Below, piece after piece: positions 1-64,000 of a stretch of DNA of 64,000 nucleotides. The stretch covers positions 34,441-98,440 of the IMG/VR virus record IMGVR_UViG_3300047444_000577. One strand, 5' to 3'. The stretch is from a virus. Under the pieces are notes generated by a model. That model was not told the DNA's origin. It saw nothing but the letters and a program-made list of their open reading frames with translations, and made no database searches. Position 1 is the stretch's first letter; each line of letters opens with the position of its first letter. A program made the translations under genes and the position numbers.

Positions 1-990
1 GAAGATGCTCGGGACACCTGCCGTCATCGTGGAGCGGACCACGTTCAGCCCCACGTTGGTGGTCTGGGCCAGCGCCGTGAAGGTGACGGTGACCACGCGC
101 CAGCGACCGTTGGTCGGATCCGCCGGGGCGTGGGTGTAGGCCGTGGTCGACAACTGGACCGAAGTGGTGTTGTCGACCCAGGGGCTGATCTCTCCGCAGG
201 ACTGCGCGACGGACACACGGGCGCTGAGGGTGTAGGTGCGTCCGGGGATCAGGCCGGTCACCTGGAGCGAGGTGCCGCTGTCCAGTGTTCCGCTGGACGG
301 TGCAGTCACCTTGAGGGCCTGGGTGCCCCGCCAGCAGAAGGCGTCGGCCGCCAGGGTGGCACCGCTGACCGAGGAGTAGCCGGTGATCCCGGACTCCATG
401 TTCGGGTTGGTCGCGTAGTTGAGCCGGGACGGCTTGATGATGACCTGGATCTGGCGGGCCATGGAGTAGGCGCTGGGGAGGCTCGCTCCCAGGGGCGCGG
501 TCTCCAACTGCACAGCGTCGAGCAGTTGGAGACCGTTGGCGTTCATGCTCGCGAACTTGAAGCCCACGCTCGCGTAGGCGGCCTTCTTCCACGCGTAGCC
601 CCCGCCGGACACGGGGTAGTCCTGGGGGGCGGTGACGACCGCGTACTGGCGGTTGTAGGAGCCGGACGCGGCCGAGGTCAGGCTTCCGCTGGTGGCTCCG
701 AGCATGGCCATGGCCGGGTCGATGCCGCCGAAGGGGTAGTGGGCGAAGTCCTTGAAGGCGGCGTAGGGGATGCGCAGGGAGGCCTTGAGGGTGCCCTGGA
801 GGCTGATCTGCCCGGCCATCGGGACCAGTGGCTTCGGCCGGGGAACGGTCGCCGAGATGGTGCCTTCGAAAGAGATCCCGCCATCCAGCGCGGGGCTGTA
901 GACGGTGTAGATCGCAGCGGCGATGTTGCCGCCGAAGGTGAGGGTCGGGGCGAAGTCGTCGCCGCCGACGGTGAACGAGAGGGTGGTCAT
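1..990 (-). CDS. Baseplate/tail-tip protein, 3' end outside window (partial)
   Basis: The frame is open from an ATG at 990 to the window edge (330 codons seen). The middle part (NYATNPNMES, then a beta-rich stretch with TYTLSARVSV) looks like a carbohydrate-binding (CBM4/9-type) jelly roll, as in receptor-binding tail proteins. The ATG overlaps the stop of the upstream gene (TAATG), so translation is probably coupled. It is the last visible gene of the virion operon, where adsorption proteins are expected. The assignment is by fold-like features and position only. Confidence 0.7.
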   Translation of the reverse strand, partial: MTTLSFTVGGDDFAPTLTFGGNIAAAIYTVYSPALDGGISFEGTISATVPRPKPLVPMAGQISLQGTLKASLRIPYAAFKDFAHYPFGGIDPAMAMLGATSGSLTSAASGSYNRQYAVVTAPQDYPVSGGGYAWKKAAYASVGFKFASMNANGLQLLDAVQLETAPLGASLPSAYSMARQIQVIIKPSRLNYATNPNMESGITGYSSVSGATLAADAFCWRGTQALKVTAPSSGTLDSGTSLQVTGLIPGRTYTLSARVSVAQSCGEISPWVDNTTSVQLSTTAYTHAPADPTNGRWRVVTVTFTALAQTTNVGLNVVRSTMTAGVPSIF

Positions 991-2969
991 TACCTCACCT
1001 CCATGCCCACGCCGGTTGCCGAGGACAGGGTGGAGTCCGTGATCGAGAGCACTTGGGTTCCGTTGCGTAGGACGGAAATGCTGGAGCCGTTGTACGACAC
1101 CGTCATACGGTCACCGTCCTGGAAGGTCTGGGAATAGGCGGTACTGGTGGGCACTCCGGCCGAGTAGCGCTGCAGCGATGAACGTCCGGCGAACCAGTAG
1201 TTCGAGGTGTCGGACATGCGAAAGACCAGGCCCTGCTGCTGCGCTCCCGAGGGAGATGTGGCGAGTGTGACGGCCACGGTGCCGTTCGCATTACCGGTGA
1301 AATACGCCGTAGCCCGACCGCTGCCGGACGGGTATGACACTCCCCCGTCGTATCCGCCGGACGTCCAGGCTCCTGAGCCGATGGACCATGTCGCTCCACC
1401 GACGTCTGTCGTACGACCCGACCAGGCGGCCCAGTTCTGGGTGAAGGAGTCGAGGTAGTTGAACGCTGGCAGGGCGTCGCTGTAGAGGGCGGTGATGAGG
1501 CCGCCGTGGCTGTCGTAGAACTCTACGAAGGGGTACACGGCCACCTGCTGGCTGGATGCCGTCTGGGTGTAGCCGGACAGGCACAGCCGGGTGCGTTCGT
1601 CGTAGCCGAGGGGGATCCAGTACGCGTTGGCGGTCGCGTTGCTCGGAGGGCTGGTGTTCTGACTGACTGCGAGTGCCTGGTACGAGCGGCCGTGGAACGT
1701 CACCAGGTCACCGGGCTGGTAGAAGACCCCGGGATCCCAGGCGGCAGTGGCGTAGGGAATGGGGATGCCCCACAGGACCGGCTGCTGGGGGTCCATCGTG
1801 GACTGCCCGGCCAGCTTGGCGACCGAGCGCACGCCCATCGTGGCGATCGAGGAGCCGGAGTTGTTGTTCCGCACCACCAGTGCGTTGCCCGCCTGGCTGG
1901 TCGGGTTGGTGGCGTCCTGCACACCGACGAAGACCTGGACCGCGTTGGTGCCCGGAGCCACTCCAGCGGTGAAGGAGACCTCCTCCCAGCCCGCGATGTT
2001 GCCGTTGGAGTTGACCAAGGTGGCATCGGTGCTGGCCGACACAACCGTCCAGTAGGCGTTGGAAGAGCCGGTGCCGGTAGGGACCTGCGCCTGCCCGTAC
2101 GCCCCGCTGGAACCGGCCGCGTAGAGGTAGCTCCCGAACTGCACGCGCTCGCCGGAGGCGTAGTTCACGCCCGCATCCCAGATCGGGTAGATCGGGTGGT
2201 TGAAAGACGCCTGGTCATCGCTCAGCATCAGGTTGGGCCCGATCCGAAGGTCGGTGTCCCAGCCGGTGGTCTCCGCGATCAGGGAGCGGAGCTGCTCCAG
2301 GGTGCCCTTCTGCCGTCCCAGAGTTGCCGCGTCGCGGACGCGCTGGCGGAACAGGTAGGCGGGGGCGGAGGCCTCGTACTGGATGCCGAACTGGGCGGCC
2401 ATCTGCTGGATGTTGTCGAACCGGGTGCGCCAGGCGTCGTTGGTGTACCGGGTGCTGTCGTAGTAGGTCTTGACGATGTCCAGGCCGAAGCCGAAGACCG
2501 ACAGGAACGGCAGCAGGTAGGGGTTGGCGGTGTTGCTGTCGTCGGTGACTGCGTTGCCCGGAGTGACGTCGACCTTGTAGAAGTCGGGGACGAGGTCGTA
2601 CAGGGCCTGTGTGTAGCCGCAGTCCTTCGGCATCAGCGCTGAGACGGTACCTGCCCGGCTCCACTGGCCGGAGACGCTGATGAAGATCGTGTAGTAGAGC
2701 CACTGCCCACCGACGGTGCCCTGGTCGACGAAGGTCGTCGTCAGGTGGTTGACATCCAGGAGGATCTCTCCGTCGTTCTCGTTGACGGCCCAGCCGTAGC
2801 GGTTGCGCAGCAGCCGCATCGTGTCCCAGGTCCCGGCGGGTGCTGTCCACGACAGCAGGACGGTGGAGTAGTCGGCGGGTGTGGCGGTGACCGGGGACAC
2901 GTCGAAGTCGGGGCGGATGTCCGTCCCGTAGGTGTCCTGCCCGTAGAAACTCTGACCGTAGGTCGCCAT
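990..2969 (-). CDS. Tail protein I-like baseplate protein fused to carbohydrate-binding modules
   Basis: 659 aa. Residues about 110-230 (ALYDLVPDFYK, then a helical stretch ending RQKGTLEQLRSLI) resemble the P2 gpI/TIGR02242 tail-region family. Two short modules with the pattern W-x-Y-x-x-G-x-x-V-x-F/Y-x-x-x-x-Y-x-A (near residues 265-315 and 410-460) resemble chitin/cellulose-binding CBM5/12 repeats. The C-terminal 170 residues look like a LamG/concanavalin-type sandwich. It probably joins the baseplate to host cell-wall or mycelial sugars. It follows baseplate J and the 2976-3611 gene in the same operon. Confidence 0.7.
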   Translation of the reverse strand: MATYGQSFYGQDTYGTDIRPDFDVSPVTATPADYSTVLLSWTAPAGTWDTMRLLRNRYGWAVNENDGEILLDVNHLTTTFVDQGTVGGQWLYYTIFISVSGQWSRAGTVSALMPKDCGYTQALYDLVPDFYKVDVTPGNAVTDDSNTANPYLLPFLSVFGFGLDIVKTYYDSTRYTNDAWRTRFDNIQQMAAQFGIQYEASAPAYLFRQRVRDAATLGRQKGTLEQLRSLIAETTGWDTDLRIGPNLMLSDDQASFNHPIYPIWDAGVNYASGERVQFGSYLYAAGSSGAYGQAQVPTGTGSSNAYWTVVSASTDATLVNSNGNIAGWEEVSFTAGVAPGTNAVQVFVGVQDATNPTSQAGNALVVRNNNSGSSIATMGVRSVAKLAGQSTMDPQQPVLWGIPIPYATAAWDPGVFYQPGDLVTFHGRSYQALAVSQNTSPPSNATANAYWIPLGYDERTRLCLSGYTQTASSQQVAVYPFVEFYDSHGGLITALYSDALPAFNYLDSFTQNWAAWSGRTTDVGGATWSIGSGAWTSGGYDGGVSYPSGSGRATAYFTGNANGTVAVTLATSPSGAQQQGLVFRMSDTSNYWFAGRSSLQRYSAGVPTSTAYSQTFQDGDRMTVSYNGSSISVLRNGTQVLSITDSTLSSATGVGMEVR

Positions 2970-2975
2970 GCCAGG

Positions 2976-3611
2976 TCACATCTCCCGGATCATCGCGGCG
3001 CTCATCGACAGGTCGGACAACCCCTGCCACACACCGACCATGGGGTGGTAGACCTGGAAGTTGATTTTGACGCCCGCAGTGACGGGGCCCATCCAGGTCA
3101 GGGACATGTGGGTGTTGCCGTCGTAGGTGGGGATCCCGTCCTGGGAGGAGATCGTCAGACCGTTCAGTTCGATGCTGATCTGACGGTCCTTGGTCTGGTA
3201 GGCACCTGTTCCACCGGTCCAGATCGCAGCCGTGGTGACGATCCACCAACCGCTTCGGTTGGTGGTGATGGCGGAGCCGTTGAACAGGCCTTCGGGGTCG
3301 TAGTACGACCTCGGCGCGGGCCAGGCGATGTTCTTGGCGCTGCCTCCGCCCTTGTAGGAGTCGGTGGACTTGCCCAGGTAGATCGCGGGGACACCCGCGC
3401 CGCGCTGGATGGCGGACATGCGCGCACCGACGGACGCCCACGAGTTGGTACGCATCTTGAGGGAACTGTCGGCGGCCGGGTTGAGCCCGAGGGTCTGCTC
3501 GATTGCGGCGATCTCGAACTGCAGATCGTTGACGTGGCTGGCATCCACGTCGTCCAGGAGGTTCCTGTGCGTCGTGAACTGCTTGTACTGGAATGGGTAT
3601 GCAGCGGCCAT
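2976..3611 (-). CDS. Baseplate-associated structural protein, function unknown
   Basis: 211 aa from an ATG at 3611 that overlaps the baseplate J stop (TGATG). A longer open frame continues upstream but lies inside baseplate J, so the short start is chosen. The N-terminus (MAAAYPFQYKQFTTHRNLLD) is short and polar; the rest is beta-rich with many W and G residues. Its place between baseplate J and the tail protein I-like gene suggests a virion component. No family is recognised. Confidence 0.65.
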   Translation of the reverse strand: MAAAYPFQYKQFTTHRNLLDDVDASHVNDLQFEIAAIEQTLGLNPAADSSLKMRTNSWASVGARMSAIQRGAGVPAIYLGKSTDSYKGGGSAKNIAWPAPRSYYDPEGLFNGSAITTNRSGWWIVTTAAIWTGGTGAYQTKDRQISIELNGLTISSQDGIPTYDGNTHMSLTWMGPVTAGVKINFQVYHPMVGVWQGLSDLSMSAAMIREM

Positions 3612-5098
3612 CAGCCGATACCTCCGGTCATGGTGATGTTGCTGATGCTGCCGATCTTGGGGATCTCCCACGCGCGGAAGATGACGTCGGCGGTACCGGT
3701 CTGGGCTGCGTCTGCGCGCGCGACCATGGGGATGGCCACGTAGCGGACCCCGTCCACGGCGGAGATCGTCTTGTAGAAGTCGGAGAGGGTTATGCGCATG
3801 CCGAAGTCGACGTTGGCGAAGGAAAGCATGGTGCTCAGTGCCTGCTGGACGTCGTACAGCACGGTGGCGCGGGAGTAGCGCGGCCAGCACTCGATGGTGA
3901 CGGGGCTGCCGGAGGTGCCGATGTTGACCGCGACGACTGTGGGTCCGCTCACTGTGACGGTCGACCCGGCCAGCGCCTTGGACTGCAGGGTGTTCTGGAC
4001 CTTGGTCAGCACGGTGGCCGAGGGGATTCCACCGTCAGGGCCGATCACGTAGGCGGAGATCGAGGTGTAGGTGGAGGCGACCGCCTTGGCGCGCACGATT
4101 CCGGGGATGGTCAGTGCCAGGTCGGAGAAGTCGGCGAGGGTCACGCACCGGTCCTGGGTGCGGAACGTACGCGGGGCGTTCGCCCGGATCTGCTCGTTGG
4201 TCTCGGGGTCAGCTCCGCCGCTCATGGCCGTGGACAGGGCGGTTCCCGCGCCGTTCAGGGCGATGGACACGCCGGTAAGGGTTCCGGAGGCGATGGCGTT
4301 GACCGCACCGGCTCCTACGTTGCCGAGGACCCCGCCGCCGACCCGGTAGGTGGCGTACACCGTCAGTTGGTTGGTGGGGATCGCACCGTTGAGGTCGTCG
4401 CCGAAGCGCACCCATGTGGATCCGGCCTCGTCCAGGAACGTCACGAAGACGCGGTCGGAGGGCTCGGCATCGACGATGAAGTCGATCGGTGTCCACTGCA
4501 CCGGGCCGTTGACGTCGTCGACGAAGACCTGCACCGTGCCTGTGATCACGGGGACATCGGGCAGCCGGAACTCCTGCACGGGCAGGCCGGTGGACGTGCC
4601 GATGTTGACCAGGCTTCGGGTGACGCCCTGGGTGACCGTGACGGTTGCCGTTCCGCCGTTGAGGGGGACGGTCACGGCCTGGTCGGTCTCGTAGGTGACC
4701 GGGCTGTCGATGGCGTCGATGTAGTCCGTGACGACCTGGGTGCCTGCGGGGACGATCACCGCAGGGCCGGGATTGGAGGTCTGGAAGGTCACCGACCCAA
4801 CGGCGGGAACACCGTTTCCGGGGTTGTATCCGAGCAGGTCGGCGATCTGCAGCAGGGACAGCCGCTGCGTGGCGGTGGGCAGGAAGGCCTCTTGGCTGAT
4901 CCGGTCGCCGTAGTAGGACAGGTTGTCACCCATGTAGGAGAACAACTCGACCATGAGTACGCCGAAGTCCCCCTCGGAGGAGGGGTTCCACTGGGGGAAG
5001 GCGCGGGCCGCGTAGTCGAGCAGGCTCGCCTTGAAGCCCTCGTAGTCCCGACTGGTGTAGTCCACGGCGGGAGTATCGGGAGGCGTGGGTGTACTCAT
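3611..5098 (-). CDS. Baseplate J-like protein
   Basis: 495 aa, close to the usual length for baseplate J/gp47-like proteins. The N-terminus has the family signature DYTSRDYEGFKASLLDYA followed by GDFGVLMVELFSYMGDNLSYY. Later come the glycine-rich GGADPETNEQIRANAPRTFRTQDRCVT and a TLADFSDLAL segment typical of the central domain. It builds the baseplate wedge together with the gp25-like protein just upstream. Its start overlaps that gene's stop in an ATGA, so the two are translationally coupled. Confidence 0.92.
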   Translation of the reverse strand: MSTPTPPDTPAVDYTSRDYEGFKASLLDYAARAFPQWNPSSEGDFGVLMVELFSYMGDNLSYYGDRISQEAFLPTATQRLSLLQIADLLGYNPGNGVPAVGSVTFQTSNPGPAVIVPAGTQVVTDYIDAIDSPVTYETDQAVTVPLNGGTATVTVTQGVTRSLVNIGTSTGLPVQEFRLPDVPVITGTVQVFVDDVNGPVQWTPIDFIVDAEPSDRVFVTFLDEAGSTWVRFGDDLNGAIPTNQLTVYATYRVGGGVLGNVGAGAVNAIASGTLTGVSIALNGAGTALSTAMSGGADPETNEQIRANAPRTFRTQDRCVTLADFSDLALTIPGIVRAKAVASTYTSISAYVIGPDGGIPSATVLTKVQNTLQSKALAGSTVTVSGPTVVAVNIGTSGSPVTIECWPRYSRATVLYDVQQALSTMLSFANVDFGMRITLSDFYKTISAVDGVRYVAIPMVARADAAQTGTADVIFRAWEIPKIGSISNITMTGGIG

Positions 5099-5514
5099 CC
5101 GGCGATTACCTCGCTAACGGTGCCGCCCACCTGGACGACAGCGGTGTTGGTCTGCAGTGCGAGGCTGGAGGGGGACGTTCCTGCCTCGCGGCGTATGTAG
5201 TCGACCTCGATGCGTGCCAGCGAGAGCTGGGAGGCGTCGGGGATCGGGGTGGCCTGCCGAAGCACGACGCCCGGTTCGTAGGTGGAGAACGCGGCCGTGA
5301 CGGCGCGGCTGATCTCCTGGGCGATGAAGGCGCTGCCGGGCTCGAACAGCAGATCGGCCACGGCGACACCGTAGGTAGGAAGCATCACGCGCTCACCTGG
5401 CTGCGTGCCGATAAGCGCCTTCACGTGCTGGGCGATCTGCCTGTCCGGGTCCGATTCAACGGCAATGGACCCGTCGGACGTCAGGCGAAAGGGAATCGCT
5501 ATCTCGGTAGGCAT
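5095..5514 (-). CDS. gp25/GPW-like baseplate wedge protein
   Basis: 139 aa. The family core is visible: IAQHVKALIGTQPGERVMLP followed by YGVAVADLLFEPG, matching the GERVMRPDFG..LLFEP signature of T4 gp25/P2 gpW lysozyme-like wedge proteins. It forms part of the wedge that triggers sheath contraction. It is the first gene after the hairpin at 5574-5608 and overlaps baseplate J by 4 nt. Confidence 0.9.
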   Translation of the reverse strand: MPTEIAIPFRLTSDGSIAVESDPDRQIAQHVKALIGTQPGERVMLPTYGVAVADLLFEPGSAFIAQEISRAVTAAFSTYEPGVVLRQATPIPDASQLSLARIEVDYIRREAGTSPSSLALQTNTAVVQVGGTVSEVIAG

Positions 5515-5573
5515 GACTGCATTCTCCCAGGAACAGCAGATTAGCTGTTATCGCTCTCAGTCGCGGGCACGAA

Positions 5574-5608
5574 AAGGACGGCCCGGAAGAATTCACCGGA
5601 CCGTCCTT
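5574..5608 (-). terminator. GC hairpin between spike and gp25 genes
   Basis: Stem AAGGACGGcCCGG pairs with CCGGaCCGTCCTT around a 9-nt loop. It lies between the spike gene stop and the gp25-like start, inside the tail operon, so it may attenuate rather than end transcription. Confidence 0.6.
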
Positions 5609-5622
5609 CGATTGCACGGGTA

Positions 5623-8055
5623 TCAGGAAAGGTTGCCCAGCGGGATCTCTGCGTCGACGCTGAAGAGGTCACCTGTAGCGATGGCTGCGGCATCGTGCGA
5701 GGTACCGACCGCGTCACTCCAGTACAAGGACACGGTGCCGTCCGTGTTCAGTGCCATGACGACACGGGTGTTCTTAAGGACACCCGTGGATGTGCGGTTG
5801 GTGACGCTGAAGAAACGCTGTGTCTTAGTCCGGTACGCGGCTGGGACCGCAGTGGCGAAAACAGTGAAAGCAGACGCCGAGGTGAGCGCGCTTCCGGTGT
5901 AGTGGAAATTGCCGGTCCATCGGACGCCGTCCGTGGGGGTAAGGCGGTATCTCAGGGTGTCCGAGACGAAACCGGTGGCCGTTACCGTGGGGGTCTGCCA
6001 CCCGGCAGCAACCCCGGTCGAGTCGCACTTGATGACGTTGCCGGAGAGGTACAGGTCAGCCGCTGCGGACTGCAGAGTTTCGAGAAGAACCATACGCGGC
6101 GTGGTCGCCTGCCCCGTGGCAGTACCACCGACTCCGGACTGGTAGAACGCCTGGAGCCTGACAGGCACATCCTCGCCACCGTTGGGGCTGGTGAGGATCA
6201 GTTGCCCCGGGAAGTTGGGCGGTCCGAGGTTGCTGACGGAGGAGATGGAAGCACCCGTGGGTGTGATGGTGCTGGTGCCCGCGTTGTAGTCACCCCATGT
6301 GAGTTGGGCCCCGCCCATTTTGAGGTACGAGCCGCTGCTTCCCGGGACGTAGGAGATGATGTCGCCGTTCGCACCGCCGACCTCGTCCAGCACGTTTCCG
6401 CTGCTGTCGTAGACGTGCACTCCGGTGGAGTTCATGACGGTCCGAGCACCCGACGTACCGGTCTGCAGGGTCGCCCCGGTGATCGTCATGCCGTCGATGG
6501 CGGTGGCGACCAGGTGCGCGGTCTTGATCGAACCACCCTGGATCTGCGTTGACCCAAGCACCGGGCGGACGATGATGTTGTCGTACCAGGCGGTCACGGC
6601 CGTGGTGTTGAAGATCTGCAGTTTCACGTAGCAACTCACCGTCCCGGCCGGGGCGGTGTAGGTGCTGCTCATCGTGTGCCAGGCACCGTCCAGCGTCGCG
6701 GGCGCTTGGAGCGCGCCGTAGGAGATGTCCGCGCCGGAGGCGTTGACCCACGCGATGTAGATCTTCTGTACGACGCCAGTGGAGCCGGTCAGCACGGTGG
6801 CCGACCAGTCGGTCTGCAGGTAGAACTGGTCGCCGGGCGCGGCCGGGACCTTGGACAGCAGGGACAGTTCGATCGTGGTGGCCGAGCCGAAGGTAGCGTT
6901 GACCTTGATCGACTTCGCCCCGCCGTTGAACTTCGTAGTGTCGAGCGACCAGGAGGACCCGGCTGCGGCGACCTGCGCTGCACCTACCGCCCCCTCGAAC
7001 CCGCCGTCCGGCAGCATGTTGGAGGCCACCCCGGAGATGACCATCTTGGTGGCGTCGATGCTGCCTGCTGCGATGGCCACGGCCGTGATGGAACCGGCGG
7101 CTATCTGGTTGGCTGTCACCGAGTTGGCCGCCAGGTCCGCCGTCCCCGCCTTCAGCGCGGTTCCCGAGGCGGTAGCGGATGCCGCGCTGGCGAAGCCGGT
7201 CTGGGAGACGGCGATCAGTCGGTAGAAGTAGGCACTGCCGTAGTTCTGCACCGAGTCGTAGACCCAGTCCGCACCGGTCAGTGTGGCCACCGTGCTGGGG
7301 CTGGTGAAGCCAGACGTGGTGTCCCGTTGGACCTGCACGTGATCGAAGAACGCGGGCATCGGGAAGCCGGAGTGATCCAGTCCGTCCCAGGTGATGCGCA
7401 GTCCGCCCAGGACGCCCAGGACCACCGGGGTCGAGGGGACGGGCGGGGGCGAACTGGAGGAGCCGGTGATGATGTCGGCTGACGTCCACAGCGAGGTGTT
7501 GCCGCTGGTGTCGATCGCCTGCACGCGGACCGTGACGTCCACGCCGGTATGAAGCCCGTCGATGATCACCAGGGTGTCCTCGGTTACCGTCCCGCCGACC
7601 CAGGTGGTGCCGTCGTAGGAGGACTGCAGGAGGTAGTGCGAGAGGTCCGTGAGCGGGGTGCCGTCCTGGTTCTCGGTCGGCGCTACCCAACTGGCCTGCA
7701 CCCGGGCTTGGGTGATGCCCTCGGCGGTTGTGTAGGGCGACGTGGTGAGCGCCAGGGACGTCGGCTGCTTGGGTGGCTCATGGGTGATCAGCCCAAGGCC
7801 ACCGAGTTGGTCCTGGACGTTCTTGATACCCAGCGGGCTGTACACCGGCTGGGTGATGTCGCCGCCGGAGAACTGGACCCACAGGGTCCCGCCGACGGGA
7901 GGCACGGTGTTGGTGGGTGAAGAGGGAGATGCCCAGGCGCTTTCCGCACTGCCGAGGATCTGCGGGATGAGCATGGTGACGCGGGCCTGGTTGAGCGGGT
8001 CCGCGTTATTGGCGACGCTCCCCTGGTACATACCCAGGACAGGGCTAGCCGACAT
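5623..8055 (-). CDS. Baseplate hub spike (gp5/VgrG-like OB fold) with FN3 and carbohydrate-binding domains
   Basis: 810 aa from an ATG at 8055 that overlaps the gpD-like gene. Residues about 1-100 (VLGMYQGSVANNADP..ARVTMLIPQILG) are the OB-fold of gp5/gpV-type spikes. Two fibronectin type III domains follow (about 110-200 and 205-300), then a CBM4/9-like beta domain (about 345-500) and a C-terminal region with a fibre-like shaft. A longer upstream reading frame exists but overlaps the previous gene by about 100 nt with no good start. It contains one in-frame LHT word (see findings). Confidence 0.8.
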   Translation of the reverse strand: MSASPVLGMYQGSVANNADPLNQARVTMLIPQILGSAESAWASPSSPTNTVPPVGGTLWVQFSGGDITQPVYSPLGIKNVQDQLGGLGLITHEPPKQPTSLALTTSPYTTAEGITQARVQASWVAPTENQDGTPLTDLSHYLLQSSYDGTTWVGGTVTEDTLVIIDGLHTGVDVTVRVQAIDTSGNTSLWTSADIITGSSSSPPPVPSTPVVLGVLGGLRITWDGLDHSGFPMPAFFDHVQVQRDTTSGFTSPSTVATLTGADWVYDSVQNYGSAYFYRLIAVSQTGFASAASATASGTALKAGTADLAANSVTANQIAAGSITAVAIAAGSIDATKMVISGVASNMLPDGGFEGAVGAAQVAAAGSSWSLDTTKFNGGAKSIKVNATFGSATTIELSLLSKVPAAPGDQFYLQTDWSATVLTGSTGVVQKIYIAWVNASGADISYGALQAPATLDGAWHTMSSTYTAPAGTVSCYVKLQIFNTTAVTAWYDNIIVRPVLGSTQIQGGSIKTAHLVATAIDGMTITGATLQTGTSGARTVMNSTGVHVYDSSGNVLDEVGGANGDIISYVPGSSGSYLKMGGAQLTWGDYNAGTSTITPTGASISSVSNLGPPNFPGQLILTSPNGGEDVPVRLQAFYQSGVGGTATGQATTPRMVLLETLQSAAADLYLSGNVIKCDSTGVAAGWQTPTVTATGFVSDTLRYRLTPTDGVRWTGNFHYTGSALTSASAFTVFATAVPAAYRTKTQRFFSVTNRTSTGVLKNTRVVMALNTDGTVSLYWSDAVGTSHDAAAIATGDLFSVDAEIPLGNLS

Positions 8056-9193
8056 TGATGTCCTCCAGAATGCTGGACTCCCAGAACTGCTTGTTGCGCA
8101 GCACTGCTGGCACGGTGTCAAACTTGAAGCGCTTATTGACATCGCTCTTAAATGTTACCGAGTAGGGCTGGTCTCTTTCCGCATCAATGGTCGTGGTGAA
8201 AAGCAGCCCGCTATTGGTTTTGTCGCGGTTTATGAGGTGCTTCGTCGAGGTGACCAGCCAGCGTCCGCGCATATCCGGGGAAACAGAGGCCCCACCAATT
8301 CCCACCAGGGATCCTGGTATGACCTTGGCGGTGCCGTACACCTCCGCCCGCATCGTGATCCAGCCGCTCGACGCGCGCGTGCGCGCGTCCATCAGGGCCT
8401 GCGCGTCGGCGTAGTTGTTCACCGCGCGCGACGTCGTGATCGAATTCAGGAACGTGGCCGTACCGGCAGCGGCAGAGGACGACGCCTTGATGGCCTTGCC
8501 TGTGCGCGCGTCCACCCCGGATATCGTGCTGGTGCCTGTCGTCCCCGAGGCGCGGGGAACCATCGTCCCTGCCAGGATCGACAGGTTCTGCAGGGTGTCG
8601 TAGATCCCCGGCTGCTGGCTCCGGGAGAACACCGGGATGTCCTGCACGGGCTGGCCCAGCAGCAGGATGCGCGGATCCAGGAAGTAGAGAGTCGCCCCCT
8701 CCACCCAGCAGTTGAACCCCACCTCGTCGGCCAGGTCCTGCAGCAGCTCGAAGTCGGACTGCCCGCCCTGCGCCCAGTACGTGAGCCGCCGGGCCGATGG
8801 AGAGATGACCGTGCGCAGCCCATTGGCCCGGCCCACCTGCCGCGCGATGGAGGTCGGGCTGACGTTCTTCCACGACCGCGTGCGCTGGGTGTTCAGCGGC
8901 AGTGTGGTGCCGATGCACACATACCGGGTCGACACCGACCGCGAGCCGTTCGAGGACAGCCCGTTGGAGTGGTGCACGTACCCGTACCAGCGCACGATGT
9001 CGTTGGGGCTGCGACCGTAGTCCAGCACCACCGGGGTCAGCTCGGCGTAGGCTCTCTTCGCGGCGGAGGTGACCACGTCCACGATGGCCATGGAGTGCAC
9101 CCCGTATCCCTCGCGGACCTCCACGCGGGAGACGTAGTCGGCGATGCGGTCCGTACCGATGGTCAGCCGGACGACGGGCGGTTGCTCAGACAC
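8045..9193 (-). CDS. gpD/late control protein D-like baseplate hub protein
   Basis: 382 aa. The order of elements fits gpD/gp27-type hub proteins: an N-terminal beta domain (VRLTIGTDRIADYVSRVEVREG), a central segment SWKNVSPTSIARQVGRANGL, the signature QGGQSDFELLQDLADEVGF at about 145-165, and a C-terminal domain. Hub proteins form the ring onto which the spike docks; the spike gene lies directly downstream. It sits between the tail X/LysM gene and the spike, as in P2-like tail modules. Confidence 0.82.
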   Translation of the reverse strand: MSEQPPVVRLTIGTDRIADYVSRVEVREGYGVHSMAIVDVVTSAAKRAYAELTPVVLDYGRSPNDIVRWYGYVHHSNGLSSNGSRSVSTRYVCIGTTLPLNTQRTRSWKNVSPTSIARQVGRANGLRTVISPSARRLTYWAQGGQSDFELLQDLADEVGFNCWVEGATLYFLDPRILLLGQPVQDIPVFSRSQQPGIYDTLQNLSILAGTMVPRASGTTGTSTISGVDARTGKAIKASSSAAAGTATFLNSITTSRAVNNYADAQALMDARTRASSGWITMRAEVYGTAKVIPGSLVGIGGASVSPDMRGRWLVTSTKHLINRDKTNSGLLFTTTIDAERDQPYSVTFKSDVNKRFKFDTVPAVLRNKQFWESSILEDINVG

Positions 9194-9458
9194 TGGGGAT
9201 CCTGATGGTCTGTCCGGCGGTCAGGACCGTGAAGTCGAGGATCTCCGGGTTGGCGTCGGCGATCTCCCACCACAGGTGGGGGTCTCCGTAGTACTGCTGC
9301 GCGAGCAGGTCCAGCCGGTCCGATCCGGTCACCTGGTGGTAGGTGAAGGTGAACGCCCACTCCTTGGCCTGGGAGGGCACCACCGTCAGGTTCGGTCCCC
9401 TGCTGGAGGAGACCAGAGCGAGCGTCGAATCGGCGTAGCGCGAGGAGGAAGTGATCAT
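9186..9458 (-). CDS. LysM/tail protein X-like protein
   Basis: 90 aa. The second half (VTGSDRLDLLAQQYYGDPHLWWEIADANPEILD ... AGQTIRIP, shown here in parts) is a LysM-type fold as found in tail protein X and gp53-like baseplate proteins. It overlaps the gpD-like gene by 8 nt and the preceding gene by 4 nt, giving tight coupling inside the tail hub block. Confidence 0.8.
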   Translation of the reverse strand: MITSSSRYADSTLALVSSSRGPNLTVVPSQAKEWAFTFTYHQVTGSDRLDLLAQQYYGDPHLWWEIADANPEILDFTVLTAGQTIRIPSV

Positions 9459-10216
9459 CGTCCGGCCTTCCCCGAGTTGCCTGTGCTTCCCGTGTGCGGG
9501 GTGAACGAGGGGAAGGCGTAAGGATTGCCACTCGGAGGCGTCGGCAGGAGGTTCATCGTGACGGACACCTGTCCGCGCTGGGGAACCATGCTCTGCGTCC
9601 AGTGGGTGTACTGCACGTCCAGCTCGGTGATGAACCCGTAGTAGGACAGGCTGGACCCGATGACGGCGTACGCGGGAGTGTTGACCATCGGTCCGGCCGG
9701 GCCCCCCGAAAACGCGCCCTTCTGGAGACCGCTCAGCGCCGTCGCGTCGGCAGCCGTGCCCTGGGCAGGGAGCGTCATCGGTGCCGCGATGCCCGTGATC
9801 TTGTACAGCGACAGCACGTCGTAGGCGACCCCGTACAGCGGGACCTGGATCCGGGCGTCACCGGTCAGTTTCGAGGAGTCCCACAGCTCATAGGTGCGGT
9901 CGAACAGAAGCGTGAAGTTCACGCTCTGCGAAAGCGGCATGAGGAAAACCCCGGACGTCACGTCGTCCGGCACCTGCGAATTAGGGTCCGCGAGAACGTT
10001 GCTGTCCACCGAGTGCGCAACGTTCAGCACACTCGGGTTGTACAGGAAATTGCAGCGGTACCGAACGTTGTTGATCGGCTTCTCCGCAATGATGAAGCCC
10101 CTCGTCAACTTCGGACCGCCGGTCCTACCGTCGTCGTAATTACTGGTGCTTTGTATGAACGGAATCGCGGTAATTCGCGGATCGAAAGGACCGTTGTCCA
10201 TTATGGAACTAGCCAT
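9455..10216 (-). CDS. Tail hub/tape-measure-adjacent structural protein
   Basis: 253 aa, ATG at 10216. It lies exactly between the tape measure and the LysM protein, the place of the protein that links tape measure and hub in many contractile-tail phages. It has beta-rich sequence (VNFTLLFDRTYELWDSS; SYYGFITELDVQYTHWT) and a Gly/Ser/Pro-rich tail. No catalytic motif is seen. The name is from position. Confidence 0.65.
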   Translation of the reverse strand: MASSIMDNGPFDPRITAIPFIQSTSNYDDGRTGGPKLTRGFIIAEKPINNVRYRCNFLYNPSVLNVAHSVDSNVLADPNSQVPDDVTSGVFLMPLSQSVNFTLLFDRTYELWDSSKLTGDARIQVPLYGVAYDVLSLYKITGIAAPMTLPAQGTAADATALSGLQKGAFSGGPAGPMVNTPAYAVIGSSLSYYGFITELDVQYTHWTQSMVPQRGQVSVTMNLLPTPPSGNPYAFPSFTPHTGSTGNSGKAGR

Positions 10217-13200
10217 TAACTCTTTCCTGACGCGATGAGGTTGATCCGCTTGTCCTCGGCGAGTGCCCGCATGAACTGGCTCGCCGCGTCACGGGCTGAC
10301 TGCTGGTCCATCACGCCCTGCACCTGCACAGTGATCGCGCCAGGGTGGAAGTTGAGCGTCGCCGCTCCGCCCTTCGCACCCGCGCCACCGATCCCACCGA
10401 CGATCGGCGAGTTGCTGGCCAGCGCCTTGCGGAACGCCTCGGCCTGGTACTGGGGCAGGATCATCTCGCCCTTGTGGACCCGCGCCGTCTGGTCGACGTC
10501 GATGTTCGTCGAGCCCACCGCGTAACCCTTGTAGGCACCGCCGTTGGACACGGACCTCACGCCGGGGATGTTGGCCAGCGAACCGTAGCGACTCTCCCCG
10601 TAGCGGACACCAGCGATGATGTTGTCGACCGGGTTCCAGATGTTCTTGTGACCAGCGATGGACCACTGACTGAACGTCGAGTCGATCGTCTGCATGACAC
10701 CCTTGGAGGGGTGCCCCGCCTTGGCGTTGGAGTCCCAGTTGTTCTGAGCCCTCGGGTTTCCACCGGACTCGCCCATGGCGATCGTGTTGACGAACGCCTC
10801 ATTCTGCGGGGTGTCCTGGTGCAGGATCCCCAGGGCGGTGGAGATCCAGTTCTTCAGCGACCCGGACGGCATCGCACCGGCCGCCTGGCTACCGTTGCTG
10901 GTGGTCTTGGTCGTGCCCTGATGCGCACCGACACCGGAGCCGACGCTGGCCGAGCCGATGGAGGAGATACCGGCCGCAATCGCGTTGACCTCCTCCGTGG
11001 ACCCGTAAGAACCCGTGTCACCGCCAAAGCCCATGGAGGACAGCCGGTTGGACTTCGACCCCGCCGTGTCGCTGTTGCTGTTGGTCTGGTCGCCCATGCT
11101 TCCGACCGACCCCAGGATCCGCCGAGCGTTGGTGAACTCGCCCGGGGAGAAGGAGCGGATGCGCACGGTAGCACCCGTGTGCGGAGCCTCCAGGCACTTC
11201 CCGTTGCCCACGCACATGACGACGTGGTGGGCCGGATTGCCCACGAACATCAGGTCTCCCGCGCGCACAGCGTTGAGAGGCACCTCAGTGCCAACGCCCT
11301 GCTGCTGCGCGGCCGTACGGGGCAGAGAGACACCGATCTGCTTGAAGATGTACTGAGTCAGGCCAGAGCAGTCGAAGGACGACTGAGGAGAGTTGCCACC
11401 CCACTTGTAGGGCATCCCGAGGAACCTCTTGCCGATCGAGATGACCGCCGACGCGGTCTTACCCGCGCCCTGCGTTCCCGTAGCCACAGAAGCCCCTCCA
11501 GCACCCGTGGCGGTACCGCCAGAGGCACCACCGGGGTTACCGTCACCGGAGGCGTTCGAAGGGTGCGACCGGTCCCACTGCAGACCGAGCGCCTTGAGTT
11601 CGGCAGCCTTCTGCGCCTTCGTCGCATGGGTGTGGTCCTTCTGCCCGTGAAGACCGAAGAGCCAGTCCGCCATACTCGCGTCCAGGAAGGACTTCTTGCT
11701 CTTGGTCAGGTCCCCGCTGTGCGACTTATCCAGGGTGCGCGCGGTGGTGCCACCCGCAGCCGAAGCCGCCAGCGCGGCCCACCCCACCGGACCCGCCGCA
11801 ATGGCAGCGCTCTCCCCCGCGACCGCCGTGCCGGTGACGGCAACACCCTCACTCGCAGCAGTGGCCGCCGACGCTGCCGACCGGGCGGTACGCAACCTGC
11901 CCAGTGCCCCGATGCCCCGCACCGCACCGTACGCACCCAGGCCCGAGGACAGGCTGGACCCAACGAGCGAACCCGCCCCACCGGAGAACCCCAGCGCACT
12001 GTTCGCACCCGTGGCATTGAGCACGCCCTGCAGCGCGGTGGAGAAGTCATCCAGGTACTTCGTCGCCGTCTGCAGACCAGACGTGAAGGAGTCGTTGATG
12101 TTGACGTCCTGGTTGCGCAACGTCCCGGCACGAGTCTGCAGGGTGTTGGCGGTCGAACCACCGATCTGCCACTTGTTCAACTGGTTCAACGCGCTCTTGG
12201 AACCTGCGTCAGCCTTGTTGGCCACACTGGTGTACGCCGTCGCCGAGGAGCCGTGAGTCTGCGCCAGCAGCATCCCGCGCAGCTCGCCCTTGACCAGTTG
12301 GACGGTATTGGGATCCAGGCCCCACGAATTGATCGACTGGTTCAGGCCCGACGCGGGGTCATCCAGCGTCGACGACAACTGCTGCGCGTTCTTGACGTTC
12401 TTCAACTGCGGGAACTGCCGGTAGATCTGCTGGGCAACCTGCCGGGGCGTCTGCTTCTGGCCGCCGACGATGGTGCTGATACCCATCCCGCGCAGCATGT
12501 TGTACGAACCGGCCTGCCACAGGGACGCACTGCCCGCAGCCCGCTGCGCCTGCGACATACCCGGGTTCATGTACCCCGAGGTACCGGTGACGTAGTTCCA
12601 CTGGGTGTTGAACCCCGGGGTGTTGCCCGACAGGCCCTGCCCGGCCAGCGTCCCATAGGCCGACGCGGCGTCCGTGGTGGACTGGGCTGTGTAGTTGTTA
12701 CGAAACGCCTGATTGCGCAGCGCCTGCCACGACGAAGCGGAACCCTGGGCAGCCTGGTAGGCGGTGGTCTGCATGACCACCTGGTCCGGCAGCTTCTGCT
12801 GCCCCCAACTCACCAGGGTCGAGGCAGCGCCTCCCAGGCCGTACGACCTTCCCTGGTTGGCGCGACCACGACCGCCCCAACCACCGTTGTTGGCCCCGCC
12901 ACCACCCTGCGAGCCCCCTGTGAAGGAGGACCCACCACCGTTGGGCGTACCGGAATTACGCGAGCCCCGGGAACGAGTCGGCGCGGTCGACGGAGCATCC
13001 GCACCACCATTCGACCGACCGTGCCCGTAGTTGCTGCTCCCATTCCACACGTCGTTGGCCAGCAGCCCGAAACCACGAGCCCTCGACATCTGCCCGACGC
13101 CAGAAGAGACGCCCTGCAGACCCCTGGTCAGGTCATTGATGGTACGGGTAAGGGACGAGATCGCATCCTGGGCCTTGTTAACCCCGAGGATCGGTCCCGC

Positions 13201-13227
13201 CCCTGCCGTCGTGCTTTCATCCGCCAT
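10216..13227 (-). CDS. Tape measure protein with NlpC/P60 and lytic transglycosylase domains
   Basis: 1003 aa, the longest gene of the tail block and directly after the chaperone frame. Residues 1-590 are low-complexity, Gly/Ser/Ala-rich with short coiled segments. At about 590-700 is an NlpC/P60 peptidase: FDCSGLTQY carries the catalytic Cys and PAHHVVMCVG the His. At about 790-900 is a lytic transglycosylase/lysozyme-like domain with catalytic Glu in MGESGGNP and a following QTIDSTF..W segment. Carrying two wall-cutting activities suits penetration of thick Gram-positive peptidoglycan during DNA entry. Confidence 0.88.
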   Translation of the reverse strand: MADESTTAGAGPILGVNKAQDAISSLTRTINDLTRGLQGVSSGVGQMSRARGFGLLANDVWNGSSNYGHGRSNGGADAPSTAPTRSRGSRNSGTPNGGGSSFTGGSQGGGGANNGGWGGRGRANQGRSYGLGGAASTLVSWGQQKLPDQVVMQTTAYQAAQGSASSWQALRNQAFRNNYTAQSTTDAASAYGTLAGQGLSGNTPGFNTQWNYVTGTSGYMNPGMSQAQRAAGSASLWQAGSYNMLRGMGISTIVGGQKQTPRQVAQQIYRQFPQLKNVKNAQQLSSTLDDPASGLNQSINSWGLDPNTVQLVKGELRGMLLAQTHGSSATAYTSVANKADAGSKSALNQLNKWQIGGSTANTLQTRAGTLRNQDVNINDSFTSGLQTATKYLDDFSTALQGVLNATGANSALGFSGGAGSLVGSSLSSGLGAYGAVRGIGALGRLRTARSAASAATAASEGVAVTGTAVAGESAAIAAGPVGWAALAASAAGGTTARTLDKSHSGDLTKSKKSFLDASMADWLFGLHGQKDHTHATKAQKAAELKALGLQWDRSHPSNASGDGNPGGASGGTATGAGGASVATGTQGAGKTASAVISIGKRFLGMPYKWGGNSPQSSFDCSGLTQYIFKQIGVSLPRTAAQQQGVGTEVPLNAVRAGDLMFVGNPAHHVVMCVGNGKCLEAPHTGATVRIRSFSPGEFTNARRILGSVGSMGDQTNSNSDTAGSKSNRLSSMGFGGDTGSYGSTEEVNAIAAGISSIGSASVGSGVGAHQGTTKTTSNGSQAAGAMPSGSLKNWISTALGILHQDTPQNEAFVNTIAMGESGGNPRAQNNWDSNAKAGHPSKGVMQTIDSTFSQWSIAGHKNIWNPVDNIIAGVRYGESRYGSLANIPGVRSVSNGGAYKGYAVGSTNIDVDQTARVHKGEMILPQYQAEAFRKALASNSPIVGGIGGAGAKGGAATLNFHPGAITVQVQGVMDQQSARDAASQFMRALAEDKRINLIASGKS

Positions 13228-13400
13228 TTTCAGCCTCAGCCACTCGCCTATTTCGCTGCGCCCTGAACCATTCCACCCAGTGCAGACGCTCGCGCACGGA
13301 CAACCGGCGTATTTCGCTGAGGCTCCATGCCGGGCTCAGTTCCACTAGTTGCTCGTATTCGAAATACGTGTCGTGGTAGTTACAGGCCCTGAAACAGATC
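13217..13400 (-). CDS. Frameshift extension of the tail assembly chaperone
   Basis: An open frame in another phase continues past the stop of the 13380-14246 gene and ends inside the tape measure start (AAAATGGCGGATGA). It encodes about 60 residues, charged and rich in aromatic residues (YHDTYFEYEQLVELSPAW; RERLHWVEWFRAQRNRR). It has no convincing start of its own, so it is probably made by ribosomal shifting: the required shift is +1 or -2. Candidate sites are a GGGGG run at 13400-13404 and a UUU-C at 13391-13394. This is the G/G-T chaperone arrangement known before tape measure genes. Confidence 0.6.
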
Positions 13401-14246
13401 CCCCGCACTGATGTACAAGGGGACCTCCTTACCGCACGCTTCATGCGTGAACTTGATGTCATTGTACTGAGGGCCGGGTTGCTTTTGCTCAATGGCATCC
13501 AGGATCGACCGGCGGTCGACGATCCCCAGAGAGCGCGCGAATTCAGCATTGCTGCTGACTGCCGTCTCGGTGCCATTTGCCGTGACGACGGATATCAGAC
13601 ACCGGGAAAGCAGAAGGGTGTCCTGCTCGGACGCGGTGGTGCGCTCGGCGACAGCCAGTACAGCGTCCTGGTCCGAGCCGACGGGGAGCCGGACGAACGC
13701 CTTTCTTCCGTTGCGCAGGGGCACCTCGAAGATGCGCTGGGAGGGGTCGTCCATGCGGCGCACGGGGATCTCGTCGAGCGTGACCGACAGCCGGAACTCC
13801 TCGCCGCAGTGCATGCAGGAGAACTTGTCCCAGACGATCTCGTCGCCGAAGGTGGCGCGCCGGATCTCCAAGAGCAGGTTGTCCCGGTCGCCGAGCAAGA
13901 GGTTGCTGAGCACGGACTGGCTGGCCTGCTGATCGCCGATCGAGACAGTCCCGCAGGCCAGGAGCGTGGAGACGAACTTACCCAAACCGGCCTGCCTGGC
14001 CTTGGCGATGGCTTCCTCGTCTGCGCCGGTCAGTTCGCGAACCTCGGCGTCGTACCGAACTGAGGCGAAGTCCCCACCCGAGACGTAGCCTCCCGGCAGG
14101 CGGAAACTGCCACCTGCCGGGAGGGGGATCTCGGGCTTGACGACCTGTCCCTCCCCGTTCTGCATCGCCGCCGAAATAGCGGCATTGGCGAGACCGGGGT
14201 TCATGAGGGGGTTGGTGTACCCCCCGGTATGAAGGTCGTTAGCCAC
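13380..14246 (-). CDS. Tail assembly chaperone (G-like) / T4 baseplate-type protein
   Basis: 288 aa. It lies between the tail tube and the tape measure, the canonical chaperone position. Residues about 65-115 (a GADEEAIAK.. helix, then GTVSIGDQQ..NLLLGDRDNLLLEIRRATFGDEI) resemble the gp26/gp51-like baseplate and chaperone family of contractile tails. CMHCGEEF near residue 145 is a zinc-knuckle-like pair, with a further Cys in HEACGKE. A downstream frame (13217-13400) is probably fused by frameshifting. The N-terminus contains the recurrent LHT word. Confidence 0.72.
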   Translation of the reverse strand: MANDLHTGGYTNPLMNPGLANAAISAAMQNGEGQVVKPEIPLPAGGSFRLPGGYVSGGDFASVRYDAEVRELTGADEEAIAKARQAGLGKFVSTLLACGTVSIGDQQASQSVLSNLLLGDRDNLLLEIRRATFGDEIVWDKFSCMHCGEEFRLSVTLDEIPVRRMDDPSQRIFEVPLRNGRKAFVRLPVGSDQDAVLAVAERTTASEQDTLLLSRCLISVVTANGTETAVSSNAEFARSLGIVDRRSILDAIEQKQPGPQYNDIKFTHEACGKEVPLYISAGDLFQGL

Positions 14247-14283
14247 GGATAGTGCTCCTAATCGTGTCGTGTTTCGGCGCTAG

Positions 14284-15126
14284 TTAGAAACTAACGTCTT
14301 GCGTTCCCGTACTGGTAGCCAGGGCGAACTCGAACCCTTCGTGGGCCAGGGTCATCTGCTGGACGATGATCGCGTTGGCTCCGGCGTCGAGGTCGGACCA
14401 GGCTATTGCGGTCGGCCACGCGTTCCAGACGCGGAACGAGGCCTTGACCGGCGGGTTCGGAACGGTGACCGGGAAATCCAGGACGTTGATGGTGACCATC
14501 TGCCGGAACTCCGCACCGGGCTTGCCAGTTCCCGTTCCCTGGATGACGGTGAACAACTGCCGCATCCAGTCCATCATCTGCGTGTCGCCGATCGCCATGC
14601 CCTTGGACAGGGTGATCGGAGCGAAGTCGGACTGACCCATTCTGTTACCCCTCCGATTCCTCGGAGTGGGCCGATCATTTCTGTCGGCCTCTTACGCTCT
14701 CGCGCAAGATCGGAACTATATCTTGATCCCGGAGGGATCTCCCGTACATAGTCTCTGAACCTTCCCCATTTGACAGGGGCTCGGCTGCTGATTTTCCCTA
14801 CCCTGATCTTTTCGAACCATCACGCCTAGGCTTTCGCCTTACGTTGTGGTGACCAGGTCTAACAGGACGTTCCAGCAATTCTCGGGATTATCCTGCGCAA
14901 CTTACGCTGCGAGGGCCCAATCGCTCATAGGCATCTTCTGCGTGGTCGTATTCATACCGCCTTCGCGGTATGGAATGACCTCGGTCGTGACGTTGAGGCC
15001 GGACACGGACATGAAGCCCATGCGGGCGAAGCCCTTGATGTCCGGGTGCTGGATCTGCACCTGGAACTTGAAGTTGCGGAGGGGGTCCGTGGCGATGTGC
15101 CCCACGGACGGCGTGACCTTGGCCAT
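14284..15126 (-). CDS. Tail tube protein, gene split by a group I intron
   Basis: Exon 1 is 15126-14929 (66 codons) and exon 2 is 14637-14284 (117 codons plus stop). The joined protein is 183 aa with junction QKMP|GQSDFAP, typical of gp19-like/TIGR02241 tail tube proteins (NTTTQKMPGQSDFAPITLS). Without splicing, exon 1 stops after eight intron-encoded residues. Exon 2 on its own appears as a 118-aa frame starting at a false ATG made by the last two intron bases and the intron's terminal G. The tube lies inside the sheath encoded just upstream. Confidence 0.9.
14638..14928 (-). ncRNA. Group I intron in the tail tube gene (291 nt, no ORF)
   Basis: The intron begins after exon U (GATGCCU|AUGAGCG) and ends in G (GUAACAGAAUG|GGUCAG). 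Core elements are visible on the minus strand in order: AAUUGCUGGAAC, AAUCAGCAGCCGAGCC, GGUUCAGAGACUAUGUACGGG (P7 5' strand GACUAU), AAGAUAUAGUUCC (P7 3' strand AUAGUUC) and GACAGAAAUG. The guide GGGC in AUUGGGCCC can pair with exon GCCU, giving the U.G wobble at the splice site. It closely resembles capsid introns 2 and 3. Confidence 0.9.
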
Positions 15127-15138
15127 GGTTTCTTCTCC

Positions 15139-16677
15139 TTACGAGGTGGACGTGGCGGTGCTGGACGCGCCGCTGTACTGGCCGACCTCGATGACGATGT
15201 ACTCGGCGGGGTTGAGCAGGGCGACGCCGACCTGGACGTTGACCTGGCCGTTCTGCACGGAGGTCGGCGTGTTGTTGGTCGCGTCGCAGATCACGAAGAA
15301 GGCCTGGCTCGGGGTCGACCCGGACAGCACGCCTATCTGCAGGAGCGTCATCAGGTACTGGGTGACGACTGCCGAGACCTGGGACCAGAGGATCTCGTCG
15401 TTGGGCTCGAACACCGCGAAAGCCGTGGTGTCGACCAGCCCCTTCTCGATCATCATCAGAGAGCGCCGGATGGACACGTAGCGGTCCGGCATGCCAGCCG
15501 ACAGGGTCCGTGCGCCGTAGATGACGAACCCCACCCCCGGGAGGCTCTTGATGACGTTGACGCCCGCCACGTTCAGGGAGTCCTGGTCGGTGGAGGAGAA
15601 CCGGAACTGCAGGTCGAGAACACCCCGCAAGGCCGTGTCGGGACCGGCCGGAGGCTTCTGCACACCACGCGAGGCGTCGGTGCGCGCGTACTGGCCCAGC
15701 ACCGCTCCGCCTGGGGGCAGCAGCCTGGCGCTGCCGTTGGCCAGCGTGGCGGGGTCGTTGACGATCAGCCACGGCCCGTAGATGGCCACGTGCGAGGAAG
15801 ACGTCAGTGAACCCGCGCCGGTCGCCTGACCTAGCAGGGTGACAGTGTAGGAGGCCTCGGTGTCCGACGAGGAAGCCTTCGCCCCGTCCACGACCACGAA
15901 CACGTTGCCCTGGGCCTCAGCCCAGGCGATGACAGCGTTCAGGTTGGTCGAGTCGGTGACGCCGGGGAGGTTGAGAACCAGGTTGTCCGTCAGCACACTC
16001 AGGCGCTCGGTCGCGGCAACCAGGTCCACCGAAGCGGTTCCCTCGGTGCCACCGATCAGCGGCGTACCGGTCTGCACGGCCGGGGCGTGGGTGGCGTCCC
16101 ACGCTGTGGTCAGGAGCGACTGGATCTGGATGTACGCCGAGCCCGTCACCGGACTGTTGATCAGCGCGGTCGCGTTGCGGGAGTCGGCCGGGTCCAGGGA
16201 GACGTCGGTGAAGCGCTCCTTTGCGAACGCGCTGGAGGTACCGCCGACGTAGACGACCAGGTCGAAGCGACCGGCCCCCGCAGCACTGGCGACGACGTCG
16301 AGGAAGATCTCGTTGCCCCACGTCCCCGGGGAGATCGCGGAGACCTTGAGGGTGCCCTCTGGGGTGGTCTCGGTGTCCATCAGGGTGACGGTGGCCGTGG
16401 CTGCGTCCGAGGCAGCCGCGCGCACCACGTAGCAGCCGCTGCCACCATTGTTGAAGTACTGGTAGACCGCGAACGGCAACAGGTCAGACGTGTCTCCGAA
16501 GCCGCCGTAGATGGACACGTACTGGGAGAAGGAGGACACCAGGGTCGGTGCCAGTGGCCCGCCCTGCTTGCAGGTGCCGACGAACGCGGCGCTGGACGCA
16601 CCGGGAGTCGTCGCGGCCTGCGCGAGAGGGGTCAGCGTCTCGTTCAGGTAGACGCCTGGCCGCTTGTAAACGGTCAT
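15139..16677 (-). CDS. Tail sheath protein
   Basis: 512 aa. The N-terminus MTVYKRPGVYLNETLTPLAQ is the hallmark of contractile-tail sheath proteins (RPGVYVxE). The C-terminal third has the conserved sheath core: NVIKSLPGVGFVIYGARTL, YVSIRRSLMMIEKGL and FEPNDEILWSQV, then the closing beta strand VQVGVALLNPAEYIVIEVGQ. It forms the contracting outer tube. It lies immediately upstream of the tube gene with only a ribosome-binding spacer (AAGGAG) between them. Confidence 0.95.
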   Translation of the reverse strand: MTVYKRPGVYLNETLTPLAQAATTPGASSAAFVGTCKQGGPLAPTLVSSFSQYVSIYGGFGDTSDLLPFAVYQYFNNGGSGCYVVRAAASDAATATVTLMDTETTPEGTLKVSAISPGTWGNEIFLDVVASAAGAGRFDLVVYVGGTSSAFAKERFTDVSLDPADSRNATALINSPVTGSAYIQIQSLLTTAWDATHAPAVQTGTPLIGGTEGTASVDLVAATERLSVLTDNLVLNLPGVTDSTNLNAVIAWAEAQGNVFVVVDGAKASSSDTEASYTVTLLGQATGAGSLTSSSHVAIYGPWLIVNDPATLANGSARLLPPGGAVLGQYARTDASRGVQKPPAGPDTALRGVLDLQFRFSSTDQDSLNVAGVNVIKSLPGVGFVIYGARTLSAGMPDRYVSIRRSLMMIEKGLVDTTAFAVFEPNDEILWSQVSAVVTQYLMTLLQIGVLSGSTPSQAFFVICDATNNTPTSVQNGQVNVQVGVALLNPAEYIVIEVGQYSGASSTATSTS

Positions 16678-16711
16678 GGATGCTCTTTCCTACTGTGAGA
16701 AATTCCTGGGG

Positions 16712-17368
16712 TTACGAATTCGATTCCAGGTAGGCAGTACCAGATACGTTGTCCGTGTAGTACTCGTGGGTCAGATGGACGGTCTGGACCGCCCCATAGG
16801 CGACAGCCGTTTCGGGGAGCATTTCGCTGGCCACGGAGATCAGGTATTCCCGACGGAACAACCGCTTGCCGTCGCTGTCCCGGGTACTAACCACCTCGGG
16901 GCCGCCGAGAAGGTCGAGCGTGCGGACCGTCCCGTCCTCCGGAATTTCCAGGAAACCGAATCGCGCAGGAATGTAGATTCGCTGCGCGAGCGTGGCTGCC
17001 AGGGAAATGTCGTGCCAGGATTCGCGGGTGTACACGAGGATCCGATAGCGGAGGTTGTACGGGACGGGGTAGTCCATCTGGTACGGCGACTTCGTCACGT
17101 CCCACCCGCTGGCGGCGGGATCCCACCAGGTCGTAGCCCCCTCGGGGGCGTACGGGAGGTACGTCTGGCCACGGTGCTCGCGGTCGTCGGCCTTCTCGAT
17201 CCCAGCGTGCTCGATGACGATCAGCGGAAATGTCTGCTGAGCCAATTCCGATTCGGGCACGCGATAGCGCACCGCGACGGGACGTCCCTCGGGTGCGTTT
17301 GCGTCGGTGACTGTGAGACCGGTGAGTTTCACCTTGACGGCGCGGTCCTCATTGATGAGCCACGGCAT
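16712..17368 (-). CDS. Neck/tail terminator-type structural protein
   Basis: 218 aa, directly upstream of the sheath gene, where tail completion or neck proteins of contractile phages are usually encoded. It is a mixed alpha/beta protein with aromatic-rich stretches (HRGQTYLPYAPEG; MDYPVPYNLRYRILVYTRES). No catalytic motif is seen. The call rests on gene order, not on a recognised family. Confidence 0.6.
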   Translation of the reverse strand: MPWLINEDRAVKVKLTGLTVTDANAPEGRPVAVRYRVPESELAQQTFPLIVIEHAGIEKADDREHRGQTYLPYAPEGATTWWDPAASGWDVTKSPYQMDYPVPYNLRYRILVYTRESWHDISLAATLAQRIYIPARFGFLEIPEDGTVRTLDLLGGPEVVSTRDSDGKRLFRREYLISVASEMLPETAVAYGAVQTVHLTHEYYTDNVSGTAYLESNS

Positions 17369-17460
17369 ACTTGTCGGCCTCGCTCGGGAAACTGATCGGC
17401 TGGTTTGTCCAGCTCAATTAGGATCTCAAGAAGGCCGACCAAGTTTGTAAGCCGCTTGTG

Positions 17461-19401
17461 CTAGACGGGGTACCAGACACCGCCGATGGACGACAGCGTC
17501 ACATGCTGCCCGGGGGTATTCAGCACATACGTGCCCACCGTTCCCCCGATGGTTTCGCCGGACGCCGCATTGAGGGTGACCGTATTGGCGGTCGCGTCCT
17601 TCTTGACCACCCGGTATTCCATCGGAGCCGACACGGCCGTAGGAACACTGACAGTCAGGTTCCCTCCGGAGGCGTCCACCCCCAGCGTCCGGTCGATCGC
17701 GTTGAGCGTGGCAGCGGCGTTGGTGGTGCGGGTGCTGTTGGGCAGCTTCCCGTTGGTCTGCAGCATCCCGCAGGCCGGGTAGGTCAGGTTGAACAGACTC
17801 GGATCGAACATACCGAACCAAGTGACATGCCCCAGTGCGGCAGCCATCGTCCCGGCGGAGTCGGCGTCGATCGTGGGGTTGGCTGACTCCGTGTCCAGGA
17901 CGCCGACGGTGAGGAAGGGGCCATAACCCTCGGATCCCTGTCCGCGCAGGTAGATCTGACGAGAACACGCCTCAATGCTGGCGTGGTTGACGACGATGCC
18001 GTGGGTGGCCCCCACACTCCCCCAGTAGGTGCCCTCCGCCACCAGCCCCGCCCAGTGGTACAGCAGCCTGATGGAGGTGACGTACGTGTGCTCGGTGGCC
18101 CACAGTCCATAGGTGAAGCCACTGATCGTGACGTCGTCGACCATGCAGCGGTCGTTGTTGCCCGAAGCGGGCATCAGCACACCCGCGCACAGCCCCGTGC
18201 CCAGCAGGCTGGAGTTGGCGAAGTCGTTACCTGCCACCGTGCCGGTGGTGCCGATACCGACACGCCGCAGGCCCAGGTTGGCGATACCCCGGCCGTCGAT
18301 GCCGGAAGGGTGCAGACCATACGTGGTGTGCGGGACCAGGATCGTGATGTCCTCGAAGTCCACCGCGAGGTTGGAGAACACGCCAGGTGCCTGCCCGTAC
18401 CCGTTCGTCGGGGTGGGACCACCGATCACGGATATGTATCCGTTGGCGTTGATCGCAGTGCTCTGCGCACCGGGGCCGGAGAACGGGGGGAGGAACGACA
18501 CCAGGGTGGAGCCGCTGAACTGCGGGACGGTCGCGTTCCAGTGGGGGACGGCGCAGCCAATGCCGAAGCCCTTCCAGCGCAGAGCGTTCTTGTCGAGCGT
18601 GTCCAGGTTGTTCGGCAGCGTGATCTGCGCGTTGCCCTTGGTGGTGCCTCCCGTCACCGGCTGGCCGTCGATGCCGTAGAACTGGCCTCCTGTGGGGGGC
18701 GGTACCAGGATCGTGGCAGTCTTGGAGTTGGCCACGGCCCAGGCGTAAGCGGCGTCAGCGCAATTCTGGAAGGCCGCGCGGTCGCCCGTTGCGATCAGCA
18801 CCCGAGCACCGGTCACGGTCACCGCCGCGCTGAGGGAAAGCGTGACGGATGAGGGACTGATGTACTGGGTGATCTGCGCGACGTGGGAGACGACACCCAC
18901 CCCGGCAGCACCGTGGACGATGACCCACTGGTTGACCGACTGCGGCGTGAAGGGGGCGCTACTGGGGAGGTTGAGTACGTTGGTCAGAGAGTTGATGCCC
19001 GCGTCCATGTAGATGCGGCCATCACCCTTGGCCCCGTAGTCCAGGACGCTGAACTCCCAGGGCCGGATCTTGGAGTACCTGGTCGCCGCGTCCGCCTTGG
19101 CCGCAGCGATGTCGGCCAGTTCCTGGGTGCCATCGACCTTGCTGCTAGCCAAGCCTGAGACAGTGGTGTGAAGCCCCGCCAGGTCAGCAGCCGTGGTGTT
19201 GTGACTGCTCTGCAGAGCAGCGACGTCAGCGGCTTCCTGCGTTGTGTCTATCTTGCTGGTGGCCAGGCCGGTCACCGTCGTATGAAGCCCGGCGAGGTCG
19301 GCGGCCGTGGCGATCTCGTTGTTGTCCAGGGTGGTCAGGTCGGCGTTCAGCGCGACGTCCCAGCCGGTGGAGCCCTTCGCGGGCAGCGACACATTGCTCA
19401 T
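17461..19401 (-). CDS. Beta-helix tail spike/fibre (pectate lyase-like)
   Basis: 646 aa from an ATG at 19401; a longer frame upstream overlaps the previous gene and is not used. Residues 1-100 hold a tandem heptad-like repeat (DLAGLHTTVTGLATSKIDTT and DLAGLHTTVSGLASSKVDGT), likely a trimeric coiled coil. From about 105 (SVLDYGAKGDG) it matches the start of pectate-lyase superfamily tail spikes, followed by repeated beta-helix rungs and a small C-terminal cap. It probably binds or cleaves a surface polysaccharide. It is unusual to find it among neck genes, upstream of the sheath. Confidence 0.8.
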   Translation of the reverse strand: MSNVSLPAKGSTGWDVALNADLTTLDNNEIATAADLAGLHTTVTGLATSKIDTTQEAADVAALQSSHNTTAADLAGLHTTVSGLASSKVDGTQELADIAAAKADAATRYSKIRPWEFSVLDYGAKGDGRIYMDAGINSLTNVLNLPSSAPFTPQSVNQWVIVHGAAGVGVVSHVAQITQYISPSSVTLSLSAAVTVTGARVLIATGDRAAFQNCADAAYAWAVANSKTATILVPPPTGGQFYGIDGQPVTGGTTKGNAQITLPNNLDTLDKNALRWKGFGIGCAVPHWNATVPQFSGSTLVSFLPPFSGPGAQSTAINANGYISVIGGPTPTNGYGQAPGVFSNLAVDFEDITILVPHTTYGLHPSGIDGRGIANLGLRRVGIGTTGTVAGNDFANSSLLGTGLCAGVLMPASGNNDRCMVDDVTISGFTYGLWATEHTYVTSIRLLYHWAGLVAEGTYWGSVGATHGIVVNHASIEACSRQIYLRGQGSEGYGPFLTVGVLDTESANPTIDADSAGTMAAALGHVTWFGMFDPSLFNLTYPACGMLQTNGKLPNSTRTTNAAATLNAIDRTLGVDASGGNLTVSVPTAVSAPMEYRVVKKDATANTVTLNAASGETIGGTVGTYVLNTPGQHVTLSSIGGVWYPV

Positions 19402-19403
19402 GC

Positions 19404-19973
19404 TCAAACTCCGTAGGGGGTGACGCCGTAGCCGCCGTTGCCGTAACCGCTGGGGGGTACCGGCTGCGACCAGTGTGCGAACTGTGTGTCGTTGACCAGC
19501 TCGTCCGCCTTCAACTGGACGCACTCCAGGCCGACGATGATGTCCCGGTTCTTGATCTGTCCGAGGATGGCGGCCGACTCCACCCGGAAGACCTTGGTGT
19601 CGTAGACGATGCGGTCCGTCAGGTACCTCTGGTTGTCGATGTCCAGGTCGGTGAACCCCATCCGGCGAAGAGCGTCGAAACTGCACGTGACGTGCAGGTT
19701 GTTCACCGTGTACAGGCCCTGTGTCGTGTCGTCCGCCGGACTCTGACTGTGGGCCACGTGCAGGGCCGGAACGCGGAACGGTCCGTGGAAGACCTTCCCG
19801 GCCCCAGTGCCTTCGTCGTACAGGTCATCGCCCAGCGCGTCGGCGTAGGCGAAGCGGTAGTAGTCGATGCGCTCTCCGACCTCGGTCTGACGACCGCGAA
19901 GCGCACCCATGATGTGGGTGGTCTCGAAGTCGACGTTGAACCGGCCGTGCGTCTTCCAATCCATGCGGCCCAC
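19404..19973 (-). CDS. Neck/head-completion structural protein, unassigned
   Basis: 189 aa. It follows the 19979 gene and precedes the tail spike, in the head-to-tail joining block. The sequence is mixed alpha/beta with a Gly/Tyr-rich end (GYGNGGYGVTPYGV). No family is recognised; a neck or tail-completion role is inferred from position. Confidence 0.6.
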   Translation of the reverse strand: MGRMDWKTHGRFNVDFETTHIMGALRGRQTEVGERIDYYRFAYADALGDDLYDEGTGAGKVFHGPFRVPALHVAHSQSPADDTTQGLYTVNNLHVTCSFDALRRMGFTDLDIDNQRYLTDRIVYDTKVFRVESAAILGQIKNRDIIVGLECVQLKADELVNDTQFAHWSQPVPPSGYGNGGYGVTPYGV

Positions 19974-19978
19974 TCAGA

Positions 19979-20797
19979 TCACCAGTACCCGTTGATGGTC
20001 TGGGTGGGGATCCCGGACTCGTCGTCGTTCTGGTGGCCTGGGCCGATTGGAGGCAGGATCCGCTGGGGCAGCGAGTAGTCGTCGAACTCGCGCTCTCGGT
20101 ACAGCGGCACCAGACGGTTGGTGGTGCGTGAGACCCGGCGCAGGTTCGTGACCTCGATCGTGAATAGGCCCACGCCCAGCTTCTGGCAGAGCATGGCGTA
20201 GCGGTCCGTCGTCGCAGCGATCTGAGTCTGCAACTGCGCGAACCGCTGACCCCGGTCGACGGTCGTACCGTCCGAGGTCTGCACGTTGATGTCGGTGGCC
20301 GCGTCCGTCGACAGCGTCCACATCGCCTCGATCGAGGCGAGCAGCGCGACGAGCAGCTCTTCCTCCGCAGGGAGGTTCGCGACCGTCACCTGGCGCTCGT
20401 CGTAGCGGATGAATCCGTTGGCGTCCTGGTAGCGCGTCGAGACGGTACGCCCCTTGGTGTGCTGCGCGAGGGCGTCCGTGACCTTCTGGGTCAACTCCTC
20501 GTCCGAGAAGAGTCCATAGGAGTTCCCGGCGACCAGCAGGAGCACATCGACAGGCAGGGGTACCGTCAGGTCGATGATGCCGTTGAGGTCGTCCAGCGTG
20601 TAGTCGGCCGGGGTGGCGAGGGTGGTCTGCGTGGTGCCTGTGAGGGAGACCACGGACAGTCCGGTGGTGGAGATGTTCTGGGCGCTCAGCTCGTACTGGA
20701 GAACATCCCCCGTGCCCCGAAGGGTGTCGCGGAACGGCTGCAGGCGGTCGCCTATCTCCCCGCGTACGCGCGTGACCAGGTCGGTCATAGTAGCCAT
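19979..20797 (-). CDS. Head-tail connector-type protein, unassigned
   Basis: 272 aa. The N-terminus MATMTDLVTRVRGEIGDRLQ and the acidic/helical middle (SDEELTQKVTDALAQHT; a VALLASIEAMW helix) resemble head-tail adaptor proteins in layout. An ATG four codons in (MTDLV) is an equally good start. It sits between the capsid-proximal small genes and the neck gene at 19404. Confidence 0.6.
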   Translation of the reverse strand: MATMTDLVTRVRGEIGDRLQPFRDTLRGTGDVLQYELSAQNISTTGLSVVSLTGTTQTTLATPADYTLDDLNGIIDLTVPLPVDVLLLVAGNSYGLFSDEELTQKVTDALAQHTKGRTVSTRYQDANGFIRYDERQVTVANLPAEEELLVALLASIEAMWTLSTDAATDINVQTSDGTTVDRGQRFAQLQTQIAATTDRYAMLCQKLGVGLFTIEVTNLRRVSRTTNRLVPLYREREFDDYSLPQRILPPIGPGHQNDDESGIPTQTINGYW

Positions 20798-20810
20798 TCC
20801 GCGACCCCTC

Positions 20811-21230
20811 TCAGGATCCGTTGAGCGTCAGAAGGCCAGCGGCGATCTGGAGGGACTCGGCGGTGACGGCGAGCATCGGCGAAGCGATAGGCCAGACGTA
20901 CATCACGTCCACGCCGGTCGTGCCGGTGGCCGCAGAGACCAGTGCGGCGTAGGAGGCCGCGTCGGTCATGTCCGCCGTGAATGGGCCGTAGAACAGCAGC
21001 GCGCTGTTCTGGGTGGTCATCGGGGTGCCGGACGGAGCCGTCCACACCACCTGCTGGCGCGCGTACCCGGGGGTCGTGATCTCGGCCAGCGTGGAGGCGT
21101 CGGTCAGCGGTGAGCCCGGGTCCGCAGTGAGCAGAGCCAGGTAGGTGTTGCGCGTGGTGGTCCGCGCGATTGCCCGGCCCGTGAGAAGGTCCAGGGCATT
21201 GGCCGCCCACACAGCGTTGGTACCGGACAT
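20811..21230 (-). CDS. Small virion-region protein with PGSPLTDA/GYARQ motif
   Basis: 139 aa. It contains NTYLALLTADPGSPLT, then TLAEITTPGYARQQVVWTAP, an arrangement seen in small phage structural proteins of unknown role. The stop of the gene before it and its ATG overlap (TAATG-like coupling at 21230). No enzyme motif is present. Confidence 0.62.
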   Translation of the reverse strand: MSGTNAVWAANALDLLTGRAIARTTTRNTYLALLTADPGSPLTDASTLAEITTPGYARQQVVWTAPSGTPMTTQNSALLFYGPFTADMTDAASYAALVSAATGTTGVDVMYVWPIASPMLAVTAESLQIAAGLLTLNGS

Positions 21231-21526
21231 CAGGCGTCCACCTTCTTGAACATCCGCAGGAAGTCGGACACGTGCAGGGAGAACAGACGCCGGGCGGTAC
21301 CGGGGGCGTGCGTGCCCTCGTCGGTGATGACGTGGGTGGCGTGCTCATGCGACAGCACGACCGAAGCCTCACCCGCGTGTCCGACGCCAGCGGTACCCGC
21401 CTCGTGGACGGCCTCGAACTGCACGACCGAGCCGTTGGGGATGTGGCCCATGCCAGAGCCGAGGCCCTCGGGGCTGTCGAGCACGAAGGAGTCACCGGCC
21501 ACCGGGGCCGGAACAGGGGTAGTCAT
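21230..21526 (-). CDS. Small hypothetical head-region protein
   Basis: 98 aa, with a good AAGGAG ribosome-binding site (GGAGACCUCCUUC context read on the minus strand). Predicted beta-rich (SFVLDSPEG; NGSVVQFEAVHEAG), with several His. It may be a small decoration or completion protein given its position after the capsid gene, but this is only positional. Confidence 0.55.
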   Translation of the reverse strand: MTTPVPAPVAGDSFVLDSPEGLGSGMGHIPNGSVVQFEAVHEAGTAGVGHAGEASVVLSHEHATHVITDEGTHAPGTARRLFSLHVSDFLRMFKKVDA

Positions 21527-21546
21527 GAAGGAGGTCTCCTACTGGC

Positions 21547-21927
21547 TCAGTGCCAGATGTATCCGAGGTCGTCCAGGTGGTCGTACAGCGGCTTCGGGGC
21601 GCGGTAGCGGATGCCCTCCTCGAAGTCGTAGTGCTGGCCGTGGCCGAAGGTCATTTGCTCGATGGTGGAGTTGACGCGGAACTCGCGCAGCGGCACCTCG
21701 ACGTCGACCGTGTCGGAGACCTCGATCGCGGATGGGGCCGGAGGCGGGGTCATGTCGCGGGGAAGGACGTCGTGGACGGTGTCGTCACGCTCAGCCGCAG
21801 CCGCCTCGTTCATGAGGGAGATCTCGTTCTCGCGCCGCTTCAGTTCCTCGGCGTTCTCCTTGGCCAGCATGGCCTTGTTGCGGCCGGTGAGGTCACCAGG
21901 GCGAGCGACATTTCGTGCAGTAGGCAT
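21547..21927 (-). CDS. Hypothetical head-region protein with N-terminal helix
   Basis: 126 aa. The first 50 residues are strongly charged and helical (NKAMLAKENAEELKRRENEI), followed by a Pro-rich linker and a mostly beta C-terminus. It is the first gene after the capsid terminator hairpin and starts the downstream head/neck run. No family is recognised. Confidence 0.6.
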   Translation of the reverse strand: MPTARNVARPGDLTGRNKAMLAKENAEELKRRENEISLMNEAAAAERDDTVHDVLPRDMTPPPAPSAIEVSDTVDVEVPLREFRVNSTIEQMTFGHGQHYDFEEGIRYRAPKPLYDHLDDLGYIWH

Positions 21928-21982
21928 TCAGTTCTCCGGATTCGGAACTCGTAGCAGTGAATCAGTACAAGGCTAACGAGAA

Positions 21983-22014
21983 AGGGGAGCCGCACGTTAA
22001 AGTGCGGCTCCCCT
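21983..22014 (-). terminator. Terminator after the major capsid gene
   Basis: A perfect stem AGGGGAGCCGCAC / GTGCGGCTCCCCT with a 6-nt loop lies about 57 nt past the capsid stop. It probably separates high-level capsid transcripts from the neck and tail genes. Confidence 0.75.
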
Positions 22015-22070
22015 ATCGGGTCTTGATGCTGTCACCAACTCAGCAGGCGGGGCCTTGCGGCGGCGCTAAC

Positions 22071-23903
22071 TCAGTTGGTCTCGGCGATCAGGACGGCCTG
22101 GTCGGTGATGAGGCCAAGGCCCCAGATCGCGTACCAGGCGAGTGCGTGCTCTCGCATTCTGTTACCCCTCCGGTCTCCCGGAGTGGGCTGGTCATTTCTG
22201 CCAGCCTCTGCATGTCTCCATGCAGATCCGAACTATATCTTCACCCGCGTGGGGTGACCCGTACATAGTCTGTGAACCTTCCCCAGCTAAAGGGCTCGGC
22301 TGCTGATTATCCCTACCCTCAGATTTTCAAGCGTTCACGCTCAGACTTTCGTCTCACGTTGTAGCTCTGAGGTCTAGCAGGACGTCCCAGCAATTCTCGG
22401 GTTGTTCACTGACAGATTGCTCTGTCAGGCGGCCAAAGTGAAACCGAAGTCGAGGATGCCGCCGTCGCGCAGTTCCACCGGGAGGGAGATCGCGTGCCCG
22501 AAGGCGTTGTCGCCCAGGAAGATGCTCTGGTAGACCGTCTTCCCCAGTGCGTTGGTGAACTGCTTCACCTGCGTGGTCTCGATGAACACCACGTCGTTGA
22601 GGCGGCCGATCTCGCCGATCATGAACGAGCCCGGGGCCGCGTACTTGGTGACCTCGATCCACTCGGGGTCATCGCGCAACTGCCGCGACTGGTGCGGGTG
22701 GACGAACGCCACGTACGTGTCCCCCAAGCGGGGGACGTTCTTGGTGCTCAGTGTCTCGGTGGCGTCCTTGGTGAGGGCCGCCGTGAAACTGAAGGTGCCG
22801 TCCAGCAGGTCAGTGCCGGTGGCGGCGGTGCCGTGCGAGTACTGCGCCATGACGCCGAACGCGCTGGTCTGGGCGTACTTGTTGTAGCCCCAGATCTTGC
22901 TCGACGCCTGCAGGAGGGTGTCCCGCGCGGACTGGTCGAGGTAGAGCGCCATGTTTCGCGTTCTGTTACCCCTCCGGATTTCTCCGAAGTGGGCTGGTCA
23001 TTTCTGCCAGCCTCTACAGGTTTCCCTGTAGACCCGAACATCTCTTGACCCTCTCGGGTCTCCCGTGCATGTTCTGTGAACCTTCCCCAGTTAAGGGGCT
23101 CGGCTGCTGATTGTCCCTACCCTCTTCTTCTCAAACCATCGCGCTCGGGCTTTCGCCCCACGCTGTGGTGAAGAGGTCTAGCAGGATGTTCCAGCAATTC
23201 TCGGGATTTTCACTGAGAGGTTTCCCTCTCAGGCGGCCAAAGTGAGACCGAGCAGACGCGAGGCCGAGGCCATCACGTCGTCGAAGGACGCGTTGAGCAG
23301 GAGTTCGGAGACGGCGACCGCGTAGCCGTGCTCAGCCACCGTGATGGAGAACTGAGAGGCCGACAGGGCGTTGGTCTGCATCCGAACGCCTTCGACCAAC
23401 TGGGAAGCGGCTCCCAAATTGTTGTACCTCATGAAGTTGATTTGGAGACCGGGCTGAACACCCAACTCCGTCTTCTTCACGGCGAACTGCTCGACAATTC
23501 GCGATTGTTACCCGCTGGCTGCGGGGCCAAAGCATTTCTGTCTGGCTCTTGCACTTTTCCATCGTGCAAGTTCGGACTATATTTTCATCTCCAGTACCGA
23601 CCTACTGCCCATCTAAAGGCTGGAACTGTTGGAGATGCCTCGCGTGTAGTCTCTACGGAGTCCCAGATGTTGGGTTCCCTCGGTATTCCCCATTCGCCCA
23701 TTTGGAGGGGTTCACCGATACAGCGTGGTTCTCACTGACCCATCACTGGATCAGGCGGCCCGAGACCGGAGGATCGGCATGCTCTGGAACAGGATCTCCT
23801 TGGACCAGATGGTCTGGATCGCCGCACCGAGCGTGCTGTTGGCACCCGAGTAGTTCGTCGGCGAGGCCGACAGGTTCGGGGTACCGGTGATTGCACTGGG
23901 CAT
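22071..23903 (-). CDS. Major capsid protein (N4-gp56 family), gene split by three group I introns
   Basis: Exons are A 23903-23765, B 23494-23247, C 22958-22443 and D 22154-22071 (139, 248, 516 and 84 nt). Joined, they give 328 aa with junctions ILR|F|EQFAV, LLG|RNMALY and DFG|REHALAW, each of which reads as expected for the N4-gp56-type capsid family (LRFEQFAVKKTELGV, SASRLLGRNMALYLD). Unspliced, each exon runs into an intron stop within a few codons. The start is ATG 23903 with AAAGGAC upstream. The scaffold gene lies just upstream and a hairpin just downstream, as expected for a highly expressed capsid gene. Confidence 0.93.
22155..22442 (-). ncRNA. Group I intron 3 in the capsid gene (288 nt, no ORF)
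   Basis: It begins after exon CUUCGGU and ends GUAACAGAAUG. On the minus strand it carries AAUUGCUGGGAC, AAUCAGCAGCCGAGCC, GGUUCACAGACUAUGUACGGG and AAGAUAUAGUUCGG, with P7 GACUAU/AUAGUUC. The guide GCCG in UUUGGCCGCC pairs with exon CGGU. It is a close relative of intron 2 and the tail tube intron. Confidence 0.9.
22959..23246 (-). ncRNA. Group I intron 2 in the capsid gene (288 nt, no ORF)
   Basis: It begins after exon CUCGGU and ends GUAACAGAACG. The core is the same as in intron 3, except that P7 reads GAACAU with AUGUUC, so both strands changed together relative to GACUAU/AUAGUUC. The guide GCCG again faces exon CGGU. This compensatory change is good evidence for a functional RNA fold. 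Confidence 0.9.
23495..23764 (-). ncRNA. Group I intron 1 in the capsid gene (270 nt, no ORF, divergent)
   Basis: It begins after exon CUCCGGU and ends GCGAAUUG. The 5' half differs from the other three introns, but the R/S elements (GUAGAGACUACACGCG and AAAAUAUAGUCCGAAC) and the 3' domain (GACAGAAAUG, GGGUAACAAU) are shared. The guide GCCG in GGGCCGCC pairs with exon CGGU. The joined codon is U|UC (Phe), giving RFEQF. Confidence 0.85.
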
Positions 23904-23935
23904 GTGTCAGTCCTTTTGTTGCGGGTACTCGTGGA

Positions 23936-24781
23936 TTACGAGTACAGTCCACGCTGGTTACCGGCCGACTGGCCGATCCCCAACTGGCCCCGAATCTTGG
24001 CGTATTCCGACATCGGCATGTCCTTCAGGTCGCTGACGGAGTACGACTTGTGTCCCGGTTCAGAGTCCATTGGTCCAGTCGTGGCATATCCCGTAGGGCT
24101 GACTCCACGCATCTGCGAGCGCTGCTGAATCGCAGCCTGCTGAACAGACTCAAGAATAGCCTGAGTCTTTCCCTTGAGGGTATTCAGGCTTTCCTCGACC
24201 TGCTCCGGCGAATTGCCGGTCACGAGGTCGAGAAGTTCTGGGGCGATGTTGTCCTGCTCCTCGCCGACGCGGCGCTGGATGTAGGACTGCAGGGCGTTGA
24301 ACTCCTGCTCCTTCGCGAAGAGGGCGCGCTCGTTCTCGCGATCCGCCTCGAACTGGGCGAAGCGGCTGTTCCACTCCGCCTCCTTGGCCGCCAGGAGGTC
24401 CTTGGCGGACATCTCCTGCTCGGCCTGAGTGCGGGCGGCCTCCTGGGCCTGGCGCTGCCGCTCTGCCTCGGCCTCCTGGGCCTCCTCCCGCGCCTTGCGC
24501 TGGGCCTCGATCTCGTCCAGGAACTTCTTGTTCTGGGTCTCGACCGTGTCCAGGCGCTTGTACAACTTGTCCTTCTCCTCCTGCCGCGCCCGCTCGATGT
24601 CCGCAGCAGTGAAGCGCGGCTCAGCGGGGGCCGGAGTCGGCGGGGGGACGACCGGGATGGTGATGACCGGCTCGCCGGGCTCAGGTGCGCCGCCAGCGAT
24701 GTTGTAGATCGGCGAGCCGTTCTTGCGGTGGCCCAGCACGGTCATGGCGGGCAGGGAAATGCCCGAGGTATGAAGCGGCAT
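23936..24781 (-). CDS. Capsid scaffolding protein
   Basis: 281 aa from an ATG at 24781 (MPLHTSG..). The centre (about residues 60-180) is one long highly charged coiled coil rich in E, A, Q and R, followed by a Gln-rich helical region and a flexible C-terminus. This layout between portal and capsid genes is that of phage scaffolds. No protease motif is seen. The N-terminus carries the recurrent LHT word. Confidence 0.8.
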   Translation of the reverse strand: MPLHTSGISLPAMTVLGHRKNGSPIYNIAGGAPEPGEPVITIPVVPPPTPAPAEPRFTAADIERARQEEKDKLYKRLDTVETQNKKFLDEIEAQRKAREEAQEAEAERQRQAQEAARTQAEQEMSAKDLLAAKEAEWNSRFAQFEADRENERALFAKEQEFNALQSYIQRRVGEEQDNIAPELLDLVTGNSPEQVEESLNTLKGKTQAILESVQQAAIQQRSQMRGVSPTGYATTGPMDSEPGHKSYSVSDLKDMPMSEYAKIRGQLGIGQSAGNQRGLYS

Positions 24782-24794
24782 TCGCTTTCGACTC

Positions 24795-26513
24795 CTAGTC
24801 GGTATCTGTGTCCGGATTTCGGCGGAGTCCCGCTCTGGGGCCATACGCCTGTGTCACGATCTCGTTGATCATTTTCTGAACCTCGGGTGCTGTAATGGAC
24901 CCGAGATCGAGTCCACCGGGGAGCGACACCGGATTCGGACCCCCAGGCGCATTGATCGGGTTACCGGCCGCATCCGTCTGAGGTGCAGGCGCATCCACCC
25001 CATCCGGTGGCATTCCCGTCAACGAGAGAATAGCCGAGTCGAACTGCGCCTTTAGCATGCGCAATGCGGCCTGCTGCTTGGCGTCCTCGATCTGCTCCTC
25101 GAATATCTCCCTGACCTTCTCGTCGGGGAACTCCTCGCCCAGTGTGTGCAGCGCCCCGCGCATCGACTCCAGACCCAGGGACATCTTCACCTGGATCTCG
25201 TTCAGCGCGATGAGAACGTCGACAGGGAGAGGTGCTGGCCATTCGCACTCGGTGAAGTAGGCCATGGGATCCCGGACGTCCACCATCGTTGGCTGGTCGC
25301 TCTTCATGATTCCCTCGGTGGAGGGATCGTAGAGGCGCGTCTCAGGCTCGAAGGTGAACAGGGTCTTGAGGATCAAGTTGTTGATCTTCTGCAAGCCGAC
25401 GGAATACTGCAGACGCTTCTGGTCGTATTTGGCCATCATGGGCCGGAACTGGATTGCCAGGGCGACACCCGACGTGTTGCTCACGGCCTGCATCTGACCA
25501 AGTGCGGTCTCTGGAACACCCGTGATCTCGTGCATGGAACGCTTGAGGAGTTCCAGGTACGCGAGAGGACCATTCAGGTCCATCCCGGACTCCAGATTGA
25601 ACACCTGGGCGTCCTTCGGGAGTCCTCCCCACACCTTGCGTGGGCCGCGCTCCAGGTTGCTCGCCTTCGCGCCCGTGATGATCGTTACGGGGGCCGCACC
25701 GTAGTTGATGATGTCGCTGATATCGGTGGCCTTCTCGTTGTACTCACGATTCAGGCTGATGATGTCGGCGATGTCGGAAAGGCCCCAAGGAGATCCGGAG
25801 ACCTGGGTGTTCGCGATGTGGACGACGGGGATGACACCGAGCGGGTTGGGCCGGGAGTCGATCAGCTCGTCATCCAGGTACTCCTCGATGACGTCGTCGG
25901 TCAGCACCTCGACGTAGGTGCGCACACTTCGCGTCCCGTCCTCGCCGGTCGACCAGAAGCGGTATTTCAGTTTGAAGCGGATCAGCCGGTCCCGCGAATG
26001 GGGGTGCCACTCGGGGAAGCAAAAGGCTGAGTTGAGCGGAAGGATCTTGACCTGCCCCGGCTGCTTCTGTCCCAGACTGTCTACGTATTCGGGGGCGTAG
26101 GCGACCTTCACAAAGGAATCGCCACTGACACCTCCCTGCTGGCCCATCTCCCACAGGAGCTGGTGCTTGGAGTTGTCGACCTCCCAGGCCCGCTTGAGCA
26201 GGGCTGGGATGATGTGCTCGTACTCCTTGACGCTCTTGAAGTGAACGCCTCGGCCGAAAGTGAAGTTGAGGATGTAGTCGGCGAACGCCTTCACGTAGTT
26301 GAACGTGAGTTGCGGCTCGCCAGCCTCGCGCCGGAACGCCCAGTGGTGACCCAAGTAATATGCGAAGTTCTGGGCATAGCGGTTAAGGCGTGGGCCGTGT
26401 ACCTCAAACTCTTCGTCCGCCAACTCAACCAGCCCGAGGGGCGAGATCTGGACCGTGAGGTCCGACTGCCCGGCCCGCTGGCTAGGGCTGGCGAAGGAGA
26501 TGGCTTGACTCAT
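24795..26513 (-). CDS. Portal protein
   Basis: 572 aa. Family-like elements in order: a clip/wing start YAQNFAYYLGHHWAF, LTFNYVKAFADYILN, FGRGVHF, the loop GDSFVKVAYAPEY, and the conserved helix ALGQMQAVSNTSGVALAIQF followed by KYDQKRLQYS. The C-terminal part is acidic and Gln-rich. The portal forms the DNA gate at one capsid vertex and docks the terminase. It lies directly upstream of the scaffold gene. Confidence 0.9.
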   Translation of the reverse strand: MSQAISFASPSQRAGQSDLTVQISPLGLVELADEEFEVHGPRLNRYAQNFAYYLGHHWAFRREAGEPQLTFNYVKAFADYILNFTFGRGVHFKSVKEYEHIIPALLKRAWEVDNSKHQLLWEMGQQGGVSGDSFVKVAYAPEYVDSLGQKQPGQVKILPLNSAFCFPEWHPHSRDRLIRFKLKYRFWSTGEDGTRSVRTYVEVLTDDVIEEYLDDELIDSRPNPLGVIPVVHIANTQVSGSPWGLSDIADIISLNREYNEKATDISDIINYGAAPVTIITGAKASNLERGPRKVWGGLPKDAQVFNLESGMDLNGPLAYLELLKRSMHEITGVPETALGQMQAVSNTSGVALAIQFRPMMAKYDQKRLQYSVGLQKINNLILKTLFTFEPETRLYDPSTEGIMKSDQPTMVDVRDPMAYFTECEWPAPLPVDVLIALNEIQVKMSLGLESMRGALHTLGEEFPDEKVREIFEEQIEDAKQQAALRMLKAQFDSAILSLTGMPPDGVDAPAPQTDAAGNPINAPGGPNPVSLPGGLDLGSITAPEVQKMINEIVTQAYGPRAGLRRNPDTDTD

Positions 26514-26529
26514 CGCGTGGGACTCCGAC

Positions 26530-26820
26530 TCAGATTTCGATCAGGCGCGTGGGGGTGAGGTTCCGCGTCGCGCGCTTGGCCTCGCGGCGGCTCCCGAAGG
26601 GGTCACCGCGCTGAATGACGTCTCCGCTGGGCAGGACCTCGTGCACGGCGTACTGGCGCGTGCGGCTGCCGTCCTCTGCCTCGACGGGAGTGCCACGTAC
26701 GAGGTATCGGTCGTCGATGAGGCGTTTACCTACGGTCTCGCCCTGGTGCAGGCCGAGTCGTGGGACTACCTCATCGACGGTCGCCTTGGGGGTCCTGCGG
26801 CGGTCGTGGAAGGCGACCAT
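26530..26820 (-). CDS. Small basic hypothetical protein
   Basis: 96 aa, rich in Arg and Lys (HDRRRTPK; SRREAKRATRN), lying between a 133-aa unknown gene and the portal. It may be a nucleic-acid-associated packaging-region protein, but there is no recognisable domain. Confidence 0.55.
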   Translation of the reverse strand: MVAFHDRRRTPKATVDEVVPRLGLHQGETVGKRLIDDRYLVRGTPVEAEDGSRTRQYAVHEVLPSGDVIQRGDPFGSRREAKRATRNLTPTRLIEI

Positions 26821-26822
26821 GC

Positions 26823-27224
26823 TCAGTCGTCAACCACGGCGGGGTTGATCCGCTGGTACCGGCCGCCGGAGCGGTCGACCTGCTCGTAGGAGACGCTGGC
26901 GTAGTCGGTGAAGGAGCCCTCCGCGAAGCCGCTCAGGTAGGTCGGTGCCTCGACCCAGGCTGCGGAGCCGACGTGCGCGCGCTCGGCCATGGTCTCCTGC
27001 GGAGACTTCTCGTAGACGTTCGCGTTGTGGTTGGGCCTGCCGGGCGCGGTGAGGTAGCCCTGCATGACCCCCTTGGCGAACTCCGATGGCACGTCGGTGT
27101 CGGTGGCCACGCCCTCTTCGAACCTGAGGGGACCGCGCCTGACCGAGTTCGACGCCATCTTGCGCTCGTAGACAGCGCCTGCCCGCTCCTGGACCTGGGG
27201 GTCGGGCGCGATATTTCCAGCCAT
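26823..27224 (-). CDS. Hypothetical packaging-region protein
   Basis: 133 aa with several short conserved-looking motifs (GRPNHNANVYEKSPQETM; SVSYEQVDRSGGRYQ). The stop is 2 nt from the next start, so it is co-translated with the 26530 gene. No family is recognised. Confidence 0.55.
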   Translation of the reverse strand: MAGNIAPDPQVQERAGAVYERKMASNSVRRGPLRFEEGVATDTDVPSEFAKGVMQGYLTAPGRPNHNANVYEKSPQETMAERAHVGSAAWVEAPTYLSGFAEGSFTDYASVSYEQVDRSGGRYQRINPAVVDD

Positions 27225-27287
27225 TCCGTAATCCTCTTTCGATAGCGAGGTAACGGAATAAGCGTATGAGTAATGCAGAACCGGTTG

Positions 27288-27716
27288 TTAACTAGTGGTA
27301 GCCGCCGGAAGCGTGAAAAGGCTGGCCGGAGAGGTGGTCGCCGAGGGTACCTGGATGTCGTATTCCGTGCCCCCGGGGAAGCACTCCTTGACGTGCCAGG
27401 AGAAAGCCGGGGAAACACCGACGACATCAGTGGCCAGCAACGAGATCGTCAACAGTCCCTTCTCGATCCGCGAGTTAACCTCGTGGAGCCACACAACGGT
27501 GTCGCCGTCGGTCACCCGCTGCACGGACGGGGTGAACCGGACCATGGAGCCGTTCAGCGCGTTGCCCTGGTCGTCCACGTACTTCGCGGTCACCTGTACG
27601 ACAGTGAAGTTGGTGGGGAGAGACGTGGGTGGCGTCTCCGGTCCCGCAACGGTGGAGGCCTGCTGCGCCGTCCAGCCCGGGGAGCCCCATTCGTCGCCGT
27701 ACCAGTCGTTTGCCAT
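27288..27716 (-). CDS. Hypothetical Ig-like protein downstream of terminase
   Basis: 142 aa from ATG 27716, chosen because the longer frame overlaps terminase. After an aromatic N-terminus (MANDWYGDEWGSPGW), the rest alternates as beta strands (TVVQVTAKYVDDQGNAL; TVVWLHEVNSRI; GTEYDIQVP) like an Ig/FN3-type domain. A minor head or decoration role is possible. Confidence 0.6.
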   Translation of the reverse strand: MANDWYGDEWGSPGWTAQQASTVAGPETPPTSLPTNFTVVQVTAKYVDDQGNALNGSMVRFTPSVQRVTDGDTVVWLHEVNSRIEKGLLTISLLATDVVGVSPAFSWHVKECFPGGTEYDIQVPSATTSPASLFTLPAATTS

Positions 27717-27730
27717 CGGGGGTCCTGTCG

Positions 27731-29296
27731 TTAGCGGAAGGGAGATCGAGAGACCTCGACCTCGGGCAGGGTGAAGTCCTTGGTGAGCACGCATGCCAGC
27801 GCGAGGGAGTCGGCGTAGTCGTCGTGGGCGTCGGCCGCCTTAGGTGCTTCGGCCAGGACGTAGGGGCCCTCGAATTTCTTCTCCAGGTCTTCCATCTGCT
27901 GCCTGAACCTTTTGTACGTTTTGAGGCGTCGCGTGTAGGCGTGGGCGGGCCAGGAGAGCAGCCCTCGGTCCATCAGTTCCATCAGGTGCTTCCAGCGCTT
28001 GGACTGCTCGGGTCGCTGGGAGGACAGGGGCACGATGTGTATGTCCGGCATCAGAACCTGCAGGCGCGAAAGGACGACGTCGCCCACACCGCCCTCGTCG
28101 ACTCCGACGGCGTAGACGGAGTAGGAGCGCACGAACTCCACGATTCGGAAGTACTGCTCCTCCCAGGCCATGCCGCCCAGGTCCATCCAGTTCAGCACCC
28201 GGTGCTCGTAGTACCCGTACTCGTCGGGCCGGTCCCACCTCACCCACACCGCCGTGACGATGGTGGAGTCCTGCTTGCGGGCGGGGTCGATGCCGATGAC
28301 GACGTGGCTCTTGTGGTAACTCTTCACCGCCTGCATGGACGTGTCGCCGAGTTCGTCCAGGCGCTCCGAGGTGGTGAACATGCCCTTGTCCAGGAGCCAC
28401 ATGAGCCTGTAGGACAGTTTGAACTCGTCGCTGTCCTCGCCGATGCGCAGAAGTTCCTTGTTGACGAACTTCTTGTAGTTGGCGTTCCACTTGGAGACCT
28501 CGCGCCAGTCGGCGTCGAAGTGGTTCTGGCGGGCCCCGCGCCGGGTGGCAGTGCGCTTGTTGATCTGGATCTGGTTGTAGAACACGCCCTTCTCGTAAGT
28601 GGGCGTGCCGGTGAAGCACATCGTGGCGTTGGTCGAGGCACCCATCGGGCCGATCGACTTGTTCACCATCTTCTCGTCCGCGCCCTGGCACTCGTCGATC
28701 AAGATCAAGTGGTAGGTGCGTCCTTCGATGGTGGCGCGGGGGTGGCACGTCTGCTTGCGCACCAGCGAGCCGGAGCGCTTGAGGGACAGCGAGCGGCCCT
28801 TGCCCTGGATCGAGTCGTCGATCTCGGGGTCGGCCAGGACTGCCAGGGCGTGCTCACTGGTCAGTCGGGCCACGATTCGCCCGTAGAGGTTGTCGGCCTG
28901 CTCCTCGACCGGCGCGAAGGCTCCGACCCAGAGGCCCTCCTTGTACTTGCCCAGGAGGTCAGGGAACAGCTTCGCGAGCCGAGGGAACATGATCATGCAG
29001 GCGGCGACAACGTTGGCCACCGTCTCGGACTTACCGGACTGGCGGGAGAACAGGGCAGTGAGAGTGGCCCCGTCGTTGATGATCAGGGACTCGATCAGGC
29101 GGGCTGCAAAGGGGCGCTGGTAGCCGTACAGCGGGTGGCCAGAGACCTCATCGACCACGAGGAGCATCTTGGCCACGAGTTGGTCGACAAAGGCCTGGCT
29201 TGTCTCATCGAGGATGACCTCGGTGTCCAGGCGCGCTTGGTGCTCTTCGTCGGTCTCATCGCTGATGACGTCGTAGTCGTAGTCTTCTGCCTCCAT
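27731..29296 (-). CDS. Terminase large subunit
   Basis: 521 aa, the usual length. The ATPase domain shows an arginine-type P-loop FSRQSGKSE at about residue 85 and a Walker B LILIDECQG at about 200. The nuclease half shows acidic sites VIGIDPARKQDST (about 335), VGVDEGGVGD (about 410) and a C-terminal YADSLALA (about 498). It pumps DNA into the head using ATP and cuts it. It is the first gene of the virion operon in transcription order, with small unknown genes upstream. Confidence 0.93.
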   Translation of the reverse strand: MEAEDYDYDVISDETDEEHQARLDTEVILDETSQAFVDQLVAKMLLVVDEVSGHPLYGYQRPFAARLIESLIINDGATLTALFSRQSGKSETVANVVAACMIMFPRLAKLFPDLLGKYKEGLWVGAFAPVEEQADNLYGRIVARLTSEHALAVLADPEIDDSIQGKGRSLSLKRSGSLVRKQTCHPRATIEGRTYHLILIDECQGADEKMVNKSIGPMGASTNATMCFTGTPTYEKGVFYNQIQINKRTATRRGARQNHFDADWREVSKWNANYKKFVNKELLRIGEDSDEFKLSYRLMWLLDKGMFTTSERLDELGDTSMQAVKSYHKSHVVIGIDPARKQDSTIVTAVWVRWDRPDEYGYYEHRVLNWMDLGGMAWEEQYFRIVEFVRSYSVYAVGVDEGGVGDVVLSRLQVLMPDIHIVPLSSQRPEQSKRWKHLMELMDRGLLSWPAHAYTRRLKTYKRFRQQMEDLEKKFEGPYVLAEAPKAADAHDDYADSLALACVLTKDFTLPEVEVSRSPFR

Positions 29297-29373
29297 AACG
29301 GAACACGCCCAATCCCAAACCCGGTTTTGCTATCCGGATTCGAGATTAGGCGTATTCAGCTACCGCTTTGTAA

Positions 29374-29637
29374 TTATCGGTTCTCGGGTCGAACGTCCCG
29401 CTCTTTCGCGATCTGTGCGGCGCGCTGCCGGGTGAACCCGAACATCTCCCCCAGGGACGCGAAGGAGTACTTCCGCGTCAGGTACACCGCGTACATCAAC
29501 GCATCCCGTGCCTCGGAAGCGCTGGCCGGATAATCGGTGGCGCAGCGGATATCGCAGTAGATGACCCGCTCGTCCTTGCCGATGCCGAGCAACCTCCGGC
29601 ACCCGCGACAGCGCACGTCCTGGAGGAGGTCAGCCAT
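29374..29637 (-). CDS. Zinc-ribbon plus helix-turn-helix protein (possible small terminase)
   Basis: 87 aa from ATG 29637. Two Cys pairs (VRCRGCRRLLG and IYCDIRCATD) form a Com-like zinc ribbon, and the C-terminal FASLGEMFGFTRQRAAQIA is a clear helix-turn-helix. A DNA-binding protein directly upstream of the large terminase could be the small subunit, or a late-gene activator. No other small terminase candidate is evident here. Confidence 0.65.
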   Translation of the reverse strand: MADLLQDVRCRGCRRLLGIGKDERVIYCDIRCATDYPASASEARDALMYAVYLTRKYSFASLGEMFGFTRQRAAQIAKERDVRPENR

Positions 29638-29866
29638 CTTCCTTAGCGCCCCCCAGCTCGTGCCGGATAGCCTCAAGCCCCCCGCTCACCTCGTCGAGGA
29701 GTTCCAGTGGGAAGGTGATTCCGCGACCGTACTGCTTCAGTGACGGGATGAACTCCCGCAGGTCTACGAAGTCCCCGTCGTTCGGTGACGCGACCAAGGA
29801 GACATGCAGCTCCTTGTCGGACACATAGGGCACGCGTACGCGGACCTTTCGTGCTGCCTCGGCCAT
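29630..29866 (-). CDS. Small hypothetical protein
   Basis: 78 aa from ATG 29866 (MAEAARKVRV); a longer frame has no better start. It overlaps the zinc-ribbon gene by 8 nt. Mixed alpha/beta with an acidic end. No family is recognised. Confidence 0.55.
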   Translation of the reverse strand: MAEAARKVRVRVPYVSDKELHVSLVASPNDGDFVDLREFIPSLKQYGRGITFPLELLDEVSGGLEAIRHELGGAKEDG

Positions 29867-29940
29867 CAATACCTCCGCCGTCTCGTATACACCCACCGAT
29901 CCTACGCGGGCGCAAGCGGATACGGCAACTCGCTTGACGC

Positions 29941-30195
29941 TCAGTAGAGGCCAATCCAGTGGCACACCGTCGATATGGCCAGCAGAACTGCGACGACCTT
30001 CACCACGCGCCAGAACTCACCCGGCGCATGCGGTCCCCCAATGCCCTGCTGCATACGCTGCTCGTACATCTGGTGCTGCTCGAAGTAGAACTGCTGCTGT
30101 TGCAGCTCCATTAGTTGCTCGGTCGCCTCGTGGTCGCCGGAGGACGTGCTGTACTGCGCCTGGGCTCTCTGGCTCGCACTGTTGAAGTCGCTCAT
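29941..30195 (-). CDS. Gln-rich protein with C-terminal membrane anchor
   Basis: 84 aa. The N-terminal two thirds are Gln/Glu-rich helix (EQLMELQQQQFYFEQHQMYE) and the end is one hydrophobic segment (VVKVVAVLLAISTVCHWIGLY). It resembles a tail-anchored or spanin/holin-like accessory in layout, but no family is recognised. It has a good GGAGAGG ribosome-binding site, inside the end of the recombinase frame. Confidence 0.6.
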   Translation of the reverse strand: MSDFNSASQRAQAQYSTSSGDHEATEQLMELQQQQFYFEQHQMYEQRMQQGIGGPHAPGEFWRVVKVVAVLLAISTVCHWIGLY

Positions 30196-30212
30196 CGTTC
30201 CCTCTCCCTGCT

Positions 30213-31292
30213 TCACTGCGTCCGGCGCAGCGGTACGACATTCTCCTGGCTGACCATGGCGGTAAGGAAGGGCTTCCCCCGGAGCATCTGGTCCCGGCGT
30301 GCTCGCTCGCTGGACAGGCCAAGGTACCGCTCAGTGGTGGACATGGATGCATGGTGCAGCAGAGCACTGACAGTGCGCAGTGCTGCGTCGTAGCCGATCT
30401 CGTTGGTCATGCTATCGAAATAGGCGCGGGCGACTGCCCGGCGCAGGGTGTGGGTGCCCTCGTAGCGGGTGGGCAGACCTACAGCGGCCAGGGCGTGCTT
30501 GACGATCTTCTCGGTGCGGGTGACCGGGCGCTCGGGGTGGTAGGTGTACGGGGTGCGCTCCAGGATCCTCGTGCCGGTGTTGGGGTCGAGGTAGTTGCGG
30601 GCGATGACGTTGCCGGACCGTGCGGGGAAGAGGTAGTCGTCGGCGCGCAGGGGGCGACCAAGGGTGGCGGCGTACTCGACGAGCCAGACCCGCAGTTCTC
30701 GTTCGAGGTCGGCGGTCAGGGGCATCTCGTCCTCCTCCTGGGTTTTGACCACGGTCACGAAGACCTCCCCGGCCGCGAAGTCGATGTCACCGACGCGGAT
30801 GCCCGTGATCTCGCTGGCACGGCAGGCGGTGTTGATGGCCACGGCCAGGTAGGCACGGTGCATGGCGCACTCGGCCTGGTCCAGGAGCTGGAGCAGCAGG
30901 TTGGGGCTGGGCTGCTGGCGGCGTCGGCGGGGCAGCTTGAGTGGCTCGACGCCGTCAAGGAGGGTGCCGGACTCGGTGTAGCCGTTGGCCTTGGCCCAGG
31001 TGAAGAAGACCCGCAGCCTGGCGCGGTAGTTGTTGTGGGTGCCGGGGCCGACGGCCTCGCGGATGGTTTGGCCCTTGATGCGGGTGGAGTGGGTGTCCAT
31101 GACGCCCCCCTCGCCGTAGAAGAAGTCGCGGACGACGTCCATGGTGAGCTGGCTGAAGTCGGGGTCACCCACGTGTCCGGCGAATCGTGGCAGCAGGGTG
31201 CGGTCGACTCGCATGGTGTTGTGCGCCTTCCCGGCCCGCTTGCGCAGGGACAGGTACTCGGTGACTGCGGTGCTGACTGTGCCGCTGCTCAT
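30213..31292 (-). CDS. Tyrosine recombinase/integrase
   Basis: 359 aa. An N-terminal SAM-like core-binding domain (about 1-115) precedes the catalytic domain. Catalytic residues are visible in order: Arg in CRASEITGIR (about 157), Lys in VTVVKTQEE (about 180), His-x-x-Arg in GTHTLRRAVA (about 282), His in LLHHASMS (about 312) and the Tyr nucleophile in STTERYLGL (about 322). It cuts and rejoins DNA at att-type sites. It is divergent from the serine integrase 400 bp away. It could serve as a second integrase, an excision/dimer-resolution enzyme or a relic of a second element. Confidence 0.92.
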   Translation of the reverse strand: MSSGTVSTAVTEYLSLRKRAGKAHNTMRVDRTLLPRFAGHVGDPDFSQLTMDVVRDFFYGEGGVMDTHSTRIKGQTIREAVGPGTHNNYRARLRVFFTWAKANGYTESGTLLDGVEPLKLPRRRRQQPSPNLLLQLLDQAECAMHRAYLAVAINTACRASEITGIRVGDIDFAAGEVFVTVVKTQEEDEMPLTADLERELRVWLVEYAATLGRPLRADDYLFPARSGNVIARNYLDPNTGTRILERTPYTYHPERPVTRTEKIVKHALAAVGLPTRYEGTHTLRRAVARAYFDSMTNEIGYDAALRTVSALLHHASMSTTERYLGLSSERARRDQMLRGKPFLTAMVSQENVVPLRRTQ

Positions 31293-31409
31293 GTGGACCT
31301 CCTGGTGCGGGGTGCTGGTGAGGCAACGCTACAGACGTCAAGCGATATCTGCAACCTTCTTGACAGGGTGAGGCTAGCAATAACAAGGAATCGGTACTAT
31401 GGTTCCGGT

Positions 31410-31571
31410 ATGAACCAGACCGAAGAGCGCACCGACCGACTTCATACCTACGCGGCTCCCAACCAGCCGCGCGTGACCGTGAGCTGGAAGACCCGCGAGT
31501 GGAGCAACGCCGACCGGGACAAGTTGGCCCGGACGCTCTTCGGCCCACGCCCCGACGGTCGGTCTCACTGA
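31410..31571 (+). CDS. Small basic protein between the two recombinases, possibly leaderless
   Basis: 53 aa. The ATG lies 10 nt after a TACTAT box and lacks a Shine-Dalgarno sequence, so the mRNA may be leaderless. The protein is charged (MNQTEERTDR ... ADRDKLARTLFGPRPDGRSH) with one LHT word at codons 11-13, the only plus-strand case. Its size and place fit a recombination directionality factor, but there is no sequence evidence for that. Confidence 0.5.
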   Translation: MNQTEERTDRLHTYAAPNQPRVTVSWKTREWSNADRDKLARTLFGPRPDGRSH

Positions 31572-31628
31572 CTCAGAACAATCCGCCCCAGCAGCCCGTT
31601 GCTATCCGATAGTCTCCAAGCAATAGAT

Positions 31629-31662
31629 GACCCCCCGACGGGCGGCTACCTGTCGGGGGGTC
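31629..31662. terminator. GC hairpin upstream of the serine integrase
   Basis: GACCCCCCGAC pairs with GTCGGGGGGTC around a short loop. It separates the small 31410 gene from the integrase. The 31572-31628 spacer just before it is the natural place to look for attP, which in large serine integrase systems lies beside the gene. Confidence 0.7.
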
Positions 31663-31685
31663 TAACAGTCTGCTAGGGAGACTGC

Positions 31686-33719
31686 ATGGGCAAGCCCACT
31701 ACCCGCCAGAGGTTCCTCGCACGGGCAGACAAGGTTCTGCGTGTAGCGATTTACCTCCGCGTGTCCACCGCCGCGCAGGTCCAGGGATACGGACTCCAGA
31801 CCCAGAACGAGATGTGCCACGACACCCTCACCGTGAAGATGCGCGGGCAGCGGTTCGTAATCGTGGACACCTACACCGACGCGGGCGTGAGCGGCAAGAA
31901 GGCCAGCCGCCCCCAGTTCGACCGCATGAACCAGGACATCGCCGACGGCAAGATCGACGTCGTCGTGGTCGCCAAGGTCGACCGCATCGGTCGCACGATG
32001 GAGGACATCCACCGCTGGGTGTTCGACATCGACCATGTCGGCATCCGCCTCATCACCGCAGACGGCCGTCTGGACAATGCCGACGACACCTTCAAATTGA
32101 TGCTCTCCCTGCTGGCGTGGATGGCCGACACCGAGCACCTGCTGATCCTGGAGCGCACCACCGGAGGCCGCGAGGCCAAGCTGCATGAGGGTGGTTGGGT
32201 CGGCGGAGGCACGCCCTTCGGGTTCATGCTCGAAGGCAAGGGTGCTACTGCCAAGCCGGTCGCCAATCCTGCCGAGGTCGAGATCCTGGAACTGGCTATC
32301 GGGAGCATCGTTGATCACGACATGACGGTGAAGGAGGCCGCTGACTCGCTGAACAATCTCGGGAAAGTCAATCGACACGGCGGCAAGTGGGAGCAGTCGA
32401 ACCTCCGTCAGATCCTGCTCGGCAATGCCCTGCTCGGCTTTATGGCGTTCCGCGACGAGGAAGCCAACGGCAGTCGCGCAAATGCGGCACGCGACGAGGA
32501 GACCGGCGAATACCTGCACGGTGACACCGGGCGCGTCAGCCTCCCCGAAATCATCCCCCTGGAGCGCATCAAGGCCGTGCGGGCCGCACTCACGCGACGG
32601 GGTCCTCAGCGTCACCGTGAAGCGGGAATGTACCTGCTCTCGAAGAGGCTTTTCGGGCTGTGCGGAAACTACTACAGCGGGGCCGTGAAGACGCATAACG
32701 ACCGTCGGTCCTACCGCTGCACAGGCACGCTCTCCTCCCACAAGAACTACGTGGGCTGCGGCTGCACGGAGATCGACGCGGATGAGGTCGAACGCGTGGT
32801 CTGGCAGACCGTCTCCGAGGGTTTCCGGGACCGGGGACACCTGCAGGACCTGGCCGACCAGTGGCTCGGTGCTGTGCCCCTTCTGGCCACCGGCTACCGC
32901 GAGCGCATCGCGGAGCTGGAGGAGCTGCTGGAGCGCAAGCGAAAGAGCCGCAAGAAGCGTCTCGTGACCCTGCTGGCGTTGGCTGACGACGATGACGACT
33001 TCGATGCCGAGATGCTGGCCGACGTCAAGGCCGAGCTGAAGAACCAGGAAACCAAGATCGAGAAGGAGCTGAACCAGGTGCGGGGGTGGCTCGCCGACGC
33101 GGAGGTGCAGGAGCAGCGGGTCGCCGATGTATTGACCCTGGCGGACCGGGTACGTCCCGATCTGGACAGCCTGACCGAGATGCAGATGCTCGACGCCCTG
33201 ACGCTCTTCGACATCGGAGTGCACGTCCGCTCGCGGGTGGAGCGGCGGGCGGTGAAGCCGACGGAGTTCGAGACTTGGTTCAAGGGCTCCGGCCTGCTGG
33301 TGCCCGCTGTGCTGAGCGACGAGTCGTGGGCCGCCGTGGTGGACCTGTTCCCGCCCGCACGGGGCACCAAGCCGCAGCGGTCGCGTCGGGAGATCCTGGA
33401 TGCGGTGTTCTACAAGGTCCGCCACGGTCTGTCGTGGCCGGAGATGCCGGAGGAGTTCACGGCGGTGGAGAGCATAAAGGTGCTGGCGACAAAGCTGCTG
33501 CGGGATGGCTCGCTGCCGGAGGCTGTTCAGAGGCTGCAAGGGTTCGGGGGCACTCCGCCGCCTTCCCTCAACCCGCTGCCTGACCTTCACATCGAGGCGT
33601 CGTTCATGGAGCGCCGTCCCGATCCGAGCAACCTCACGATGGAGTGCGTTACGGAAGGACCCTCACGAGTAACCTTCGCGGAAGTGCTCCATCGTGAGTA
33701 TGTAACAGCAGCTTCCTGA
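31686..33719 (+). CDS. Large serine integrase with an added C-terminal transposase-type helix-turn-helix domain
   Basis: 677 aa; ribosome-binding site GGGAG. The resolvase domain has the catalytic Ser27 in YLRVSTAAQ and the family signature VDRIGRTMEDI. A recombinase domain and a zinc ribbon follow (Cys in LFGLCGN, YRCTG, VGCGCTE at about 324-358), then a coiled coil (about 400-470). Residues about 540-620 (LSDESWAAVVDLFPPARG ... RREILDAVFYKVRHGLSWPEMP) match the IS5-type transposase N-terminal DNA-binding domain (DUF4096), unusual for an integrase. It would catalyse attP x attB integration. Confidence 0.92.
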   Translation: MGKPTTRQRFLARADKVLRVAIYLRVSTAAQVQGYGLQTQNEMCHDTLTVKMRGQRFVIVDTYTDAGVSGKKASRPQFDRMNQDIADGKIDVVVVAKVDRIGRTMEDIHRWVFDIDHVGIRLITADGRLDNADDTFKLMLSLLAWMADTEHLLILERTTGGREAKLHEGGWVGGGTPFGFMLEGKGATAKPVANPAEVEILELAIGSIVDHDMTVKEAADSLNNLGKVNRHGGKWEQSNLRQILLGNALLGFMAFRDEEANGSRANAARDEETGEYLHGDTGRVSLPEIIPLERIKAVRAALTRRGPQRHREAGMYLLSKRLFGLCGNYYSGAVKTHNDRRSYRCTGTLSSHKNYVGCGCTEIDADEVERVVWQTVSEGFRDRGHLQDLADQWLGAVPLLATGYRERIAELEELLERKRKSRKKRLVTLLALADDDDDFDAEMLADVKAELKNQETKIEKELNQVRGWLADAEVQEQRVADVLTLADRVRPDLDSLTEMQMLDALTLFDIGVHVRSRVERRAVKPTEFETWFKGSGLLVPAVLSDESWAAVVDLFPPARGTKPQRSRREILDAVFYKVRHGLSWPEMPEEFTAVESIKVLATKLLRDGSLPEAVQRLQGFGGTPPPSLNPLPDLHIEASFMERRPDPSNLTMECVTEGPSRVTFAEVLHREYVTAAS

Positions 33720-33738
33720 CCTGCAGCTTTGAACAAAC

Positions 33739-33773
33739 AGAAGAGCCCCCGGCCACTGGCTGGGGGCTCTTCT
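33739..33773. terminator. Terminator after the serine integrase
   Basis: A near-perfect stem AGAAGAGCCCCCGGCCA / CTGGGGGCTCTTCT lies 20 nt past the integrase stop. It probably works both ways, for the integrase and for the minus-strand genes ending at 33881. Confidence 0.8.
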
Positions 33774-33880
33774 GCGTTCTCGCACCGCGCTCCATGCGGC
33801 AACACGGGGGCGGGTGCACCCGGCGGTGCGGAGAACTCTTACTCTGCTGCCCTCGTGCTGAGGAGAGTCCTGAAAGGCTA

Positions 33881-34138
33881 TCAGGCCCGCCGGTCCAGAA
33901 CGTCGAGAACGCCGAGCAGGCTCTGCGCCCCCCTGCGGGCCTCCAGCAGGCTGTCGGGGGAAGGTTCCCTCCGGTAGTCGTCCAGGGCCTTGGCGAGGCC
34001 GCTGCCTACCGCGTCGCCCCAGTTGAGCACGTCGGTCGTCGCCAGCCGGTCGAGCCGCTTGGCTGCCTTCGCGCGGAGCGGGTCGACCTTCTCCCGGCCA
34101 CCGCGCAGCCGGTTCCTCACATCAGTCCAAGCGCGCAC
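33881..34138 (-). CDS. Small helical hypothetical protein
   Basis: 85 aa from a GTG at 34138 that overlaps the 34117 gene by 22 nt. Charged and helical (RGGREKVDPLRAKAAKRLDRL; SLLEARRGAQSLLGVL). It ends the minus-strand run before the shared terminator. No family is recognised. Confidence 0.55.
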   Translation of the reverse strand: MRAWTDVRNRLRGGREKVDPLRAKAAKRLDRLATTDVLNWGDAVGSGLAKALDDYRREPSPDSLLEARRGAQSLLGVLDVLDRRA

Positions 34139-34233
34139 AGAACCTCGTACTCCTCGTCCATCTCGTCGGTCTTCTTGGCCACGTACCGGCGGGCCGCAGC
34201 TTCCTGCTCCTCGGTCTCAGAGGTGGACGTCAT
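34117..34233 (-). CDS. Tiny acidic helical protein (38 aa)
   Basis: 38 aa starting ATG at 34233 inside the end of the 34217 gene, so coupled. Strongly acidic (TSTSETEEQEAAARRY; TDEMDEEYEVLCALGLM). Kept because it neatly bridges two overlapping genes. Function unknown. Confidence 0.5.
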   Translation of the reverse strand: MTSTSETEEQEAAARRYVAKKTDEMDEEYEVLCALGLM

Positions 34234-34543
34234 AGAAATTCTCCAGGACGCAGTCAGGTACCTCGTCGAAACGCTTGGTCTCGCGGATGTGCTCTTGGCT
34301 CATGGCGTCCTCACGCCCTCGCGTCGCCGTGAGCAGAGCCTCCTCCGCCGTCCGGCCGGTTCTGCGCCAGCGGCCGAGAACTATCCCGTAGCCCCGGCCC
34401 AGGTGCACGACCAGGGATCGGGACGTTCGGTACGGCGGGTCGAGTTCTTCGGTCGACGCGGTATGAAGGAAAGGCGTTTCGGGGACCAGCCTTACCGGGT
34501 GAAAGAAGAGCGGCGTCAGTGGGATATCGCGGGCGTGTGGCAT
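34217..34543 (-). CDS. Hypothetical protein
   Basis: 108 aa. It has beta-strand rich N-terminal half (SRSLVVHLGRGYGIVLGRW) and a helical end (MSQEHIRETKRFDEVPDC). It carries an LHT word at about codons 26-28. It starts 4 nt after the zinc-ribbon gene ends. No family is recognised. Confidence 0.6.
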   Translation of the reverse strand: MPHARDIPLTPLFFHPVRLVPETPFLHTASTEELDPPYRTSRSLVVHLGRGYGIVLGRWRRTGRTAEEALLTATRGREDAMSQEHIRETKRFDEVPDCVLENFYDVHL

Positions 34544-34546
34544 TCG

Positions 34547-34675
34547 TCAGTCCTCACATGCGTAGTCGAGAGCGCCACACACCCGACAGATCACGGCGCA
34601 GCGGTCATCCCCGCAGCCGTTGGCGCATTCCTCGGGATCTCCCCAGTCGCATTCGGTGCAGTATTTCGTAGGCAT
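34547..34675 (-). CDS. Tiny Cys-rich zinc-ribbon protein (42 aa)
   Basis: 42 aa with eight Cys (YCTECDW, ECANGCGDD, RCAVICRVCG, YACED), enough for two zinc sites. The ATG at 34675 is followed within the operon by the 34217 gene. Such micro zinc ribbons are common in actinophage early regions; no specific function can be given. Confidence 0.6.
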   Translation of the reverse strand: MPTKYCTECDWGDPEECANGCGDDRCAVICRVCGALDYACED

Positions 34676-34713
34676 GCACGGAGCCTATTCTTGGGCCGCC
34701 TGGAATTGGTAAG

Positions 34714-35193
34714 TCAGGAGACGCCGGTTGGCTCGTCGAGGTCGTGCTCGGGTGCGTAGGCGTAGCCGTTGAGGACGCGGTTGATTCCTCGGCCGGGGGA
34801 TTGCCAGCGCTTGAAGTTCCGCCAGACGTTCGGGGGCACGTTGTAGTACCCGTAGACCTGTCCGTTGCGGAAGCGCACCCGGAGCGTCTGGGAGTCCTTG
34901 TCGTAGCCAGCGGCAAGGGTTCGTGGGCGCGGCGGGTTGATCGAGGGGGTGGGCTGGTAGGGCAGGAGGTCGAAGTCGTCGCCGTCCTTGGCCAACTGGA
35001 TGGCTTCGGCCAGTTCCTGTGACATGACCCGCCGGGATCCTGCGCGGGCTGCGGGGTTCTCGTTGCTGGGCGGGGGTGGCTTGGGGTCGGTGAGGTGGCC
35101 GAACATCGCGCGCTCGTACTTGTTGCCAGGGCGGGCCGCGCTGATGTCGATGTGGGGGATCTCGGGGCCGCCTCGGCGGCGCTTGCTGGGCAT
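34714..35193 (-). CDS. KTSC domain protein
   Basis: 159 aa from ATG 35193 with an AGGAG site. Residues about 100-150 (AAGYDKDSQTLRVRFRNG, then YGYYNVPPNVWRNF and GRGINRVLNG) match the KTSC domain, a roughly 60-residue fold found alone or with nucleic-acid enzymes. The N-terminal half is basic and disordered. A hairpin at 35213-35245 precedes it. Function of the domain is not firmly known. Confidence 0.75.
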   Translation of the reverse strand: MPSKRRRGGPEIPHIDISAARPGNKYERAMFGHLTDPKPPPPSNENPAARAGSRRVMSQELAEAIQLAKDGDDFDLLPYQPTPSINPPRPRTLAAGYDKDSQTLRVRFRNGQVYGYYNVPPNVWRNFKRWQSPGRGINRVLNGYAYAPEHDLDEPTGVS

Positions 35194-35212
35194 AGAGGGC
35201 TCCTTAGACGAA

Positions 35213-35245
35213 GACAGCCCCGCCCCGGTTAGGGACGAGGCTGTC
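35213..35245 (-). terminator. Hairpin between the 35276 and 34714 genes
   Basis: GACAGCCCCgCCCC pairs with GGGacGAGGCTGTC over a 5-nt loop, in the short spacer after the minus-strand gene at 35276. Confidence 0.65.
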
Positions 35246-35275
35246 GGCTCCAGGCGGTCAGTCCTGGAGGGTGTG

Positions 35276-35707
35276 TCACGCGGCCGGGGGGACCTGCGGG
35301 ACGGTGGAGACGAGCGCCGGGGCGGCCGGGTCACCGAGGATGGCCGTGGTGGCCGCCGCATTGGTCGTACCGGCAGTGACGTCGGTTGCGTTGGCCGCGA
35401 GGGCGACCTTGTCAGCGGGCTCTGGGCCACCGGGGTGGGTGGCGGCCTCCTCGGCGGAGACGACGATCAGGCCGGAGTTGTGCGACTCCGGGTGGAAACC
35501 GGCGTCGGCCTGGACCTGCGGGTTCGGCAACTGGCCGATGACGAAGACCTGGCCGGGGACGGACGACTGGACCTTGAAGGCGGCGGAGGACTGGACGGAC
35601 CAGCCGAGGTTCGGGTCGTCCCAGTCGGAGGGGCGCTTCGGGAGGGTCGGAGTGGAGTAGACGGTGGGCTCGGCAGCGGGCTGCACGGAGTCGTTCTTTG
35701 CTGGCAC
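35276..35707 (-). CDS. Ala/Pro-rich hypothetical protein
   Basis: 143 aa. The first half carries a compact mixed region (DDPNLGWSVQSSAAFKVQSS; GQVFVIGQLPNPQV) and the second half is Ala/Thr/Pro-rich low complexity. It has no signal peptide. It is followed directly by a terminator hairpin. Confidence 0.6.
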   Translation of the reverse strand: MPAKNDSVQPAAEPTVYSTPTLPKRPSDWDDPNLGWSVQSSAAFKVQSSVPGQVFVIGQLPNPQVQADAGFHPESHNSGLIVVSAEEAATHPGGPEPADKVALAANATDVTAGTTNAAATTAILGDPAAPALVSTVPQVPPAA

Positions 35708-35728
35708 TGTGATTCTCTTTCCTCGGTG

Positions 35729-35860
35729 TTAGCCGTTTTGCTGGACGGTCCAGCCGGGCTCTTTCACCAGCCCCTGCTCGTCCTCACTGTCATTGTGAGG
35801 GCAATCGGGGCCGTGATATACATGCTCGCCGTCGATGAAGACGCAGCGGGAGACGTACAC
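35729..35860 (-). CDS. Tiny Cys/His-rich protein (43 aa)
   Basis: 43 aa with a GTG start at 35860 and a good AGGAG five bases upstream. Cys/His residues (SRCVFIDGEH; YHGPDCPHNDS) suggest a metal-binding knuckle. It lies 21 nt upstream of the 35276 gene. Too small for a family call. Confidence 0.5.
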   Translation of the reverse strand: MYVSRCVFIDGEHVYHGPDCPHNDSEDEQGLVKEPGWTVQQNG

Positions 35861-35867
35861 GGTGCTC

Positions 35868-36059
35868 CTAAAGGGAACTTCCGGTTGCGGAATTCGAGCC
35901 TAGTGGCAATCCCGCCCCACTTTCCCATGGGCCGCAGTCGCCGAATTGGTCTCCGGACAGCATGCTCTGTCGCGGCGGGGCCCCGTTGAGGGTGTAGGCG
36001 TATCCACCCGCGTATGCGTCCCCGGTGGCAGGGATGGGTTCGGGCTTAGGTGTGGGCAT
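35868..36059 (-). CDS. Small Pro/Gly-rich hypothetical protein
   Basis: 63 aa; the ATG at 36059 overlaps the end of the 36046 gene by 14 nt. Composition is Pro/Gly/Ser-rich with no hydrophobic segment. Supported mainly by overlap spacing. Confidence 0.45.
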   Translation of the reverse strand: MPTPKPEPIPATGDAYAGGYAYTLNGAPPRQSMLSGDQFGDCGPWESGAGLPLGSNSATGSSL

Positions 36060-36252
36060 GTGTCTTCTCCCGGGCCGCCGCGAAGCCGGTGCGCAGTTTG
36101 GCGAGGCGTGCGTTGTGGAGGCTGAGGCTGGCCATGTGGTCGACGGCGGACTCGACGAGGTTGCCTACCTCTGCGATCCAGCGGTCGAGCAGGTCCTCAG
36201 CCTCGGCGATGTCGTCGGGGACGGTTGCGCGGGTCTTCGACAGGAGTGGCAT
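36046..36252 (-). CDS. Small helical hypothetical protein
   Basis: 68 aa of mostly charged helix (AEAEDLLDRWIAEVGNLV; HNARLAKLRTGFAAAREK). Start and stop overlap its neighbours, with ATGA-type coupling at 36252 to the membrane protein gene. Confidence 0.55.
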   Translation of the reverse strand: MPLLSKTRATVPDDIAEAEDLLDRWIAEVGNLVESAVDHMASLSLHNARLAKLRTGFAAAREKTHAHT

Positions 36253-36599
36253 CAGGTGCTCCTCCGTCGGCGCGGGGTGGGAGGAGTGGTGCCGTGCTGG
36301 AAGTAGTCGAGCACGTCTTCGAGGACGTCGGTGACGGTGGCCTGAGAGGTGATGCTGTCTCGGGTGGTCTGGATGAGGTCGCGGGCCGCGATGACCATCT
36401 GTTCGGCGAGGGGCACCACTCGCTCGGTCAGGGTCCGCAGGCGCTTGTTCTCCTCGACCTCGCGGCGGTAGGCCTTGCCGGAGACGACGACTTCTGTGAC
36501 GAACACGGCGAATATGAACGCAGCGATCGGCCCCAGGACGAGCGGGTTATCTATGGACAGCCCGCCCGACCCTGGGGCCGATGCGATGAGGTTGTGCAT
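36252..36599 (-). CDS. Single-pass membrane protein with cytoplasmic coiled coil (holin-like)
   Basis: 115 aa. One hydrophobic segment at about residues 20-42 (LVLGPIAAFIFAVFVTEVVVSG) is followed by a charged helix (KAYRREVEENKRLRTLTERV) and a basic tail ending RRRRST. This layout is shared by several holin or holin-like proteins. It is far from the secreted hydrolase at 48.3 kb, so a lysis role is uncertain. Confidence 0.55.
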   Translation of the reverse strand: MHNLIASAPGSGGLSIDNPLVLGPIAAFIFAVFVTEVVVSGKAYRREVEENKRLRTLTERVVPLAEQMVIAARDLIQTTRDSITSQATVTDVLEDVLDYFQHGTTPPTPRRRRST

Positions 36600-36664
36600 C
36601 GGGGTACCGCCCGTCGCTGAAATGTGGTTTCAGCTAAATGATACCGGGGATACGGTAACCGCTT

Positions 36665-36883
36665 TTAGATATGAAGACCGGATTTCTTGAGCTGATTCCT
36701 GACCTTGATCCAGCCCGGCCCGCAGCCGGTGAGCCCGCTGATGATGGCGGTCACACCGTCCGGAGACTTCCACTTGACGTGATTCCCTCCGGTGATCGTC
36801 ACCTCCCACCCCGCCTTCCTGGCCTGCTTGGCCGCCTTCTCCAACTCCTTGTCTGCGCCGAGCCTTGATCCTTTTACGCCCAC
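36665..36883 (-). CDS. HicA-like (YcfA) small RNA-binding fold protein
   Basis: 72 aa from a GTG at 36883 preceded by GGGAG. The pattern KAAKQARKAGWEVTITGGNH then VKWKSPDG..AIISG matches the HicA double-stranded-RNA-binding-like fold, including the Gly-x-His of the mRNA interferase active site (GGNH). No HicB partner is encoded beside it, so it may be an orphan toxin or a repurposed RNA-binding protein. A longer start at 36922 is possible. Confidence 0.7.
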   Translation of the reverse strand: MGVKGSRLGADKELEKAAKQARKAGWEVTITGGNHVKWKSPDGVTAIISGLTGCGPGWIKVRNQLKKSGLHI

Positions 36884-37204
36884 TGGCAGCTCCCATCTCG
36901 TAGCAACTCCTGCTGAAATCAAAGGTATTGGTCTTGAGTGTCCGTTGACAACCGATTCCGAGGATCAGCTTGCGTGATGCAGGTCACATTGACCTCTCAG
37001 CCCTTGACATACCCCTGTGCCACCTTGTCGAAATAGCGTTCGACCGACCTGTTTGACCTGCAGAAACAGCGTAACTCCGCACACGGGTGAACGTCGGGAC
37101 TACGGAACGGCGTCACTCAGAGTCCCCGGGGTAGGCGTAGGAATTCCTCCGCACCGACCGGTGCTGGAGTTAATTGAAGGATGAACCACTGCAGGAAGGA
37201 ACCT
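36884..37204. other. Intergenic region with candidate promoters
   Basis: No convincing gene. It contains a TTGACA box at about 36945 over an ACCGATTCCGAGG element like the phage operator half-site, and a second TTGACA at about 37005. A GGTCAcatTGACC inverted repeat and a GACCTG direct repeat are also present. It separates the minus-strand HicA-like gene from a plus-strand gene, so divergent regulation is likely. Confidence 0.45.
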
Positions 37205-37369
37205 ATGGAGTACGGCTCCACAATCACGCTCCGCACGTACCAAGTCAGCGCCGACGGCCAGGTCAGCGAGGCGACGGCAGCGCGCACCGTTCCGGGTAGC
37301 GCCGAGAACGCGAGGGACGTAAACATCCACCGCTGGCCTGCATGTGCATGCCCCAGGCATCGCCGGTAG
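37205..37369 (+). CDS. Small hypothetical protein
   Basis: 54 aa from ATG 37205 with AGGAAGGA upstream. The first half looks like beta strands (MEYGSTITLRTYQVSADGQV) and the end is Cys/His/Arg-rich. A strong hairpin follows its stop. No family is recognised. Confidence 0.55.
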   Translation: MEYGSTITLRTYQVSADGQVSEATAARTVPGSAENARDVNIHRWPACACPRHRR

Positions 37370-37382
37370 GTACCCACGCCAA

Positions 37383-37421
37383 AGAGCCCCCTACGGACGG
37401 GCTGCGTGCGTAGGGGGCTCT
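37383..37421. terminator. Bidirectional terminator
   Basis: AGAGCCCCCTACG pairs with CGTAGGGGGCTCT. It lies between the plus-strand 37205 gene and the 3' end of the minus-strand regulator gene. Confidence 0.8.
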
Positions 37422-37462
37422 AGCGGTGCTACTGCTCGCCGAAGGCGAACGCAGGGTCAAAT

Positions 37463-38665
37463 CTAGGCAGCGAGTCCTGTCCTCCTCGCCATAGCCATAA
37501 GCTCCGGCCTGCTCCGCTGGTGCAGGAGGAACAGCACACGCAGGACCTCCCGCGCCATCGGATGCACCTCGGTCATCTGAGGCGCGACATTGAACGCCCG
37601 CTGCAGCGATTCCTCCGCCCCGACGTTGTCCTGGAGCGCCAGACGCGCCCGCGCGGTGTCGATGTACAGGTGTGCGACCCGGGACGGCCGAAGGCCTGCC
37701 GGGGGGTTGTCGAGGAGGGGGGTCGCCATGTCGTTGGCCTTGTCCGGCTTGTCCAGCTCCACCTTCGACGCAAGGTCGTGAAGGATCGTGTTGGCGGTGC
37801 CGAACGTGAGGTTGTGCCGGAGCTGGTCCGCATCCTGCGGCAGAGCCTCCGCCAAGGCGTAGGCCTTGTCTGAGTGCGCCTGGGCGGTCACCCTGTCCCG
37901 GTGCCGTGAGGCCAGGACGACGCCACGCAGGTGAAGGGATCCGAGGCTGACAAGGCGGTCGGGGTTGTCCCGGGTTCCCGAGGTCTCCAGCTTCACGATC
38001 CCCCGGTCGACGACCGCAAGGCCTGATGCATAGTCTCCGGCGCTCTGGAAGACACCTGCCTCCGTCCAGGCCACTCCCGCTTCCGCGTTCGGGCTGTACG
38101 TCTGCTGCGCCGCCCAGGACTGCCGCGAGACGATCATCTCCGCGAGGTCGGGCTGCCCCAGCCGGTGGGCGACTGAGTAGGCGCAGCCGTAGGCGTCGGA
38201 CAGGGCCTCCCAGGCGACGCTGTCACCATCGGATGCCAGTGCCGTCGCCGTCGCCTGCTCCAGCAGCTTCGGGATGATGCGGAGCATTTCCATGTACTTC
38301 GTCCCCGCGCGCAGCTCGGCGAGATCGGCGAGGTTGGTGCGCAGCTCCTGCAGGTCCGGGACGTCTTCCTGGGGCAGTCGGTACCGGCGGATTGCTGCGC
38401 GGAGATCGTTGAGGAGTTCACCTTGTTCGACTGGCCCTATGAAGGGTTGTCCGTAGATGCGCTGGGTGCTGACCTTCAGCGCTCTTGCGAGGGCCGCGAA
38501 GATCGCGGGGGTTCCGGGGCGCTCGCCGGTCTCGATCTTGCGGAGGTAGTGCTCGGAGACTCCGGCGAGGCGTGCCAGTTCCCGGCGTGAGTGGTTGCGT
38601 GCCTTCCTCAGCAGCATGACGTTTTCGCCAGGGGCCGGGGAGCTGGCCTGAATAGTGCTGTCCAT
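37463..38665 (-). CDS. XRE-family regulator with TPR-like C-terminal domain
   Basis: 400 aa. Residues about 15-70 (MLLRKARNHSRRELARLAGV ... YLRKIETGERPGTP) are a classic XRE helix-turn-helix. The remaining 330 residues are helical repeats of TPR type. This is the large regulator type found by the dozen in Streptomyces chromosomes, usually next to a DUF397 gene, and that is the case here (39783). It is transcribed away from the plus-strand genes, so it may control the shared 38666-38809 region. Confidence 0.85.
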   Translation of the reverse strand: MDSTIQASSPAPGENVMLLRKARNHSRRELARLAGVSEHYLRKIETGERPGTPAIFAALARALKVSTQRIYGQPFIGPVEQGELLNDLRAAIRRYRLPQEDVPDLQELRTNLADLAELRAGTKYMEMLRIIPKLLEQATATALASDGDSVAWEALSDAYGCAYSVAHRLGQPDLAEMIVSRQSWAAQQTYSPNAEAGVAWTEAGVFQSAGDYASGLAVVDRGIVKLETSGTRDNPDRLVSLGSLHLRGVVLASRHRDRVTAQAHSDKAYALAEALPQDADQLRHNLTFGTANTILHDLASKVELDKPDKANDMATPLLDNPPAGLRPSRVAHLYIDTARARLALQDNVGAEESLQRAFNVAPQMTEVHPMAREVLRVLFLLHQRSRPELMAMARRTGLAA

Positions 38666-38809
38666 GTGCTCAGCCTTCCACGTCCGGGCTTCGAGGACGT
38701 TAACTCGTCAATGCCCTAGGGCCATTGTGTCACTTTTGGGTCAACTGATCTTGGTCTCAGGGAGTTGACTTGTAATCAGGAAGAGCACGATCGAATAGGG
38801 AGGCGATGG
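38666..38809. promoter_or_regulatory. Divergent promoter region of the XRE module
   Basis: The spacer carries GGGTCAACTGATC and GAGTTGACTTGT, giving a TTGACT -35-like box on the plus strand and a TTGACC-like box on the minus strand. It is the only spacer between the regulator and the small plus-strand genes and is the likely operator site. Confidence 0.45.
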
Positions 38810-39121
38810 ATGACAGTGCCAGGAGAAGCTGGCCTCCACCTTAGGCCTGATCAGGCGTTACCGCAGCAGCAAAAGGCCGAGGACATCGCACTCCGATCTG
38901 CGATGCGCTTCCAGGACGCACTCGCACTGATCGGCGTGGACATCGTCTCCGTGACGCCCCTGGTTTCCCGCCGTGGGTCCTCTGGCGTGCGACTGGGAGT
39001 ATGCGAGGCCTCCGATGTGGACAAGGTCTCCGAGGCCGTCGAACAGGTGGCCTCCGAGCGGGCCAAGGCCGCGCTGCTCGCAAAGACCATCATGGAGTTC
39101 GCGGAAGGGGGTGCGAGATGA
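38810..39121 (+). CDS. Small hypothetical protein of the XRE-DUF397 module
   Basis: 103 aa; GGGAGG lies upstream of ATG 38810. The middle (FQDALALIGVDIVSVTPLVSR ... VRLGVCEASDVDKVSEAVE) is alpha/beta and the end is helical. Small unknown proteins of this kind accompany XRE-DUF397 pairs in Streptomyces. It overlaps the next gene in ATGA. Confidence 0.6.
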   Translation: MTVPGEAGLHLRPDQALPQQQKAEDIALRSAMRFQDALALIGVDIVSVTPLVSRRGSSGVRLGVCEASDVDKVSEAVEQVASERAKAALLAKTIMEFAEGGAR

Positions 39122-39315
39122 CCGCGAGAGCCAGGAAGCAGTCCAGACCGGTTCCGGCACCACCCCCCGTGGGCGCGCGGGTACGTCTCAAGCAGACGGA
39201 TAGCGAAGGTCATGTGACGGCCCACTTGTTCGGCGAGATCTACGTTCGCCCGATCGGGGGCGGGGTGGAGTGGTCGGCACCGCCGGAGGACGTGGAACGG
39301 ATCCCCGATGCCTAG
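39118..39315 (+). CDS. Small hypothetical protein
   Basis: 65 aa starting in the ATGA overlap. Beta-strand pattern (GARVRLKQTDSEGHVTAHLF; EIYVRPIGGGVEWSAPPEDV) suggests a small SH3-like or DUF-type barrel. It is followed by an equally small protein with a similar ending. Confidence 0.55.
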   Translation: MTARARKQSRPVPAPPPVGARVRLKQTDSEGHVTAHLFGEIYVRPIGGGVEWSAPPEDVERIPDA

Positions 39316-39511
39316 CCGCCTCGACATGCTGTTTGAGGATGCGTACCAGGGCGGTTGCCCGTGGAAGGTCAACGACGTGCTGAGGGACTTGCGCAGCGGT
39401 CGTGTCGGCATCGTCCTGGACGTCAATTACATCTATCTGATGATGCGACCGTCCGAGGGTGCGGGCATGCACTGGACCGGAGCGCCCGGCGACTTCGAGA
39501 GGGTGGCTTAG
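39308..39511 (+). CDS. Small hypothetical protein
   Basis: 67 aa, overlapping the previous gene by 8 nt. It contains CPWKVNDVLRDLRSGRVGIV and ends GAGMHWTGAPGDFERV, echoing the GGVEWSAPPEDVER ending of the previous gene; the two may be diverged relatives. Confidence 0.55.
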   Translation: MPSRLDMLFEDAYQGGCPWKVNDVLRDLRSGRVGIVLDVNYIYLMMRPSEGAGMHWTGAPGDFERVA

Positions 39512-39512
39512 C

Positions 39513-39737
39513 GTGATCGTCGAACATCGGCTCCCCCGCGCGCGGTCACGGGCAGCATTCTTCCTCGGTGCCCGCCAGGCCCGCCTGGAGCTGGCACAAG
39601 GACTGCACCCGATGCCTTCGGGACTACCCCACCCGATTCTCCTCGGAGTGAGTACGGAGCCCTCCGGTGCTCTCGTATACCCGTTCCCGCAGCGGTACCG
39701 GCCCACAGACTCCCACCCTTTTCGGGATGGGGCGTAA
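39513..39737 (+). CDS. Small hypothetical protein
   Basis: 74 aa from a GTG immediately after the previous stop (tagcgtg). Arg/Ala-rich N-terminus and a Pro/Ser-rich end. No family is recognised. Its support is gene spacing and codon phase only. Confidence 0.45.
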   Translation: MIVEHRLPRARSRAAFFLGARQARLELAQGLHPMPSGLPHPILLGVSTEPSGALVYPFPQRYRPTDSHPFRDGA

Positions 39738-39782
39738 GACTTCACGCCGCAGCGGTGTGGAGAGTCCAACGTTGGAGGACAG

Positions 39783-40013
39783 ATGTCCGAGATCGAGAAC
39801 CTGTACGACCGGCCCATCGCGGGCCCGTTCCAGGCCTTGTGCGGCGGCGGGACGAACGACGGGTCCATGGAGGACTGCCTGGACGTGGCCCCGCTGCAGG
39901 GCGGCGGCTACGCCCTCAAGGACACCAAGCTCGGGGACGCCAGCCCGGTCCTGCGCTTCACCAAGGCCGAGCTGATCGCGGCGGCGCAGAAGCTCGCCGA
40001 CATGCCCGCCTGA
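39783..40013 (+). CDS. DUF397 family protein
   Basis: 76 aa with a TTGGAGGAC ribosome-binding site. The core CGGGTNDGSMEDCLDVAPL then YALKDTKLGDASPVLRFTKAE follows the DUF397 pattern (S/G-rich, CVEVA, RDSK, GPVLRFTPAEW). In Streptomyces these small acidic proteins pair with XRE/TPR regulators (WhiJ-like sets), as here with the 37463 gene. The role is likely as a partner or antitoxin-like controller of the regulator. A hairpin follows. Confidence 0.75.
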   Translation: MSEIENLYDRPIAGPFQALCGGGTNDGSMEDCLDVAPLQGGGYALKDTKLGDASPVLRFTKAELIAAAQKLADMPA

Positions 40014-40035
40014 TCTGATCCACCGCAAGTAGCGC

Positions 40036-40066
40036 GGGGTGCCCTCACCACTAATGAGGGCACCCC
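40036..40066 (+). terminator. Terminator after the DUF397 gene
   Basis: Perfect stem GGGGTGCCCTCA / TGAGGGCACCCC with a 7-nt loop, 23 nt past the DUF397 stop. Confidence 0.8.
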
Positions 40067-40104
40067 GCCCCTTGAGGTTACCCGCCGACCCCCGGAGCGT
40101 TCCT

Positions 40105-40995
40105 GTGTCCCTGGCCGTACTGCTAGATGACCCTGACGAGACTCTGCGCGCCTGGCCCAGCAAGCCGACGCTGTACCACCGACACCCGAAGTCCTTCCGT
40201 CCGCTGCTCACGCGGGAGGAGGTGGACGACCTGATTGACAACGACTGCCTGGCCATGCGGAACGTCGCGCTTCTCGCGGAGGGCAAGCCCGTCGACCCGC
40301 GCCGGTATGCAGACGGCGACATGCCCCGGCGGGGCGCGCTGCGGCAGCACCTCGACGAAGGTGGGACTATCTCCCTGCGAGGGCTGGAACGGTTGAAGCC
40401 CTCACTGGCCATCCTGCACCGCGAGGTAGCGCTGGAGACGGGATACCGGACCCACGTGAACGCGTACTACACACCCGCCGGACAGCAGGGGCTGCGGTAC
40501 CACTTCGACCCGTACGTGACGCTGATCCTTCAAATTGCCGGGCAGAAGGCGTGGCCGACACACCGACCGTTCGTCGAGAACCCCGTGCGCGAGTACGACA
40601 GTTACCACCTGATCGGGTTCACCGAGGCGCAGTTACACTTCCTCGCGAACACGCCACCGGCCGAGACGTACACCCTGGAGCCGGGCGATGTGTTCTGGCT
40701 TCCGCGCGGGTACGTCCATGCCCCCTACGCAGTCGGGGATGAGCCCTCTCTGCACATCACCCTCGCACTGAAGGAGAGGACGTGGCAGTGGGTGGCCGCG
40801 CAGCTCGCCGAGGACGTGGTGGCGGAGGCCCTGCGAGACCCTGCTATGCGCGAGGCCATCGCTCCGGCCGTGCTTCTCGGAGATCCCCGAGAGGTCATCC
40901 GCGACGCACGGGACTACCTCGTCGGTGCGCTGCGTGCCCGTGACCCCGAGGAAGCTGCCAAGCGTCTGCGTAGGGTCGCCCTCGAATCGACCTGA
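40105..40995 (+). CDS. JmjC/cupin-8-type 2-oxoglutarate, iron(II) oxygenase
   Basis: 296 aa from a GTG at 40105 with GGAG eight bases upstream. The iron site is visible: H133-x-D135 in LRYHFDPYVTL and the distal H205 in LPRGYVHAPY, spaced as in JmjC/cupin-8 hydroxylases. The N-terminal region (WPSKPTLYHRHPKSFRPLLT) and a long helical C-terminus also fit bacterial ribosomal-oxygenase-like proteins. Substrate is unknown. It lies right after the XRE-DUF397 block and looks like a host-derived cargo gene. Confidence 0.8.
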   Translation: MSLAVLLDDPDETLRAWPSKPTLYHRHPKSFRPLLTREEVDDLIDNDCLAMRNVALLAEGKPVDPRRYADGDMPRRGALRQHLDEGGTISLRGLERLKPSLAILHREVALETGYRTHVNAYYTPAGQQGLRYHFDPYVTLILQIAGQKAWPTHRPFVENPVREYDSYHLIGFTEAQLHFLANTPPAETYTLEPGDVFWLPRGYVHAPYAVGDEPSLHITLALKERTWQWVAAQLAEDVVAEALRDPAMREAIAPAVLLGDPREVIRDARDYLVGALRARDPEEAAKRLRRVALEST

Positions 40996-41049
40996 CGACA
41001 CGGCTCGACTCGCTCACACCACCCGCTCTGAACTGGGAAGCTATCCGCT

Positions 41050-41529
41050 ATGCCGCCGCAGCAACACGCCGATGACATCGACTGGGACGCCTACATGCAG
41101 GGGCCTCCGGCCTCCGGCGTCCACTGGCACGGCTTCCTCTGGAAGGGGGAGGCCGCAAGGATCTTCAGCTTCAAGCACCAGGCGGAGCGCACAGCGGGTA
41201 CGCCGGACTTCGCGGGGTCGAATACGCCCCCGGAGATGACAACGCATCATCTGCTGAAGCCGCATCTCGTCAAGGCTACGTTCACGAATCCGACCGAGGC
41301 AGCCGCTTGGATGCGTCAGCAGTGGGAGGCGGACCCTCCGCTGGAGACGTACAAGAATCCCGACAGTTGCCAGAAGTTCAGCCGACGCATGGCCGAGCTG
41401 GGCAAGGACGTGGTCTGGTCGTGGGACTGGCCGAGGCTGGGTGACAACACAACCGTCCGCGTCTACATGATCACATGTCCGAGTGAGTCGGATCCGGGCA
41501 TCCGCTGTCCGGCTCCACCGAGGCGCTGA
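41050..41529 (+). CDS. Hypothetical protein
   Basis: 159 aa. N-terminal DWDAYMQGPPASGVHWHGFL and later LLKPHLVKATFTNPTEAAAW and MRQQWEADPPLETY. Mixed alpha/beta, soluble, no catalytic motif recognised. It follows the oxygenase and ends before a strong hairpin. Confidence 0.6.
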   Translation: MPPQQHADDIDWDAYMQGPPASGVHWHGFLWKGEAARIFSFKHQAERTAGTPDFAGSNTPPEMTTHHLLKPHLVKATFTNPTEAAAWMRQQWEADPPLETYKNPDSCQKFSRRMAELGKDVVWSWDWPRLGDNTTVRVYMITCPSESDPGIRCPAPPRR

Positions 41530-41543
41530 GCGGACCGCTCAGC

Positions 41544-41594
41544 AGGAAGCCCCCGACTGTCCGCCATGGAGGACTTGGCAGTCGGGGGCTTCCT
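41544..41594. terminator. Bidirectional terminator
   Basis: AGGAAGCCCCCGACTG pairs with CAGTCGGGGGCTTCCT across a longer loop. It stands between the convergent 41050 (plus) and 41601 (minus) genes. Confidence 0.8.
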
Positions 41595-41600
41595 CATTGT

Positions 41601-41924
41601 CTACTCGAATTCGATGTCGTACAGCGCTGCGCCGTCCTCGGGACCGTCCTCGCGGTCATCCGCATAGAACCTGTCGAGAACGCCGTGGGCTGCGGACAGA
41701 TCCTTGACTGCTTCGGACGGCGTGAACTCGGTTTGCACTGAGATGCCGTGCTCGTCTGGGTTCGGGTCGATGCTGTGAGTGATGTCGGTGACTCGGAAGG
41801 CGACTCCCTGGAAGTCCAGGGTCTCTCTGATGCGGGGCAGTGGCTGCTGGTTGAGCCGAAGAAAAAAGGTTAGGTTTCGGCCGGGCTCGGCGGGGTTGGT
41901 AACGAAGACGAACACGGGGTTCAC
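41601..41924 (-). CDS. Hypothetical protein paired with the 41921 gene
   Basis: 107 aa from a GTG in a GTGA overlap with the upstream gene. Beta-rich N-terminus (VNPVFVFVTNPAEPGRNLTF) and acidic C-terminus (DDREDGPEDGAALYDIEFE). Its strict coupling suggests that it works with the 370-aa partner. Confidence 0.6.
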   Translation of the reverse strand: MNPVFVFVTNPAEPGRNLTFFLRLNQQPLPRIRETLDFQGVAFRVTDITHSIDPNPDEHGISVQTEFTPSEAVKDLSAAHGVLDRFYADDREDGPEDGAALYDIEFE

Positions 41925-43033
41925 TTGCGCATGTCCCTTCGGCGGAGTGGGTCGTGGCGCTGGGGGTTGACGGGGACGATCTGGGTGACGGGGTTCTGGC
42001 CGGGCTCCAGCATTTCGCGCTTGGTCCAGTAGGGCTCGACCCATTTGGTGGTGGACTGCTGGCGGCCGGGACCGTAGTGGACGGTCTTGAAATGCCCGGC
42101 CCGGTGCTGCGGACCGTATTCGGCACCGCTGGGGAGGGAGGGGCCGTCCTTCCCCACCAGGGCTCGCTGGCGGTTCTCGTGAAGGGCTGTGCCGACGAAC
42201 CAGCCGACCCTGATCCAGAAGGGGTCGCGGGGCTTGCGGTTCTTGCCGGTCTTCTTCCGGTAGGTGTTGTGGTGCGAGGCTTCGAAGTTCTCCACGTCGC
42301 GGTTGTCGCAGCACAGGTACGTCATGACCGAGAAGATCGGCGCGAGGAGCGGTCCCAGGATTTTCCTGCTCACCGCGAGATCTTGGGCCTCGTCGGGAAC
42401 GCCCTGCCACTCCTCGATGAACTCGATGGCCTCGGCGACGGTGAACTTGCTCCGGCCGGTGGGCAGCGGGAGCAGCATTCTGTTGGGGCCGATCTCCAGC
42501 TCGCCGGTTTCCTCGTTGACGACGTCGTAGAAGACGAGGACGCCGAGGCCTTCGCGCTGCGGGTCGTTGGTGTCGCACAGTGCGGTGCCGACCCAGCCGA
42601 AGACGAACCAGCCGCGTACCCATCCCTGGGTCTTGGACAGTGGGCTCGATACGGGCCAGGGGTCGGGTAGTACGACCATCGGGTTGATGTGGGGAAGCTG
42701 GTCGAAGAGGCTGCCGGGGATGGAGTCCTGCTTGCTGCGGTACAGCGCGGCGGCGAGTTCCTCGTTTATGTCGTAGGCGATGCGTCCGTTGCGCTTCCAC
42801 ATGTCGCAGACCGCGATCTCGCCCATCAGGTCGCCCACCTGCGACAGGGTCTGGCGGTCGAAGCGCACGTGGTCGTCGTAGCTCCACCGGATGGGGATGC
42901 CCCGGCCGAGTGAGTCGATCATGCGGGCGAGCCGGGGATCCCCTGCGAGTTCCTGCCCTGCGTTGGTGAGCGCTTGGACGTGGGCCTCGGCGAGTTTGTG
43001 GGCTCGCTGGCCGCTGCGGATTCTGTCGGGCAT
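41921..43033 (-). CDS. Large hypothetical protein, likely Streptomyces-type cargo
   Basis: 370 aa from ATG 43033 with a strong AAGGAGG. It has an alpha-helical N-terminal 120 residues, an amphipathic middle (WFVFGWVGTALCDTN; LGVLVFYDVVNEETGELE) and a basic end (NTYRKKTGKNRKPRD). No membrane segment or nucleotide-binding motif is seen. It forms a two-gene operon with its own promoter. I do not recognise it. Confidence 0.6.
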   Translation of the reverse strand: MPDRIRSGQRAHKLAEAHVQALTNAGQELAGDPRLARMIDSLGRGIPIRWSYDDHVRFDRQTLSQVGDLMGEIAVCDMWKRNGRIAYDINEELAAALYRSKQDSIPGSLFDQLPHINPMVVLPDPWPVSSPLSKTQGWVRGWFVFGWVGTALCDTNDPQREGLGVLVFYDVVNEETGELEIGPNRMLLPLPTGRSKFTVAEAIEFIEEWQGVPDEAQDLAVSRKILGPLLAPIFSVMTYLCCDNRDVENFEASHHNTYRKKTGKNRKPRDPFWIRVGWFVGTALHENRQRALVGKDGPSLPSGAEYGPQHRAGHFKTVHYGPGRQQSTTKWVEPYWTKREMLEPGQNPVTQIVPVNPQRHDPLRRRDMRK

Positions 43034-43059
43034 CGCCCCTCCTTCTGGTGAGGAGCATA

Positions 43060-43089
43060 ACGGTAGCCACCCCCACACCTTTTCGTCAA
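43060..43089 (-). promoter_or_regulatory. Promoter of the 43033/41924 operon
   Basis: On the minus strand TTGACG (43089-43084) and TACCGT (43065-43060) are spaced by 18 nt, followed by the AAGGAGG site and ATG 43033. Confidence 0.55.
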
Positions 43090-43132
43090 GTTATTCCGCG
43101 TAATTGCTTGACGACTGATAGCTGAAAACCGA

Positions 43133-43167
43133 GAGCCCCGGCCGTCCAGTGAGGACAGCCGGGGCTC
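43133..43167 (-). terminator. Terminator of the 43.2-46.8 kb operon
   Basis: GAGCCCCGGC..GTCC pairs with GGAC..GCCGGGGCTC, lying just after the tiny membrane gene at 43174. Confidence 0.78.
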
Positions 43168-43173
43168 AGAGGG

Positions 43174-43275
43174 TCAGCGGGCCAGCGCTATCCAGACCCA
43201 TCCGACGATCACACAGGTGATCGCGGTAGCGGCACCGACGGTCAGCAGGACCTCAAACCGCTGGTACCACTTCAC
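43174..43275 (-). CDS. Tiny single-pass membrane protein (33 aa)
   Basis: 33 aa from a GTG that overlaps the MazG-like stop (GTGA). After KWYQRFEVLL there is one hydrophobic stretch (VGAATAITCVIVGWVWIALA) filling nearly the whole protein. Such micro membrane proteins are easily missed; function unknown. Confidence 0.55.
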   Translation of the reverse strand: MKWYQRFEVLLTVGAATAITCVIVGWVWIALAR

Positions 43276-43793
43276 AGCCACTCCCCCGTCACGACACCGC
43301 GCATGTCGGCGGGCCGGTAGGTGTCGGGCTTGAGGATCTTCCCGTCACCGCGACGCAGCACCGTACCGTCAGGGCGGACCTTGCTCATGTTCGAGCGGTG
43401 GACCTCGGCGAAGGCCGCCTCCAGCGGGATCTCCAGCAGGTCGGCCGTACCGTAGATCACGTACAGCAGGTCGGCCAACTCCTTGGCCAACTCCTCGTAG
43501 TAGCGCGGGGCCTCGGGAGTGGCCTCGTCCCGTCCCGGCAGGAACGGGCTGGTCGAGGACTCTGCGACCCACGCGTCTACGATCTGCGCCTTGCGGTGGT
43601 CCAGCAGGGCCTCCAGGACCTCCTGGGATTCCTCCGAAATGAGTGCGGAGCGCAGGGAGACCAGGTCGTCCCGCCCGGCCTCGTCACGTTCGATGAAGGG
43701 GGTCTCCCCCACCGCCCGGTGCCACTCGCGCAGCGCCTTCATGGGGTGGTGGGGCTGGGTATGAAGCCGGGTTCTCGGTGTGGCTCGGGACAC
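43272..43793 (-). CDS. MazG-like nucleotide pyrophosphohydrolase
   Basis: 173 aa from a GTG at 43793 with GAGGAA upstream; the ATG at 43742 lacks a ribosome-binding site. Metal-binding acidic residues are visible in EESQEVLEAL and in YYEELAKELADLLYVIYGTAD (EExxE and ExxD of the MazG fold). MazG enzymes hydrolyse nucleoside triphosphates and can lower (p)ppGpp-linked starvation signals during infection. The N-terminal extension contains the LHT word. Confidence 0.8.
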   Translation of the reverse strand: MSRATPRTRLHTQPHHPMKALREWHRAVGETPFIERDEAGRDDLVSLRSALISEESQEVLEALLDHRKAQIVDAWVAESSTSPFLPGRDEATPEAPRYYEELAKELADLLYVIYGTADLLEIPLEAAFAEVHRSNMSKVRPDGTVLRRGDGKILKPDTYRPADMRGVVTGEWL

Positions 43794-43804
43794 TGTCTGG
43801 TTCC

Positions 43805-44350
43805 TCACTTGCTCGCGGGGGTGATGGCGGTACGTACGTGCTCGGGCAGTTCGGAGATGATCTGCTCGCGCAGAGCGTCGGACTCCTTGAAGTTCATGCC
43901 GATGGTGCGCCAGTCGCCGGAGGTCAGCAGCGAGAGGTACGGGCGCTGCTTCCACACCGCCTGGAAGGTCCCGGCCGACCGCAGGCGGGCCAGGTTGCCC
44001 CGGATGCCCGAGCGGCCGTTGTGGTGACCCACCCACAGCCGCCTGCCCGCGTCGTACTCATCGAGGTCGAACATGCCGCTGCTGATCAGGGACCAGGGCG
44101 TCACCTCACCCCGCTCGACCCTGTCGGGGTCGAAGTCAATGTTGTAGTGAACGTGAGCGTCGTTGAGGGAGGTTCCCCGGTAGGACTCGGCGGTGGCGAG
44201 GATGCCCTCCGCCCGGTGCCACATGATGACGTGGTCCTCCTCGACCCCGCCGGTCCGGGAAAACTTCTTCTCGCGGACGACCTCGAAACCGTCCTCCTGG
44301 AACATGGCGACGTAGTCGATGAAGAGCATCCCGTAGCGGGAGTCGGTCAC
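43805..44350 (-). CDS. Hypothetical protein
   Basis: 181 aa. Mixed alpha/beta with several His and Trp (EEDHVIMWHRAEGI; DAHVHYNIDFDPDRV; RRLWVGHHNGRSGI). No recognised motif. It lies between the papain-fold protein and MazG in the same operon. Confidence 0.6.
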   Translation of the reverse strand: MTDSRYGMLFIDYVAMFQEDGFEVVREKKFSRTGGVEEDHVIMWHRAEGILATAESYRGTSLNDAHVHYNIDFDPDRVERGEVTPWSLISSGMFDLDEYDAGRRLWVGHHNGRSGIRGNLARLRSAGTFQAVWKQRPYLSLLTSGDWRTIGMNFKESDALREQIISELPEHVRTAITPASK

Positions 44351-44383
44351 TGTCTCTCCGTGGGTTGTGGTGTGCGGGGTGGT

Positions 44384-44872
44384 CTAGGCAGCCTGCAGTT
44401 CCGCGAGGTCCCCGGGATCGACGGCCAGCGGCTGCTTGTTCTCGAAAAGAGTCACGCCGTTCCGGCTGTAGGCCAGGTCGACGAGTTGGGCGCACTGCAG
44501 CCGGTCCTGCCGGGCGATCCGCTCGTTGATCCACGGAATCCAGATCCCGAAGAACCGCAGGCCGAGCGCGACGTCGTCGAGCCAGCCGTAGCCGATGCCC
44601 TTGCCGTTGTTGGCGGTGGTGAACCCCAGCGCCGTCCGCCAGATCTGCTCCCCCACACCCTCGGGGAGCACGGTATGAAGGTTGTAGCGAGCGTTCGGGT
44701 ACTTGCTGATGTGCCCGATCCGCGCCCCGCCGGGCTGCGCCTCGACGATGAAGCCCCGGGGGCCAACGATGAAGGCGTGGTTGTAGCGGGAGAACGTCAG
44801 CAGCCGGATCGCCCATCCGATGAATCCACCGGTCGCGGTGACGCCGTAGGATCCGACCGGCGGGTTACTCAT
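44384..44872 (-). CDS. Permuted NlpC/P60 (YiiX-like) papain-fold protein
   Basis: 162 aa. The permuted order His first, Cys last is visible: FSRYNHAFIVGPRGFIVEAQ gives the His (and a Glu) and RQDRLQCAQLVDLAYS gives the Cys near residue 128. Members of this fold cut peptide or lipid amide/ester bonds. It has no signal peptide. The mid-region carries LHT (YNLHTVLPEG). A cell-wall or host-modification role is possible. Confidence 0.72.
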   Translation of the reverse strand: MSNPPVGSYGVTATGGFIGWAIRLLTFSRYNHAFIVGPRGFIVEAQPGGARIGHISKYPNARYNLHTVLPEGVGEQIWRTALGFTTANNGKGIGYGWLDDVALGLRFFGIWIPWINERIARQDRLQCAQLVDLAYSRNGVTLFENKQPLAVDPGDLAELQAA

Positions 44873-45110
44873 CCTTCGCCACCGGCTTCTTGTACGCCGG
44901 GACCGCGCCGTGGGAGGAGTACCAGGACATGTAGTCGCCGGGACGTCCGACGCGCCACGAGGGAGAGGTCGGCCAGGGGGTGTAGGGGTATCCCGCGTCG
45001 TCCCGCTCGATGATGGTGGTCACCGTGGTGACGGTCTTGTGGACCTCCTGCCATTCGTCCTTGAACTTCTCGCTGTAGACGACCTCGGTCGTCTCGGTCT
45101 TACGCGACAC
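44865..45110 (-). CDS. Small hypothetical protein
   Basis: 81 aa; overlaps the next gene by 8 nt and the previous by 11 nt. Thr/Val-rich beta segment (EVHKTVTTVTTIIERD) and a Trp/Tyr/Pro-rich end. Unrecognised. Confidence 0.55.
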   Translation of the reverse strand: MSRKTETTEVVYSEKFKDEWQEVHKTVTTVTTIIERDDAGYPYTPWPTSPSWRVGRPGDYMSWYSSHGAVPAYKKPVAKDE

Positions 45111-45300
45111 TGTCTTCCTCCAGGTTGTACTTGCCGTAGAAGTCGATGCGCAGGCCGTCGACGGTCTCCGCGCGTTCCAGCCAGCGCTTGGCGAAGACCT
45201 CGCGGCTGTAGAAGAAGGTCTTCGCCTTCCAGTTCTCGTGGCCCGCGTCCTTTATCAGGACCCGGACCTTCCAGAGGCTGTTGTCCCTACGCGTGCGCAA
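45100..45300 (-). CDS. Small basic protein with a TTG start
   Basis: 66 aa. The only start with a good ribosome-binding site is TTG at 45300 (AGGAG six bases upstream), inside the end of the previous gene. Content: WKVRVLIKDAGHENWKAKTF, then REVFAKRWLERAE and a short acidic end. Mixed alpha/beta; no family. Confidence 0.5.
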   Translation of the reverse strand: MRTRRDNSLWKVRVLIKDAGHENWKAKTFFYSREVFAKRWLERAETVDGLRIDFYGKYNLEEDSVA

Positions 45301-45559
45301 CAGGGGTCTCCTGCTCGGTATGAAGCGGCACGACGTTGGAGGGGGCCTCCTCGCTCTGGTGCTCCGGCAGCGGCTGGAAGCGGTCACGCAGCATCAGCGG
45401 CGTGGCGATGTTGACGATGACCCGGTCGAGTGCGGACGCGGAGGCCCTGTCACCGGCTGCGTGTGCGTCGTCCCGGGACCGGAGCAGATGGGTGATCAGA
45501 TCCCTGGCGTGCAGGTAGTCGCCATCGACGTCGTGGATGAGGGTGCGAATGGAAGACAT
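45287..45559 (-). CDS. Hypothetical helical protein ending in an LHT tail
   Basis: 90 aa from ATG 45559 with AAGGAGA. Helical core (LIHDVDGDYLHARDLITHLL; SASALDRVIVNIATPL) and a short unstructured tail (VVPLHTEQETPVAHA) carrying the recurrent word close to the C-terminus. Function unknown. Confidence 0.6.
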   Translation of the reverse strand: MSSIRTLIHDVDGDYLHARDLITHLLRSRDDAHAAGDRASASALDRVIVNIATPLMLRDRFQPLPEHQSEEAPSNVVPLHTEQETPVAHA

Positions 45560-45578
45560 GTGGTTCTCCTTGGGGTGG

Positions 45579-46805
45579 TCAGAGCCAGACGCGGTACTCG
45601 GAGGTAACGCGTCCCTTGTCCGGGTTGATGAAGTGCAGGCGCTGGGAGGGGTCTCCGGTCGCGGCAACGAACTCGTGGGCGTAGATGTTGTCCGACTCCG
45701 GGCTGCCGGTCATGAAGACCGAGCCGCCGTTGGCCAACTGCAACTGCATCGACTGGTGGTAGTGGCCGATGTAGAGGTCACGGAATGCCGGGAGGACGCC
45801 AGAGGCCCACTGGTTGGCCTTGCGCAGGATGCCGTAGGCGGGGATGTTGCCGCCGAACGACTTGATCTCGTCGCCGTGGATCGCCATGGCGGTGTAGTTG
45901 CCGATGGTGAAGTGCTGGTACCAGTCGCCGGAGGTCTGGAAGTCGACCAGGCGCGACTCGTCGGCCAGTCGCTGGCGGACGATGTTGTAGACCATGCGGT
46001 CCACGTTGTCGGACGCCTTGATGCCGTCGCCCTTCTTGCCCAGGCGGCCGTGGTTGCCGTATTCGGCGACGACACGGACCGTCTTGTACATGCCGAGGGC
46101 CTGTCGGATGGTCCAGATCATCAGGTCGGCGACGTCGAACATCTGCTCGTAGAGCGTGCCGTCCAACTCCCAGACCTGGCCCGGGAAGATCCCGACGCCC
46201 TCGACCATGTCCCCGGTGAACAGCAGCACGGCCTCGTCGACAGGGTGGTCGGCCCGCTGGATCTCGGTGATCGCGTGCGCCTTGTCGACGTACTTGCCGA
46301 CCCGGTGGCGCATGATCTGACGGTCGTAGGTCTCGGTGCGCTTACCGCCCTGCCAGTCCGTCATATGCCACAGGGCGACCTCGGGGCTGTTGTTCCGGGA
46401 GACCTTCCACGGCGTGGTGTACTCGGTCTCCCCCACGTAGCGGGCCGCGTCGGTGGCAGCGCGGTAGACGGCGTCGATGTACTCGTCCCCGCGCGCCTTC
46501 GCCTTGCTGTACGCCTTGAACAGCCGCCGGTTGTCCGCCTCCAGGGCCGCGATGCGCTCGGTGGTCTCGTCGGCCACTGCCTCGTCTTCGCCCTGCGCGG
46601 GCTCGGTATGAAGCGACTTGGCTCCGATCGACACCAGGACCGCGCGCTTGTAGCCGTTCTTCGTGCGCCAGCGGCGGACGGACGACTCCGTGGTCTCGAC
46701 GTCGTTGAAGGTCAGGTCGTCGGCGGCCTGCTTGTGCCCCACGTTCGGGTCCATGAGGATCTCCCGAACCCAGTCGATGTCCTCGTTCTCGGCCAGTGTG
46801 CTCAA
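45579..46805 (-). CDS. Calcineurin-like metallophosphoesterase with N-terminal DNA-binding region
   Basis: 408 aa. Metal-site motifs appear in order: HMTDWQGG (about 145), LLFTGDMVEGVG (GDxxxG), EYGNHGRLG (GNHx), MAIHGDEI and the final YIGHYHQS (GHxH). This is the SbcD/Mre11-like phosphoesterase fold. Residues 1-60 (HKQAADDLTF..ESSVRRWRTKNGYKR) look like a helix-turn-helix. It may nick or trim DNA during replication or repair. It starts the 46.8-43.2 kb operon. Confidence 0.8.
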   Translation of the reverse strand: MSTLAENEDIDWVREILMDPNVGHKQAADDLTFNDVETTESSVRRWRTKNGYKRAVLVSIGAKSLHTEPAQGEDEAVADETTERIAALEADNRRLFKAYSKAKARGDEYIDAVYRAATDAARYVGETEYTTPWKVSRNNSPEVALWHMTDWQGGKRTETYDRQIMRHRVGKYVDKAHAITEIQRADHPVDEAVLLFTGDMVEGVGIFPGQVWELDGTLYEQMFDVADLMIWTIRQALGMYKTVRVVAEYGNHGRLGKKGDGIKASDNVDRMVYNIVRQRLADESRLVDFQTSGDWYQHFTIGNYTAMAIHGDEIKSFGGNIPAYGILRKANQWASGVLPAFRDLYIGHYHQSMQLQLANGGSVFMTGSPESDNIYAHEFVAATGDPSQRLHFINPDKGRVTSEYRVWL

Positions 46806-47021
46806 AGAAGTGCCTTCCGATCCAGGTGCGGCGGTGCCCGGAGGGATTCCCTCCCGACTCGCAGAACCGTATCAGTGTTATCGCTTCGGATCAACATCTG
46901 ACTTCAATAGTCACGAGTCGTCACTTCCGAACTGAGCATCGTCAAACTCCTTGACATACAGGGCCCCGACCTGCTGCCCGTACACTTAGTAGCGGTTCAG
47001 AACCAATATCAAGGAGTCCTC
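46806..47021. promoter_or_regulatory. Divergent promoter region with an operator palindrome
   Basis: The palindrome TAGCGGTTCAGAACCAATA (46990-47008) belongs to the operator family seen in the early region and sits just before the plus-strand gene's AAGGAG site. A TTGACA box lies at 46951. On the minus strand, TTGATC with TACGGT 17 nt on and a GAACCGTATC half-site near 46863 could drive the 46805 operon. Confidence 0.5.
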
Positions 47022-47441
47022 ATGAGTTCACTCGGCGGGAACGTTTTCGTTCTCACCTCCGCAGACGTGGCCACCGCGCTGCCGGTACCGGCCAACGCGG
47101 ATCTGGTCGCTGTCTACGTCAACCTCGGTACCGCCGGTAGCACCGCATCGACCGTCCAGGTCAACAAGAACGGTGCGAGCGCGGGAGCGTCGGCCCTGGC
47201 CACCGTGGCGGCCTCCGCCACCAAGGCCAGCCTGGGCATCGTCAACCCGTACGTCGGCGTCAACGCGGCGGCCGGTGCGTGGACCGACCAGTCCGGCACC
47301 CAGTACCCCGGCAGCGCGGGCGGCGTGAACAACGTCTCGCCTCTGGCGTCCTACAGCGCGGGCGACACCATCTCGCTGACCACCGCCCTGGGCACCTCGG
47401 CGGCCAACCCGAACGTGAGCCTGGTCTTCGCGGCTCGCTGA
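47022..47441 (+). CDS. Lone plus-strand beta-rich protein (possible head decoration protein)
   Basis: 139 aa with AAGGAG upstream, its own promoter region and its own terminator. Ala/Gly/Thr/Val-rich alternating strands (SSLGGNVFVLTSADVATALP; DLVAVYVNLGTAGSTASTVQ) suggest one Ig-like or jelly-roll domain and very high expression. It stands outside the virion operon, so it could be a decoration protein or an abundant moron product. Confidence 0.55.
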   Translation: MSSLGGNVFVLTSADVATALPVPANADLVAVYVNLGTAGSTASTVQVNKNGASAGASALATVAASATKASLGIVNPYVGVNAAAGAWTDQSGTQYPGSAGGVNNVSPLASYSAGDTISLTTALGTSAANPNVSLVFAAR

Positions 47442-47450
47442 TCGAACAGA

Positions 47451-47488
47451 GAAAGACCCCGGCCACTGAGAAGCGGTCGGGGTCTTTC
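47451..47488 (+). terminator. Terminator after the lone plus-strand gene
   Basis: GAAAGACCCCGGCC pairs with GGtCGGGGTCTTTC 10 nt past the stop. Confidence 0.82.
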
Positions 47489-47510
47489 AGTACCCGCAAG
47501 GAGGTACGCA

Positions 47511-47792
47511 GTGATCTGGATGTGCGAGGCCTGCCATGACTTCGTGGAGGCCCACGACGACGTCGAGCTGGCCGTCGAACGACAGCACCACCTGGATACG
47601 GACCACGGTCGCAATGTGCCCCAGGAGGAGCTGGAGGAGGCTGCGAGGGCCGGTCAGGGCACTGTCCTGGACGTCAAGTACCTTGCGTGGGGTATGACCG
47701 CGCTGCTGGCACTGTTCTCCGCACGCTGGCCTGCCCTGGGGGTACTTCTCCCCTTCGCGGCCCTGCTGGCCTACGCGCTGACGAACCGATAG
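47511..47792 (+). CDS. Zinc-finger-like membrane protein
   Basis: 93 aa from a GTG with AAGGAGG upstream. CEACHDFVEAHDD.. and RQHHLDTDHGR supply Cys and His for a zinc site; the C-terminus has two close hydrophobic segments (LAWGMTALLALFSARWP; LGVLLPFAALLAYAL). Topology suggests a small membrane-anchored metal-binding protein. Confidence 0.6.
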   Translation: MIWMCEACHDFVEAHDDVELAVERQHHLDTDHGRNVPQEELEEAARAGQGTVLDVKYLAWGMTALLALFSARWPALGVLLPFAALLAYALTNR

Positions 47793-47888
47793 CCGGGATG
47801 CAGTATGTACCGGCCTGTCACGCAGTACCGGAAAATGCGGGTGGGATAGGTTTAAGGGGAGGACTGCTACCCACCAGTTAGTCCCCGC

Positions 47889-47960
47889 TCCCCGACCTGG
47901 ACTCGAACCAGGAACGCACGGATTAACAATCCGCAGCTCTGCCAATTGAGCTATCAGGGA
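47889..47960 (-). tRNA. tRNA-Asn (GTT)
   Basis: The acceptor stem TCCCTGA/TCGGGGA pairs with one G-T pair. The anticodon stem GCGGA/TCCGT encloses loop TTGTTAA (anticodon GTT). The T arm reads CCTGGTTCGAGTCCAGG. CCA is not encoded. Confidence 0.93.
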
Positions 47961-48187
47961 ATACGTACGTCGTGGCCCAGCTCTACTGCTGCGTCGCGGT
48001 GTACGTGGTGAAGAAGTCGGTGGCTCTCCTCGATCAGCGTCATGTGGTCCCGGAGTTCATCACGGAGTTTGCGGACCCATGTCGTGCCGATGAGGAGAGC
48101 CAGGACTGCGGTAATCGCGCTTGCTGCCAGATTCGACATTATCGAGTCGTTGTGAACGAACTGCAGAAGCGTTGTCACCTTGTCCAT
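47954..48187 (-). CDS. Small single-pass membrane protein between tRNAs (holin candidate)
   Basis: 77 aa from ATG 48187. One hydrophobic segment (SNLAASAITAVLALLIGTTWV, about residues 17-37) is followed by a charged helix (RKLRDELRDHMTLIEESHRL). It directly precedes the tRNA-Asn, overlapping it by 7 nt at its stop. The next protein gene upstream is the secreted wall hydrolase, so a holin or antiholin role is plausible. The ribosome-binding site is weak. Confidence 0.55.
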   Translation of the reverse strand: MDKVTTLLQFVHNDSIMSNLAASAITAVLALLIGTTWVRKLRDELRDHMTLIEESHRLLHHVHRDAAVELGHDVRIP

Positions 48188-48204
48188 GCACTGAGTGTAG
48201 ACGG

Positions 48205-48287
48205 TCCCCGAGACGAGATTCGAACTCGCAAGTCTTTCGACGGCGTCGTTTGAGGACGCTGCGTTTACCGTTTTCGCCACTCGGGGA
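48205..48287 (-). tRNA. tRNA-Leu (CAA)
   Basis: Acceptor TCCCCGA/TCGGGGA; anticodon stem GCGTC/GACGC with loop CTCAAAC (anticodon CAA); a long variable arm typical of type II tRNAs; T arm GCGAGTTCGAATCTCGT. Confidence 0.93.
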
Positions 48288-48328
48288 ATGCCAGGGAGAT
48301 CAGCGTACCGACCCCCTTTGCGGTATTG

Positions 48329-48982
48329 CTACTTCACGGTGAAGCGGCCGTACGACACGCTACGGCTCCAGGGTGCGTAGAGGCCCACTCCGCGCCCGGG
48401 GCGCTCGGCCTCCAGCCAGGTGTGGCTGTTGACGTAGATGGCGACGTGGTAGACGTAGCCGCTGGAGTCGTGGACGAACACCAGGTCGCCCGGCTTCGGG
48501 CTGCTGACGTGCTGGGCGGCCCTGTACTGGTCGTCAGCGACACGGGGGATCCGCTTGCCGAGGTGGGCGAACACGTACTGGGTGAGTCCACTGCAGTCGA
48601 AGCCGGACCGGCTTTCACCGCCCCAGACATAGCGGATCCCTCGCAAGGTCTCCGCGTAGGCGACGACCTTCGAACCCGAGGTGGGTGCCGGAGTCGGCTT
48701 GGGCTTCGGCTTGGGCTTGGGCTTCGGGGTGGTACCGCTGGACCCGGAAAGCAGAAGGCGCTCCCCGGGGTAAATGCGGTTGGGGTTGAGCAGGTGGTTG
48801 ATGGAAGCCAGGTGCTCCCAGGTGGTGTGGTGGGTGAGCGCGATTCCACTGAGGGTGTCACCGCTCCGGACAGTGGCGTACTGGGACGTGCTGGGTGCGT
48901 GTGCCTGCGCCTCCGCCGCAGGGGCAATCGGAATGACTGCCAGGGCAGCAGCCAGCGTGAGTCCTGCAATCCGCTTGTTCAT
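48329..48982 (-). CDS. Secreted LysM-NlpC/P60 peptidoglycan endopeptidase (endolysin candidate)
   Basis: 217 aa. A signal peptide (MNKRIAGLTLAAALAVIP.. to AEAQAHA) is followed by a LysM domain (about 38-80: ATVRSGDTLSGIAL..NPNRIYPGERL). A proline/lysine linker and an NlpC/P60 domain (about 105-215) complete the protein. Catalytic Cys is in FDCSGLTQYV and His in YHVAIYVNS. It cuts stem peptides in the wall. Export by its own signal makes it independent of a holin for release. Confidence 0.9.
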   Translation of the reverse strand: MNKRIAGLTLAAALAVIPIAPAAEAQAHAPSTSQYATVRSGDTLSGIALTHHTTWEHLASINHLLNPNRIYPGERLLLSGSSGTTPKPKPKPKPKPTPAPTSGSKVVAYAETLRGIRYVWGGESRSGFDCSGLTQYVFAHLGKRIPRVADDQYRAAQHVSSPKPGDLVFVHDSSGYVYHVAIYVNSHTWLEAERPGRGVGLYAPWSRSVSYGRFTVK

Positions 48983-49145
48983 GAGAGCACTCCTGCGCCT
49001 GCGAGATTAGGTGACGGGCTCGGGAAAGTGCGCTCCCTACCGCTAAATACTCGGATTCGCCCCAGTGCTGCGTTTCGGTCTCCCGCCCCTGCTCGGGGTT
49101 GATTACAGAGTTTGTCCAGGAGCAGGGTTCGGCGTCTGGACAAAG

Positions 49146-49219
49146 TCGGGATGACAGGAATCGAACCTGCGACTTTCCGCTCCCAAAGCGGACGCTCTAC
49201 CAAGCTGAGCTACATCCCG
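49146..49219 (-). tRNA. tRNA-Pro (TGG)
   Basis: Acceptor CGGGATG/CATCCCG with discriminator A; D arm TAGCTCAGCTTGGTAGAGC; anticodon stem TCCGC/GCGGA with loop TTTGGGA (anticodon TGG); T arm GCAGGTTCGATTCCTGT. CCA is not encoded. Confidence 0.94.
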
Positions 49220-49270
49220 TTGCGTCGTCAGGTGCTGAGCTTTCGCTCGGCCCCCTTCGGCACGCTATCG

Positions 49271-49301
49271 ACGTTACCGTATTGGCCGTACCCATTGTCA
49301 A
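49271..49301 (-). promoter_or_regulatory. Candidate promoter of the tRNA/lysis block
   Basis: On the minus strand TTGACA (49301-49296) is followed by TAACGT 19 nt later, about 50 nt upstream of tRNA-Pro. No other clear promoter precedes the three tRNAs. Confidence 0.45.
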
Positions 49302-49391
49302 GCGAAGTAGCAACTCATCTTGCTGCACGTGGGCAGAAGTGTCCCCCGCCGGGACTTACGCGGAGCGCTCTCAGATGGCGCTGGGCTGCCC

Positions 49392-49505
49392 TCAGGCGGC
49401 GGGGAACAAGCAACGGCCGAGGCGGTACGCCTGCGAGGCCGGAGCGAACGAGGGCATGGCGAGGGCCGGGAGGTGCCCCGGGCTCATGCTTCGCTCGTTC
49501 GTCAT
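49392..49505 (-). CDS. Possible 37-aa peptide gene in a non-coding stretch
   Basis: ATG 49505 is preceded by AAAGGAA at proper spacing and the frame runs 37 codons (MTNERSMSPGHLPALAMPSF ... LGRCLFPAA). It is the only plausible gene between tRNA-Pro and the Lsr2-like terminator (49220-49598). The rest of this stretch shows only the tRNA promoter. Evidence is thin. Confidence 0.3.
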   Translation of the reverse strand: MTNERSMSPGHLPALAMPSFAPASQAYRLGRCLFPAA

Positions 49506-49598
49506 GGTTCCTTTCTACCGGTTATGACGTCCCGGTTTGTAATGAGGCCACTGCCCGGGACCGCCGGGACGGTCGGGGGGTAGGCCCCTGAACGCAAA

Positions 49599-49632
49599 GA
49601 AGGACCAGGGAGCACCCACTCCCTGGTCCTTC
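49599..49632 (-). terminator. Terminator after the Lsr2-like gene
   Basis: Perfect stem GAAGGACCAGGGAG / CTCCCTGGTCCTTC with a 6-nt loop just past the stop at 49651. Confidence 0.85.
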
Positions 49633-49650
49633 GGTGCGAGGCTAGCTGAT

Positions 49651-50022
49651 TCAGCCGCCGTGGGCTTCCTGGTACTCCACGAGCAGGGCCTGCGGCAGCC
49701 GACCAGCCTCCGGAACCTCGCGACCCTGCGCCTGCAGCCAGAGCCGAACGTCCTTGGTGGTGAACGGCCTGCCGTCCGCACCCTGGATCGCCTTTCGGAC
49801 CGCCGTACCGTTCCGCTGCTGGGTGTCGCTGGCGATGCTCGTGTACGGCTGCAGGGCAGCGATCAGTGACTCCTGGTGCTCCGCGCACAGGTCCATGAGG
49901 TAGCGGGTGGTGCCCACAGTGACAGGAGTCGGCTCATTGTTCGGCACCGGAAGACCGCAAGCTTCTGTCTTCTTCCGCCTTAGGACCTTGAAATCGCAAG
50001 CCTTGCTGATGATGTCTGCCAT
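49651..50022 (-). CDS. Lsr2-like nucleoid-associated protein
   Basis: 123 aa from ATG 50022 with AAGGAG. The C-terminal part KAIQGADGRPFTTKDVRLWL then QAQGREVPEAGRLPQALLVEYQ matches the Lsr2 DNA-binding tail (IREWAKANG..VSxRGRIPxxVxxAY). The N-terminal part (CDFKVLRRKKTEACGLPVPN) differs from host Lsr2 and has CxxC-like cysteines. Lsr2 silences AT-rich foreign DNA; a phage copy may silence its own genes or blunt the host protein. It has its own TTGACA promoter and terminator. Confidence 0.78.
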   Translation of the reverse strand: MADIISKACDFKVLRRKKTEACGLPVPNNEPTPVTVGTTRYLMDLCAEHQESLIAALQPYTSIASDTQQRNGTAVRKAIQGADGRPFTTKDVRLWLQAQGREVPEAGRLPQALLVEYQEAHGG

Positions 50023-50083
50023 CGGGCAACTCCTTAGGAACGGCACGAACGCGCGCCGGAGCGGCTACGCAGCCACCACCGCA

Positions 50084-50113
50084 ATATTGCTCTCCCCTTA
50101 TCGGTTCTGTCAA
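50084..50113 (-). promoter_or_regulatory. Promoter of the Lsr2-like gene with an operator half-site
   Basis: Minus-strand TTGACA (50113-50108) and CAATAT (50089-50084) are 18 nt apart. The spacer begins GAACCGATA, the same half-site as in the early-region palindromes, so a repressor could sit between the boxes. Confidence 0.6.
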
Positions 50114-50127
50114 GCGTTTCCAAACCG

Positions 50128-50988
50128 CTACGACACGGCCACAACGTTGAAAGCACTCAAAGTACGCCCGGCCCCGTCGAACAGCCTGTACCTCTCTGTC
50201 TTCTCCGACGGGGGTACCACGCCCGCCCACGCCCCAAACTTGTGGTGCAGCAGGTCCTTCGGGGAGATAGGGTCACACGCCTCGTCGACACGGTGCGTAG
50301 CTGGCCTCTTTCGGTGACGTCCGGTGGGTTTGGGCTCCGGTGTTGTGGTCGCTGGTACCGACGGGCTCGGGGTGACCTCAACGGGGGGCGTAGGTGCTGT
50401 GGTCGGTGCCGCCGAGGGAGCAGCAGCCACCGAAACCGTTGGCGCTGCAGCGGGAGTCAGGCTCGGCGACGCGGTAGGCGCGGGGGGCGGAGAAGCCTTG
50501 GCAGGCGCGGGGGTGGGGGTACTGGAGGGCAGCACCGGTCCGCGTCCAGAAGCTGGCACAGCGCTGGAGGGTCTGACGAACGCGGTGCGCTGCAGGGCTA
50601 CCTGCGACTGCTTTGCGGCGGGGACGGTGGGCTGCTGGTTCCCATCGTGATCCCCTTGTGAGATCGGAGTTCTGTGGCCCTCCGAGACCTCGGAAGCAGC
50701 CATGGCCACAACGAGCGGTGTGACCAGCGCCGCTAGGACCACGACTGCGGAATTGCGGAACCGCGACCGTCGAGGCCGGGGCGCTGCGTGTGCTGGTTCC
50801 GGGGCGTGTGGGGGTGCTTCCTCGTCGGGGCTCCAGAAGACTGGGCCACCGGAGGCCTCATCCCAGCCCCATTCCAGCTCTCCGCGCTCCACCATGTCCA
50901 TCAGGACGGATTCGATGACGGCGTCGGAGTCCTCGGGGGCGTCCTCGTCCTCGTGGGGGTCGACGTTGTCCCCTGTTGCCTCTATCAC
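50128..50988 (-). CDS. Membrane-anchored Pro/Ala-rich surface-type protein
   Basis: 286 aa. An acidic cytoplasmic N-terminus (about 1-75) has a DxDAVIESVLMDMVERGEL helix. One membrane segment (NSAVVVLAALVTPLVVAMAA, about 80-100) follows, then a 130-residue Pro/Ala/Thr/Ser linker. A small C-terminal domain (VDEACDPISPKDLLHHKFG ... YRLFDGAGRTLSAF) ends the protein. The layout is like a membrane protein that displays a domain through the wall. It may alter the lysogen surface; no family is recognised. Confidence 0.62.
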   Translation of the reverse strand: MIEATGDNVDPHEDEDAPEDSDAVIESVLMDMVERGELEWGWDEASGGPVFWSPDEEAPPHAPEPAHAAPRPRRSRFRNSAVVVLAALVTPLVVAMAASEVSEGHRTPISQGDHDGNQQPTVPAAKQSQVALQRTAFVRPSSAVPASGRGPVLPSSTPTPAPAKASPPPAPTASPSLTPAAAPTVSVAAAPSAAPTTAPTPPVEVTPSPSVPATTTPEPKPTGRHRKRPATHRVDEACDPISPKDLLHHKFGAWAGVVPPSEKTERYRLFDGAGRTLSAFNVVAVS

Positions 50989-51048
50989 CTAGTGATCCCC
51001 TACTCCCCCAGCTCATACCGTACTGTTTGCCCGGTTTTTCCTATAGCA

Positions 51049-51264
51049 CTAGAACCATGTACTGTCCATGGCTTGGACGCTCTCCGGGGCGGTCGACGCT
51101 GTAGCGGTGTCCGGGGTGACCGCATCGGCCGGAGCGAACCAGGTGCTGTCCGCTACTACGTGGTGGCCCGTTACATCCACAGCAGTGGGGGTAGACGCAC
51201 CCACGATCCCTGCTGCCGCGAGGGCGAGGGAGGCGACCAGGAGACAGGAGCGCTTGCTGCGCAT
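51049..51264 (-). CDS. Small secreted peptide with duplicated DSTWF motif
   Basis: 71 aa. A signal peptide (MRSKRSCLLVASLALAAAGI ..) with cleavage near GASTPTA leaves about 45 residues. The motif DSTWF occurs twice (VVADSTWFAP and the very C-terminus AMDSTWF). Short secreted Streptomyces peptides with terminal D-T-W motifs exist, but no function is known to me. Confidence 0.6.
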   Translation of the reverse strand: MRSKRSCLLVASLALAAAGIVGASTPTAVDVTGHHVVADSTWFAPADAVTPDTATASTAPESVQAMDSTWF

Positions 51265-51392
51265 TCGAACACATCCTTAAGAGTCTCGGAGCCGTCGGCG
51301 TACCCCCAACGCCGGGGGCCGCTGTCCGAGGTGGTCAGTAGACTACGTACCGCAACATCCCAGCAAGCGTTTTCGAACTACCGATCCCGGCA

Positions 51393-52409
51393 ATGCAGAT
51401 TGACGCACACATGAATGCTCCCCTGCCCGATCATGTGGACCTCCGGAAGCACTCCGACCACATGATTCATGTGTTTAACCGTGTCGCACAAGGAGAGGAC
51501 GTACACCCCACAACTCCTGGAGTCAGCGAGCTGGTCAGTTTGGGAGTATTGGTTCGGGAAGAAGACGGAACCATCGGTACGGCAGCGCGCACCCTTGCCC
51601 ACATGGCGGCGCGCGACGTCATCCTGGACGCTCTTCACGAGCAGGTCGCCTACGCCCGCACCGTTGGCCGCATTTTCGACCGTTTGGCGGAAGTGGACAT
51701 AAGGGGCGCATCCTCCGTACGGGTAATCGAACACCTGCACGGCGGCAGCTCCATCGAACGGCGCATCGACGAGCTGTTCGCGCGGGCCAAGCACGAGATT
51801 TTGCTCATGCAGCCGACCACCCGACGCTCTCAGAACGTCCTGGCCCAGTCCGCACGCCGGGACATGGCTGCCCTGGATCGAGGGGTCCACATACGGACCC
51901 TGTACCGCCCCGGTGTCCTCACCCAACCCCTCATAGAAGAGCGCGCTCGACAAGGCGCGATGTTGGGGGAGGAGGTGCGCACCCTCGACGTTGATTTCAG
52001 CAGGATGTTCATCATCGACGGCAAGTGGGCGGTCCTCCAGGACCATGTGCCGCGCGAGGGCGAGCCGGACCGCAACTACGCGCACCTGGTGTCCAACAGC
52101 GAGGTGTGTGCCTTCCTCTGCGCGCTCTTCGAACGCCACTGGGTCCTCGCCAAGCACTGGCACGGCGGTCGGCCCGGCAGTTCAGTCACCCCCCGGCAGC
52201 GTGCCCTGCTGGACCTGGTGGGGCCCGGAGGGCTCACGATCAAACAAGCGGCCAGCAAGATGGGCCTGAGCGAGCGCAGCTTGGCCACCGAGCTGGTGCG
52301 GATTCGCGAGGCGCATCCTCAGGTGAGGATGCCGACGCTGGCCAGCATGGCGTTCTGGTGGGCCACCCACCCCGGCCGGGAGCGGGAAGTTCCAAGTGCT
52401 GATGACTAG
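51393..52409 (+). CDS. TrmB/LuxR-type transcriptional regulator
   Basis: 338 aa, alone on the plus strand. The central part (SSVRVIEHLHGG.. IDELFARAKHEILLMQPTTR) resembles the phospholipase-D-like effector domain of TrmB regulators. The end (VTPRQRALLDLVGPGGLTIK, QAASKMGLSERSLATELVRI) is a LuxR-type helix-turn-helix. Large regulators of this type are common in Streptomyces chromosomes. It may be a host-derived lysogeny or cargo regulator. Start at ATG 51393; ATG 51411 is possible. Confidence 0.75.
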   Translation: MQIDAHMNAPLPDHVDLRKHSDHMIHVFNRVAQGEDVHPTTPGVSELVSLGVLVREEDGTIGTAARTLAHMAARDVILDALHEQVAYARTVGRIFDRLAEVDIRGASSVRVIEHLHGGSSIERRIDELFARAKHEILLMQPTTRRSQNVLAQSARRDMAALDRGVHIRTLYRPGVLTQPLIEERARQGAMLGEEVRTLDVDFSRMFIIDGKWAVLQDHVPREGEPDRNYAHLVSNSEVCAFLCALFERHWVLAKHWHGGRPGSSVTPRQRALLDLVGPGGLTIKQAASKMGLSERSLATELVRIREAHPQVRMPTLASMAFWWATHPGREREVPSADD

Positions 52410-52416
52410 GCATGCA

Positions 52417-52448
52417 GAAGCCCCCGTAACCTGGGTGACGGGGGCTTC
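52417..52448. terminator. Bidirectional terminator
   Basis: GAAGCCCCCGT / ACGGGGGCTTC between the convergent 51393 (plus) and 52458 (minus) genes. Confidence 0.82.
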
Positions 52449-52457
52449 CATGCTGGG

Positions 52458-53210
52458 CTAGAAGTCGCCGGGGGCGACCTGCAGGCAGGTCAGTCCGAGG
52501 GTGTTTCGCCACATCTCGACCACCTGGTCACGGTCGTCGAGAACGAGCCGGACGTTGTACTTGCCCTGGATGTCCCGGCGGTAGATCTCCTCCTTGACGA
52601 TGAAGTCCTTTCGGCCGTCCTTCCGTGGCCGCATCAGGAGTTGCAGGTCAAGGACCCATTCCCCCAGGTGCTCGCGAAGCCACTCCTGCGTGTCGTCGAA
52701 GCAGACGACGTCTCGGCCGGACATGAAGATGATCTCGGCGTGGGATCCCCAGTACAGGGTCTTGACCAGTTCGACGACGTCCGTGATGGGCTCGTCCCCT
52801 CCGACCTTCCGCCAGTCGAACGGCCCCCGGTCCACCCGCCGGGCCAGCGTGCCGTCGATGTCCACCAGGATCGCTTCAGGGAGTTCCTCGACTGCGGTGG
52901 GTTCGGTCACGTTCTTCTCCTCGGTCGGGGTGTGGCAGCAGGTGTCGCAGATGTGCACGGCGAGAACGCTCACGTCCGGATCCCAGCCGTGGATCTGCTC
53001 CTTGAAGGCGAGGTCGTCCGGGTCGGGGTGGGCGTAGCCGTGCGGGCAGACGCGCTCCATCAGCATCAGCGCCGAGTTGAAGTGCTGCGGGAAGTCACGC
53101 ATCCCGTGGTTGGAGGGGTTGTGCACCGCGCAGTACGGACCGATACACACGCCAGCGGGGTGGGAGTAGATCTGCTGTCCGCCCTCCAGAACCGTGTACT
53201 CCAGCGTCAT
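52458..53210 (-). CDS. HAD phosphatase (polynucleotide kinase 3'-phosphatase type) with N-terminal Cys/His domain
   Basis: 250 aa. Residues 1-105 contain Cys/His groups (GVCIGPYCAVHNPSNHG, ERVCPHGYAHPD, HICDTCCH), likely a zinc domain. From about 110 the HAD motifs follow: ILVDIDGTLARR (motif I), IIFMSGRDVV (II), RKDFIVKEEIYRRDIQG (III region) and VLDDRDQVVEMWR (IV). This order fits the phosphatase half of T4 Pnk, which removes 3' phosphates from nucleic acid ends. No kinase P-loop is present. Confidence 0.8.
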   Translation of the reverse strand: MTLEYTVLEGGQQIYSHPAGVCIGPYCAVHNPSNHGMRDFPQHFNSALMLMERVCPHGYAHPDPDDLAFKEQIHGWDPDVSVLAVHICDTCCHTPTEEKNVTEPTAVEELPEAILVDIDGTLARRVDRGPFDWRKVGGDEPITDVVELVKTLYWGSHAEIIFMSGRDVVCFDDTQEWLREHLGEWVLDLQLLMRPRKDGRKDFIVKEEIYRRDIQGKYNVRLVLDDRDQVVEMWRNTLGLTCLQVAPGDF

Positions 53211-53284
53211 GCCGTCCCCTCGTTGTGCAACGGCTCCTCGGTATGAAGGTCGTCCAGCATGTCGGTATCAACGGGGCTGGTCAT
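53207..53284 (-). CDS. 25-aa peptide gene, translationally coupled on both sides
   Basis: ATG 53284 overlaps the upstream stop (TGATG) and its own stop overlaps the downstream ATG (ATGA-type). The 25-residue product (PVDTDMLDDLHTEEPLHNEG in its core) is acidic and carries LHT plus a near-copy LHN. Kept because both overlaps are tidy; it could also be a mere ribosome relay. Confidence 0.45.
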   Translation of the reverse strand: MTSPVDTDMLDDLHTEEPLHNEGTA

Positions 53285-53514
53285 CAGGCGCGCTGATCCA
53301 GCGCCTTGACGGCGTGCTCGGCGAACGCGGTCCAGAAGGTGTCCGGAAGGTACGGGATCCCGAACCAGGCCTTCGTGGTTGCGGCGAGGACCTCGACGGC
53401 CGTGGCCCGCTTGGCTGCCTCGGCCTCCAGCCACGACTGCGAGGCGGACACGTTCGGGACGGCGAGACTGTCGAGGTGCATCACGGGGCGCGTGTCGGTG
53501 GCGGTGTTGGTCAT
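53284..53514 (-). CDS. Small helical hypothetical protein
   Basis: 76 aa; helix-rich (SQSWLEAEAAKRATAVEVLA; FWTAFAEHAVKALDQRA). Starts 5 nt after the preceding gene. No family is recognised. Confidence 0.6.
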   Translation of the reverse strand: MTNTATDTRPVMHLDSLAVPNVSASQSWLEAEAAKRATAVEVLAATTKAWFGIPYLPDTFWTAFAEHAVKALDQRA

Positions 53515-53519
53515 GTTGT

Positions 53520-53951
53520 TCAGCCCTCCTGGGTCTGGGTCGCCGCCTGAGCGGCCTTCTGGTAGGCCTTGCGGGCCTTCTTCGCGGACTTCTTGCTAGC
53601 CTTCCTGAGCGCCGTCTGTTCGAGGTCGGCCAGGTCGTACTCGACGCGGTCCAGCTCGGTTTCGAGTCCGCTGATGAAATCGTTGACGGCGGTCCGCAGG
53701 CGAGCGGCCTTCAGTCGGGCGTTGTCCAGGTTCGAGCGCAGTTCCTTGCGCTCCTTGGCGGTGCGGGTGGTTCCGAAGACGCCGAAGTCGAGCGTTATGG
53801 AGCGGTTGCAGTCCGCGATCTGGAGCGTGGCCCCGAAGTCGAGGTAGCCCTTGTCGTCGTCGCCCTCCTTGATCTCCGCCAGGACCGCAGCAACGCTGTG
53901 GTGCCCCTCTTCGTTGAGGAACTGGCGACGGTAGAAGATCGGGTCACTCAT
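53520..53951 (-). CDS. Hypothetical protein with lysine-rich coiled coil
   Basis: 143 aa. N-terminal mixed region (DPIFYRRQFLNEEGHHSVAA), then a beta part (GYLDFGATLQIADCNRSITL) and a long charged helix ending KASKKSAKKARKAYQKAAQ. First gene of the 53.9-52.4 kb operon, with an operator-type site upstream. Confidence 0.6.
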   Translation of the reverse strand: MSDPIFYRRQFLNEEGHHSVAAVLAEIKEGDDDKGYLDFGATLQIADCNRSITLDFGVFGTTRTAKERKELRSNLDNARLKAARLRTAVNDFISGLETELDRVEYDLADLEQTALRKASKKSAKKARKAYQKAAQAATQTQEG

Positions 53952-54014
53952 GTGCGTTGACTCCTCGGTGCGGTGTTCCCTGGCGGTGTCGGCCCCCGTT
54001 CCGACATCACTGAA

Positions 54015-54034
54015 TCTATACTGTCGAACCGATA
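54015..54034 (-). promoter_or_regulatory. Operator-type site upstream of the 53951 operon
   Basis: CTATACTGTCGAACCGATA: the right half GAACCGATA matches the family exactly, the left half is degenerate. No confident -35 box is seen. Confidence 0.45.
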
Positions 54035-54080
54035 ACTACAAGCCATTACCGGCTATTGATTCACACCAGTCCCACACAAC

Positions 54081-54120
54081 GTGAAGGCCCCCACCAGGGT
54101 GTCCCGGTGAGGGCCTTCAC
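54081..54120 (-). terminator. Terminator of the 58.0-54.1 kb operon
   Basis: GTGAAGGCCC pairs with GGGCCTTCAC, with an inner CACC/GGTG extension, 12 nt past the nucleotidyltransferase stop. Confidence 0.85.
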
Positions 54121-54131
54121 AACTCAGTCGG

Positions 54132-54806
54132 CTAGATGCCGCGTATGTCCCACAGCAGTTGCTGCAGCCGGTCCGTACGCGGGTACTTGGGCAGCACGCT
54201 ATCGACGCTGTTGAACGTGTCGAAGGCCCGCTGGAACTCCTCCTCGATACGCTCCGCCGACATCTCGTCGAAGGCCCAGTAGAAGTCCGGGTTGCTCACA
54301 CGCACCGTCAGCGAGCCCTTGTAGAGCAGGTCCTTGCCCTGCTCCAGCAGCCGGAAGCAGTGACGCGCGTGCTTCGCGATCCGGCCCTGCCGCTGCTCGT
54401 TGCGGACTTCCTGCTGGATACGCGCGATCTGACTCATGGCGTAGCCGCCGTAGGCCGAGCGCACGTACGTCTCCGACAGGAAGTCGGACCGAAGGTCGAC
54501 CAGCCGCTGGCCAGCCTCTGTCAGCACCTCGTACTCCGGCAGGTACAGCAGGTCCACCAGGGTCGGATTGCAGCGCAGCGCGAGCCGGATGTACTTCCCG
54601 ATCTCGTGCATCGTCAGGTCCGGATCCCTCGTGACCACGGACTCGCGAAGCAACTGGGTCACCTTGTCGCGGTCGACGACATGCAGGTGCCGGACTGGGG
54701 TCGCGAAGAGACCGAGCCGGTCGATGTCGGAGCCGGGCCGGGCGAGGCCGAAGGCTGTTGAGCCCACAACCCCGCGCAGCAGGACCCCCGCAGTGTCCAG
54801 GCTCAT
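54132..54806 (-). CDS. Nucleotidyltransferase-fold protein (RlaP-like)
   Basis: 224 aa from ATG 54806 in an ATGA overlap. The N-terminus LLRGVVGSTAFGLARPGSDID carries the GS-x9-D-x-D nucleotidyltransferase signature (VGSTAFGLARPGSDIDRLG). The C-terminal helical part (ARHCFRLLEQGKDLLYKGSL) matches RlaP/PF10127-type proteins, which may modify RNA ends. It is the last gene of its operon, near the HAD phosphatase, hinting at nucleic-acid end repair. Confidence 0.78.
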   Translation of the reverse strand: MSLDTAGVLLRGVVGSTAFGLARPGSDIDRLGLFATPVRHLHVVDRDKVTQLLRESVVTRDPDLTMHEIGKYIRLALRCNPTLVDLLYLPEYEVLTEAGQRLVDLRSDFLSETYVRSAYGGYAMSQIARIQQEVRNEQRQGRIAKHARHCFRLLEQGKDLLYKGSLTVRVSNPDFYWAFDEMSAERIEEEFQRAFDTFNSVDSVLPKYPRTDRLQQLLWDIRGI

Positions 54807-55270
54807 ACGGGACCGCCGAAGAGGTCGTCCAGCAGCGGCCTCTGCCCTTCGATGGCCGACTCCATCGCCTCGACGCGCTCCGGGTACTCCTCCAGCGCAA
54901 GCGCGACGGCACGGCCCCATGGAATCCCGTTGTCCTGGTGCTCCTGCGCGATGGCCAGCAGCGACTCAGTGGCCAGGTCGAGTCGGAGGATGCCGTCCGT
55001 GATCAGACCGGACACGTCCGTCTCTCTGTTGGCCACGGCCAGGTCGAGGACCTCGTAGGGAACACCCTTGTAGTGCAGGACGTGACCGATCAGGCACGAC
55101 GGGCAGCGCGTGTCCTCGTTGAAGTAGACGCAGCCATCGGCCGGACGGTGGTAAACCGTCTGCGCACCGTTCTCGTCGACCGCGCGATGGAGCAGCGACT
55201 TGGCCTCATCGAAGGACAGTTCCAGCGGTGCCCACTCCCAAGCGGGCCGGGTATGAAGCGTGTTGGTCAT
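54803..55270 (-). CDS. Hypothetical protein
   Basis: 155 aa. LHT lies at codons 5-7. A Cys pair (TRCPSCLIGHVLHYKG) sits in the middle, and the end is an acidic helix. It is coupled to the nucleotidyltransferase. No family is recognised. Confidence 0.6.
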   Translation of the reverse strand: MTNTLHTRPAWEWAPLELSFDEAKSLLHRAVDENGAQTVYHRPADGCVYFNEDTRCPSCLIGHVLHYKGVPYEVLDLAVANRETDVSGLITDGILRLDLATESLLAIAQEHQDNGIPWGRAVALALEEYPERVEAMESAIEGQRPLLDDLFGGPV

Positions 55271-55283
55271 GGCGGTGCTCCTG

Positions 55284-55457
55284 TCAGAGGTGGTGGAGGA
55301 GGAAGTCGACGATTCCCAGGGCGAGAGCGAAGAGCAGGATCCGGCGCAGGACCTCCCCCGCCGCCTGCAGCAGCGTGCGCAGCAGGAAACCGGTGGAGAG
55401 GTGGACGGGCTCGAATCCCTTGACAGGGCTCTCAGGGGTGGGCTTCTTCTTGGTCAC
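55284..55457 (-). CDS. Small membrane protein (57 aa)
   Basis: GTG start at 55457 with AAGGAG six bases upstream. Lys/Pro-rich start (TKKKPTPESPVKGFEPVHLS), an amphipathic helix and one hydrophobic C-terminal segment (ILLFALALGIVDFLL). Function unknown. Confidence 0.55.
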   Translation of the reverse strand: MTKKKPTPESPVKGFEPVHLSTGFLLRTLLQAAGEVLRRILLFALALGIVDFLLHHL

Positions 55458-55469
55458 GGCGGCTCCTTG

Positions 55470-55616
55470 TCAGAGGGCGGAGAGGATGGCGGACACGAGG
55501 ATGTAGGCCGCTGCGACAGTGGCGAACCCGACGACGGCGAAGACTGTCCAGATCAGGCCCACGACGAAGCGTTCCAGACCATCTGCTGCGGTCACGTGCG
55601 GGTCGGTCTTACTCAA
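55470..55616 (-). CDS. Small membrane protein (48 aa) with a TTG start
   Basis: TTG at 55616 with AAGGAGG nine bases upstream, overlapping the previous gene's stop. After SKTDPHVTAADGLERF comes one membrane segment (VVGLIWTVFAVVGFATVAAA) that nearly fills the protein. It pairs with the next small membrane protein. Confidence 0.5.
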   Translation of the reverse strand: MSKTDPHVTAADGLERFVVGLIWTVFAVVGFATVAAAYILVSAILSAL

Positions 55617-55851
55617 AGCCCAGCACCTCCTTCAGTCGCTCCGCGAACTCCTTGACGGTGCGCTCCTCGGCCTCGGCGGAACACATCCGGCCGTAGTCGT
55701 CGTGCTCGTCGTCGAACTTGCGCTCCAGGAGCACCACGTCACCGATCGAGACGATGGTCGTGTAGGTCCGGTAACCCGTCCATCCAGCGGCGTTCCAGCT
55801 CTCCTCTGTGGTGACCTTGAGGAGCGGTTCGGGGATCTCGATGCTCGCCAT
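55609..55851 (-). CDS. Small hypothetical protein
   Basis: 80 aa from ATG 55851 overlapping the previous stop (TGATG). Beta-rich N-terminal half (YRTYTTIVSIGDVVLLERKF) and a helical acidic end (EERTVKEFAERLKEVLGF). No family is recognised. Confidence 0.6.
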   Translation of the reverse strand: MASIEIPEPLLKVTTEESWNAAGWTGYRTYTTIVSIGDVVLLERKFDDEHDDYGRMCSAEAEERTVKEFAERLKEVLGFE

Positions 55852-56132
55852 CAGCCCTCCCGGAAGAACTTGGCCACCGACGACTTGGTCACCTGCGCTG
55901 CGCACCGTGCCAGCGTTTCCGCCCGGATGAAGGGCTTCGGGGTGATCAGGTTGAGGAAGGCCAACGGTGGCGGCTGTGCCTGCATGAACATCTCCATCTG
56001 TTCCCGGTAGATGTCGCGCATCTGGATCTGCTCCAACTCTCTCTGCGCTTCGATCTCGACCTCCTTCCGGTAGTGGGCCTCCTGGCCGTAGTAGCGCAGG
56101 AGGACCCATCGTTCGAATTGGGTGAGGTTCAG
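55851..56132 (-). CDS. Helical hypothetical protein, start uncertain (CTG?)
   Basis: The real protein lies in the last 93 codons of a longer frame: LNLTQFERWVLLRYYGQEAH, a long charged helix (YRKEVEIEAQRELEQIQMRD) and a hydrophobic end. The upstream part overlaps the 56129 gene. No ATG, GTG or TTG exists at the junction; a CTG in a CTGA overlap (56132) is the only coupled start, otherwise an inner ATG at about 56020 is used. Confidence 0.5.
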   Translation of the reverse strand: MNLTQFERWVLLRYYGQEAHYRKEVEIEAQRELEQIQMRDIYREQMEMFMQAQPPPLAFLNLITPKPFIRAETLARCAAQVTKSSVAKFFREG

Positions 56133-56509
56133 CGGCCGATCACTTCCACGTGCACGCTGTTCCCAGATCTCGGGTGGAGCGTGATGCTGCTGCTGGCGTG
56201 GATCTCCAGGGTGTCGTCGTCCATCAGGCGCACCAGGAAGTAGCGCCATCGGTCGACGTCCTGCTTCGGCTTGTACCGGAACTCGACCATCGGGCGGTTC
56301 GGTACCTGCCGCCGGTTCGCGCTGTAGGGGTCGATGATGATCTCGGAGTCGTCGGGCCCGGTGTTGATGAGCCCACGCGCGACCGCCAACTCTCGGTTCA
56401 GCGCGAGAATTCGTTCCCCGCGAGCCCTGAGTTCCGCTTGGGCCCACCTGGGCAGCCGGTCGAACCTGTCGGCCGCAGACTGAGCAGCGGCCGAAGTATG
56501 AAGCGTCAT
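56129..56509 (-). CDS. Hypothetical protein with LHT at codons 3-5
   Basis: 126 aa (MTLHTSAAAQS..). Helical N-terminal half (RWAQAELRARGERILALNRE) and beta-rich C-terminal half (MVEFRYKPKQDVDRWRYFLV; LEIHASSSITLH). Unrecognised family, also seen as a common layout of early actinophage proteins. Confidence 0.6.
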   Translation of the reverse strand: MTLHTSAAAQSAADRFDRLPRWAQAELRARGERILALNRELAVARGLINTGPDDSEIIIDPYSANRRQVPNRPMVEFRYKPKQDVDRWRYFLVRLMDDDTLEIHASSSITLHPRSGNSVHVEVIGR

Positions 56510-56512
56510 GCG

Positions 56513-56749
56513 TTACTCCCCCGCGTATTCGTGGACTCCGCCGTCCCAGTAGCGGTTGAACACCGCGCCGGTCAGCGCGTTGTAGACCAGGGTGTTGGCC
56601 TCAGAACCCCCACGCATTACCGCGTTCGCGGTGTCCGAGGAGTGCTTACCGGTGACCTTGGCCAAGTAGGCAGCCTCCCGGATCGACATCTGCACCGTGA
56701 GGGACTCGGGCTGCTCGTCTTCGTCGAACTCCAGCGTTCGAATCAGCAT
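56513..56749 (-). CDS. Small hypothetical protein
   Basis: 78 aa. SLTVQMSIREAAYLAKVTGK followed by VMRGGSEANTLVYNALTGAV; no motif recognised. One base separates it from the upstream stop. Confidence 0.58.
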   Translation of the reverse strand: MLIRTLEFDEDEQPESLTVQMSIREAAYLAKVTGKHSSDTANAVMRGGSEANTLVYNALTGAVFNRYWDGGVHEYAGE

Positions 56750-57097
56750 TCAGCTCTCCTTCTTGTCGGGGTCGATGCGGTCGATCAGCTCGGCCGCCGT
56801 GGCGTTCGGGTTGTGGGCCAGGAAGGTGCGCAGCAGGCGGGTGTTCATCCGCTCGACCTCGCGCCGGTAGTTGATGAGGTACGGCTCACGGGTCTCGGCC
56901 CGGACCGGCTCGACCGACACCTTGTAGGGGTACTTGCCGATGTCCTCGTTGATCATCAGGTGTTCAACTTCGAGGTTCTGCTCGTCGATCGCAGCCATCT
57001 CGAAGAGGTCCGTGGTGCCGTAGTCGTGCTCGGCATCGTCCATGTCGACGGGGTACTCGTAGGACACGACCACCCGCATCATCTGTGGATCGCTCAT
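56750..57097 (-). CDS. Hypothetical protein
   Basis: 115 aa, ATGA overlap with the 57094 gene. Beta-rich N-terminus (MMRVVVSYEYPVDMDDAEHD) and helical C-terminus (REVERMNTRLLRTFLAHNPN, then TAAELIDRIDPD). No family is recognised. Confidence 0.6.
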   Translation of the reverse strand: MSDPQMMRVVVSYEYPVDMDDAEHDYGTTDLFEMAAIDEQNLEVEHLMINEDIGKYPYKVSVEPVRAETREPYLINYRREVERMNTRLLRTFLAHNPNATAAELIDRIDPDKKES

Positions 57098-57624
57098 GCG
57101 GTTTCCTGGTCGCCCAGTGCCAGCGCGAGGAACTTCCCCCCGTCGAACTCGATCTCCAGGGTGACCAGGATGTTGTTCACTTCCTCGGCGAGGTACAACT
57201 GCTGGCTGCGTCCCTCGGGGTAGTCCAGCCGGTTGATCGCTGAGGCGATCACGAGGGCCGGATCGAGGGCCTCGACAGGCAGGTCCTGGTCGAGCAGGTC
57301 GGCTGCGTCCGGCCTGAGTACCTCCGCGTAGGCGACCGCGTACGAATCTCCGGGCTGCCCCATCACGGTCATGTCATCGAGGATCTTCTCCGCGTCCAAC
57401 CGTGTCTGGTCTGCGCGTACGGCCTTCTCGAAGGCGTCCATCGCCTCGCGGACCTCATATCCGGCGACCGGCATGTCCTGGGCCCCGACGGAGAACAACG
57501 CCTCGCGGGTCGTCTCTACCGCCTGCACCTCGGCGATGAGTGGCACGTCGATGCCGTATTTCTCCTTGATGAGGGCGCGCAGTTCCTCGCGCTGCTGCCG
57601 CACCGTCTCGTTGATGTCAGACAA
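57094..57624 (-). CDS. Hypothetical helical protein
   Basis: 176 aa, mostly acidic helices (NETVRQQREELRALIKEKYG; AMDAFEKAVRADQTRLDAEK) with a beta C-terminus. Overlaps its neighbours by 8 and 4 nt. No family is recognised. Confidence 0.6.
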   Translation of the reverse strand: MSDINETVRQQREELRALIKEKYGIDVPLIAEVQAVETTREALFSVGAQDMPVAGYEVREAMDAFEKAVRADQTRLDAEKILDDMTVMGQPGDSYAVAYAEVLRPDAADLLDQDLPVEALDPALVIASAINRLDYPEGRSQQLYLAEEVNNILVTLEIEFDGGKFLALALGDQETA

Positions 57625-57997
57625 GTTCGTCCTCCGGGTATGCGTCGTAGTCGTCGTAGTCGTAGCCCTCGGGTTCGTCGCCCTGGGCCATCTGGTCGCG
57701 GTACCGCTCCAGGGCGGAGAGGGTGACGTCCGGGTCGAAAAGCACGGATGAGTCTTCCACGCCCAGCAGTTCGCCCGCCCGCTCCTCCACGCTGGCCTTG
57801 TGGGCCTCGGTATGAAGCGGCTGCGGGGCCAGTCCCGAGAGGATCAGAACCTGCTCGGCCAACTGGCGGGAGAGCGCCTTCGAGACGACCTGGATGTAGG
57901 GATGGTGCTCACCGCCGACGAACTCCGGGGCGGCCTCTTCGGTGTCGCGCAGTGCCTCTATCGCCTGCGTGAGCAGTTCGACGTTGTAGTGACTCAC
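57617..57997 (-). CDS. Hypothetical protein, first gene of the operon
   Basis: 126 aa from a GTG at 57997 with CAGGAGG upstream; a longer frame runs back into the promoter and is rejected. Helical with an acidic Tyr/Asp-rich tail (GYDYDDYDAYPEDELV). It carries LHT at about codons 60-62. The start of a long coupled operon down to 54132. Confidence 0.62.
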   Translation of the reverse strand: MSHYNVELLTQAIEALRDTEEAAPEFVGGEHHPYIQVVSKALSRQLAEQVLILSGLAPQPLHTEAHKASVEERAGELLGVEDSSVLFDPDVTLSALERYRDQMAQGDEPEGYDYDDYDAYPEDELV

Positions 57998-58029
57998 GTG
58001 TCCTCCTGATGTGGGGATCATATGTTCGC

Positions 58030-58083
58030 TATCGGTTCCGAACCGATACTCAGACACTATCGAGCACCGATGCGCAACGTCAA
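58030..58083 (-). promoter_or_regulatory. Early promoter with perfect operator palindrome
   Basis: Minus-strand TTGACG (58083-58078) and TAGTGT (58059-58054) are 18 nt apart. Starting 5 nt past the -10 box is the perfect 19-bp palindrome TATCGGTTCGGAACCGATA (58048-58030), covering the likely transcription start. This is the best copy of the operator family. Confidence 0.72.
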
Positions 58084-58097
58084 GTCATTCTGTGGAT

Positions 58098-58439
58098 CTA
58101 CTTGCTCTTGCCCCAGAAGGAGCCGACCTTCGCTGCGTCGTAATCCTTGTGGGACACGCAGACGGAGCCGGTGTGCTTACCGTCCTGCAGGTCCAACTCC
58201 CAGCACTCGGGATCGGTCTGCTTCGTGGGTGTCCACATCACGATGTACTGATGGCAGGACGTCGTCGTGCCAGACTGCGTGCACGTCGTGCCGTAAACCG
58301 GCAGCCACTCGGTGTAGTGCGACTCCGGGGTGTACTTCTTGCCGGTCACCAGACCCTGCGTGACATCGGTGCCGCAGGCGGCCAGCCCGAGCATTGCCAG
58401 TCCGACCAGGCCGCCAGCGACTACTCGACGAATCTTCAT
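58098..58439 (-). CDS. Small exported lipoprotein
   Basis: 113 aa from ATG 58439. Basic start (MKIRRVVAGGLVGLAMLGLA) and lipobox LGLAAC with the lipid-anchored Cys at about 22. The mature part has three further Cys (TTCTQSGTTTSCHQY; DPECWELD; GSVCVSH) that could form disulfides. Anchored outside the membrane of a lysogen or infected cell, it could act in superinfection exclusion, which is a common role for phage lipoproteins; that is inference. Confidence 0.72.
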   Translation of the reverse strand: MKIRRVVAGGLVGLAMLGLAACGTDVTQGLVTGKKYTPESHYTEWLPVYGTTCTQSGTTTSCHQYIVMWTPTKQTDPECWELDLQDGKHTGSVCVSHKDYDAAKVGSFWGKSK

Positions 58440-58447
58440 GTCACTTC

Positions 58448-58735
58448 TCACTTCTTCTCTGCGACGTAGCGGGCGTGCGCCTCGACGAAGCGTGCGTATG
58501 CGCCTTCCACCAGCACCGCGTCGCCGTACGACGGCCAGGTGAATCCCAGGACCCCCGCCACGGCGTCGATCAGCGCCTCGCGGACGACCGTGTCCCCCCA
58601 GCCGTAGTCGAGGGCTTCTGCAGCCAGGTCGGGGCGCAGGGTCATCGCGGCGTCCAGGACGCTCCTGTGCACCACGAAGTCACCCAGGTAGTAGTCACTC
58701 AGCGTCTCCTGCAACTGCTGGTGATAGAAGGGCAC
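58448..58735 (-). CDS. Hypothetical protein
   Basis: 95 aa. Helical (FYHQQLQETLSDYYLGDFVV; DTVVREALIDAVAGVLGF) with aromatic residues. It is the first gene after the operator-type site at 58749-58767 and is followed by the lipoprotein gene. Confidence 0.6.
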   Translation of the reverse strand: MPFYHQQLQETLSDYYLGDFVVHRSVLDAAMTLRPDLAAEALDYGWGDTVVREALIDAVAGVLGFTWPSYGDAVLVEGAYARFVEAHARYVAEKK

Positions 58736-58748
58736 GCCAGTCCTTTGC

Positions 58749-58767
58749 TATTGATTCCGAATCGGTA
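58749..58767 (-). promoter_or_regulatory. Operator-type palindrome upstream of the 58735 gene
   Basis: TATTGATTCCGAATCGGTA, a slightly imperfect copy of the palindrome, only 14 nt before the ATG. A TTGACA box lies further upstream on the minus strand, but its spacing to a -10 box is unclear. Confidence 0.5.
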
Positions 58768-58853
58768 CTCGTGAAGCGTAGCAACTCTCCCCGATCCGCA
58801 CAACCCATTGTCAATCAACCCTTCGGAGTGGCTTGCGAGGGACGGCACGACAA

Positions 58854-58885
58854 AGCCCCCCACCTTGTCCTGCAGGTGAGGGGCT
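58854..58885 (-). terminator. Terminator of the 60.2-58.9 kb operon
   Basis: AGCCCCcCACCT pairs with AGGTGaGGGGCT over an 8-nt loop. Confidence 0.8.
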
Positions 58886-58920
58886 GCTGTATTACGGAGA
58901 AACTTCCAGGTCAGCGGCTA

Positions 58921-59160
58921 TCAGCGCACGTCGTAAGGCAGGCCGAGGGAGGGTTGTTCCGAACCGCGACACCGAGTGTAGGGCGCGCTGTTGTGCACCC
59001 GAACGCAGTTGTCCTTCCGTAGTACTGGGTTCGTCTCACACGCCCGGCAGATACCGCGCGGAGGACCGGCCCAGCCCTTCGCCTTCTGCTCGGCGTACGA
59101 CGCCACGACGTAGTACTTGCCGGAAGGACCGTACTCCCCGTGGTCGGCGGGCTTGCTCAT
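58921..59160 (-). CDS. Small Cys-containing hypothetical protein
   Basis: 79 aa with four Cys/His groups (RGICRACETNP; DNCVRVHNS; TRCRG) that could bind zinc. ATGA overlap with the upstream gene. No family is recognised. Confidence 0.6.
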   Translation of the reverse strand: MSKPADHGEYGPSGKYYVVASYAEQKAKGWAGPPRGICRACETNPVLRKDNCVRVHNSAPYTRCRGSEQPSLGLPYDVR

Positions 59161-59537
59161 CCCTCGGCCCCAGCGTCGTCGAGCAACTTGAGCACGGCCT
59201 CCAGCACGGCGGTCGGCTGCTTCTCGGAGCGCCAGTTGTACTCGAATCCGTGCTTGCGAAGTCTCTCCGTCAGGCTCTCTCGCTGCTTCTCGTCCGCCAC
59301 GGCCTCCCGCGTCATCAACTGCGAGTGCCCGTAGCCGTCGTTGCGGTAGCCACCTTCGATCTTGTACGTGTGCGTCTTGCCGTCCGGGTGCGCCTCCATC
59401 TGCGGGATATGAACCAGCGTGCGACCGACCTTGACGATCGTCACCTCACGAGGAACCTGGTCCCTCTCGCGCTGGCCGCCCGTCCGAACGAACAGCAGCA
59501 CCTTGTCCCCGGCCTTGACGCCGTCCAGGCTGCTCAT
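59157..59537 (-). CDS. Hypothetical protein with KOW/SH3-like N-terminus
   Basis: 126 aa from ATG 59537 in an ATGA overlap. VKAGDKVLLFVRTGG then REVTIVKVGRTLVHI look like an SH3-type barrel; the rest is a charged helix ending in an acidic tail. Unrecognised. Confidence 0.6.
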   Translation of the reverse strand: MSSLDGVKAGDKVLLFVRTGGQRERDQVPREVTIVKVGRTLVHIPQMEAHPDGKTHTYKIEGGYRNDGYGHSQLMTREAVADEKQRESLTERLRKHGFEYNWRSEKQPTAVLEAVLKLLDDAGAEG

Positions 59538-59785
59538 CCTTGTTCCTCCTTGATGTACACGTCCGCCACCTCGCGCATGGCGTCCAACCGAGCGGCAGCC
59601 TGCGCGAGCTGCTGGGCGTACTGGGCGAGACGGGCAGCCTCTCCCGCGACCATGCCGACGCGGATGCTCGGCCCCGCGAACTGGGTAGCGATCTGCGCCA
59701 CGCTCATGGCGTCCCGTTCGAGGGCGCTCAGCGCGCTTGCGATCTGCCGACTGATGAGCCCGTCGGCCAGCGGGTCGTTGCTCAT
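59534..59785 (-). CDS. Small Ala-rich helical protein
   Basis: 83 aa with long helices (QIASALSALERDAMSVAQIA; EAARLAQYAQQLAQAAARLD). Probably an oligomeric coiled-coil. Overlaps both neighbours by 4 nt. Confidence 0.6.
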   Translation of the reverse strand: MSNDPLADGLISRQIASALSALERDAMSVAQIATQFAGPSIRVGMVAGEAARLAQYAQQLAQAAARLDAMREVADVYIKEEQG

Positions 59786-60243
59786 GCACTGCCACCCTTC
59801 CCGGACACCGAGTCGAGCGCGTCGGCCACGTCGATCAGCTTGTCCTGCAGCTCACCCCAGATCTGCTCGCGGTCCTCGGCCGCCAGGTCCCGGTCGTCGA
59901 GGGAACTCTCGTACTCGTCGACCACCTCGGTCAGCGCCTCGACCGCGCCGTCCAGGTCGGGGGTCTCCTCCTCGGAGATGCTGAGCATCCCCCGGAACGT
60001 CTCGATCGCGGCCTGGCGCTTCGCGTGCTCGGCATCGTCGATGACGGCATGATCGCGCAGGTCGTCGAGCGCATCAACCATCTCGTCGAGGTTGTCAGTA
60101 AGCGTCTCGACGGCCGAGGTATAGGTGGAGGTCTTCTCCCTGATCTCCTCCAGCTCACCGAGGACGTTGTCCCTGACGTCGTCCAGGTTCGCCCGGCTGC
60201 GCTTCCGCTTGGCCATCTTGCGCAACGTGTCGCTGTCGATCAC
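59782..60243 (-). CDS. Coiled-coil hypothetical protein
   Basis: 153 aa, almost entirely acidic coiled coil (NLDDVRDNVLGELEEIREKT; DLAAEDREQIWGELQDKLID) after a basic start (MAKRKRSRANL at residue 10). No promoter of its own is clear; a hairpin lies upstream at 60280-60315. Confidence 0.6.
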   Translation of the reverse strand: MIDSDTLRKMAKRKRSRANLDDVRDNVLGELEEIREKTSTYTSAVETLTDNLDEMVDALDDLRDHAVIDDAEHAKRQAAIETFRGMLSISEEETPDLDGAVEALTEVVDEYESSLDDRDLAAEDREQIWGELQDKLIDVADALDSVSGKGGSA

Positions 60244-60279
60244 TGCCGCTCCCTCGATCTCGTATCAGTCATCCTGCCA

Positions 60280-60315
60280 GGGGGACCGGCCAGCCCATAC
60301 GTAGACCGGTCCCCC
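60280..60315 (-). terminator. Terminator after the methyltransferase-like gene
   Basis: GGGGGACCGG pairs with CCGGTCCCCC over a 16-nt loop, 35 nt past the methyltransferase stop. Confidence 0.78.
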
Positions 60316-60349
60316 GCCCCGATTTCAATTCGACGAAATGGTCCTGCTG

Positions 60350-61090
60350 CTAGTGGACCGGGATCACGCAGAGGACCGTACGCACGCCGGTCCCCGACTC
60401 CTTGAAGGCGTCATCCGGCAGCAGGTCGAAGTAGCCGCCCGCGTCCTCCACCCGGAGCCGGAACGCGACCGTGTCCCGGTTGCTGCGGAAGCCGACCCCG
60501 TTCGCCATCACGGACACGAGCCGACCTCCCGGCTTCACGAACTGCAGCGCGTGCAGGACGTGCCTGATGTCGGCCTGCTTCCCGAACGGCGGGTTCATGA
60601 CCACCCGGTCGTACAGGGGCCCCTGCGGCGAGACTGAAAGGAAGTCGCCCGCAGTCACCGACCGGCAGTGCCCGGTGTCGACCAGCTCCTTGACGAACGG
60701 CTCATGCTGCTCGATCGCGTCGACGACCGCCCGCTGCGAGATCACGTTCACCAGCGCACCCCTACCCGCCGACGGCTCCAGCACGGTCATCCCGCAGTAG
60801 ACGTCGCCGTAGTCGAGCATCTTCAGCCCGATCCACTCCGGCGTGGGGAAGTAGTTCAGGTCCTGCACCGTGGTGACCTCACCGGTCAGCAGGACCTGCT
60901 CGATCCGCTCGGCCGCGACGCCCTCGAACAGGTGGGCCTTCGCGCCCCGGTTCCACTTGCCTCCGGCCGCGACCAGCACCTGGTTCACGGCCTCGTACAT
61001 CTTGCGGTCGAGCTGCCCCACCAGGACCAGCTTCCCGCCGTCGCAGTGCGCCCTGGCCAGCACAGCCATGACGTCCTCGGCGACCTTCAC
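60350..61090 (-). CDS. DNA N6-adenine methyltransferase-like protein
   Basis: 246 aa from a GTG in a GTGA overlap. SAM-binding motif I is TVLEPSAGRGALVNVI (about residue 102), followed by the catalytic NPPF in DRVVMNPPFGKQAD (about 165), the motif IV of N6-adenine or N4-cytosine enzymes. YFPTPEWIGLKML matches the motif X region. No target-recognition domain is obvious. It may protect phage DNA from restriction. Confidence 0.85.
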   Translation of the reverse strand: MKVAEDVMAVLARAHCDGGKLVLVGQLDRKMYEAVNQVLVAAGGKWNRGAKAHLFEGVAAERIEQVLLTGEVTTVQDLNYFPTPEWIGLKMLDYGDVYCGMTVLEPSAGRGALVNVISQRAVVDAIEQHEPFVKELVDTGHCRSVTAGDFLSVSPQGPLYDRVVMNPPFGKQADIRHVLHALQFVKPGGRLVSVMANGVGFRSNRDTVAFRLRVEDAGGYFDLLPDDAFKESGTGVRTVLCVIPVH

Positions 61091-61458
61091 ACGACCCCTC
61101 GCGCTTCCTCGTTGATGTGGATCTCGTTGTCCTCGCGCAGGCCGCAGAACATGCAGCCCGCATCCATCCCCCACGTCAGGTACTCGTCGTACTCGTGGGG
61201 GATCTGCTGCCACGACTCGATCGGGTCACCGAACGTGGGCGCGCGTACTGCGTTCGGCATCCCGATGAACTCCGCCGACAGTCGCTCGATCGCGTCCGGT
61301 GGCCCCCACACGCTGACGCCGCCTTCGAACAGGACCAGCCGCCAGCTCTTGCGCTCGCCGGTCGGGTCGTATCGCGACCAGTCCCGGTCCACGATGCCGA
61401 CCAACCCACTCCAGCGGACCAGGTCCTCGAAGCAGGCCGTCGGGCAGTGCTTGCTCAC
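61087..61458 (-). CDS. Hypothetical protein with C-x2-C pair
   Basis: 123 aa. Alpha/beta start (LVRWSGLVGIVDRDWSRYDP; SWRLVLFEGGVSVWGPPDAI) and a Cys pair near the end (GCMFCGLREDN). Directly coupled to the methyltransferase, so it may act with it. Confidence 0.6.
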   Translation of the reverse strand: MSKHCPTACFEDLVRWSGLVGIVDRDWSRYDPTGERKSWRLVLFEGGVSVWGPPDAIERLSAEFIGMPNAVRAPTFGDPIESWQQIPHEYDEYLTWGMDAGCMFCGLREDNEIHINEEARGVV

Positions 61459-61494
61459 TAGCTCGACCTCAATTCGTCGATTTGGGCCGGTAGT

Positions 61495-61695
61495 TCAGTT
61501 CGCCAGCTCGTACGCCGAGTACCACCGGGTCGGGCAGGTCACGCAGTGGAACGTCAGGCCGATCGTCTTGCCGCCGACGTTGCGCGCACCCACCGGCTTG
61601 ACCGGCTCCTTGTCCGTGCACTCCGGGTTGGGGCACTCCTCGGTCGGCCACTCGTCCTCGGTGAACGGCTCGCACTTGGGCTCACACACGCACAC
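61495..61695 (-). CDS. Small zinc-ribbon protein
   Basis: 66 aa with eight Cys (VCEPKCEP; EECPNPECTD; FHCVTCPTRW), giving one or two zinc knuckles of the kind that bind nucleic acid. GTG start at 61695. The operator/promoter at 61714-61772 lies just upstream. Confidence 0.65.
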   Translation of the reverse strand: MCVCEPKCEPFTEDEWPTEECPNPECTDKEPVKPVGARNVGGKTIGLTFHCVTCPTRWYSAYELAN

Positions 61696-61713
61696 TCTGT
61701 ACCCCTACTCACC

Positions 61714-61772
61714 GAATCGGTATCTCCGAACCGGTATGACTGAATACTATCCTCACCAGTCAAGCGCGTCAA
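61714..61772 (-). promoter_or_regulatory. Early promoter with two operator half-sites
   Basis: Minus-strand TTGACG (61772-61767) and TAGTAT (61749-61744) are 17 nt apart. Downstream lie two direct half-sites, GAACCGGTA (61728-61736) and GAATCGGTA (61714-61722). Confidence 0.7.
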
Positions 61773-61811
61773 GCCACTTCGCGAAATCGCTTGCACCCAT
61801 GGCATGGCGAA

Positions 61812-61839
61812 GCCCCCGACAGCCGAAGCCATCGGGGGC
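61812..61839 (-). terminator. Terminator of the 62.9-61.9 kb operon
   Basis: GCCCCCGA pairs with TCGGGGGC over a 12-nt loop. Confidence 0.75.
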
Positions 61840-61850
61840 GTGCTCGCGCT

Positions 61851-62051
61851 CTAGCTCACTGCATCAACGAATGCGTCGTAGGACGCCGTAGTACTGAACC
61901 GCACATGCGCCCGGTCCGCGACCAACGGCTGCAGCAGCTCCCGCAGCGTCTTGATCTCCTCAGCCTGCTCCGGCGTTGGCACCTCGAACCGGCGCAGGTA
62001 CTTCAGTCGCTTGCGCTGCTCCGTGTAGTCCTCCGCACGGATGTAGGGCAC
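61851..62051 (-). CDS. Small helical hypothetical protein
   Basis: 66 aa, charged helices (RAEDYTEQRKRLKYLRRFEV; EQAEEIKTLRELLQPLVADR). Last gene of its operon. No family is recognised. Confidence 0.6.
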   Translation of the reverse strand: MPYIRAEDYTEQRKRLKYLRRFEVPTPEQAEEIKTLRELLQPLVADRAHVRFSTTASYDAFVDAVS

Positions 62052-62269
62052 TAGATCAGCCCCTTCTCCCAGAGCGAATCCACCAAATCGGCCAGGTCCC
62101 GCTTGCCGTCCTCCTGGGGGAAGGGCCGCATCCTTGGGGGCGAGATCACCATGCGACCGGTGCGCTGCCCCAGCGAAGTCGGCCGCTCGGCCTCACCGAA
62201 CAGTTCACGGAAGGCTTCAGCCTTGGCCTCCCGCCGCAGCGCTGACTCCTCCATCTCCCGCCAGTCCAT
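62051..62269 (-). CDS. Small hypothetical protein
   Basis: 72 aa; basic/acidic helix at the start (REMEESALRREAKAEAFREL) and a short end (LADLVDSLWEKGLI). Overlaps both neighbours by one base in TAATG/TGATG form. Confidence 0.6.
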   Translation of the reverse strand: MDWREMEESALRREAKAEAFRELFGEAERPTSLGQRTGRMVISPPRMRPFPQEDGKRDLADLVDSLWEKGLI

Positions 62270-62922
62270 CAGCTCCCACCCTCCTCGGCCTGCCGCGCGT
62301 TGAGGTGCATCTGCCAGATCTCGTCATCCGTCATCACGACAGCCGGTTCATCCGCCTGCTCGGCAAGCCCATCGACGCCGTTGAGTGTCCGCACCAGCTC
62401 ATCGGCGGTCGCCCGCAGCGTCGCCGCGATGTGCCGGTAGTCGCGCTGCTTGGTGTGCCGGTACGCCACCTCGGCAGCGTGCTGCGCATCCCGCACCTGC
62501 TCGATCGCCCACACCGCACCCGCGCGCTCCGACACCTCAAACGGTGACCTTTCGTCGACCTGCTCGACCCGAGCCAGCGAATTCGTCGAAATTCCGTTGG
62601 CCCGGTCGGTCCAGTGCTGGCAGATCTCCCGAATCCAGTCCGGTGCCACGCTGCCCGGCTCCAGCGGGTCCATGAACTGCACGGCGTAGTCTCGCTTCGT
62701 GACCACCTTGCCGTCCTTGACCTTCGGACCCGTCGCACCGACGGATGCTACCTCCCACGCACCCGTCTCCACGTTCGGCATGATGTTTAGACCGAGCGCC
62801 GTCGGACGCACCGTTCCGAAACTCGGCACCTCCGGGTTCGACGTGTCTGGTGCCGCTGTCGTCAAGTCCATGGGGATATTCCAACTTGCGTGTCCCCGGA
62901 CCGTGTACTCGACCTTGTCCAT
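62269..62922 (-). CDS. Hypothetical protein, first gene of the operon
   Basis: 217 aa, GGGGAG upstream of ATG 62922. Beta-rich first half (HASWNIPMDLTTAAPDTSNP; GAWEVASVGATGPKVKDGKV) and helical second half (AEVAYRHTKQRDYRHIAATL). No motif is recognised. Strong early promoter with operator. Confidence 0.62.
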   Translation of the reverse strand: MDKVEYTVRGHASWNIPMDLTTAAPDTSNPEVPSFGTVRPTALGLNIMPNVETGAWEVASVGATGPKVKDGKVVTKRDYAVQFMDPLEPGSVAPDWIREICQHWTDRANGISTNSLARVEQVDERSPFEVSERAGAVWAIEQVRDAQHAAEVAYRHTKQRDYRHIAATLRATADELVRTLNGVDGLAEQADEPAVVMTDDEIWQMHLNARQAEEGGS

Positions 62923-62931
62923 CGACTCCCC

Positions 62932-62988
62932 TAGCGAATTCCGAATCGGTATGCCCGAACTCTATCTAGCTCCCTCGGTTGGCGTCAA
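62932..62988 (-). promoter_or_regulatory. Early promoter with operator-type site
   Basis: Minus-strand TTGACG (62988-62983) and TAGAGT (62964-62959) are 18 nt apart. Just downstream is the motif TAGCGAATTCCGAATCGGTA (62932-62951), again overlapping the likely start of transcription. Confidence 0.68.
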
Positions 62989-63063
62989 GCCCCTTCGCAA
63001 ATCCCCTTGCTCCCCCATCCCCGTTCCCCAAATCCCCGTATTCCCCGGCCACTGTGACACTGT

Positions 63064-63668
63064 CCCGAACCGATAGTCGTCGTGCTGCGCGAGTTACCAG
63101 GCCCCAATTGTTTGAAATTATGCATTTAAGGGTGGGGGGTCCGTATATATATTCATTTCGCAGCACACTTGACAGCCATTTGTCCAATCGGACATAGCGG
63201 GCACTATCAAGGCATCGCGCTTCCTATCAGTATCTGCACCCTTGACTCTAGGAGTGAGCTGCGTCACATTCCCTGTCCATGCATATGCGAGCCCGAGAGT
63301 CAACAGTTTCACACGATGAATATTATGCATGGCAATTCGCCTTTATTCACGGTAGGCCACTGCCTTTATTGCCCAATTGAAAGGCTGACAATGTGCCCCG
63401 GAAATGGAGTATGGGGCTGGGAGTTGTAGCAACTCGACAATGCCGGGGTGCAATACAGGGATATCAATACCCGCTATTGCATGGGGAGCGTGCAGCCGGG
63501 CGACAGCATGCCAGGGGGAGCGTGTGTGTCTCTCTTCTATGTGTTGTCAGCATGCTTGGAAGGCCTCTCCCGCGCGCGCGAAATGGCGACGGGGGTGTGT
63601 CTGCCAGGGTGGTCCGTCGGCACGCTGTACGCACGTGTGTGGCTCTGTGTATGGGCAGGCATGCAGAA
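63064..63668. other. AT-richer non-coding region of about 600 bases
   Basis: No supported gene. It opens with a half-site CCCGAACCGATA (63064-63075) and an AT-rich patch (AATTGTTTGAAATTATGCAT, then GTATATATATTC). A TGTCCaatcGGACA inverted repeat follows a TTGACA box near 63165. Small frames on the plus strand run through the terminator at 63670 and are not convincing. It could hold a replication origin, a regulatory RNA or a decayed insert. Confidence 0.5.
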
Positions 63669-63669
63669 A

Positions 63670-63704
63670 CCCCCCACCGGCCCGGTATTCGGGTCTGTGG
63701 GGGG
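63670..63704 (-). terminator. Terminator after the 63735 gene
   Basis: CCCCCCACcGGCCCG pairs with CGGGTCtGTGGGGGG over a short loop. Confidence 0.8.
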
Positions 63705-63734
63705 TGCTATGAGCGGTAGGTCAGTGATGCAGGC

Positions 63735-63920
63735 TCACCACGTGGGAGCGTTAGACCAGGCACACGCCTTATCCGGGTGAATCCAGCCGATCCGGCCGTC
63801 CGCGTCCTTGACCTCAATCAAGCCGTGCGCGGTATAGCGCTTCACCGTGACGCGCTCCCTGCCGGACGCGCTTCCGTCATAGATGGACTGTCCGCGCTTG
63901 AACTTCCGTGCCTGCGGCAT
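63735..63920 (-). CDS. Small basic KOW/SH3-like protein
   Basis: 61 aa with AGGAGGAG upstream of ATG 63920. MPQARKFKRGQSIYDGSASG is followed by strands typical of a small SH3/KOW barrel (RVTVKRYTAHGLIEVKDADG; RIGWIHPDKAC). RNA- or DNA-binding is possible. The 80 bases beyond it show only its ribosome-binding site. Confidence 0.6.
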   Translation of the reverse strand: MPQARKFKRGQSIYDGSASGRERVTVKRYTAHGLIEVKDADGRIGWIHPDKACAWSNAPTW

Positions 63921-64000
63921 GGTGTGCTCCTCCTGATGTGGGGTGCTGAGTGGTGAGCGGTAGGTCAGACAGTGAGCGGCGTACGCGCGTGGAACTCAGA

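Follow-up and report, generated by a model that had tools for sequence, protein, structure and literature searches.

A DUF397 protein, a JmjC-type oxygenase and a family without recognized relatives form a mobile actinobacterial cassette carried by a BRock-like Streptomyces myophage

Why should a phage carry an XRE regulator, a DUF397 protein and an iron/2-oxoglutarate (2OG) oxygenase side by side? The window that we analyzed (64,000 nucleotides, positions 34,441 to 98,440 of the IMG/VR record IMGVR_UViG_3300047444_000577) belongs to a 98-kb record of a BRock-like Streptomyces myophage. The phage context is genuine, as the record contains genes for the tail sheath, portal, terminase and integrases. 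Terminase (61-63%) and tail sheath (47-49%) match those of the BRock-like myophages BRock, Alone3, LuckySocke, GiJojo and pSt2308, and the structural gene order is the same. Searches for close relatives of single proteins returned only a second record of the same phage, from another metagenome, in which the locus recurs with 99.98% identity. An alignment of two rows found one genome, and wider alignments were needed to find relatives. These included other phage contigs with the cassette. The locus is therefore neither confined to a single isolate nor a bacterial chromosomal insertion, the outcome that would have spoken against the original prediction.

Within the phage, the cassette occupies an accessory location. 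Together with the XRE gene, it lies in a 7.8-kb segment (35431-43271) between orthologues of the adjacent Alone3 genes gp66 (MazG; 43272-44036) and gp67 (34714-35430). In Alone3 and BRock, little separates the MazG gene from the gp67 gene and the insert is absent; the matching site in isolated BRock-like phages holds about 0.2 kb. The BRock-like myophages, unlike the present phage, also lack the oxygenase and the third cassette protein described below. Taken as a whole, the phage copy is best explained as a moron-like insertion that runs on the opposite strand, ends in its own terminator and lies beside a phage-type XRE gene, and we hold this explanation with moderate confidence.

The oxygenase (296 aa, 40105-40995, plus strand) is a JmjC/ROX-type Fe(II)/2OG enzyme that matches PF08007 (JmjC_2) with an E-value of 6.6e-18. 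Its predicted HxD...H site is indeed complete: the metal ligands H133, D135 and H205 and the 2OG-binding K148 (296-aa numbering) align with those of MINA53 and NO66 and are invariant in 21 relatives. The gene as originally called was confirmed by the PF08007 match and the active site, but its boundaries have to be revised. The start is very probably the GTG at 40105 and not 40039, because the latter falls within a perfect 14-bp inverted repeat (40034-40068, -32 kcal/mol) between the DUF397 and JmjC genes. This repeat is a probable terminator or processing hairpin and may uncouple the expression of the two genes. The unit does not end at 40995 but runs to 41529, because a further gene of 159 codons belongs to the cassette.

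The best PDB matches of the oxygenase model were ribosomal oxygenase structures (NO66/MINA53, E 1.9e-19, TM 0.70-0.73), with the NO66/MINA53 chain matched over about half of its length (TMt 0.46-0.53). The phage protein has the JmjC double-stranded beta-helix with HxD...H and 2OG lysine, and shares the JmjC_2 fold and these residues with NO66 (RIOX1), MINA53 (RIOX2), YcfD and Bacillus YxbC. It differs from NO66 and MINA53 in its length of 296 aa and in the missing C-terminal winged-helix domain, the model ending in a helical bundle instead. Identity to the ROX proteins is about 16-25% over the fold match, and the strict linkage to DUF397 sets the phage protein further apart from them. It is a member of a distinct subfamily, and also matches PHROG 8014, a group of phage proteins of unknown function (E 3e-11). 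NO66, MINA53 and YcfD hydroxylate protein side chains, and by analogy the phage enzyme would do the same.

The gene directly upstream (39783-40013, plus strand) encodes the expected DUF397 (BldB-like) protein of 76 aa. It scores 19 bits with Pfam PF04149, below the 24-bit cut-off, and a Pfam DUF397 scan of the phage's own genome for this reason returned no match. The assignment nevertheless stands, since an aligned homologue in Actinoplanes reaches 32.6 bits and exceeds the cut-off. The protein is of a CGG...E-C subtype, and in the alignment the residues C/G/G/E/C are invariant in 22 JmjC-linked members.

The third protein (ORF159, 159 aa, 41050-41529, plus strand) is the founder of an unnamed actinobacterial family, present in 22 of 395 Actinomycetes genomes. 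It is the least-known component of the cassette and had been overlooked in the original prediction. Neither Pfam nor NCBIfam nor PADLOC matched it. The family pattern, which the phage member fits, consists of HxH...G near the N-terminus, P61, A-x-x-W, D, and C-terminal C-P...C-P; invariant residues are H25, H27, G33, P61, W87, C143, C153 and P154. The AF2 model (pLDDT 91.3) predicts a compact globular fold, for which no match was found in PDB or BFVD. In many genomes, ORF159 occurs with DUF397 but without JmjC. Downstream, a perfect 16-bp inverted repeat (41544-41594, -39 kcal/mol), probably a bidirectional terminator, closes the cassette.

How firmly these genes are tied together was assessed at 33 loci of the JmjC subfamily, 21 bacterial or plasmid-borne and 12 from phages or prophages. 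DUF397 was directly upstream in all 33 and ORF159 was present in 30, the exceptions being three clade-B loci without detectable ORF159. For JmjC homologues outside the subfamily, both genes were absent from comparable flanks in 16 of 16 cases. DUF397 genes are common (on average 27 per genome of about 8 Mb, range 4-41). Even so, a DUF397 gene within 1 kb upstream would be expected by chance at roughly 0.2% of loci, as against the 33/33 observed, which excludes chance linkage. The JmjC tree splits into a clade with the order DUF397-ORF159-JmjC and one with DUF397-JmjC, in which ORF159 may be present or absent; gene order follows the tree. DUF397, JmjC and ORF159 also co-vary (Mantel r 0.45-0.75, none of 2000 permutations as high), within clades as well. 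Viral copies are scattered over the JmjC tree, forcing at least five switches between host and virus. DUF397-JmjC-ORF159 is a mobile actinobacterial cassette that has repeatedly been transferred between bacteria and phages. Most of its bacterial carriers are presumably Streptomycetaceae, judging from a Streptomyces plasmid and the phage relatives.

The constant pairing of DUF397 and JmjC, usually with ORF159 as well, suggests that the enzyme and the DUF397 proteins work together. We regard it as an evenly balanced proposition that the phage-borne cassette encodes a protein hydroxylase acting with DUF397 and ORF159 partners. The JmjC enzyme would modify a protein side chain, and DUF397 and ORF159 would be its dedicated partners, either presenting the substrate or being the substrate themselves. 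The state of DUF397, and of any regulator that it touches, would then depend on O2, Fe(II) and 2OG. In lysogens, the divergent cassette would probably be expressed under the control of the XRE protein, and the cassette product would alter a host protein in a way that favours the lysogen or the phage. A more specific version, in which DUF397 of this subtype or a DUF397-ORF159 complex is hydroxylated by the linked enzyme, would place an O2/2OG switch on a BldB-type regulator in phages and Streptomyces-type hosts; we consider it rather unlikely and put it forward only tentatively. No residue in the alignments of DUF397 or ORF159 was convincingly conserved in a JmjC-dependent manner; ORF159 retains its invariant His and Cys just as strictly where JmjC is missing, so that neither protein stands out as the substrate. 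Biochemically, BldB and the many other DUF397 proteins are a long-standing puzzle for Streptomyces biologists, and the strict tie between a DUF397 subtype, a ROX-type hydroxylase and a family of unmatched fold offers a concrete, testable biochemical hypothesis.

The original prediction had seen a WhiJ-like set that might rewire host development. Spelled out, a WhiJ/BldB-like XRE-DUF397 set would alter sporulation or antibiotic production in the Streptomyces lysogen, with the oxygenase as cargo effector. Such loci are multi-copy in Streptomyces (PMC10294661, PMC6262351, PMC10364602). In WhiJ-BldB(DUF397)-AbaA/IosA loci (PMC10294661) and in Scr1/Scr2 XRE-DUF397 pairs (PMC6262351, PMC10364602), as in the phage, DUF397 lies beside XRE and a variable cargo gene. 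A WhiJ-type regulator has been found to activate such a cargo gene, which BldB affects without binding DNA; DUF397 proteins form hetero-oligomers with BldB, and sporulation is blocked by loci that carry cargo genes such as iosA (PMC10294661). The adjacent DUF397 gene that marks WhiJ/BldB loci is present in the phage, in several chromosomal relatives (L107, L122) the JmjC cassette comes directly after an XRE-DUF5753 gene and is transcribed in the same direction, and Streptomyces is the host of the phage's relatives. The phage locus departs from this scheme in its JmjC and ORF159 cargo, in its divergent, sub-cut-off DUF397 subtype and in its regulator.

The predicted large XRE (HTH)/TPR-like regulator was found (400 aa, 37463-38665, minus strand), with matches to HTH_31 (E 8e-11) and, over its full length, to PHROG 5823 (E 4e-75). 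Most chromosomal DUF397 loci examined have DUF5753 in their XRE regulators. In contrast, Pfam detected only HTH families in the phage XRE, a DUF5753-XRE profile matched its HTH part alone (20 bits), and a profile search found no other DUF5753-XRE gene in the 98-kb phage contig. In the tree, the protein groups with the regulator of Streptomyces phage PapayaSalad (support 100/98). Lacking DUF5753 and belonging to a phage lineage, it is not of WhiJ type, and the notion of a WhiJ-like set in its original form is not supported. We consider developmental rewiring of the lysogen doubtful. The XRE protein is a probable regulator of the divergent cassette; such control is a guess drawn from the divergent arrangement, as XRE is of phage lineage and has not been inherited together with the cassette. 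The stretch from XRE to the small genes (38640-38830) showed no direct-repeat operators, only a weak 7-bp inverted pair. Just past the 3' end of XRE lies a probable terminator, a 17-bp inverted repeat of 94% complementarity (37383-37421, about -30 to -34 kcal/mol).

Repeated carriage by phages means that the cassette can affect the interplay of phages with antibiotic-producing hosts. Its mobile, patchy distribution and exchange between phages and chromosomes would also fit a unit for defence, superinfection exclusion or toxin-antitoxin-like action against competitors, serving phages and hosts alike. DUF397-HTH pairs were once proposed as toxin-antitoxin systems (PMC2701414), and NTP-dependent conflict systems are known to include DUF397 (PMC7159879). 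However, none of 14 S. coelicolor XRE/DUF397 pairs behaved as a type II toxin-antitoxin system upon overexpression (PMC10364602), and the cassette has no nuclease or other killing domain. PADLOC matched none of DUF397, JmjC, ORF159 and the small ORFs s1-s3, and matched XRE via its HTH only. We therefore rate a role in conflict as possible but unlikely, slightly ahead of developmental rewiring.

Tailoring of a small cassette-encoded peptide into a bioactive product by the oxygenase appears highly improbable. Some graspetide clusters do have DUF397-DUF5753 genes at their flanks, and RiPPs are tailored by 2OG oxygenases (PMC13097080). Yet DUF397 is a known domain, ORF159 is modelled as compact and globular (pLDDT 91), and neither Pfam nor PHROG recognized a cyclase, protease or transporter beside the phage cassette. 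No precursor-like peptide is kept across loci either. The predicted small plus-strand ORFs s1 (103 aa, 38810-39121), s2 (65 aa, 39118-39315) and s3 (67 aa, 39308-39511) are present but, for want of consistent relatives across loci, were not accepted as conserved cassette genes. For s1, there was no Pfam or PADLOC match and no relative among the fetched loci; s3 matched no Pfam or PHROG family, with GC3 of coding type, and s2 has weak relatives in three loci (L109, L121, L132). A fourth candidate small ORF (about 39513-39737) is too doubtful to be counted.

The plus-strand genes of the locus stand out in a phage genome that is mostly minus-strand. Three small ORFs (38810-39121, 39118-39315 and 39308-39511) are followed by a DUF397 gene (39783-40013), a JmjC oxygenase gene and ORF159 (41050-41529), which encodes a 159-aa protein of an unnamed family. 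A perfect 14-bp inverted repeat (40034-40068) lies between the DUF397 and JmjC genes, and a perfect 16-bp inverted repeat (41544-41594) closes the group. Since the listed JmjC start (40039) falls inside the 14-bp repeat, the gene likely begins at GTG 40105; JmjC relatives also begin at the matching position.

The cassette of DUF397, JmjC and ORF159 is conserved. The JmjC profile matched 29 of 299 genomes of one family (E<=1e-40). At the places belonging to the phage's JmjC subfamily, DUF397 was present within 1.5 kb in all 19, and ORF159 as well in 16. Neither gene accompanied any of the 16 JmjC homologues outside the subfamily, which were the weaker matches of the searches. Genomes contain 4-41 DUF397 copies, and we estimate the chance of finding one within 1 kb upstream at about 0.2% per locus (27 copies x 1 kb / 16 Mb of both strands). 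All three genes are present in Actinoplanes siamensis, and a Streptomyces plasmid has them in the order XRE-TPR, DUF397, ORF159 homologue, JmjC. Members of the ORF159 family turned up in 22 of 395 Actinomycetes genomes, and a DUF397 gene very often immediately preceded them. In cells, the usual arrangement runs from a ~70-98-aa protein through DUF6879, XRE-DUF5753 and DUF397 to ORF159; this operon is widespread in actinobacteria without JmjC (fetched loci L056, L057, L058, L060, L066 and others).

Phages carry the cassette repeatedly. A degenerate scan of IMG/VR identified 12 viral contigs with this JmjC. In all 11 besides the phage's second copy, DUF397 was just upstream and an ORF159-like gene adjoined JmjC, with two of the ORF159 matches weak (25 and 34 bits). 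Terminase was found in 12 of 13 viral records. The BRock-like terminase and portal families are shared by five records, including the two of this phage. In the isolate-genome contigs L133 and L134, the cassette lies near the contig end and may there belong to host flank. Viral copies are scattered over the JmjC tree, and well-supported branches force at least five host/virus switches. The phage's own JmjC falls into clade B (DUF397-JmjC, with or without ORF159) and is 56-64% identical to seven bacterial relatives. The analysis shows that the cassette genes are linked, co-vary and are mobile.

Among isolated phages, the nearest are the BRock-like Streptomyces myophages Alone3, LuckySocke, GiJojo, pSt2308 and BRock, which compare with the phage at 61-63% for terminase and 47-49% for tail sheath. 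In Alone3 and BRock, the MazG gene and the next gene are ~0.3 kb or less apart, whereas their orthologues in the phage (43272-44036 and 34714-35430) are separated by 7.8 kb. The XRE regulator gene and the cassette fall within this gap, and neither JmjC nor ORF159 was found in the BRock-like isolates. These comparisons mark the cassette as accessory cargo of the phage's lineage.

The XRE gene (37463-38665, minus strand) points away from the plus-strand group. The original prediction of a WhiJ-like set did not hold for the regulator, as the protein is without DUF5753 and matches only HTH families and PHROG 5823. In a tree, it clusters with a PapayaSalad (Streptomyces phage) regulator (support 100/98), and the rest of the phage contig contains no XRE-DUF5753 or DUF6879 gene. 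A regulatory link to the cassette is nevertheless plausible, because a related XRE-TPR gene precedes it in Streptomyces plasmid L008, genome L108 and viral contig L127. WhiJ-type regulators switch on a variable cargo gene, which DUF397 proteins (BldB) restrain without binding DNA (PMC10294661). XRE-DUF397 pairs are not toxin-antitoxin systems but regulators of antibiotic production (PMC10364602); DUF397 is also met in conflict systems (PMC7159879) and beside RiPP clusters (PMC13097080). The papers found in the searched literature did not describe a DUF397-JmjC cassette. Near the XRE gene, 36665-36922 (minus strand) encodes a small protein resembling HicA (sub-cut-off Pfam match, E 7e-4; PHROG 353 'toxin', E 6e-5).

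By sequence and fold (model pLDDT 91.9), the JmjC protein most resembles NO66 and MINA53, followed by YxbC and YcfD, but it is without the winged-helix part of NO66/MINA53. The predicted complete oxygenase site was borne out: the three metal ligands (H133, D135 and H205) and the 2OG-type lysine K148 do not vary among 21 relatives. Judging by its family, the enzyme's reaction is likely protein hydroxylation. Searches of Pfam, NCBIfam and PADLOC gave no hit for ORF159, and its confident model (pLDDT 91.3, pTM 0.86) found no counterpart in either PDB or BFVD (best E 1.1 and 0.36). Its H25, H27, C143 and C153 are invariant with and without JmjC, suggesting a role in structure or metal binding rather than a JmjC-specific target. 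We infer that JmjC may act with or on DUF397 or ORF159, and that the cassette may benefit the phage.

The IMG/VR record (98,440 bases) encodes tail sheath, tape measure, baseplate wedge, portal, terminase, exonuclease and two integrases. A second metagenome (IMGVR_UViG_3300046809_000477) holds the same locus with 3 differences over 12,954 bases. The tyrosine integrase (30213-31292, minus strand) adjoins a 677-aa serine integrase ORF (31686-33719, plus strand), and the pair sits between orthologues of genes closely flanking each other in BRock-like phages. At its end (residues 543-603), the serine integrase matches a transposase fragment of the IS4/5 family (PF13340), a pattern resembling a fusion with, or an interruption by, an insertion element. 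The phage also encodes a PNKP-type phosphatase domain protein (52458-53210, minus strand) and a LysM-NlpC/P60 protein (48329-48982, minus strand).
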